A program made the position numbers and the translations under genes. This document shows, one piece after another, positions 1-27,255 of a stretch of DNA of 27,255 nucleotides. Positions within the stretch are counted from its first letter, which is position 1. The number at the start of each line of letters is the position of its first letter. The notes below the pieces were generated by a model. It had not been told where the DNA came from. It made no database searches and saw only the letters and a program-made list of their open reading frames with translations. The DNA comes from a virus. The stretch is taken from positions 1 to 27,255 of IMG/VR virus record IMGVR_UViG_3300031226_000007; one strand, 5' to 3'.

Positions 1-129
1 TATGGCACGATCTTGTGCGGGCGGCTGGTAATCACTAGTGAAGAAGACAGCAGTAGCTGCGGCCGTAGCACCAGATGGGCCAGCATACGTGGCATGAGAT
101 AAGGTGATGGTGTTATAGCCAATGCTCAT
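1..129 (-). CDS. Tail protein gene downstream of tape measure, 5' part only
   Basis: An open frame begins with ATG at 129-127 and runs off the left edge after 43 codons. Its start overlaps the tape measure stop codon as ATGA, the same coupling used elsewhere in this operon, which supports it being real. The visible protein begins MSIGYNTITL and is rich in Gly, Ala, Thr and Ser. No diagnostic motif is visible. In siphophages the gene directly after the tape measure usually encodes the distal tail protein or a minor tail protein, so that is the positional inference. The function cannot be fixed from 43 residues. Confidence 0.7.
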   Translation of the reverse strand, partial: MSIGYNTITLSHATYAGPSGATAAATAVFFTSDYQPPAQDRAI

Positions 130-2570
130 CGTTGAAGTGCCTCGTCCATAGCATCACTGACCGCTCGCTTCAGATCATACTTATCCCGTAGCCAATCATC
201 AGTCTTGCCCACATAGAACGGGCCAACTTGTCCAGTATTACGAGCTGTGCCTCGAAGTGTCTTAGCGATTGAGTGCTGAAGGATGAGACCGTACTCAGTA
301 CCTTCTTCACCGAAGCGGACGTTAGATCCGAACGGAGACGAGGCATTGTTGAGCTTGATCAATCCGCCTTCTGCATAATCTCGCTCAGTGGGACCTCTAC
401 CAACACCATGACCGGTGACGATGTTATGGAACTTGGCATCGTACTGACCAAGAGTATTCTTAATCCTAGCAAGTGCTTCCCTCAGTCTAGTAGCTTCTGG
501 TCCGCTAACAGCACCACTGGTAAGCAAACCATTAATGAAACCGTAAGCAGCATTCAGACCAGAGATATTACCCTGGAGCTTTTGTAGATCACCAACAGTC
601 TTAGCAGCACTGATGGCTTCTCTGATCTGGACATTCTTAGCTTCTACTGCATACTTCTCAGCATCAGCAGCAGCTTGCTGCAAGGCCTTCTTCTGTGCTT
701 CCAGCGCTGCGATCTTGGCCTTACGGGCTTCTTCATCAGCCTTCTGTGAAGCAGCAAGTTCCTTCTGCAGCAACTTCATTCTTGCACTAGCCCCAGCCGC
801 AGCTGCAGCATTCTTCATAGCTTCAGCGTTGTTAGCTAGGTCTACTTCTATCTGAGTCTTATCCCTCAGATCCTCTAGATGAGCCTTAGCAGCTTCGTCT
901 TCAAGCTTCTGTCGCTCTTGGATATTACTGCGATTCTCTTGGGCTCTTCTCTCGATGAAGTCCTGAATGTTCTCGCCTTCATTACGTCGAAGGACTTGAG
1001 ATTCCTTGTACTGAAGATCCAGCAACTTGTTGAGGCGATCCTGAGCATCCGCCTCTTTCTGCATAGCCTTCAACTTGGCATCTATAGCAGCGAGCAAGAA
1101 CTTACCGCTGTATCTCTCTAAGTTGATAGCTGTCCCCATGAGAGCCAGTCGCTGCTTCAGCAGTAAGATAGCTCGTTCTTCACGGAGCTGAGCTTGCTGG
1201 TTGTTGTTCCCGCCACCACCGCTCTGTGCCTTATCTATCTGGTTCTGCAGCCTACGAGTTTTAGCACTGGGACCACTAGCTTGAACTGCAGAGATCTGAG
1301 AATCTATCCCAGCAGTACGAGTCGCGGCAGCACCACTGATGGCACCGACTAGTTGTTCCTCGGCGAAGGCAGCTAACTGTGCCGCCGCTGCAGCTGCCCT
1401 CTCAGCATTAGCTTTGTTGTAGGCTGCCCTGGCCGCCTCCGCATATACATCAGCAAGCTGCTTCTCGATCTCGATTTCTTTGGTGATGGCAATGTTCTTG
1501 TAGTAGGCGACATCAACGATACCGCCATCGAGGTTGATCGTCTCACCCTTGGCCTTGTTCATCCGAGTTAGTTCGAAATGAAGATCGCCGTTCGCTTTTG
1601 CTTCAGCGATTAGGTTCTGGGTGATATCCTCGATGTTTTGCTTCCTGACAGCATCAGCATGAGTATTAGCTTCGATGACTTCTTTCTGGGAAGCAACGGC
1701 ATCCTTGACTTTGACATCAATGGCGTACTGAGCAAGCAGCTTGGTGGAAGCCTCATCAGCTGCAACGCCGATGGACTTCAGATACTCAGCAGCTGCCGCG
1801 TTAGCATCACCAGCGTTCTCTTGTGAATCTCTGAGCGCATTGACGGCATCGCCGACATCCTTGATGGCATCTCTAGCATGACGAGCTGGATCTACGATAT
1901 CCAGCAAACCCTGACCAATGGCATCGATCGCAGCTTGGGCTGCTGCGAATCCCAATCCTACTACTGCACCACCGAAGATACCACCGACAGCACCTAGAGC
2001 AAGTCCACCCAGCCTAGGCGCGACGCTAGATCTAAGATTCTGGAACGCCTGTAGTTCTTTCTGCGTCCCAACCTGTTGCTTCGCTAGATTTACAGCTTCA
2101 GCAGCCGCGTTGTTGGCCTTCGCCATCAACCCTGGAAGGCCACGACGAATGTTAGCTTCCTGCGTGACAATCCTAGAAAGGCTACCACTCTTACCAAGCT
2201 CAGTATCAAGAGCCTTTAGTCGCTCCTGTCCCAGCTTGGTTAGAGTACCAGCATTCTGTACTGCCTGGAAATCACGCCTTGCAGCAGCGGGATCAGCAGC
2301 CCTAGATAGAACTCGCTTCCTCTCAGCTGCTAATTGATCAGCCTTCTTATTGGCCGTCTCAACTGCCTTAGCTGCAGACAATGACTTCCTAGAAGCGGCA
2401 TCACTCTGAGACGTGAGATCATCTAGATCTCTTTCAAGTTGTTTGACGGCAGCTGAGTCGTATTGAGTTAAGAACTCAACAAGAATCCGCAAGCCACCTG
2501 CAGCAGTGCCCCTCGCACCACCGACAGCACCAAGAGATGTGGTGCCAAGTCCAGTTCTAGGTAAGCTCAT
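126..2570 (-). CDS. Tail tape measure protein
   Basis: This 814-residue protein is the expected length ruler and DNA-channel protein of a long-tailed phage. The first ~180 residues are charged, Ala-rich and coiled-coil-like. A strongly hydrophobic Gly/Ala segment follows (around GGLALGAVGGIFGGAVVGLG), then a long Ala/Gln/Glu/Lys-rich helical stretch and a compact C-terminus. It is the longest tail gene and lies directly after the tail assembly chaperone pair, the standard place for this family. I chose ATG at 2570 because it overlaps the chaperone stop as ATGA. An upstream in-frame TTG at 2585 would add five residues but has no better ribosome site. At about 1.5 angstrom per residue, the family rule predicts a tail near 120 nm. 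The C-terminus shows no lysozyme or peptidase motif that I recognise. Confidence 0.88.
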   Translation of the reverse strand: MSLPRTGLGTTSLGAVGGARGTAAGGLRILVEFLTQYDSAAVKQLERDLDDLTSQSDAASRKSLSAAKAVETANKKADQLAAERKRVLSRAADPAAARRDFQAVQNAGTLTKLGQERLKALDTELGKSGSLSRIVTQEANIRRGLPGLMAKANNAAAEAVNLAKQQVGTQKELQAFQNLRSSVAPRLGGLALGAVGGIFGGAVVGLGFAAAQAAIDAIGQGLLDIVDPARHARDAIKDVGDAVNALRDSQENAGDANAAAAEYLKSIGVAADEASTKLLAQYAIDVKVKDAVASQKEVIEANTHADAVRKQNIEDITQNLIAEAKANGDLHFELTRMNKAKGETINLDGGIVDVAYYKNIAITKEIEIEKQLADVYAEAARAAYNKANAERAAAAAAQLAAFAEEQLVGAISGAAATRTAGIDSQISAVQASGPSAKTRRLQNQIDKAQSGGGGNNNQQAQLREERAILLLKQRLALMGTAINLERYSGKFLLAAIDAKLKAMQKEADAQDRLNKLLDLQYKESQVLRRNEGENIQDFIERRAQENRSNIQERQKLEDEAAKAHLEDLRDKTQIEVDLANNAEAMKNAAAAAGASARMKLLQKELAASQKADEEARKAKIAALEAQKKALQQAAADAEKYAVEAKNVQIREAISAAKTVGDLQKLQGNISGLNAAYGFINGLLTSGAVSGPEATRLREALARIKNTLGQYDAKFHNIVTGHGVGRGPTERDYAEGGLIKLNNASSPFGSNVRFGEEGTEYGLILQHSIAKTLRGTARNTGQVGPFYVGKTDDWLRDKYDLKRAVSDAMDEALQR

Positions 2571-3270
2571 ATGGACCTGAGCCAATCTTGCTGTTCTTTG
2601 CTAAGTTCATCAATGTTGACGGACGACTTAGCTTCCTTACGTTCCTTGACGCTCTTGAGATACAGCTCCACAGGTTTGTCTGTGGTGAGGGCTAGTTGCC
2701 AGTTTCTTTCGTCCCAACGATCATCGATGAGCTGTTCCATCATCACCATCATCTCAGGGCGGGTCAGCTCTAGGGCTTCACTTCTACTGAGGCCAGCTCT
2801 GAGTAGTCTGGCGTAGACGTCATCTTCAGACCATCCGTCTCCGGCATCATCCCCGACTCCGAAGTGCTTTCTCCACCAAGCGTCGTCGGGGGCGGGAAGT
2901 TTGGGTCGACTAACGGCACCAAGTGCTCTAGGTTATTTACCTCAAGTGCTGCGATGACTAGTACAGCACACTCATCTCTGTCCGGGGCTTGTGGTTTGCT
3001 CCACTCTTCATGTGTGTTCTCTGGGTATGCTATGTCCAGAATGGGTTGCCAGTCCTTGATCTTGAGCTGCAGTTGGACTGCTAACTGCGGAATGTTGTCT
3101 TCAACGTACAGACGGACAGATTCATTAGCACCAGCTGCCTGTTCTTGGAGAACAGCGTTGCCAAGATCATTAGCCATCATCCAAGGAAGGGGCTTCGCCA
3201 CAAAGACGCGACCGTCTTCCAATCCAACTTCGATGGGTGTCCGCCGAGCAGCTTGCCGCCTCTCAGCCAT
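2567..3270 (-). CDS. Tail assembly chaperone, frameshifted long (gpGT-like) form
   Basis: This is the predicted fusion made by a -1 ribosomal frameshift at 2899-2905. Codons 1-124 come from the zero frame (3270 to 2899). The ribosome then slips back one base and reads 110 more codons from 2899 to the stop at 2569-2567, giving about 234 residues. The -1 segment begins at LPAPDDAWWRKHFG and continues through DDVYARLLRAG and LTRPEMMVMMEQLIDD to its end at QQDWLRSI. It is open from just upstream of the slip site to the tape measure start and looks like folded, conserved protein. A separate ORF starting at ATG 2752 would leave the preceding ~49 codons unexplained. The stop overlaps the tape measure ATG as ATGA. 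The frameshift is an inference from codon-level reading, not a measured event. Confidence 0.78.
2770..3270 (-). CDS. Tail assembly chaperone, short (gpG-like) form
   Basis: This 166-residue, zero-frame product lies between the tail tube gene and the tape measure gene, where tail assembly chaperones sit. Such proteins bind the tape measure during tail assembly and are not kept in the virion. The sequence is soluble and mixed alpha/beta, with an acidic, Pro-rich end (around NFPPPTTLGGESTSESG). It starts at ATG 3270, two bases after the tube gene stop. A heptamer C CCA AAC lies in frame over codons 122-124 (GAC CCA AAC); a -1 slip there opens a second conserved-looking frame. The low-complexity look of the zero-frame tail after residue 124 contrasts with the structured -1 frame, as in other gpG/gpGT pairs. 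Similarity to a named family was not tested. Confidence 0.8.
   Translation of the reverse strand: MAERRQAARRTPIEVGLEDGRVFVAKPLPWMMANDLGNAVLQEQAAGANESVRLYVEDNIPQLAVQLQLKIKDWQPILDIAYPENTHEEWSKPQAPDRDECAVLVIAALEVNNLEHLVPLVDPNFPPPTTLGGESTSESGMMPETDGLKMTSTPDYSELASVEVKP
2899..2905 (-). promoter_or_regulatory. Programmed -1 frameshift slippery heptamer CCCAAAC
   Basis: On the minus strand the heptamer reads C CCA AAC in the zero frame of the chaperone gene. It fits the X XXY YYZ rule for tandem slippage of the P- and A-site tRNAs (CCA to CCC, AAC to AAA). After the slip the -1 frame is open for 110 codons to 2567. The Pro/GC-rich sequence just downstream could slow the ribosome. This position near the end of the first tail chaperone gene is typical of lambda-like G/GT frameshifts. 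Confidence 0.78.
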
Positions 3271-3272
3271 GA

Positions 3273-3908
3273 TCAGACAACCTCGAAGATTCGACCGTAT
3301 GCATCCTGCGGGTCGATGGTCGTGGCGATCTCCGGGAACATCCGGATCTCGAGACCAGGAGAAGCGGGATCACTCTTGTCGAAGCGGAAGGTCTTCTCAC
3401 CGCCAGCGACAGCGCCTCGGCGGAAGACGAATGCGAGAACCTTGCCGTTCGTAGCCTTCGGGAAGACGACAGCCCAGCGGCCCTCTTCAGTTTTGTTATC
3501 GGTATCATCCATGTACCGCATGATCTGGGTGACGCCAGCAGTTGCGGATACCACAGTGGCAGCGCCGAGGTCGGCGATCTTAGCAACCTGAGCCAGGTTG
3601 TCCTGCAGGATCTCTGCGAGCTGAGTGGTGATCGTGTATGAACGATCCGTGATGTCCTGATCGTATGCACCGAGGATCTGGTCAACGTCATCTCGAACCT
3701 GGATGTCCAAGTTCTTGACGATGTTCACGCCACCTCGTGTGAGGCCCATCGGAACCCAGCTGGCTCCCGGCGCCCCTGTGGAAGCGTTGATCACGCCGTC
3801 GATGCTGGTCGGCATGTTGATTCCCGATGCCGCCCACAGAACCTTCGCTGGACCCCGTAGGGTCTTCATCAGATCGATACTGTTCTCGAGGATTTGCCTC
3901 TGGGACAC
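3273..3908 (-). CDS. Major tail tube protein
   Basis: This 211-residue protein is the likely repeating subunit of the tail tube. It precedes the tail chaperones and tape measure, as tube genes do in siphophages. The N-terminus (MSQRQILENSIDL) leads to a region on probe placement and tube interface (VPMGLTRGGVNIVKN) and then a beta-rich body, with no signal peptide or membrane segment. The start is GTG at 3908, fixed by a textbook AGGAGG five bases upstream, the best ribosome site in the operon. That fits a protein needed in hundreds of copies. There is a 12-bp gap from the preceding gene. Assignment is by context, size and overall character; no catalytic residues are expected. Confidence 0.82.
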   Translation of the reverse strand: MSQRQILENSIDLMKTLRGPAKVLWAASGINMPTSIDGVINASTGAPGASWVPMGLTRGGVNIVKNLDIQVRDDVDQILGAYDQDITDRSYTITTQLAEILQDNLAQVAKIADLGAATVVSATAGVTQIMRYMDDTDNKTEEGRWAVVFPKATNGKVLAFVFRRGAVAGGEKTFRFDKSDPASPGLEIRMFPEIATTIDPQDAYGRIFEVV

Positions 3909-3913
3909 CTGTT

Positions 3914-3919
3914 CCTCCT
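3914..3919 (-). promoter_or_regulatory. Strong ribosome binding site AGGAGG of the tail tube gene
   Basis: A perfect AGGAGG lies five bases before the GTG at 3908 and decides that start. Most genes in this operon instead rely on stop-start overlaps with weak or no recognisable sites, so this site marks a gene meant for high expression. Confidence 0.85.
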
Positions 3920-3920
3920 A

Positions 3921-5054
3921 CTAGAACCTTCTGCGGCCACCGTAGTTGATTGTGACGTTCGGACCACCACCGCCAGATAACCCGTAAGTATCTGCAACAT
4001 CGACGAAGCTACTGTCCGGGATGTTAGACGAGGTATCCAATCGCCTGATCTGTAGACCTCTGGTCATCGCCATAAGATTGCTCTCTGCCGCCAATCTTAC
4101 CTCCGTTCCTGGTAGTGGGATGACTCCAGAGGCCACCACATCACTGTCTGGGATCCTGACGGCCCCTGCTACTCCTCGTTGAGTTTGTAGTTCTGAGAAA
4201 GCCTGGATCGTCTTATTAGTCGCTTCCGTGGTAAAGCTACCGCCCTCCTGTAGTACGATGTCTGAGATAACATCGGCTGCGAAGCCGGGATGGTTCACCC
4301 ACAGTGGGTAGAAGAAGAAATCACCTTTCTTGTTTGCTGAAAGATTAGGGAATGATGCGTCTGGGGTGGCGAAGTCAACAGCGCCTTCCCTAGTGTGTAG
4401 AACTCTAGATTCTGCACCGCCCCTCCCCTGCATCCTTCCAGCTTTGAAGAAGGTTCCTCCTCTTGGTACCTTCAGACGACCTATCTTCTTCTGTGCGTGT
4501 GCGAAGGAGATGGCCCTTCTTGTGGAGACCTTGCTGACGGTAGTTTTACCCTTGGCGAACTTGAAGACGTCCTCAATCCCAGCACTGATAGCTCCCTTAG
4601 CGTAGATCCTGTATGGAGCAACTGGGAAACTTCTGAAGTATCCTTCTCCACCAAGATTGGTTAAGAATTTAGACTCTCTGTAGTTGACCATCGTAACGAC
4701 GATGGCAGTTTGAACTCCCTTGCCATCTGCCGTTCCAACCTTCTGGACCTTGGCGAAGATTCCTCGCGACACCCTACCAGTGGCAGATTTGTTGTAAGCA
4801 ATCGCAGTAGCTAATCTAAGTCGTGCCTGGATTAGATCAGCTCTCTTATCTGGATCTTCCAGAATGGACTTCGTAACTCTGGCGTTCAGTAGCCTTAGTT
4901 CCTCAGTAGCTTGCTGAAGCCCCTTGGTATTGATGTAGACGAATCCACCAGTTCCTTTTGGAGTTACCGTGCCAAGTTTATCTTTGAGAATCCTGACCTT
5001 GGCAAACTGCCCGCTTCTTGGTCCTGACCCAGCTGGGATTCGACGTTGGGCCAT
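3921..5054 (-). CDS. Putative neck or tail-completion protein
   Basis: This 377-residue protein lies between the connector-type genes and the tail tube gene. Its start ATG overlaps the previous stop by one base (TGATG). The N-terminal 50 residues are basic and Gly-rich. A helical part follows (TKGLQQATEELRLLNARV), then a basic, Gly-rich middle (KVPRGGTFFKAGRMQGRG) and a motif YPLWVNHPGF near residue 235. The end is Gly/Arg-rich (NYGGRRRF). A helical N-terminus followed by a hydrophobic HPG-type motif is reminiscent of HK97 gp10-like tail-completion proteins, but it is much longer than their usual ~130-150 residues. I infer a head-tail joining role from position. A minor capsid role is the alternative. 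Confidence 0.5.
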   Translation of the reverse strand: MAQRRIPAGSGPRSGQFAKVRILKDKLGTVTPKGTGGFVYINTKGLQQATEELRLLNARVTKSILEDPDKRADLIQARLRLATAIAYNKSATGRVSRGIFAKVQKVGTADGKGVQTAIVVTMVNYRESKFLTNLGGEGYFRSFPVAPYRIYAKGAISAGIEDVFKFAKGKTTVSKVSTRRAISFAHAQKKIGRLKVPRGGTFFKAGRMQGRGGAESRVLHTREGAVDFATPDASFPNLSANKKGDFFFYPLWVNHPGFAADVISDIVLQEGGSFTTEATNKTIQAFSELQTQRGVAGAVRIPDSDVVASGVIPLPGTEVRLAAESNLMAMTRGLQIRRLDTSSNIPDSSFVDVADTYGLSGGGGPNVTINYGGRRRF

Positions 5055-5602
5055 CAGTGCTGCCCAGGACCTTCTTCACTGGTAGACCAGATGACATCAC
5101 AGCTGAACCCGGCTACCCAGACCTCACGATCATTGACCATGCCGAGATTCTCAGCCCCAGAGAATTCAACACCGCCGAACGCCATAGCTAAGATAGTGAA
5201 CCCGGGATCGACCACAGGGTCGTCATGGTAGTTCTCGTGCATGTTCAGATGCTGGTGAATGAAGTGCTCAACAGCCCTTGCGTGTCTACTGCATAGCTTG
5301 TCAACCGACTCACTGCTGGTAGCACCGACGAGTCCATTGATCTGACCAAGATAGTTGTACGTGAAGAGCCCCTCTATATCTTCACCAAGTATCTTGCTCA
5401 GAACGTCTACACCATACTGAGGAAGGATATTATCCCACTCAGTCATCAATCCACCTACCACAGAGGTGGGGCTGATGTCCTTAGGAACTGTGAGTACTAC
5501 GGAGTCTTGTCCATCGAACTCACTAGAGATCTGTAGCAGATAAGCTTCTATATGTGATCGGAGATGATCCGATGTTATCTTAGCTATCTGCTCTTGGAAC
5601 AT
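5054..5602 (-). CDS. Putative neck protein, possible tail terminator
   Basis: This 182-residue protein starts at ATG 5602, the base directly after the connector gene stop, and overlaps the next gene by one base. The N-terminal ~65 residues are predicted alpha/beta with the stretch VVLTVPKDISPTSVVGGL. The C-terminal half has a His-rich helix (HARAVEHFIHQHLNMHENYH) and a beta-rich end (EVWVAGFSCDVIWSTSEEG). Size and place, after the connector and before the tail tube, fit a tail terminator or stopper. I do not recognise a defining motif, so the function is a positional inference. Confidence 0.5.
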   Translation of the reverse strand: MFQEQIAKITSDHLRSHIEAYLLQISSEFDGQDSVVLTVPKDISPTSVVGGLMTEWDNILPQYGVDVLSKILGEDIEGLFTYNYLGQINGLVGATSSESVDKLCSRHARAVEHFIHQHLNMHENYHDDPVVDPGFTILAMAFGGVEFSGAENLGMVNDREVWVAGFSCDVIWSTSEEGPGQH

Positions 5603-6184
5603 CTAGTTATTCCTAACATAGTGCTGCTCGACCTGATCCCTGAAGCTGGACTCGGTCCAAGGAACTTCGGTCAAACCCTCAGCTGGGATGCTCTCGCCGA
5701 GGTCTTTCTCTGTCTGAATCATTGCCTGAGCGGTGGCTCTGAGTTCTCTGGCGATGACTGAGGTATCAACGACAGTTTGTCCGAGTCCACCGCCGCCGGA
5801 AAGAGTTTGTCGCTTGGCAACCTTCGCAGCATCAGCTGCCCATGCAAGGAGGATGTGCGCCGCCGCGATAGTTGAGCTGCCGTCCTGATCAAGGAAGTAC
5901 TGGATTTCAGCATCACTGAATACACTCCAGTAGTAGGTGAACTCCAGCTCAACACTTTGAGCAGGGATGGCAGTGAAGGCCACGATCCCATTGATCAGGT
6001 CGACGGTGTACTGTGCACCAACTGTCAGGAGAACCTGATTGGCCCTGACTTCTGGTGCTGGTGTAGCGAGAAGGTTGCTGGACTTGAGCTTGAAGTACTT
6101 ATCAACCCCATTACCAACACCCTTCTCGCGAGTGATGATACTCTTGTCAGATGTCTTTAGCCTAACAGCTTCTATGTCATTCAT
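5603..6184 (-). CDS. Head-tail connector (adaptor) protein
   Basis: This 193-residue protein starts at ATG 6184, overlapping the giant repeat gene stop as ATGA. The N-terminal half is a beta domain with the pattern VGAQYTVDLINGIVAFTAIP, common in phage connector proteins. A helical half follows, with FSDAEIQYFLDQDGS and AAAHILLAWAADAA. That pattern matches the gp6/gp15-type adaptor family, which forms a ring under the portal. It is the first neck gene after the long capsid-side module, so head-to-tail gene order resumes here. I am fairly confident of the class from the helical motif and less so of which ring it forms. Confidence 0.68.
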   Translation of the reverse strand: MNDIEAVRLKTSDKSIITREKGVGNGVDKYFKLKSSNLLATPAPEVRANQVLLTVGAQYTVDLINGIVAFTAIPAQSVELEFTYYWSVFSDAEIQYFLDQDGSSTIAAAHILLAWAADAAKVAKRQTLSGGGGLGQTVVDTSVIARELRATAQAMIQTEKDLGESIPAEGLTEVPWTESSFRDQVEQHYVRNN

Positions 6185-9100
6185 GAATCACCCTCATTGC
6201 GTTTGGTGTTGGCTAAAGCACCTTGTAGTTCGGGCCATCCACCATCCTTCGTATTGGCGGCATCACCTTGAGTTTCTGGCCATCCGCCTTGTCTTGTAGA
6301 TCCACTTGATGAAGCGTGTGTCCACGTCCACCCAGATCGCTCACCCTGCAGAAGTGGGATACCGAATGCCTCAGCACTCGAGATACCCACAGGGTAGATG
6401 AAGAAGGCGCCAGTTGTTAGCTTCGGGAGTCCGAAGAGTTCAGCCGAGGTTATACTGGGTGGAGCGATGGCCAGTTGTGGACGAACCGTGAGGATTGGTA
6501 GCCCGAGCAGCTCAGCTGATGAGATACCCCCTGGGATGATGTTAGATCTGGGTACTAGTGCTATAGATCCGAAGGACTCGGCCGTCGGGACACCAGTAAC
6601 CGAGATTCTAGCTGTCCCTGGGATGATTACTGGGACGCCAAGGGCTTCTCCAGTAACTATACCTGTGGGACTGACACTCCCCGCGCCTGTGAGAAGCGTC
6701 GGGGACCCGAAAGTTTCAGCTGACGGGATGCCGAATAGAGCCTGATTGATGGTAACTGCGCCAGGAAGTAGGATCGCAGTACCAAAGACTTGAGCTGACG
6801 AGATCCCAGCAGCAGCGATGTTGACGTTACCTGGGATCAGGACGTGTGTGCCGAACGACTCAGCTGAGACGATTCCAGCTGGAGCGATGAACCTCGGTCC
6901 ACCCAGTGATGTGAGGATGGCCGTGCCGAATGCTTCGCCGGACGCTATCCCGGTTGGGATAATGTTGACGTTGCCCGTGATGAGAGTAGCGTTCCCGAGT
7001 GTCTCGCCACTTCCTATTGCAGCTGGTAGAATGCTGGAGGTTGCTTTAAGAGTGAAGGCGCCGAACGATTCTTGAGTCGCAATCCCTGTGGGCTGGATGT
7101 TAGCGTTGCCATGCAGGAGTGCGATTGAACCGAACGATTCTTGAGTTGCGATTCCAGCTGGCTGGACAGTGAATGCACCAGTCAGCAGTGATGGAGTTCC
7201 CAGGGCCTCAGCACTAGGAATACCAGTCGGAATGATATTAGCATTTCCATGAAGCAGTGTCGGAGTTCCGACGGCTTCTTGACTGGCAATCCCCACAGGG
7301 AGTACTGCGGCAGTTGCTGTGAGAGTTACTGGTCCGAATGATTCCTGCGTAGCGATGCCAGCTGGTTGAATGCTGACAGCACCGTGCAGAAGAGTTGGAT
7401 TACCGACCGCCTCACCAGAAGTGATAGCGAACGGTAGGATGAAGAATGCCCCAGTTGACAGCAGCGTGCTGCCGAAGATTTCTCCGCTGGTGATACCAGT
7501 TGGGAGAATGTTAACGCTGCCATGAAGTAGGGTCGGTGTTCCCAGGACTTCCTGACTACCGATCCCACTTGGCAGGATGCTAACACTGCCATGAACTAAT
7601 GTGTGAGTGCCAACTGCCTCAGCTGTTGGTATCCCAGAAGGCAGGATAGAAACGGCTGGAGCTTGGCCAAGTACTAGAGTTGGTGTACCGACAGATTCAG
7701 CTGTAGCAATCCCAGTCGGCTGAATGTTGACGTTTCCGTGAACCAGCGTGACTGGATTGAACGATTCCTGTGAGGCCACCCCAGCTGGAATGATAGCAGC
7801 TGAGGTGACTAGTGTTGGAGTACCAAATGAACTGGTAACAACTCCAGCACCGAAGTACTTAGCTCTGAGATATCCCTCAACTAGTTGTCTATCAGAATCA
7901 GATAGTGCGTGATCATAGAGAATGACTTCCGCAACATCTGCGTTTGGAGTCTCAGCTGGAAGGGTCGGATCGTAGCCACCGATAGCGAGCATATCTCCGA
8001 AGGCACCACCGAAGCCTGAACTCAGGTAGTTTCCATCAGAGAATAGTCGTGAAGTTCCAGATACACCGTCAGCCGAGTACAACTTCCAGTTAGTGGTCTG
8101 GGCCGCCCGCATATCAGGGGTGAAGAAGCCGCCGTCGTAGCCGACATCCTCGAATCCATTCCAGAAGCCTAGAAGGAAGTTATTCGGTGGATAGATCGAG
8201 TTAACAACCCGACCCATGTTGGCATCACGGAGTCTAGCTACATAAGCAATCGTGTAGTTGTTCGTGACGCCTAGACCAGAAGTTACACGAACTCGACCCT
8301 CGTTGGTATTGAAACGAGCGATTGGCTGACCATTCAAGACGTTAGTAACTACTGATGGCGGCGGTGTTCCCACCATCGGTGCAGCTACAATGTCAGCTGG
8401 TAACCACCACAGGGCGAGCCCTGAGAGATCATCTGGAGCGAAGGCGCCTTCACCAGGAGCAGAGATGCTTGGCGGCAGGATATAGCTGGTGACAGTAGCC
8501 TTGACCAGAGTATGAGAACCGATGACCTCGGCAGATGCGATACCACTGGGGATGACATTGACATTCCCGGTGATCAGACTGAAAGTCCCGAACGACTCTT
8601 GAGTTGCTATCCCCACAGGGAGGATGCTGATTCCTCCGCGCAGAAGAGCTGGGGCTCCTAGTGCCTCAGCAGTCCCTATCCCTGTGGGAAGGATATTGAC
8701 AGAACCGTGAACTAGAGTAGTGGATCCGATGGCTTCCGCTGACGCTATCCCTGTGGGAAGGATAATGACAGCGCCATGGATCAGAGTATGTGAACCGAGT
8801 GCTTCAGCTGATGCAATCCCGGCTGGGAGAATGGCACCGGCTCCAGTGATTAGAACTGGGAGACCGAATGCCTCAGCTGAAGGAATCGCGGTGGGCTGGA
8901 TTAGTACCCCGCCACGAAGCAGTGTCGGTGATCCGAATACCTCGTCGGAGGGATCTCCTACTGGTAGGATGTTGACGTTACCGTGGATTAGAGTAGCAGC
9001 CCCAATAGCTTCACCAGAAGCTATTCCCGCTGGAAGAATGTTAGTAGCTGGCGCTTGAATCGCTAGAGTCAGAAGACCGAACCGCTGAGCAGTACTCGCC

Positions 9101-12100
9101 TTAGCAGCTGCATAGTGAGCTGCAACCTGAGCTGCGGTCAGTGCGTAGCTGTAGACAGCAGCATCATCGATGCTACCATGGAAGTAGCGAGTGCCGTTAG
9201 ATGCCTGGCGCCCGATGTTAAGTTCATTGCCCGTATCTGTGAGAGTGACATTGGTATCAAGGATGGTGACATCAACACCATCAATGTAAACCTTGCGAGT
9301 AGAACCACTCTTGGTTCCTACGACGTGGTGAACAAGTCCATCAGCTGAGATACCTGGATTAGCGTGGGCGAAGATACCACCGCCATCCTGCCTCCACAGG
9401 ACCTGCCCATTGACCGTGTTGTCGTCAAGCTGGAGCCCGTAAGCTCCACCTTTCATAACTATTGAGTCTAGATTTGCATCATTGGTTCGTCTGATCAAGG
9501 CTTCTACGGAGACTGAGTCACCGAGATCTAGCTTTGCATCATCGAGAATTTGAACGTACTGAGTAGATCCATCAAGAGTGATGGCAGTATCAGTCTCAGT
9601 AGTTCCGCCAGGTGCACCTAGTATTGGATTGTTGATGTATGTGCCATTGTTGCCGGAACCAGTTTCGTCCCTTGCAACTGTGCCACTGAGCTCACCCAAT
9701 CTCCAGTAAGCTCGTGGATTGTCGGCAAGGACGGCTTGAGCATAAGGTGAGAATCTAGACAGGCTGTGGGCACGTGCTTGAGCTGGGGTTAGCTCAGTGC
9801 TATAAACAGCAACTTCATCAATGTATGCATAGGATGGGGCGACCAAGAGGCCGCGATTGTAGTAGTCGCCAACCGTCAGGATAGACGGGGCTGTTCCATT
9901 CCATACCGGCGTCGATCCCGCGACTGAGACATCTACACCATCGAGGTAAATCTTGGGGATAGCCGCGGAACCAGCAGCTTTAGTGACGAGGATATGGTGC
10001 TGCTGATTACTTGTGATTGGAACAGAAGAGTGAACTGCTTGGTTGTTATCATCATCTACATAAAGGAGATTATCACTTGACTGAATGTAGATGTTAGGGG
10101 TACCGGTCCCTGTCGAGAGAAGAAAGTAGTAGCTAGATCCAGATATACCATTACGTTTGAAGATTAACTCATACGACCACGGGTTGAAGCCGACTGGCAA
10201 CGGTGGCGAAGCGACTGACATATCGCCACGTGTTCCAAGCGTCGGCATGAACAGCACTGATGGGCTGTCGTCATTTGGCAATAAGCTCGGTTGACCTAAT
10301 GTGTAGTTGGAACCATTATAAGTTCCGTCTACTCCACCAACCTGAGCTACCGCGGTTGTACCTGTCTTATCTCCTAATCTCCAGTAAGCAACTGGTGAAT
10401 CATCTAGAACAGCTTGCTTGTAGTCGCTGGCATAAACTATCGGCCTTGGTAGTATGAAGCTAGCTAAGCTGGCTGCAGCTACCAGGGTTGTAGAACCGAA
10501 TGCTTCACCGGATGCTATACCTGACGGCTGGATTAGGACTGCTCCGTGGATTAGAGTAGGAGCACCTAATACTTCAGCTGACGCTATCCCTGTGGGAAGG
10601 AGGTTCTTGCTGTTCCTGACAACGAAAGTTGCGAACGATTCTTGAGTCGCGATCCCCACAGGGGAGATGACGACTCCGCCCTTCAGGAACGAAGGAGTAC
10701 CTAACGCCTCGTCTGAAGGATCACCCACGGGTAGAATGTTGGTGTTGCCGTGGATGAGAGTCGCAGCTCCAACTACCTCAGATGAAGGAATAGCTGAAGG
10801 CTGTATGAACTTAGCGGGATAGGTCAGGACTAATGCGAAGGTTCCGAATGATTCCTGAGTCGCCAGACCAGTCGGAATGATATTGACTGGTCCGTGAATC
10901 AGTGTAGCTGTGCCGAATGCCTCAGCGGAAGCGATACCAGAGGGCTTGATGCTAGGAACTGATTGACTTAGAGATTGACTGAATGTTACGAATGTGTCGC
11001 CAGTAGCTCCAGAGGCACCAGCATAATAGAGAGTAACAGTAGTACCAGAGGTCGACGCGCCGTCTGGCGAATCGTCCGTTAAGAATCTAATACGAATTCT
11101 TTCATCGTCTGCGACTGCTAGGTCATCACCACTGACAAGAAATGAGGCGGCCGCTTCTGTGGCTGGAAGTGAGTTAGCTCTCTCACCCCAGGAGGTGGCA
11201 CCCCATTCTGTTACAGTTGATCCATCGGCAGAGATTTTAGCAATCTCACAACGAATGGTTGTCCTCTGACCAGGAGATGCAATCCTCGCATTGACTCTAA
11301 CAGCTCCACCTAAGGTGAAAGCTGCGAGTTTCTTGGTGAACCAATCAACTGGAGTACCAGCAGCGGTATCTGTGACTTGGATCGGTGGTACCCAGCCAGT
11401 AACAGTGTTGGTGACATCAGTCTGAACACCAGCACCACGAGAAGTCCACGCTTCTCGACCTACGAATGGGAATGTCCCAAGAGTGCTCCCAGCGGAGAAG
11501 TCATCTAATCTAAATGTCGTATCATTAGAGAAGATGGCTACTTTGCCAGCACTCATATACGTGAAGTCTTCAGCTGCAGCAGCTAAAGTCCAAGAACCAC
11601 CGCTGGGCTTGTACCAAGCTTCAATAGAGCTACCGTAGCAACGAATGCCAAGCTGAGCTCCGAGCGTGAGAGCGGTGATAGTGACAGTAGCTAGAGTGGT
11701 AGAAGCAGTGGCGACAACTCGCTGAACAACGATAGTACCCGGAGTACCATGCGTGTATCCAACACGGTAACCGTTGTATGTACCAGCTCCACCCTCAGCA
11801 GTAATCCTAGCGATGAGGCCAAAGTTATTTAAGCTGGCCAGTGCCGTTTGAACAGTGATAACGGCTTCAACATCTGGACCGAAGTTAGCTGGAGTCCAGT
11901 AACTTAGTCTGATTGAACCAGCTGTGTTACTGCAAACTCCATTGCTGAGCCTCTGAAGCGGACCCTGTGAAGTATTGAGGCTCGCCCAGTTCCCACCTTC
12001 AGAGAGCGGACTCTCATCAGCTCCAGTGAAGCTGGATACTAGTGAAGCTGCTGATGGTGCAAAATCAGTTGCAGTATTTGTTGGAAAGACCTGCGTACCA

Positions 12101-12735
12101 GCTGGTTCAGAGGCGAACGTGACATTCTCAGTCAGCTGGATCCAAGAATCACCAGTTACACCAGCAGTTCCTCCGTTATATGTAAAGTTGGTAGCAAAAC
12201 TCGAGGCCATAGTTCCGCCGCCGTCCGAGAAGTATGGACGGAAGCGAAGTCTATCGCCTTTCTTAACAACGACTCCAGCAGCAGGAGTAGTTGCAAAGTT
12301 GTTAACCGCATCAACAGAAAGTGCTAATTCAGTCGAGTTATTGGATCTAACAATCTGAGTAATCGCGCCTGTCTTGCCATCGATTACATCAAGTACACCA
12401 TTGAGGGCAGCATTCGCCGACATGCTCGACTCATAGCCCCAGAGGTTCCAAGTGACGGAACCAGAGATGGTGACCGCAGCAGCTACCGGGGGTGAGACGA
12501 AATCCATTCCAGATGCTGGATAGCCAACCTCAAGACCAGCTGAGACGAGAACAGGACCAGCGATGGTAGTTATTCCACCGCCCTGATTCGATGCACCGGG
12601 GGTTGTTTGCAATCCTCTGGTAGCCCATGGAACAGCTGTTCCACGCATATTGGGAGTATTGGTACCAGAACCCCAATCACAACCGACGCCTGATGGAGCT
12701 CCACCAGCCAATTTAGGATATAGCTTGGTAGCCAT
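6181..12735 (-). CDS. Giant LamG and 22-residue-repeat virion protein (putative fibre)
   Basis: This 2184-residue protein takes a quarter of the window. In order: a ~590-residue N-terminal part of beta-rich, concanavalin-like segments (for example SFTGADESPLSEGGNWAS and GLIARITAEGG); repeats 1-7 (about 596-765); two tandem LamG-like domains starting QAVLDDSPVAYWRLG (near 770) and QAVLADNPRAYWRLG (near 998); repeats 8-15; a third LamG-like region around LSGLALWWLPADI (near 1436); then about 22 more repeats to residue 2130. The tail carries near-repeats GGWPETQGDAANTK and GGWPELQGALANTK. The repeat consensus is roughly ILPTGIASAEAFGTPTLIHG. LamG folds usually bind glycans. The gene lies between capsid and neck genes, so a head fibre is as likely as a tail fibre. 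Start ATG overlaps the upstream stop (TGATG). Function is inferred. Confidence 0.82.
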   Translation of the reverse strand: MATKLYPKLAGGAPSGVGCDWGSGTNTPNMRGTAVPWATRGLQTTPGASNQGGGITTIAGPVLVSAGLEVGYPASGMDFVSPPVAAAVTISGSVTWNLWGYESSMSANAALNGVLDVIDGKTGAITQIVRSNNSTELALSVDAVNNFATTPAAGVVVKKGDRLRFRPYFSDGGGTMASSFATNFTYNGGTAGVTGDSWIQLTENVTFASEPAGTQVFPTNTATDFAPSAASLVSSFTGADESPLSEGGNWASLNTSQGPLQRLSNGVCSNTAGSIRLSYWTPANFGPDVEAVITVQTALASLNNFGLIARITAEGGAGTYNGYRVGYTHGTPGTIVVQRVVATASTTLATVTITALTLGAQLGIRCYGSSIEAWYKPSGGSWTLAAAAEDFTYMSAGKVAIFSNDTTFRLDDFSAGSTLGTFPFVGREAWTSRGAGVQTDVTNTVTGWVPPIQVTDTAAGTPVDWFTKKLAAFTLGGAVRVNARIASPGQRTTIRCEIAKISADGSTVTEWGATSWGERANSLPATEAAASFLVSGDDLAVADDERIRIRFLTDDSPDGASTSGTTVTLYYAGASGATGDTFVTFSQSLSQSVPSIKPSGIASAEAFGTATLIHGPVNIIPTGLATQESFGTFALVLTYPAKFIQPSAIPSSEVVGAATLIHGNTNILPVGDPSDEALGTPSFLKGGVVISPVGIATQESFATFVVRNSKNLLPTGIASAEVLGAPTLIHGAVLIQPSGIASGEAFGSTTLVAAASLASFILPRPIVYASDYKQAVLDDSPVAYWRLGDKTGTTAVAQVGGVDGTYNGSNYTLGQPSLLPNDDSPSVLFMPTLGTRGDMSVASPPLPVGFNPWSYELIFKRNGISGSSYYFLLSTGTGTPNIYIQSSDNLLYVDDDNNQAVHSSVPITSNQQHHILVTKAAGSAAIPKIYLDGVDVSVAGSTPVWNGTAPSILTVGDYYNRGLLVAPSYAYIDEVAVYSTELTPAQARAHSLSRFSPYAQAVLADNPRAYWRLGELSGTVARDETGSGNNGTYINNPILGAPGGTTETDTAITLDGSTQYVQILDDAKLDLGDSVSVEALIRRTNDANLDSIVMKGGAYGLQLDDNTVNGQVLWRQDGGGIFAHANPGISADGLVHHVVGTKSGSTRKVYIDGVDVTILDTNVTLTDTGNELNIGRQASNGTRYFHGSIDDAAVYSYALTAAQVAAHYAAAKASTAQRFGLLTLAIQAPATNILPAGIASGEAIGAATLIHGNVNILPVGDPSDEVFGSPTLLRGGVLIQPTAIPSAEAFGLPVLITGAGAILPAGIASAEALGSHTLIHGAVIILPTGIASAEAIGSTTLVHGSVNILPTGIGTAEALGAPALLRGGISILPVGIATQESFGTFSLITGNVNVIPSGIASAEVIGSHTLVKATVTSYILPPSISAPGEGAFAPDDLSGLALWWLPADIVAAPMVGTPPPSVVTNVLNGQPIARFNTNEGRVRVTSGLGVTNNYTIAYVARLRDANMGRVVNSIYPPNNFLLGFWNGFEDVGYDGGFFTPDMRAAQTTNWKLYSADGVSGTSRLFSDGNYLSSGFGGAFGDMLAIGGYDPTLPAETPNADVAEVILYDHALSDSDRQLVEGYLRAKYFGAGVVTSSFGTPTLVTSAAIIPAGVASQESFNPVTLVHGNVNIQPTGIATAESVGTPTLVLGQAPAVSILPSGIPTAEAVGTHTLVHGSVSILPSGIGSQEVLGTPTLLHGSVNILPTGITSGEIFGSTLLSTGAFFILPFAITSGEAVGNPTLLHGAVSIQPAGIATQESFGPVTLTATAAVLPVGIASQEAVGTPTLLHGNANIIPTGIPSAEALGTPSLLTGAFTVQPAGIATQESFGSIALLHGNANIQPTGIATQESFGAFTLKATSSILPAAIGSGETLGNATLITGNVNIIPTGIASGEAFGTAILTSLGGPRFIAPAGIVSAESFGTHVLIPGNVNIAAAGISSAQVFGTAILLPGAVTINQALFGIPSAETFGSPTLLTGAGSVSPTGIVTGEALGVPVIIPGTARISVTGVPTAESFGSIALVPRSNIIPGGISSAELLGLPILTVRPQLAIAPPSITSAELFGLPKLTTGAFFIYPVGISSAEAFGIPLLQGERSGWTWTHASSSGSTRQGGWPETQGDAANTKDGGWPELQGALANTKRNEGDS
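6345..7835 (-). repeat. Block 3 of the 22-23-residue repeats
   Basis: About 22 tandem copies of a 66-69-bp coding unit, each translating to a variant of I-x-P-x-G-I-x-[ST]-x-E-x-[FLV]-G-x-x-x-L-x-x-G. The copies are diverged but share DNA words such as the codons for GIATQESFG. Such tandem units can gain or lose copies by recombination, so copy number may vary among related phages. Confidence 0.85.
8485..9050 (-). repeat. Block 2 of the 22-23-residue repeats
   Basis: Eight tandem copies between the second and third LamG-like regions, from ILPAGIASGEAIG to VIPSGIASAEVIGSH. The DNA string CCCTGTGGGAAGGAT recurs at the same place in two of them, which points to recent duplication or gene conversion. 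Confidence 0.82.
10465..10955 (-). repeat. Block 1 of the 22-23-residue repeats
   Basis: Seven tandem copies before the first LamG-like domain, from IKPSGIASAEAFG to IQPSGIASGEAFG. One copy has the variant PVGDPSDEALG, which reappears in block 2 (PVGDPSDEVFG). This suggests that blocks 1 and 2 arose by duplication of a larger segment. Confidence 0.82.
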
Positions 12736-12962
12736 CAGCTAGTCCACCATCTTCGCCACGGGCGCCATTGAGGTCGAGCTACAACTCGCCTCAGAGGCCA
12801 GCCATCTATGACGAAAAGAGCAAGCTTCCACCAGGGTGTATTCCATACATCCTGGAGCTTCTCTAGCTGACGAACACGATTAGCAAGCTGTCCGACATTC
12901 ACCCACAGAGAAGTAACATGAACGTCCGCATCTTCAATTGTATTGATCTGACGGGTGTCCAT
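12735..12962 (-). CDS. Small Trp-rich, possibly membrane-active protein
   Basis: This is a 75-residue protein if it starts at ATG 12962, which I prefer. A longer frame to 13058 would run through the stem-loop at 12982-13013 and overlap the end of the 142-aa gene. The N-terminal half is a short coiled coil (SLWVNVGQLANRVRQLEKL). It is followed by a hydrophobic stretch WWKLALFVIDGWPL and a Trp/Arg-rich end (RPQWRPWRRWWTS). The amphipathic, Trp-rich end suggests contact with membrane or another protein. The stop overlaps the giant gene start by one base, so the two are probably translated together. No family is recognised. A role in assembling or anchoring the giant protein is possible but unproven. 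Confidence 0.62.
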   Translation of the reverse strand: MDTRQINTIEDADVHVTSLWVNVGQLANRVRQLEKLQDVWNTPWWKLALFVIDGWPLRRVVARPQWRPWRRWWTS

Positions 12963-12981
12963 GTTCTGCCCATCACCTAGT

Positions 12982-13013
12982 TGTGGGGGCAGCTGGTGAG
13001 AGCTACCCCCACA
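12982..13013 (-). other. Strong stem-loop 8 nt after the 142-aa gene stop
   Basis: On the minus strand, UGUGGGGGUAGCU pairs with AGCUGCCCCCACA (13 pairs, one U-G) around a 6-base loop. It starts 8 nt after the stop codon of the upstream gene and has no U-tract, so it is not a classical terminator. It most likely protects the 3' end of the upstream message, sets an RNA processing point, or attenuates transcription. Confidence 0.75.
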
Positions 13014-13021
13014 GACACCCG

Positions 13022-13450
13022 TTAGAGCTTGAAGATCTTGTTCGCCGTGTTGTCCCACTGGGCAGTGATGTCGCCGCCGTTCGGGCCGACCGGTTCACCA
13101 GTCGCCGTGTCGATGTAGGCGATGAGCTGCCAGTCAGAACCATTCGCGGTAGCTGTAGAGACGAAGAGGAGGATCGCACCAACGGTCGGCCCAGAAACTG
13201 CTGTGAAGACGGTGTCAGCGGCATCAGCGATACCAGCTGTGGCAGTCTTGGTTCCAAGCGATGGAGCGGAGAAGCCGACCCGAGCACCAGTAGGAACTGA
13301 TGCGAACACCGTGTCCAACGAAGCATTGAACACGTAAGCGGTCGGTAGGTTAGCGATCGAGACCAGCTGAGCTCGAATTGGAGCGTTCAGCCAGTTGATT
13401 GATCCCTGAAGGAATGCGTTTCGGCCGGTATCGTATAGAGCATTAGCCAT
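13022..13450 (-). CDS. Conserved phage structural protein (MANALYD family)
   Basis: This 142-residue protein begins MANALYDTGRNAFLQGSINW, a start seen in a recurrent family of small phage virion proteins of unsettled role. The middle shows beta strands (TGARVGFSAPSLGTKTATAG, then ILLFVSTATANG). The end, TPNGGDITAQWDN-type followed by KIFKL, is also typical of the family; here it reads VGPNGGDITAQWDN. The family identification is from memory of such sequences, not a search. ATG 13450 lies inside the end of the glycosyltransferase gene (8-base overlap). A strong stem-loop follows 8 nt after the stop, as after the major capsid gene, which suggests high expression and a multi-copy virion part such as a decoration or minor head protein. 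Confidence 0.72.
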   Translation of the reverse strand: MANALYDTGRNAFLQGSINWLNAPIRAQLVSIANLPTAYVFNASLDTVFASVPTGARVGFSAPSLGTKTATAGIADAADTVFTAVSGPTVGAILLFVSTATANGSDWQLIAYIDTATGEPVGPNGGDITAQWDNTANKIFKL

Positions 13451-16409
13451 TTAAGAAGCTCTCCCACTGAATGGATCTTTCGTCCCAAGAACGGGCTGGG
13501 GCCGATTTCTTGATCCTCTTGCGAAGACCGTCATCTTCTTCCTGGTTCATCAGGTGGATCACAGCGTTAGCATAGGCCTGTTGAACTGATGGGTCATGGA
13601 CATCACCCTCAATATCTATTCCACCCTGAACAGTTTCACTCAGGCCAGCAAATCTGTTGGTGACCGGGATGCAACCCGCCAGCTGTGCTTCAACAGCGGT
13701 GATGCAGTAAGTCTCGGGGAAGTATGTTGGGTAGAGCCAGATGCTGGACTTGGAGAATTCTTCAGCAAGTTTATCTTGTGGAATCCTCCCATGCTGCACC
13801 ACGTTCTTGCTGTTTAGGAAAAGCTGGTCCATTCCAGACTTGAAGTTGACGAGTTGGTCGTAGCCTGGTAAGGAAGCTGCCTTGTTGAAGCTGTCCCACC
13901 CGTAGAAGACGTGCAGTTCAGCGTCTGGGACGGCTTCCACGATCTTAGGCCAGATTCGGTCCAGTACGATGTCCAATCCCCGATCCGGACTCGAGGAGTA
14001 GATGACTCGCTTGGGATTTCGTATCGCCTTCTTTCGGAAGAGCTCACGGTCAACACCATTCCCAATGATGTGGATCTTAGACTCATCGATGAACGGATAA
14101 GTCTCGATCACGTGTTCTTTGTGCCACTGTGTCAGAACAATGAATGAGTCGAACTCCTTAGCCCGAGCCTTCGTTAATCGATCTCCGTAGTCGGTATCAT
14201 GCATCCACAGGGCCAAGTGCTCGGTGTTGATCTCCCAATCTGCGGCCTCAGGAAGCCTCCAGGAGATGTAGAGGTCAGAGTGTATTTCGGAACGGAAGTG
14301 GTCCGTGGGGCGATAACAAACCCCATTGTAGTAGCCCGGCTCGTCGATGGGGTTGTAGACGATCGGCCTGCGATTCTTCTTAGCGAACGACTCAGCAAGC
14401 CTGATAACCGCCGTCTCAGATCCACCAAGCCCCTTCTCCTTGAGCTTCTTTGGTCCCCATTCCTCGAGTCCTGATTGAGCGCCTATGATGATTGTCTCAC
14501 CGAGCTGGACGCCAGGCTTGTAATCAGCGAAGATCCACCCCGTGGGTCCCCATGATTGCTTGTACAAATTCCAGATCTGACCACGACGACTGAGCAGACG
14601 CTCGATGTCGAACTGGTCAAAGATTCTGAGGTGCCCCTTGGGCTCATCCTTATCCCAGGCTGGGATGTTACCATCTTCCCAGGACATATAAGGAGTAGTG
14701 AGTGCGATATGATTAGCTGTCTTCTCGAGCCTATCGAGTGTGGCAGCTGGATTGACTACGTGCTCGATGATTTCGAAGAAGATGGCAAGGTCAGCTTTGT
14801 CACCTTCCCACCCTCCAATCTCATCAACGTTACCGACTTGGAAACGAGCGTCAATTCCCCATTCTTTAGCTCGTAACGACGCGAGTTCCGTACAACGAGG
14901 GTCAAGGTCGAACCCCGTGACGTGGGCTCCGAGTTCCCTGGCGAGGGGGAGGGCAATAAAGCCATCCGAACACCCCCAATCCACTACTGTCTTAGCCTTG
15001 ATCCGCTTGCCGACTTCTATAGCGAACTTCATTCGTGGATAATTGAGCCAGTCAGGATTGTTGATCGACTCATCGGGCATGGGTACCCAATGTGGATTGT
15101 CGTTGTAGAAGTCAGTCATGATCTGCGGATTGTCGATATGCGCTGTCTGCGACATCGACCGCTGCCAGACTTCATGGATAGTGGTGCTATTCTCGATCTT
15201 CTTTGGCACCACGTCGAATAGCTTGCGAACCTTGAGCCACTCGTCGTTCCGACCGAGATGTTCCCTGAGCGTCAGAAAGGCAGACTGAACTAGATTAAGC
15301 TCAGCCGACTGACGGAGTAACCTGATCTGCTCTGCCACAGCTGGGTCTGGCTTGAACTCGTAGGCATTCTCGTAGTTTCTCAGCGCCATCTCGTGGTCAC
15401 CGAGGTGCGTGTAACAGAGGGCGATGAGCAGAGAAGGCTCGTACGTGTACTCAAGCGGATTCGTGATCAGCATGGTACGAGGCTTGGGCTTTGAAACCCC
15501 AATCTTCAAGTACTCGAGTGCAGCTGCCCAGTTGTTCAGAGGCTCAGATGAATAGGACTTCGCGAGAGAGAAGTAGGCATCTGGCCAGTCGGGCAGCATC
15601 GCAATTGCATCTGTGGCTGCCCTGATAGACCGATCGATCTCACCAATACTTCGCCAAGCATGCGAGATGCGAACCTGTGCCTGATACTTCTCCTCGTCCC
15701 AGCCGCTAAGCTTGACGAATCGCTGGAGATGAAGAATTGCTTCTCTGATCTCTCCACGACCAAGATTCTCGGAACCGAGATACACCAGCAGCCTAGGATC
15801 AGGATTAGGCTCTGAGTCCTGGAGCTGCTGATACAGAATCTTCAGGTTTCGGTCAGGCTCATGCTTCATCGGTGGCTTGTGGTGAATGACCACTACGTCG
15901 TCAAGCTTGAGCGGGACGGTGACGAACTGAGGGATCAAAACCTCGTGGACCTTGCCAGCCCACTTCCAGTCCACAGGGAGCTCTGGGTGCCTCTTGACCA
16001 GTCGCTCACGAATGAGATAACAGATCGTCATCCCACTATCATCACGACCGTAGTCGTAGCCCATGTAGAAGGCGTCTGTGTTGGGATTGTTGTCGATATA
16101 CCCCTTCAGCTTCTCGCCGCCGTAGAGGGTATCATCCCCATCCAACCACAGGAAGTACTCGCCCGTGCACCGTTCGAGAACCAGATTCCTCGCTTCTGAG
16201 AAATCCTCGGTCCACTCGATGTCGAAATACTCGATGTTCTCCCACTTCTTGATGATGTCCAGAGTATCATCAGTGGACTCCCCAGCTAACCCGATAACAA
16301 TCTGGTCAACATAGGGAGCCACCGATTCCAGTAAAGCTTGTAAGGTACGACCCTCGTTCCTTACAATCATGCCTAAGGAGATAGTTGACACGCCGCCGCT
16401 CACTTTCAA
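13443..16409 (-). CDS. Multidomain glycosyltransferase-TPR-methyltransferase-glycosyltransferase
   Basis: This 988-residue protein joins four units. Residues 1-180 are a GT2 (GT-A) glycosyltransferase: SLGMIVRNEG at the start, EARN at 72-75 and the metal-binding DGDD at 90-93. Residues ~205-400 are TPR-like helical repeats. Residues ~455-580 are a class I SAM methyltransferase with DWGCSDG at 477-483, GFDLD at 499-503 and EIIEHV near 546. Residues ~650-988 are a GT4-type (GT-B) glycosyltransferase with GLGGSE at 660-665 and an EX7E motif (E899, E907) in FPETYCITAVEAQ. All key residues look intact. It lies between the major capsid and other virion genes, so modification of virion proteins is more likely than of DNA. 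The first codon is TTG; GTG at 16391 is an equal alternative, as neither has a clear ribosome site. Confidence 0.85.
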   Translation of the reverse strand: MKVSGGVSTISLGMIVRNEGRTLQALLESVAPYVDQIVIGLAGESTDDTLDIIKKWENIEYFDIEWTEDFSEARNLVLERCTGEYFLWLDGDDTLYGGEKLKGYIDNNPNTDAFYMGYDYGRDDSGMTICYLIRERLVKRHPELPVDWKWAGKVHEVLIPQFVTVPLKLDDVVVIHHKPPMKHEPDRNLKILYQQLQDSEPNPDPRLLVYLGSENLGRGEIREAILHLQRFVKLSGWDEEKYQAQVRISHAWRSIGEIDRSIRAATDAIAMLPDWPDAYFSLAKSYSSEPLNNWAAALEYLKIGVSKPKPRTMLITNPLEYTYEPSLLIALCYTHLGDHEMALRNYENAYEFKPDPAVAEQIRLLRQSAELNLVQSAFLTLREHLGRNDEWLKVRKLFDVVPKKIENSTTIHEVWQRSMSQTAHIDNPQIMTDFYNDNPHWVPMPDESINNPDWLNYPRMKFAIEVGKRIKAKTVVDWGCSDGFIALPLARELGAHVTGFDLDPRCTELASLRAKEWGIDARFQVGNVDEIGGWEGDKADLAIFFEIIEHVVNPAATLDRLEKTANHIALTTPYMSWEDGNIPAWDKDEPKGHLRIFDQFDIERLLSRRGQIWNLYKQSWGPTGWIFADYKPGVQLGETIIIGAQSGLEEWGPKKLKEKGLGGSETAVIRLAESFAKKNRRPIVYNPIDEPGYYNGVCYRPTDHFRSEIHSDLYISWRLPEAADWEINTEHLALWMHDTDYGDRLTKARAKEFDSFIVLTQWHKEHVIETYPFIDESKIHIIGNGVDRELFRKKAIRNPKRVIYSSSPDRGLDIVLDRIWPKIVEAVPDAELHVFYGWDSFNKAASLPGYDQLVNFKSGMDQLFLNSKNVVQHGRIPQDKLAEEFSKSSIWLYPTYFPETYCITAVEAQLAGCIPVTNRFAGLSETVQGGIDIEGDVHDPSVQQAYANAVIHLMNQEEDDGLRKRIKKSAPARSWDERSIQWESFLNG

Positions 16410-16414
16410 TCATA

Positions 16415-16427
16415 GTGCATAATGCAC
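16415..16427. repeat. Short perfect dyad GTGCAT-A-ATGCAC
   Basis: A 13-base palindrome lies directly upstream of the glycosyltransferase start and just after the capsid-gene stem-loop. The minus strand between it and the start reads TATGAT, a -10-like hexamer, but no -35 is present at the right distance. It could be an operator or a small hairpin. No role can be assigned. Confidence 0.4.
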
Positions 16428-16435
16428 GGTGGATA

Positions 16436-16471
16436 GGAGGGGAGCCCCAGGGAGGACGAGAGCTCCCCTCC
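16436..16471 (-). other. Strong stem-loop 8 nt after the major capsid gene stop
   Basis: On the minus strand GGAGGGGAGC pairs perfectly with GCUCCCCUCC around a 16-base loop. It begins 8 nt after the capsid stop codon and has no U-tract. Expected roles are 3'-end protection of the capsid message or partial attenuation before the large glycosyltransferase gene, whose product is needed in far fewer copies. Confidence 0.78.
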
Positions 16472-16479
16472 GTGACGGT

Positions 16480-17538
16480 TTACGGAACCAGAGCTGCCGC
16501 GATCCCGCGCCATTCGACTGGCTTGAACGAGAAGTCGTGGCGGAGCTTCCATGCGATCTCGTCGAAATCGAACGAGTAGGGATCGTTGCCGCCGAGCACG
16601 GCCTTGACCCCAGGATCGCGGAGGCCGATGAACGGGGTCGAGTTCCCATTCAGGGTGACCGCTGCGAGGAAGCCCAACGGGCCCTTCAGATCAGAGGCCA
16701 TGTAGTAGTTGTTGGCGTCCGTGAAGAATCGCTCTTCGATGACGTTGAAGTGACCCTGAACCATGTTCGCTTCCAACTGGTTGGACGCGTTCGGAAGAAG
16801 CTGGTTCGTGGTCAGGGCAGTGGAGATCCACCGAAGCTCCACAGGGAGGATGAGTGTGTAAGGCCGACCAGGAGTCTGGATCTTGTAGCCTTCGTCATCT
16901 GTCTGTGTGTCGAGAAGAAGCTCCATCGCCATGAGCAGCTGCATCCCGGCCACGTTCGGCGTCATAGCTGTGGCAGCCCCGAGGTTGCCGTGGGCTGAGC
17001 TGAAGAGGGCGTTCCCGTCGTACATCGTCGGGTTGGCCTGGAACTGATTGACGGCGGCATCCTTGCTCATCGTGCGAGCAAGAGCTTCAGCTGCCAGGGA
17101 AGGCAGTTCCGCGATCTTGTTGAGGCGATCCGAGATGACGAGCTGACGGGTGACGGAGAACCCGGCACCGTACTCCTTGAGCTTCAGGGTCTCCCCGTCG
17201 AACTCACGGATGGTCATCTCATCGTAGGGACCGCTCAGAGCCTTCTGAGGGATGTCCGGGAACCGACCGAAGCGGGAACTGGTGTAGACCTCGAAGTCTT
17301 CCAGCGAGAAGTCCCGAGAGTACTGCGACCAGGAACCCTGGATCTCTGTGAACCGGCTCAGGAAGGTATGGCGGATGAACTTGCTGAGGTAAGTAGCGAA
17401 GTCGGCAACCGACATCGCCTCTTCAGAGTCCCAATCCTCGATACCCTCACGCGCCTCGATGTAAGCATCGAAAAGGCGGACGTGAGTTCCTGGAGCCAGG
17501 CCCATCGTGTTGCCGGGCTGAGCTCCATAATTAGGCAT
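16480..17538 (-). CDS. Major capsid protein, Mu gpT-like HK97 fold
   Basis: This 352-residue protein is the likely shell subunit. The segment YDGNALFSSAHGN (about 173-185) is characteristic of the Mu gpT-like capsid family. Other fitting parts are the N-arm rich in Asp/Glu, the middle AGFSVTRQLVISDRL and the C-terminal PVEWRGIAAAL. Length is normal for the family. Start ATG 17538 is set by AGGAGA six bases upstream (17545-17550), which overlaps the stop of the decoration gene. The neighbours, protease-scaffold and decoration protein upstream, fit exactly. No large N-terminal scaffold domain is present, so scaffolding is supplied by the protease gene. A stem-loop follows the stop. Confidence 0.9.
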   Translation of the reverse strand: MPNYGAQPGNTMGLAPGTHVRLFDAYIEAREGIEDWDSEEAMSVADFATYLSKFIRHTFLSRFTEIQGSWSQYSRDFSLEDFEVYTSSRFGRFPDIPQKALSGPYDEMTIREFDGETLKLKEYGAGFSVTRQLVISDRLNKIAELPSLAAEALARTMSKDAAVNQFQANPTMYDGNALFSSAHGNLGAATAMTPNVAGMQLLMAMELLLDTQTDDEGYKIQTPGRPYTLILPVELRWISTALTTNQLLPNASNQLEANMVQGHFNVIEERFFTDANNYYMASDLKGPLGFLAAVTLNGNSTPFIGLRDPGVKAVLGGNDPYSFDFDEIAWKLRHDFSFKPVEWRGIAAALVP

Positions 17539-17548
17539 AGGTATTCTC

Positions 17549-17920
17549 CTAGTATGCGTTCGGGTGGAACATCGCGACCTTCAGAGTCGCGGTGGCCGAT
17601 GAAGCAACACCAGTCGCCCAAGCTCGCCCGATCGCGACTGCGCCGGCAGGAACAGAAGCCGCCGGGAAGAGCTGAGCGGTGGTGGCCGCCGGGTTGGAAG
17701 CGTACGTGAAGATCTTGGTGCCCATCGGGATGGTGCTACCATAGACGTTCTTCAGGATACGAACGCCGCCATCGAGGATCAGAGCGACGAGCTGGCCCGT
17801 GAGAGCGCTGTCGTCAACAACCCCGAAGAACCCGTTGTAGTAGAGAAGATCGCCTGCCGCGACGTTGTAAGGCGCTGGGATACTGATGCGCCGCCCGGCG
17901 TTGACGAAACCCCTGCTCAT
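17549..17920 (-). CDS. DUF2190-like capsid decoration protein
   Basis: This 123-residue, beta-rich protein starts MSRGFVNAGRRISIPAPYNV. It has the features of DUF2190-type capsid cement proteins: VAAGDLLYYNGFFGVV, then AVAIGRAWATGVASSATATLKV at the end. It lies between the prohead protease and the capsid gene, the usual place for cement proteins. The start ATG overlaps the protease stop as ATGA. Such proteins bind the expanded shell at threefold or quasi-threefold points and stiffen it. The family call is from pattern recognition and position and is fairly secure. Confidence 0.78.
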   Translation of the reverse strand: MSRGFVNAGRRISIPAPYNVAAGDLLYYNGFFGVVDDSALTGQLVALILDGGVRILKNVYGSTIPMGTKIFTYASNPAATTAQLFPAASVPAGAVAIGRAWATGVASSATATLKVAMFHPNAY

Positions 17921-19050
17921 GCTGTGACCTCTTCCTTCTTAGCGGGCTTCATTCCGAATGCAGCCGCGACACTTTCATTGATGGAGTACTCGGACTTCTT
18001 CTCGGAAGCCGAGCCAGAAGATGGACCCTGTCCGGTGATCCTGGGACCCGCACCAACTGCAGTCAGTTCCTCCTTTGCTGAAGTGATGGCCTCGGTCACC
18101 GCCGATTCATTAAACTCGGTCTGACCCTCGAAGGCCAGCTGAACTCGCTTGCGTGTGGGCTCAGGAAGCCCGGACTTGGCGAAGGCCAGAACGACCTTCT
18201 CGTTGGCGAGACGGATCTTCTCATTCGTCTCGTCGATCTCCTTCTGCCGTGCTTCCATGGCAGAGGCGACCTCATCCTTGACAAGCTGGTCGATCTGCTC
18301 CTGCGTGAACGAAGGAACACCCGGCTTCGGCTGGGCTGCAAGAGCTTCAGCCTTGATCGCGTCGTAGAGATCGGTCGCGTTGGTCTTGATATCCTCGGCC
18401 GTGATGGCCTTCCAGTCGATCATGTCCCCTTCACTTTCAAAAGCTAAGATCTCCCCACCTGCAGCGGGATAGATAACGAAGTCCACAGAGTGTGGCTGCA
18501 CGATCTCGTGGATGTCCTCGGTGACTCGACCAGAGCTCTCACGGACGCGAGTACCACGAACTAGAGCGTTGATTGAGTCACCCATGTAGCCCTTAGCTTG
18601 CTGAGCGAAGTCGTAGAATTCTTTGTTGAAGAAGACGACTCGTCCATCAACAGCCTTGGCGTCAGCATTCCAGCTGGTGCTCTCGATGGCAGCAACCATC
18701 TCGCTGATTGGGCGCTTGAGCGGCGGAGTCGTGCTGTGATTGGCGAACATACGAACACCATTGAAGATGCCCTTATCAGCTGAAGTTTTAAGGGCAGATT
18801 CACGGTAGTTGCGGTTGTTCTTAGAAAGCCCGGACTTGATCAGACGGAGATTAGCCGTCATCCGACCGGTACCCTCTTCAACCATGAACTCCGACTCAGT
18901 CAGGTCGAAGAAATCCTTCGCCGTGTACTCCTCGATCTTCTGGCTCCCTTCTGCCGCTGCCTGAATGGTCCCACAGTACGCCTTGGGATCCTTCTTGTCC
19001 GAGTTCTTAGCTACGCAGTCCGCGAAGTCTTTGTACTCGCCGAATGGCAT
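17917..19050 (-). CDS. Prohead protease fused to scaffold domain
   Basis: This 377-residue protein probably makes and then clears the internal scaffold of the procapsid. Residues 1-30 are a small module, FGEYKDFADCVAKN then DPKAYCGTI, with two Cys. Residues ~60-205 look like a gp21/S78-type prohead protease: SKNNRNYRESALK (76-88), MFANHS with His105, GYMGDSINA with Ser159, and HSVDFVIYPAAGG (187-199). His105 and Ser159 are my candidates for the catalytic pair, by analogy. Residues ~245-345 are charged, coiled-coil scaffold sequence (EARQKEIDETNEKIRLANEK). The end is Ser/Lys-rich. The start overlaps the previous stop by one base (TAATG). The protease call comes from motif order, not a search. 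Confidence 0.78.
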   Translation of the reverse strand: MPFGEYKDFADCVAKNSDKKDPKAYCGTIQAAAEGSQKIEEYTAKDFFDLTESEFMVEEGTGRMTANLRLIKSGLSKNNRNYRESALKTSADKGIFNGVRMFANHSTTPPLKRPISEMVAAIESTSWNADAKAVDGRVVFFNKEFYDFAQQAKGYMGDSINALVRGTRVRESSGRVTEDIHEIVQPHSVDFVIYPAAGGEILAFESEGDMIDWKAITAEDIKTNATDLYDAIKAEALAAQPKPGVPSFTQEQIDQLVKDEVASAMEARQKEIDETNEKIRLANEKVVLAFAKSGLPEPTRKRVQLAFEGQTEFNESAVTEAITSAKEELTAVGAGPRITGQGPSSGSASEKKSEYSINESVAAAFGMKPAKKEEVTA

Positions 19051-19379
19051 TAGCTCTCGGCCTCCTCCTCCTCTTCAGCCTCAGCAGGCTGCTCCTTCGG
19101 ATAAGGCGGTCCCTGAAGGGTGGTAAGCTCATTGCCCTTCTGGTTGAGCTGATACTTGCCGCCATTTGATGTAACGAAAGTACGCGTTGAGCCACGCGAT
19201 CCGATGAGATCCGATGCCTTGTAGCCACTGAGCTTGACGAACCGATCCTTCAAGGCCTCGCTGGCCTCAGTGCTGACAACCACAGTGGTGGTAGTGGATT
19301 CAGGAGTCTGTGTCACGGTCTTTGAAAGAACCTCCGGAGCTGCCTTAGGTGCAGCAGTCTTTTCCTCAGCCACGTTCAA
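19050..19379 (-). CDS. Small head-region protein, paralogue of the 66-aa neighbour
   Basis: This 109-residue protein has a Thr/Val-rich N-terminal extension (TPESTTTTVVVSTEASEA), a core KLSGYKASDLIGSRGSTRTF then NGGKYQL, and an acidic Glu-rich end (AEEEEEAES). The core aligns with the neighbouring 66-residue protein (LGYGYSDLL..., NGGKYKL, L-x-GP-x-P), so the two arose by tandem duplication. ATG 19379 overlaps the upstream stop as ATGA. The place between the MuF-like protein and the protease suggests a head-assembly role. I do not recognise the family. Confidence 0.7.
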   Translation of the reverse strand: MNVAEEKTAAPKAAPEVLSKTVTQTPESTTTTVVVSTEASEALKDRFVKLSGYKASDLIGSRGSTRTFVTSNGGKYQLNQKGNELTTLQGPPYPKEQPAEAEEEEEAES

Positions 19380-19576
19380 ATCCTCTCGCTAGGGTCGGGA
19401 GAAGGTCCAGCCAGGTGCTCGATCTTGTCGTTTACCAGCTTGTACTTCCCTCCATTCCTCATTAGAACCGTTTTGGTGAGATATGACACTGAAAGGAGAT
19501 CTGAGTACCCATAACCCAGTCTCTCCAGTAGTTTGGATAAGAATGAAGCTCGTTCAGCTGGTGTCGTAGATAACAT
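19376..19576 (-). CDS. Small head-region protein, 66 aa
   Basis: This 66-residue protein starts at ATG 19576, 23 bases inside the end of the MuF-like gene. The core ERLGYGYSDLLSVSYL, then MRNGGKYKLVND and LAGPSPDPSE, matches the core of the 109-residue neighbour. The N-terminal extension and acidic tail of that protein are missing. The shared unit, about 45 residues with GY-x-x-SDL and NGGKY, looks like a small beta domain. The function is unknown. Conservation of both copies would suggest they act together or have divided a job. Confidence 0.66.
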   Translation of the reverse strand: MLSTTPAERASFLSKLLERLGYGYSDLLSVSYLTKTVLMRNGGKYKLVNDKIEHLAGPSPDPSERI

Positions 19577-20261
19577 TGACTAACACATCTTTCATCTCTT
19601 GCTGGAGGTCTTGGTTAGGGATTGGGAGACCGTTGAGAATGATTGTGCAGCCGCATCGCGTGAGCCCGCGACATAAGTCACCGGAACCCGGGATACCCGG
19701 GAGAACAGGTAGTCCAAGTCCAGAGTACTTCTCACGTTGATATGGACCGCCTTGTGAGGCGCCAATGCAATCAAGGCAGTGCTCGGTATCGCCAAGAGCC
19801 CACAGATAAGGTCCCGCTGGTAGGGCTTCAATGCGCCCAAGCTCAAACATCCCCCTGAGGCTTTGAAGATAGAGGCTGGCTCTTTGCTGTGGCTCGATCT
19901 GGTAGAAGCCTCCGGCGACCTCTTTCCCGAATGCTCGAAGGAAGCGCCGCTGCTGGTCGATTTCATCATTGATTACCCTGATGTCGCGGAGCGTCAGTGT
20001 ATGAAAGGGGTCAATAGAAAGTGCTCCAAGAGCAAAAGTGATTCCAAATCCATCTCGGAGTAGGAGGGGGATAGCTCGATTGAATGATACGATATCAATA
20101 TCACCGGCGGCAAGACCATCAAGGAGATGGACAAGTCGGGATCGAAATCGTTCAGCAGTGATTCGAAAAGTTCTTTTGAGGAGATCCCGCTCCATCCCTC
20201 CGAAGGATGGACTAAAAGACTGTAGGTATGAGCTATTGCCTTGGAAGACACGGTTCAGCAT
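19554..20261 (-). CDS. MuF-like minor head protein
   Basis: This 235-residue protein follows the portal gene by three bases, the normal place for the minor head protein that joins the portal and enters the head. The C-terminal half has the family pattern: WALGDTEHCLDCIGASQGG (155-172), a Tyr/Leu-Pro segment (YSGLGLPVLPG), then GDLCRGLTRCGCTI (194-207). Cys 162, 165, 197, 203 and 205 could hold a metal. The N-terminal half is helical. It is shorter than many MuF proteins and carries no C-terminal toxin or other effector domain. ATG 20261 is the start. Confidence 0.8.
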   Translation of the reverse strand: MLNRVFQGNSSYLQSFSPSFGGMERDLLKRTFRITAERFRSRLVHLLDGLAAGDIDIVSFNRAIPLLLRDGFGITFALGALSIDPFHTLTLRDIRVINDEIDQQRRFLRAFGKEVAGGFYQIEPQQRASLYLQSLRGMFELGRIEALPAGPYLWALGDTEHCLDCIGASQGGPYQREKYSGLGLPVLPGIPGSGDLCRGLTRCGCTIILNGLPIPNQDLQQEMKDVLVNVIYDTS

Positions 20262-20264
20262 CTA

Positions 20265-22175
20265 CTAGGCGGGCTTTGGCCCGTTCCTTTCCGGAGGAGT
20301 CCTTCCTTTCGCCACCGTTGCCAGATCTGGCGGTAGAGCGGAAGCATTACCGTCTCGTGCGTGGAAGCCGTTCCCATTTGCTGGCTTCCCGTTCGCGTCC
20401 ACCACAGGGGCTGGGTTGCTCATGGCGTCGATCATGGCTTGCTTCTGCTGCTGTCGCTGAATCTCGAGCGCAGCCTCCTCAGCTTCTACCTGTGCCATGA
20501 GAGCATCCACGTTAGGCACGTTCATAACGGTGAGAGCACCCTTGATTGCCTCACGATGAACGACCTTGTTCCCTGGGGCAACGTTCTGAACGACCTGCGA
20601 CCACGCAGTCGTGAACTTGACGACATCCTGCGAGATAAGTGGCGGGAACGATCCGCTTACACGGTCGATTTGCTTCTTTGCGTTCTCCACGTCAGTTGCG
20701 ACGCGGATGACGTAGAAGATCATCTGGACGATGTAAGTATTAACCCACTCTTGCCAATCCTCGAAGGTCTTGACCATCGGCAGTTCCATGGCCTGAGCTG
20801 TCGCCAGGTTGGCGTCTCCGCCTTCACCAAAGTACTGTGCGAAGATGCCAAGGCCAGAACCAGCTGACATCAGGATGGCCTGTCCATCCTTCTCAGCATT
20901 GACAGCTCCCGTGTCTGTCTTCATCCAGTCGATGTCAACGGCCGGGTTGGAGTCGTAGACAGCTGCGGCAAGTGGCTTGGTCATCTTGCGGATGACGCTG
21001 GGGTTGTCAGGATTGTCGTACCCGACATCCAGTCCACCGAACTTGCCCTGGAACTGAGCTACTCCAGTCGGCCCAGCCTTGATCTTCCGCTTGAAGGCGA
21101 TCGAAGTTGCTGCCTCGTTGATGGCAGCACGGTTCTCGATGAACTCCTTGTAGACGCGGAAGTACTCTCTCGAGGCAAAGAGTTCTGAGATACCGCGACG
21201 ACCAGTTTTCGTCCACAGAGGGTTGACCATGGAATGGAAGATGCGTTCGCTGGGATCAGCCAGCTCCTTGGCCTTGATCTTGACCTTCTTCTTGATCTCA
21301 ACGAGCTGTTCCTCGCTGACCCTATGATCAAGATAGTACTTGACTTGTGGCTCACCGTCCGGAACGTATCTCTCACCGTCGAACTTGAGCTCCTGCCAGA
21401 CTCGCTTGTAGTAAGCTGGCATGAGACGGTTCTGTGGGTGGTAGATGATCATCTCGATCTCTTCGAGAGGAATCTCAGTCAGCTTGACGTATGGTGGAGC
21501 TGGATCCTCGAAGCAGATCATGAACTTCTCGCCGTCAACGACGTTCCCGTCCAGCCAATCCCTCATAGCTTCGTTAGAAGTGAAGGCCAGCTGATTCTCG
21601 TCGTCCCGCCAGAACGAGTTCACAATATCCCCGAGCGGGTCGGCCTCCCCCACCTCGATACCTGATGTCGGCTCCGGAGCGGAAGAGGGAAGCGAGAAGA
21701 CGCTAGAACCGCCACCAGTCGATGCTTCAGCTGCTGGCTTCTTCGCGAACGGATTCGCGTGAGTCGCTGGAGCTCCCAGGGGATTAGGAGCATTCTTTGG
21801 AGGTGCTCCACCGGGCGGAACTGGATCTACTGGCTTGGGGGCGGAAGCCTTCTGGATGGCTTTCTCAGGATCAGGCCCGATGCTGACTTGGATGCCACGG
21901 CCAAGGGTGAAGCGGAGAATCAGTTTGACGCCTTGCTTCGCTAACGGATTCTCCTGCCTCATCCGCCGCATCCGGTTGATGTAATTCTTGCGGTTCCCTA
22001 ATGGAACGATGTCCTGCACGTTATAGAGGTCGTACAGGTTGATGTAGTCCAGATCCTCGATTTGATGCTGCAGAAGCACATTATCATTACTTACCTGCTC
22101 GAGTCGCTGACCAAGCTGATCAACGATATCATCGAGCCCAGTAACTTTTGCTATGGCTTCCTGGATCTGGTTCAT
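20265..22175 (-). CDS. Portal protein with Pro/Ala-rich insertion
   Basis: This 636-residue protein fits the dodecameric portal at the DNA-entry vertex, through which the terminase packages DNA. Its size and place, after the large terminase and before MuF, are right. The N-terminal segment YINLYDLYNVQDIV, then QENPLAKQGVKLILRFTLG, matches the common portal start, where residues before the wing lead to a helix with NPLA. The stem/crown helices follow (EDWQEWVNTYIVQMIFYVI). Residues about 111-172 are low-complexity Pro/Ala/Gly/Ser (PVPPGGAPPKNAPNPLGAPA), unusual inside a portal. The C-terminus is Gln/Ala-rich. ATG 22175 directly follows the previous stop, with AGGGGAG overlapping that stop as ribosome site. 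Confidence 0.85.
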   Translation of the reverse strand: MNQIQEAIAKVTGLDDIVDQLGQRLEQVSNDNVLLQHQIEDLDYINLYDLYNVQDIVPLGNRKNYINRMRRMRQENPLAKQGVKLILRFTLGRGIQVSIGPDPEKAIQKASAPKPVDPVPPGGAPPKNAPNPLGAPATHANPFAKKPAAEASTGGGSSVFSLPSSAPEPTSGIEVGEADPLGDIVNSFWRDDENQLAFTSNEAMRDWLDGNVVDGEKFMICFEDPAPPYVKLTEIPLEEIEMIIYHPQNRLMPAYYKRVWQELKFDGERYVPDGEPQVKYYLDHRVSEEQLVEIKKKVKIKAKELADPSERIFHSMVNPLWTKTGRRGISELFASREYFRVYKEFIENRAAINEAATSIAFKRKIKAGPTGVAQFQGKFGGLDVGYDNPDNPSVIRKMTKPLAAAVYDSNPAVDIDWMKTDTGAVNAEKDGQAILMSAGSGLGIFAQYFGEGGDANLATAQAMELPMVKTFEDWQEWVNTYIVQMIFYVIRVATDVENAKKQIDRVSGSFPPLISQDVVKFTTAWSQVVQNVAPGNKVVHREAIKGALTVMNVPNVDALMAQVEAEEAALEIQRQQQKQAMIDAMSNPAPVVDANGKPANGNGFHARDGNASALPPDLATVAKGRTPPERNGPKPA

Positions 22176-22361
22176 TTAATCTCCCCTGCCGCGGCGAACC
22201 CGCCAGCCTATGGCAAGTAGAATCCCAGCGATGGCACCCAGCAAAGCACCGCGTTCATTGATGCCCACAGAGCCCGGGGTAAGGATCGCACCTATCAGAA
22301 CGAGGGCGATAGCGATAAGAGCCCATAGTGCCGCTTCGTGGGGATCGAGGTTAGACGGCAC
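22176..22361 (-). CDS. Small two-helix membrane protein
   Basis: This 61-residue protein has two hydrophobic segments, ALWALIAIALVLIGAIL (11-27) and GALLGAIAGILLAIGW (38-53), with a short Gly/Asn/Glu turn between and a basic end (RVRRGRGD). The start is GTG 22361, overlapping the terminase stop by one base (TAGTG). That is exact enough to accept the gene despite its size. It could be a holin-like or membrane-anchoring protein. Two helices with a basic tail fit a class II holin in form, but a place among packaging genes is odd for lysis, and no lysin gene is in the window. Treat it as a phage membrane protein of unknown role. Confidence 0.68.
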   Translation of the reverse strand: MPSNLDPHEAALWALIAIALVLIGAILTPGSVGINERGALLGAIAGILLAIGWRVRRGRGD

Positions 22362-23782
22362 TAGTAATCTCCTAAGCTGACCCTCTCTCGGATACCTGGA
22401 TCGAATTCCTCATAGTCCAGGTATTGCATCTCTTCTCGTTTGATATCTTCATTGAAGAGTGCTGGGAACGTGTTGTAGTAGCCGTACCGGACAGCATCAA
22501 TCCCATGGTTGTCAACGTCCACAGGGAGCTCAGTAGGGTTAGTGTCTATCCTCTTCCTGATCTCGTCCGGGTAGTGGTACTGGCCGTGTTCTTTGATGAC
22601 GTTCTTGCATTTGGGATCGTACGTGATCCGGGGTACGATGTTTCCATCCGTGGATCTGAGGGGATCTCGAAGGAACTGGTGATGTACCTCGAGTCCCTTC
22701 TTGATGCTTGGCTTCTCTCCCCACGCGCGATAGCCTCTAAGTCGCCAAGTAGCAGCAGCTTCAGCCGCTGCCTTGTCGATAATGACGTTAAGCTCTGCCT
22801 TCGGCCGTCGGTAGTCGTTGAGGATGTACCCGCCCCACTTGTCTTCCGCAAGCGCGATGATGCGGTCTGACGTATGCTGTGTAAGGTAAATCTCATCGAG
22901 TACCCTCACTTCTTCTTCCGGGGTTACCTGAACCAGAAGAACACAGTAAGGAGCTGACGTGCCTGGGTCGATCCACAGGGCAGTGTCAAGCGAAGGATTG
23001 TAGATATGAGACCGAACGTGGATATTTTGATCGAACTCTGGGAAGACCAGACCACCGTATGAGATGAACTTAGCTTCCCATTCTTGTGCGAAAGCCTCCG
23101 GCGTCGAAGTACGTCGTGCTTCTTCTATTTCCTCCGGTCCCAGAAGCGGATTCTCTGACGAAGGGATCTGCCAGGACTCCCATCCCTCCTCGTGATCAGG
23201 GTGGTCAGCTTGACCTCGATTGAAGAAATCAAAGAACCAATTGAAACCGCGAGGAGTACTAGTGAGAAGAGCGTCACCTCGCCGGTCTGCGAGAGCAGGA
23301 CGAAGGTACTGATCCCAAGTACGATGCTTAAGGCGAGCAGCTTCTGCACAGACGACAAGATCCAAACCCTCTCCAATGAGCTGGTCTGGGTTCTCTTCTG
23401 AGCGGCACTCGATCATGGTACCGTTTGATAGCTGCATGAAAAGCTCTCGTTCCGACTTGCGCCGGACTGGAATGAGCTCTCGCTCAACGATGAGCTTCCA
23501 TGCAACACGGAATTCCTTCTCAGCCAAGTCCATCGTCGGACCAACGATCCAGATGTACGATTCTGGAATGATGGCCTGTGCGAAGACTTCCCTACCGCCT
23601 AAGAGTGATTTACCAATCCGCCGGCCACCATCAACAACCCTGAAGCGAGCTTTACTCGAATGGATTGCCTTCTGATAGGGTAGAACTGTTAAGTTCGAAG
23701 ACTGGAAAATCCGGCTCTTCTGCAGTGGAGTTCTGAGCAAGGACCGCTGCGATGATGGTATCGTATTGGGTTGTGCCAACAT
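22361..23782 (-). CDS. terL: Terminase large subunit (packaging ATPase-nuclease)
   Basis: This 473-residue protein is the packaging motor. The Walker A motif GGRRIGKS is at 52-59. The Walker B motif is LDLVVCAEA (140-148), with catalytic Glu147. The coupling motif TSTPRG lies at 174-179. The nuclease domain begins at ALWIDPGTSAP (Asp272), has IIDKAAAEAAATWRLRG later, and ends with an Asp in NHGIDAVRYG. All key residues appear present. ATG 23782 makes it overlap the small subunit gene by 131 bases. I keep this start because the frame has no ATG/GTG/TTG nearer to the conserved LPYQKAIHSSKARFRVV. A TTG at 23740 is the one alternative. Upstream GGGTGAT is a fair ribosome site. Confidence 0.92.
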   Translation of the reverse strand: MLAQPNTIPSSQRSLLRTPLQKSRIFQSSNLTVLPYQKAIHSSKARFRVVDGGRRIGKSLLGGREVFAQAIIPESYIWIVGPTMDLAEKEFRVAWKLIVERELIPVRRKSERELFMQLSNGTMIECRSEENPDQLIGEGLDLVVCAEAARLKHRTWDQYLRPALADRRGDALLTSTPRGFNWFFDFFNRGQADHPDHEEGWESWQIPSSENPLLGPEEIEEARRTSTPEAFAQEWEAKFISYGGLVFPEFDQNIHVRSHIYNPSLDTALWIDPGTSAPYCVLLVQVTPEEEVRVLDEIYLTQHTSDRIIALAEDKWGGYILNDYRRPKAELNVIIDKAAAEAAATWRLRGYRAWGEKPSIKKGLEVHHQFLRDPLRSTDGNIVPRITYDPKCKNVIKEHGQYHYPDEIRKRIDTNPTELPVDVDNHGIDAVRYGYYNTFPALFNEDIKREEMQYLDYEEFDPGIRERVSLGDY

Positions 23783-24350
23783 TTACATCACCCGCGATAT
23801 TGACTCCAGCTTTGCCACCGATGGGGCCGGCAACACGATCGAACACCCTCAGTAGATCAAGCAGCTCAATTTGCTCGATCTTCCCCGGCTCTGTCCGCTT
23901 CTCCATCTCCTTGATGACCCGTCCCCGGATCTTCGAGAACATGGTATTGCGGAGTTCCTCAATTCTTGAACGAAACTCAGCATCTGTGTAGTATTTCTTC
24001 ACCTGGCGAACTGAGACGCCAGCGTGAGTTGCCGCTAATCTAAACGAGCCTCCGGCGGCGAGAGCTGTCGCTGCCATCTCCATATGCGCGCGCATGGGGG
24101 CATACTTGAGACGTTGGGCGCGGAACCGCTCCGATCGCTCCTCGAAGCTCTCTCGCTTAGGATCCAGAACTCGTAAACCCTCTCTCACGGCAGGGAGAAG
24201 GTTGCGATCATGTCCTGAGTATGTCTCTTCCACCTGTTCCAGATGAGCGGGTCGTCGTGGCTTAGCGCGAGCTTGCGTAGCTCGTTCGACGTGAAGCTCG
24301 TCCTTCTCTTCTCCGGTCCAAGGTGAGATGTTCTTCTCTGGCTCAGTCAT
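23652..24350 (-). CDS. terS: Terminase small subunit
   Basis: This 232-residue protein has the layout of a small terminase, which recognises the packaging site and hands DNA to the large subunit. A charged N-terminus (1-80) leads to a helix-turn-helix at about 90-122 (ATALAAGGSFRLAATHAGVS then VRQVKKYYTD). A helical oligomerisation part follows (IRGRVIKEMEKRTEPGKIEQ), then a C-terminal tail rich in Asn/Thr/Glu. It lies directly before terL and overlaps it. The start overlaps the 172-aa gene by 8 bases. A cos or pac site should lie nearby but I cannot identify it. Confidence 0.85.
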   Translation of the reverse strand: MTEPEKNISPWTGEEKDELHVERATQARAKPRRPAHLEQVEETYSGHDRNLLPAVREGLRVLDPKRESFEERSERFRAQRLKYAPMRAHMEMAATALAAGGSFRLAATHAGVSVRQVKKYYTDAEFRSRIEELRNTMFSKIRGRVIKEMEKRTEPGKIEQIELLDLLRVFDRVAGPIGGKAGVNIAGDVNVGTTQYDTIIAAVLAQNSTAEEPDFPVFELNSSTLSEGNPFE

Positions 24351-24861
24351 GGAGGATCTCTCTCAATACCATGCGGATGCCTTTCGACATGGAAAGGTGA
24401 ACCCCATACGATGTCATCATCATCCGCTTCCGAATGACTGGAACCTCTGAACCACAGAGGGTCATCAGTAGTGGGGTAGCGAGCTTTGGCTGAACCCCCA
24501 TGATGTTATAGAGTGAAGTGGCAACCGGATAGGTGTTTTTGTTGGGAACTCCGTACCTCCGCTTCCGAATCTTCCGATATTCCTGAAGATTTTGTCCTGG
24601 AAGCGGAGGAATGAGGCCTAAGTTCGCCTTCAGGTGAGCCATGAACACCGTGGAAGTCTCTGGGTTGCCGTTCTCGGCCAGAAGCTTGTGCTCGTGGATT
24701 TTAGAGGGGATCTCAGTTTCCCAGATCTGCTTGATCTGGCATAGGCCACAGAAGCGGACTTCAGGGAGGTTCGTGTAGCCCAGAAAGAAGAGAGCTGAGT
24801 GTCCACAGGGCAGCTCAGGGTACTGTTGATGGTAAACCCTGGCTATCTCTGTGGATAACAA
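24343..24861 (-). CDS. First gene of the late operon: Cys/His protein of unknown function
   Basis: This 172-residue protein starts at TTG 24861 with GGGAAGAG eight to fifteen bases upstream as ribosome site. ELPCGHSALFF (Cys19, His21) and FCGLC (Cys38, Cys41) make a likely CxH...CxxC zinc site. The rest is basic and helical (QEYRKIRKRRYGVPNKNTYP, then LLMTLCGSEVPVIRKRMMM). No HNH, helix-turn-helix or nuclease motif is visible. As the first gene after the late promoter and directly before the small terminase, it may act in packaging or in control of late genes. Both are inferences from position. I do not recognise a family. Confidence 0.72.
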   Translation of the reverse strand: MLSTEIARVYHQQYPELPCGHSALFFLGYTNLPEVRFCGLCQIKQIWETEIPSKIHEHKLLAENGNPETSTVFMAHLKANLGLIPPLPGQNLQEYRKIRKRRYGVPNKNTYPVATSLYNIMGVQPKLATPLLMTLCGSEVPVIRKRMMMTSYGVHLSMSKGIRMVLREILHD

Positions 24862-24866
24862 TTCTG

Positions 24867-25037
24867 AACTCTTCCCTGAAGGTTGCCTAGGCTGGCAAAA
24901 GCTTCGACGTCAAAACTGAGGTTTCCCACTACCGCGAAAGTGCGGGAGTTTAGTTCCAGGAGCTCTTCCCCTGGCTGGACCTGTGGGTAGATCCAGATGG
25001 AATTGGTGGGAGTTTGAGTTGGAAGCTCTTCCCTGGC
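24867..25037 (-). repeat. GGGAAGAGYT motif copies in the late leader
   Basis: Read on the minus strand, GGGAAGAGCT lies at 25033-25024 (just past the -10, over the likely start of transcription) and 24970-24961, and GGGAAGAGTT at 24876-24867, where it also serves as the ribosome site of the first gene. Further copies lie upstream near 25217-25208 and at 26222-26213. The copy at 25023-25033 is part of an inverted repeat GGAAG-CT-CTTCC; the copy at 24961 is framed by CCAGG and CCTGG. They could be operator sites or leader RNA elements. Confidence 0.55.
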
Positions 25038-25040
25038 TCT

Positions 25041-25069
25041 ATCCTAAGACATCACCTGGAAAATGTCAA
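25041..25069 (-). promoter_or_regulatory. Late operon promoter, TTGACA-N17-TAGGAT
   Basis: On the minus strand a perfect -35 TTGACA (25069-25064), a 17-base spacer and a -10 TAGGAT (25046-25041) form an excellent housekeeping-sigma promoter. TAGGAT is a common -10 form in Actinobacteria. Transcription should start near 25034 and give a leader of about 170 bases before the TTG at 24861. It is the best promoter match I find ahead of the virion genes. Confidence 0.82.
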
Positions 25070-25601
25070 TGTTCATCTTCTAACTACCAACAAACTCTTC
25101 ACTGAGTTGGCTTAGAGAAGGCTAAGCTTACATCTACTAACCTCCAGAACCAAAACTGCCTTTTCTCTGAGCGGTAGAGAGATGAAGTGTTTAGATGGCT
25201 AAACTGAACTCTTCCCCTAAGAACCTCCAAGGGAAGTTCCAGTTTAGTAAGCTTGCCTGGGATTTGGGGTAAGCTCATCTTCAAAATACAAACTGACATC
25301 ATCAAATAGTTTCCCAGCTACATCTTAAAATAGTGCGACAGTAAAGACATACCACTTTGATAGCTAAGAAGTCACTGATGTCCATCACGCATCGCCACGT
25401 GACAATCTAGGCCACAGGACATGGCCGGTCCCTGGACCCTTAAGGGCACATCAGATCATACTATTTCTACTTACATCTTCTAAACCACCAACACCCTCAT
25501 TATGTCATTAGGGGACAGGGGACAGACATGGTATGGTGAGTGTGTCGGGCGACCAAGTGCGTCACCCGCTAGGCCCCACGGGGCAGGAAGGGACTAGCCA
25601 A

Positions 25602-25883
25602 GTGGCAGTCACCTACACGCCGAACGTCATCGCACGCGAGGCAAGCACCAAGACTCACCCGGTCACGGCCAAGACCGTGCGCGGTCTCGCGCGGGCGACC
25701 ATCGCCCGTTTCGACAAGACCAAGCACCCGGAGTACCAAGGCCATGCGTACAGCGCTGCGGAGCGGACAGCGCTCCTGTCCGCGCTCCGCGCGCGGGCGC
25801 AGCGCTCCGCTCCGGTCGCGACCAAGGCCAAGCCAAAGGCCAAGGCCCCGGCCAAGGCCAAGGCCCCGGCGGTCGTCGCATGA
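25602..25883 (+). CDS. Basic protein with histone-like Lys/Ala/Pro tail (moron gene 1)
   Basis: This 93-residue protein is encoded against the direction of the virion operon. I choose GTG 25602 because GGAAGGGA lies eight bases upstream; an upstream ATG at 25533 would add 23 residues with a poor ribosome site. Residues 1-70 are a small, probably helical domain (VTAKTVRGLARATIARFDK, then YSAAERTALLSALRAR). The C-terminus is KAKPKAKAPAKAKAPA, like the tails of bacterial histone-H1-like and HU-like proteins, so DNA or RNA binding is plausible. Codons nearly all end in G or C, unlike the surrounding DNA, which points to separate origin. It is coupled to the next gene by ATGA. Family unknown. Confidence 0.75.
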   Translation: MAVTYTPNVIAREASTKTHPVTAKTVRGLARATIARFDKTKHPEYQGHAYSAAERTALLSALRARAQRSAPVATKAKPKAKAPAKAKAPAVVA

Positions 25884-25981
25884 CCTGCCAGCGCTGTCGG
25901 GTCCGCTCCGCCGTGGAGTGGCGCTCCGGTCTGTGCATGGTCTGTCTGCGATGGGCGACAGCCAAGCGACCCGTCCGCTAG
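25880..25981 (+). CDS. 33-aa four-cysteine zinc-ribbon-like microprotein (moron gene 2)
   Basis: A frame of 33 codons begins with ATG at 25880, overlapping the upstream stop as ATGA, and ends at TAG 25979-25981. The protein reads MTCQRCRVRSAVEWRSGLC then MVCLRWATAKRPVR. Two CxxC pairs (Cys3/Cys6 and Cys19/Cys22), spaced by 12 residues, form a likely zinc ribbon, with a basic end. The exact coupling, paired cysteines and terminator directly after make it convincing despite its size. It may act with the basic protein as a two-part nucleic-acid-binding unit. This is an inference. Confidence 0.7.
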   Translation: MTCQRCRVRSAVEWRSGLCMVCLRWATAKRPVR

Positions 25982-25986
25982 CGGAC
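25973..25986. repeat. 14-bp perfect palindrome over the microprotein stop
   Basis: GTCCGCTAGCGGAC is a perfect palindrome that includes the TAG stop codon and lies just before the terminator hairpin. It could form a small hairpin, an operator, or simply extend the terminator region. Confidence 0.5.
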
Positions 25987-25990
25987 AAAC

Positions 25991-26024
25991 GAAACGTGCG
26001 CCCTACGGGGCGCACGTTTTTTTT
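25991..26024 (+). terminator. Rho-independent terminator of the plus-strand cassette
   Basis: ACGTGCGCCC pairs perfectly with GGGCGCACGT around a TACG loop, followed by eight T residues (26017-26024). It is a textbook terminator, and its direction shows that the two upstream genes form their own transcription unit. Confidence 0.93.
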
Positions 26025-26050
26025 CGGCCGATACATAAATGGAGATTTAT

Positions 26051-26152
26051 ATGTCCCGGTCATTATCTGCACGGCGCAGACATTGCACGGCGCAGGGTCG
26101 GTTGGGTTGTTGCGGACGCAACTACCCATCCGATTTAGACCAAATGGTCTAA
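26051..26152 (+). CDS. Possible 33-aa ORF, doubtful
   Basis: ATG 26051 follows GGAG at a good distance (aaatGGAGatttat). The 33-residue frame (MSRSLSARRRHCTAQGRLGC, then CGRN...) ends with TAA inside the dyad at 26130-26157. The GGAG sits in the loop of a small AT stem (ATAAAT/ATTTAT), whose 3' arm reaches the start codon. It lies after the cassette terminator and has no visible promoter. It may be chance. Confidence 0.22.
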   Translation: MSRSLSARRRHCTAQGRLGCCGRNYPSDLDQMV

Positions 26153-26157
26153 ATCGG
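26130..26157. promoter_or_regulatory. 28-bp perfect dyad, candidate operator
   Basis: CCGATTTAGACCA-AA-TGGTCTAAATCGG is a perfect inverted repeat of 13 bp per arm with a 2-base centre, too long to be chance. No T-tract follows on either strand, so it is not a terminator. The core TAGACCAnnTGGTCTA has the layout of TetR-family operators. AGGAGG follows at once on the plus strand, but no good gene begins there. Confidence 0.6.
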
Positions 26158-26523
26158 AGGAGGCAAGAAGCGAGAGGGCGGAGGATGTTCTTAAGGAGAT
26201 TAAAAACTTGGGAGCTCTTCCCTACCCTCGGCGCCTCCAAATCGCGCGAGTTTGAAAAGTTTTTGTAGGTTTGATGCCAACAGGCAACCTCCAAGATCCT
26301 ACGGGACTAGGTTCCACAGGAACCGCCTAAGGAGGCGCCTTCGGAACCTCCAAAGCTCGCCTAGGATCCTGTTCCAGCGAGCATCCGCAGCCATCCGGGC
26401 ATCCGGAACCTCCATAACATCCAACCACAGGACTTACTTTATGAAGCGGTGGGCGGAGGTTCCTCTTAAGGAAGGAAAGGTGGGAGATATGTAGGTAGTT
26501 ATGATACGATGGCCAGACGGCGG

Positions 26524-26611
26524 TTATGATATGATTATTGTAGGTAGTTATGTAAGGATTTAAATCCCATCAATAATCATATCATAACTACCTACAATAA
26601 CTATATCATAA
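26524..26611. repeat. AT-rich inverted repeat, 29-bp arms
   Basis: The arms at 26524-26552 and 26583-26611 match at 27 of 29 positions and frame a 30-base centre that contains the palindrome GGATTTAAATCC (26556-26567). Each arm holds the element GTAGGTAGTTATG. A third copy (plus) is at 26491-26506 and a fourth (minus) at 26878-26897. Clustered repeats with AT-rich dyads suggest a replication origin or a multi-site operator. A cruciform is also possible. Confidence 0.65.
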
Positions 26612-26963
26612 ACTTGACATATACCCCACAGGATCCCCACATATACTACGGACAAATCTTCTAGCTGGCGAGCATTCTACCTAAAGAGGCGCCTTGCGGT
26701 TCCACAGGTTATGGATGATCTTCTGTGTCAGTGAACATCTAAGCTTGGCTCCAAAAAGACAAAGCTATCCAGAATGGGAGGTGTGAAGGCAGATCCTGGT
26801 GCTGACGAGAGGTGATCTTTAGAGATTGGGCGTGGGTTTGATCCTTACTGGCAGCATTCCCAGGTCTGACTGCCTTATCATATCTACCTACATATCCTCC
26901 CCAGGGGATCCCAGAGGTTGATTGAGGTAAATCTTCTAGCTTACATCCAGCTAGGCAAGCTAC

Positions 26964-27005
26964 AAAAAAGGGCAGAAGGTAGTGGAGAACTGCTACCCTC
27001 TGCCC
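26964..27005 (-). terminator. Rho-independent terminator of the acidic-tail gene
   Basis: On the minus strand GGGCAGAGGGTAG pairs with CTACCTTCTGCCC (13 positions with one mismatch) around a 10-base loop, followed by TTTTTT (26969-26964). It lies 19 bases after the stop codon at 27025. It separates the upstream region from the late control region. Confidence 0.9.
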
Positions 27006-27024
27006 AGTTGAGAAAGGCTAGAGA

Positions 27025-27255
27025 TTACTCGTCGTCGTCCTCTTCCTCATCTTCCTCTTCGACATCATCGTCGCCCTCATCGGAGGTGAGATCGATGTCG
27101 GCCACTTCCTCGTCCTCGGCAAGATCGTCCAGCTCCTCGAGCTCGGCGCTGACTTCCTCTGCCGCGTCCTGGGTCTTCTTACCCTTGGCCTTCTTGGGTG
27201 CCGCGGTGGTCTTCTTCGTGGCTCCGGCCGCGATTGCAGCCTTGAGTCGCTCGAC
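27025..27255 (-). CDS. Acidic-tail protein, C-terminal part only
   Basis: The last 76 codons of a minus-strand gene are visible; its start lies beyond the right edge. The end of the protein runs VERLKAAIAAGATKKTTAAP, a Lys-rich patch (KKAKGKKTQ), an acidic helix (EEVSAELEELDDLAEDEE) and a final run of Asp/Glu ending EEEDDDE. Basic and then strongly acidic C-termini occur in nucleic-acid-binding proteins and their regulators, such as single-strand DNA-binding proteins. The typical DDDIPF end of those is absent. Function unknown. The frame is firm, as it is closed by a terminator just downstream. Confidence 0.72.
   Translation of the reverse strand, partial: VERLKAAIAAGATKKTTAAPKKAKGKKTQDAAEEVSAELEELDDLAEDEEVADIDLTSDEGDDDVEEEDEEEDDDE

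Follow-up and report, generated by a model that had tools for sequence, protein, structure and literature searches.

The stretch of DNA analysed here (the window) is a complete 27-kb virus record of 27,255 nt and represents a fragment of a tailed phage. All virion and packaging genes recognised in it, including those for the portal and the head protease (PHROGs), lie on the − strand. A two-gene unit at 25602–26024 runs antiparallel to this virion operon, on the + strand. Its first gene, ORF1, encodes a 93-aa protein ending in the basic tail KAKPKAKAPAKAKAPA, and its second gene, ORF2, encodes the 33-aa protein MTCQRCRVRSAVEWRSGLCMVCLRWATAKRPVR with CxxC pairs at residues 3–6 and 19–22. The two genes are joined by a 4-nt ATGA overlap, in which the ATG of ORF2 begins at 25880 and the TGA of ORF1 ends at 25883. 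A hairpin with arms at 25987–26003 and 26008–26024 and T8 at its end closes the unit. The initial annotation had named these traits (opposed strand, small basic-tailed protein, two Cys pairs, ATGA join and own terminator) together with a use of G/C-ending codons, and our analysis agrees with it on all of them. The features are as follows:

22361–23782, − strand: TerL (PHROGs)
22361–24861, − strand: first genes of the packaging operon (172-aa gene, TerS-like gene, TerL), a constant neighbour of the cassette (PHROGs and related loci)
24867–24877, − strand: GGGAAGAGYT repeat (pattern count; relatives)
24961–24971, − strand: GGGAAGAGYT repeat (pattern count; relatives)
25024–25034, − strand: GGGAAGAGYT repeat immediately past the −10 of the packaging promoter (pattern count)
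25041–25069, − strand: promoter-like TTGACA-N17-TAGGAT before the packaging/virion operon (consensus scan)
25207–25217, − strand: GGGAAGAGYT repeat, candidate operator (pattern count)
25474–25495, − strand: limit of the island towards the packaging genes, GGTGTTGGTGGTTTAGAAGATG, with conserved flank beyond; common to relatives with either cassette orientation
25529–25537, + strand: extended −10 promoter-like element TGGTATGGT; TGnTAnnnT shared with relatives
25602–25883, + strand: ORF1, 93 aa, GTG to TGA; predicted MerR-like winged helix (residues ~1–69) and basic low-complexity tail
25880–25981, + strand: ORF2, 33 aa, ATG to TAG; C-x2-C-x12-C-x2-C microprotein
25987–26024, + strand: strong intrinsic terminator, GC-rich hairpin plus T8 (inverted repeat I6)
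26213–26223, − strand: GGGAAGAGYT repeat on the opposite side of the cassette (pattern count; also in L006 at −2486 from terL)
27025–27255, − strand: gene of an acidic protein, truncated at the contig end so that only the C-terminal part is encoded (43–71% identity to homologues)

A GC-rich island in a clade of soil phages

For ORF1 the GTG at 25602 is the likelier start, because the homologues begin at this position and the extended −10 element lies over the in-frame ATG at 25533, which would give a protein of 116 aa. TGnTAnnnT is found 56–73 nt before ORF1 also in L004, L006, L007, L013, L020 and L033. A −35 of the form TTGAC[AG] belongs to the cassettes of L013, L015, L020 and L033; the window has no clear −35. 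Hairpin-like sequences, as judged by eye, close the unit in many relatives too. The promoter-like sequence, ribosome-binding site and terminator, all read from the sequence, support the view of the cassette as a self-contained transcription unit. An Rfam search gave no match. In the leaders of ORF1 from about 20 loci a hairpin with a variable stem often precedes the ribosome-binding region GCTAG-n-GGAGG, and their folding mildly beats that of shuffles. The mean shuffle z over 20 leaders is −1.18, with 4 of the 20 individually at p≤0.05, which is suggestive only, and we do not claim a conserved leader RNA hairpin.

GC and GC3 are 0.70 and 0.86 in ORF1 as compared to 0.52 and 0.56 in terL. Outside the island, no 300-nt stretch of the contig matches the GC content of ORF1 (z=5.0), and the same comparison puts ORF1 at the top in 17 of 18 loci. 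The high GC and the G/C-ending codons of the cassette would fit a high-GC host, the remaining phage genome being lower in GC.

A search with TerL led to a clearly delimited clade of some 36 uncultured contigs (61–93% identity); after a gap, the next matches stand at 49% and 37%. These are uncultured soil phages. Among 50,697 annotated phages we found neither a cassette homologue, by DNA and protein searches, nor a close relative of the window contig; a tblastn search of plasmids with ORF1 of L020 returned no homologue, and a terminase-profile scan of genome contigs gave a single distant match (31%) and no integrated close relative. The closest cultured terminases, ~33–34% identical, come from Arthrobacter and Gordonia phages. 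A tRNA-Leu(UAA) gene is present in two of four relatives scanned, one of which also has tRNA-Ile(UAU), as expected for a phage whose GC content is probably lower than that of its host. These tRNA-Ile(UAU) and tRNA-Leu(UAA) genes lie at 4356–4509 of L095 and 17822–17905 of L102 and serve A-ending codons. The GC contrast, the tRNA genes of the relatives and the closest cultured terminases together suggest a high-GC host, possibly an actinobacterium. All seven relatives of 55–62 kb carry a family A DNA polymerase.

Two further observations concern the window outside the cassette. A 988-aa protein encoded within the virion operon (13443–16409) contains two glycosyltransferases together with a methyltransferase-like stretch (PHROGs). 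The motif TCCCTGTGG occurs nine times on both strands between 7083 and 22527 (0.26 expected), six times within the gene at 6181–12735 for a 2184-aa protein.

The GC-rich island is found about −1.6 to −3 kb from terL in every clade contig that reaches far enough upstream. Its flank junction, which reads GGTGTTGGTnGTTTAGAAGATG on the terL strand, was recognised in nine loci, with the cassette parallel or antiparallel. The terL tree implies three changes of cassette orientation, at least two of which are forced by well-supported branches; judged from these sequences, inversion of the island in place has occurred at least twice. We do not favour an active invertible element: a repeat search around the window cassette found no inverted repeat linking its two borders, and the seven relatives of 55–62 kb showed no integrase or resolvase family. 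The flips look evolutionary.

Other sequences near the island were noted in passing. Past its terminator side, antiparallel loci have a near-palindrome of the type CATAAATGGCCCATTTATG (L002 10535–10555, and L008), partly kept at 26029–26052 of the window. Between the cassette and the acidic gene, the region 26486–26896 holds nested inverted and direct repeats of TGTAGGTAGTTATGATA and no long ORFs. At the start of contig L092 (212–664), from a relative, there is another GC-rich gene, whose product reads by eye as a LuxR-type helix-turn-helix protein.

ORF1, a conserved protein with a predicted MerR-like fold

A relative of ORF1 is found in the island of every sufficiently long clade contig (about 25). 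An ORF1 HMM gives E-values of 1e-8 or better in most loci (0.012 in L010), and as it was trained on sixteen of the scored loci, their low E-values are partly by construction; ORF1 of L033/L034 is assigned by position and architecture only. In the initial pairwise comparison with the window ORF1, nearer loci gave E-values of 7e-22 to 1e-11, and more distant loci gave weak matches. In the pairs compared dN is 0.24–0.59 and dS 0.80–1.62 (window/L004: dN 0.43, dS 1.15; window/L007: dN 0.59, dS 1.33). We rejected the idea that ORF1 diverges unusually fast, since its 49–54% identity to close relatives falls within the range of several virion genes.

An AlphaFold model built from 16 homologues (pLDDT 78) has helices at residues 7–14, 23–33 and 52–68 and a short wing. 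The top Foldseek matches in the PDB are to CarH, with E-values that are not significant. Re-examination of the Foldseek candidates with VIA-align listed seven entries, all of them MerR-like: RacA (Z 6.4, rmsd 2.5 over 57 residues), CbpM (4.5), BldC (4.2), CarH (4.1) and CarA (3.2). These Z values are modest (<8) but concordant. With RacA, CarH and CbpM the predicted ORF1 shares the helix-turn-helix and wing; it lacks their coiled-coil, cobalamin-binding and J-protein-binding parts. No MerR or HTH_17 match was obtained from Pfam for any of the 16 members, nor from NCBIfam for two members, and ORF1 was assigned to no family of either database. Thus, ORF1 is predicted to have a MerR-like winged-helix fold with a basic tail and is not a member of a named MerR family. 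The term 'histone-like' used in the initial annotation is not supported by the predicted fold; no HU or histone family appears in the Pfam or fold results, and only the basic AK-rich tail is similar. PHROG 908 matches four ORF1 members weakly (best E 1.9e-4); we set it aside as evidence because its function is unassigned and the match in L020 extends into the low-complexity tail.

BldC of Streptomyces is a MerR-like protein of 68 aa that forms cooperative multimers on direct repeats (PMC5859096). Like BldC, ORF1 is a short MerR-like winged helix without a coiled coil or effector domain (the alignment covers 48 residues). It differs from BldC in its basic AK-rich tail, its phage context and the lack of any detectable sequence family, and its binding to repeats is an inference.

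ORF2, an exchanged putative zinc microprotein

The second gene overlaps ORF1 in most loci, by ATGA, by GTGA or by 8–11 nt. ORF2s of 29–68 aa with two Cys pairs are found in the window, L002/L007, L020/L035, L021, L023, L026/L032 and L033/L034. In L004, L006 and L018 a related 100-aa family occupies the slot, in further loci other genes do, and L011/L012, L013 and L015–L017 have no ORF2. An overlapping ORF2 with two C-x(1,2)-C pairs occurs in 7 of 17 loci, as compared to 0.07 expected. The relatives of ORF1 at a constant place, dN below dS and this excess of Cys pairs argue, at the level of sequence, that the cassette is more than chance. Homologues that keep the pair of genes, which the initial annotation had proposed to search for, exist in L002/L007, L033/L034 and others, with open frames. 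It had also warned that most gene finders would miss the microprotein, and at 33 aa the protein is short enough for gene finders to overlook.

The interpretation in the initial annotation is supported in part; the term moron, taken strictly, is not. Like phage morons, the cassette has (at the sequence level) its own promoter and terminator, the opposite strand and a deviant composition. Patchy presence, in contrast, was not found: ORF1 or a positional equivalent is present in all clade contigs covering the place, and only ORF2 is swapped. ORF2 content varies even at terL identities of 89–93% (window, L004, L006). The ORF2 nearest to that of the window is from L033, although the TerL proteins are only ~61% identical; the two ORF2s share 48–50% identity (dS 1.20, dN 0.53, over only 28 codons), and their alignment score was reached by none of 2000 Cys-preserving shuffles. 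Likewise, the ORF2s of L007 and L023 match each other. In the viral collection, a degenerate DNA pattern of ORF2 had three matches, two of them L033-type records at the ORF1/ORF2 junction. The third (L112) was rejected as chance, being antisense to a structural gene in a low-GC phage.

The ORF2 model (pLDDT 87.5) is a small zinc knuckle followed by a C-terminal helix. Against the PDB at E≤10, the window ORF2 matches only S14 type Z (E 0.093 and 0.36; phmmer), and the L033 ORF2 matches it with E 0.014. The L033 ORF2 also matches the NCBIfam S14 models with E 0.007–0.035, scoring 15.7 of 77 bits, which is under the curated cut-off; the window ORF2 has no NCBIfam match. With a two-sequence ORF2 profile the E-value improves to 7.5e-4, and 18 of 19 matches are uS14. 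Cys-preserving shuffles equalled the uS14 score in 8 of 5000 and 2 of 5000 cases. Foldseek with ORF2 returned ten matches, all of them ribosome chains and the identifiable ones mostly uS14, with E above 1; the VIA Z is 2.9. ORF2 has the C-x2-C-x12-C-x2-C-L-R of uS14 type Z at identical spacing, and its best matches are actinobacterial S14 proteins, which have 61 aa compared to its 33. There is moderate evidence that the window ORF2 is uS14-like, resembling the type Z zinc module. It is not a uS14, because it falls below the curated cut-off and lacks the first 22 residues.

Host takeover, which the initial annotation had also proposed, is an alternative: ORF1 would act on host DNA or promoters and ORF2 would mimic the uS14 zinc module, docking on or disturbing the 30S head or its assembly, with the packaging repeats unrelated. 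The sequence, profile and Foldseek searches all point to uS14. Phage-borne ribosomal proteins (bS21, bL12 and others) are known, and viral bS21 enters ribosomes (PMC6375957); S14 is unmentioned in the main text of that survey of viral ribosomal proteins. In bS21 phages the bS21 gene is reversed inside the terminase/capsid region (PMC9723584), which is the nearest parallel among phages to a reversed ribosomal-protein gene beside terminase genes. Those proteins, however, are recognisable ribosomal proteins, whereas the likeness of ORF2 is partial, with the N-terminal residues missing and the structural scores low. The ORF2s of the other relatives have no uS14 likeness beyond the Cys pairs, and a small zinc knuckle may have acquired the likeness by convergence. 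We regard host takeover of this kind as rather unlikely. Its most specific form, in which a uS14 zinc-module mimic of 29–33 aa, translationally coupled to a MerR-like regulator, acts on the host small ribosomal subunit while sister phages use this slot for different zinc microproteins with other targets, is in our estimation also unlikely.

The exchange of ORF2 raises another explanation: a fixed slot for anti-defence or superinfection exclusion, whose second gene is swapped against changing host defences under ORF1 as autoregulator. The turnover of ORF2 among phages with terL 89–93% identical, its nearest match in a distant one, the repeated inversion in place and the host-like GC composition would agree with such a slot. 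PADLOC, on the other hand, gave no match, ORF1 diverges no faster than several virion genes and a toxin-like signature is absent, and we judge this role to be quite improbable.

A proposed regulatory mini-operon beside the packaging operon

In 21 of 21 loci scanned, a promoter similar to that of the packaging operon is present at some −1.1 to −1.5 kb from terL. Around it the window has five sites of RRCTCTTCCCY (the GGGAAGAGYT direct repeat) against 0.17 expected, counting the one beyond the cassette, and repeats occur in the corresponding region of most relatives. Upstream of terL in L010, L024 and L029 exact repeats are missing, yet ORF1 is present. Full-length homologues of the acidic protein have a MerR-like domain related to ORF1 (hhalign P=3.8e-7, probability 93%).

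We favour, tentatively and at somewhat less than even confidence, a regulatory mini-operon beside the packaging operon in which ORF1 times or represses late transcription through the repeats, operator and target both being inferred. The cassette would probably be transcribed by a host sigma-70-type RNA polymerase. ORF1, a predicted MerR-like DNA-binding protein, would by analogy work like BldC, as a multimer on direct repeats, its basic tail probably gripping DNA unspecifically. For such sites, the GGGAAGAGYT repeats that surround the adjoining packaging-operon promoter are the best candidates, and there ORF1 may time or repress late transcription. ORF2, a predicted small zinc-binding protein produced by coupled translation, may be the partner of ORF1 or a separate host-directed effector exchanged between lineages. 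It cannot be essential to ORF1 action, as it is absent or unrelated in several relatives.

The repeats could instead serve the terminase (as pac) or the acidic MerR-like protein. ORF1 itself might be a packaging accessory, a pac/cos-region protein that binds the array and aids TerS, and in most relatives the array and cassette do lie directly upstream of the TerS/TerL genes. Against this role, the phage has a separate TerS-like gene (a weak PHROGs match, E 0.015), and the cassette departs from the virion operon in promoter, strand and codon usage, so that we consider it very doubtful. Excisionases are among the proteins with MerR-like folds. The control of lysogeny or excision in a temperate phage by ORF1 as an excisionase- or repressor-like winged helix, a lysogeny set having been among the proposals of the initial annotation and the acidic protein matching an excisionase/regulator PHROG weakly (E 0.01), is disfavoured as highly improbable, since the seven relatives of 55–62 kb, which may be incomplete, have zero Pfam matches to Phage_integrase or Resolvase while controls matched, and nothing of the ParA type above cut-off, and no integrated close relative was found in the genome contigs.

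The regulatory mini-operon, with the uS14-like microprotein as a striking though unproved feature, is thus our preferred reading, and the cassette may be a host-control or late-gene switch. What these lower-GC phages have in common is a fixed GC-rich island in which one regulator-like gene stays while tiny, putative zinc proteins are exchanged. Should ORF2 prove to mimic uS14, the phage would have a very small tool directed against translation. If ORF1 acts on the adjoining repeats, the way in which these soil phages switch to packaging could be tested directly on the cassette.
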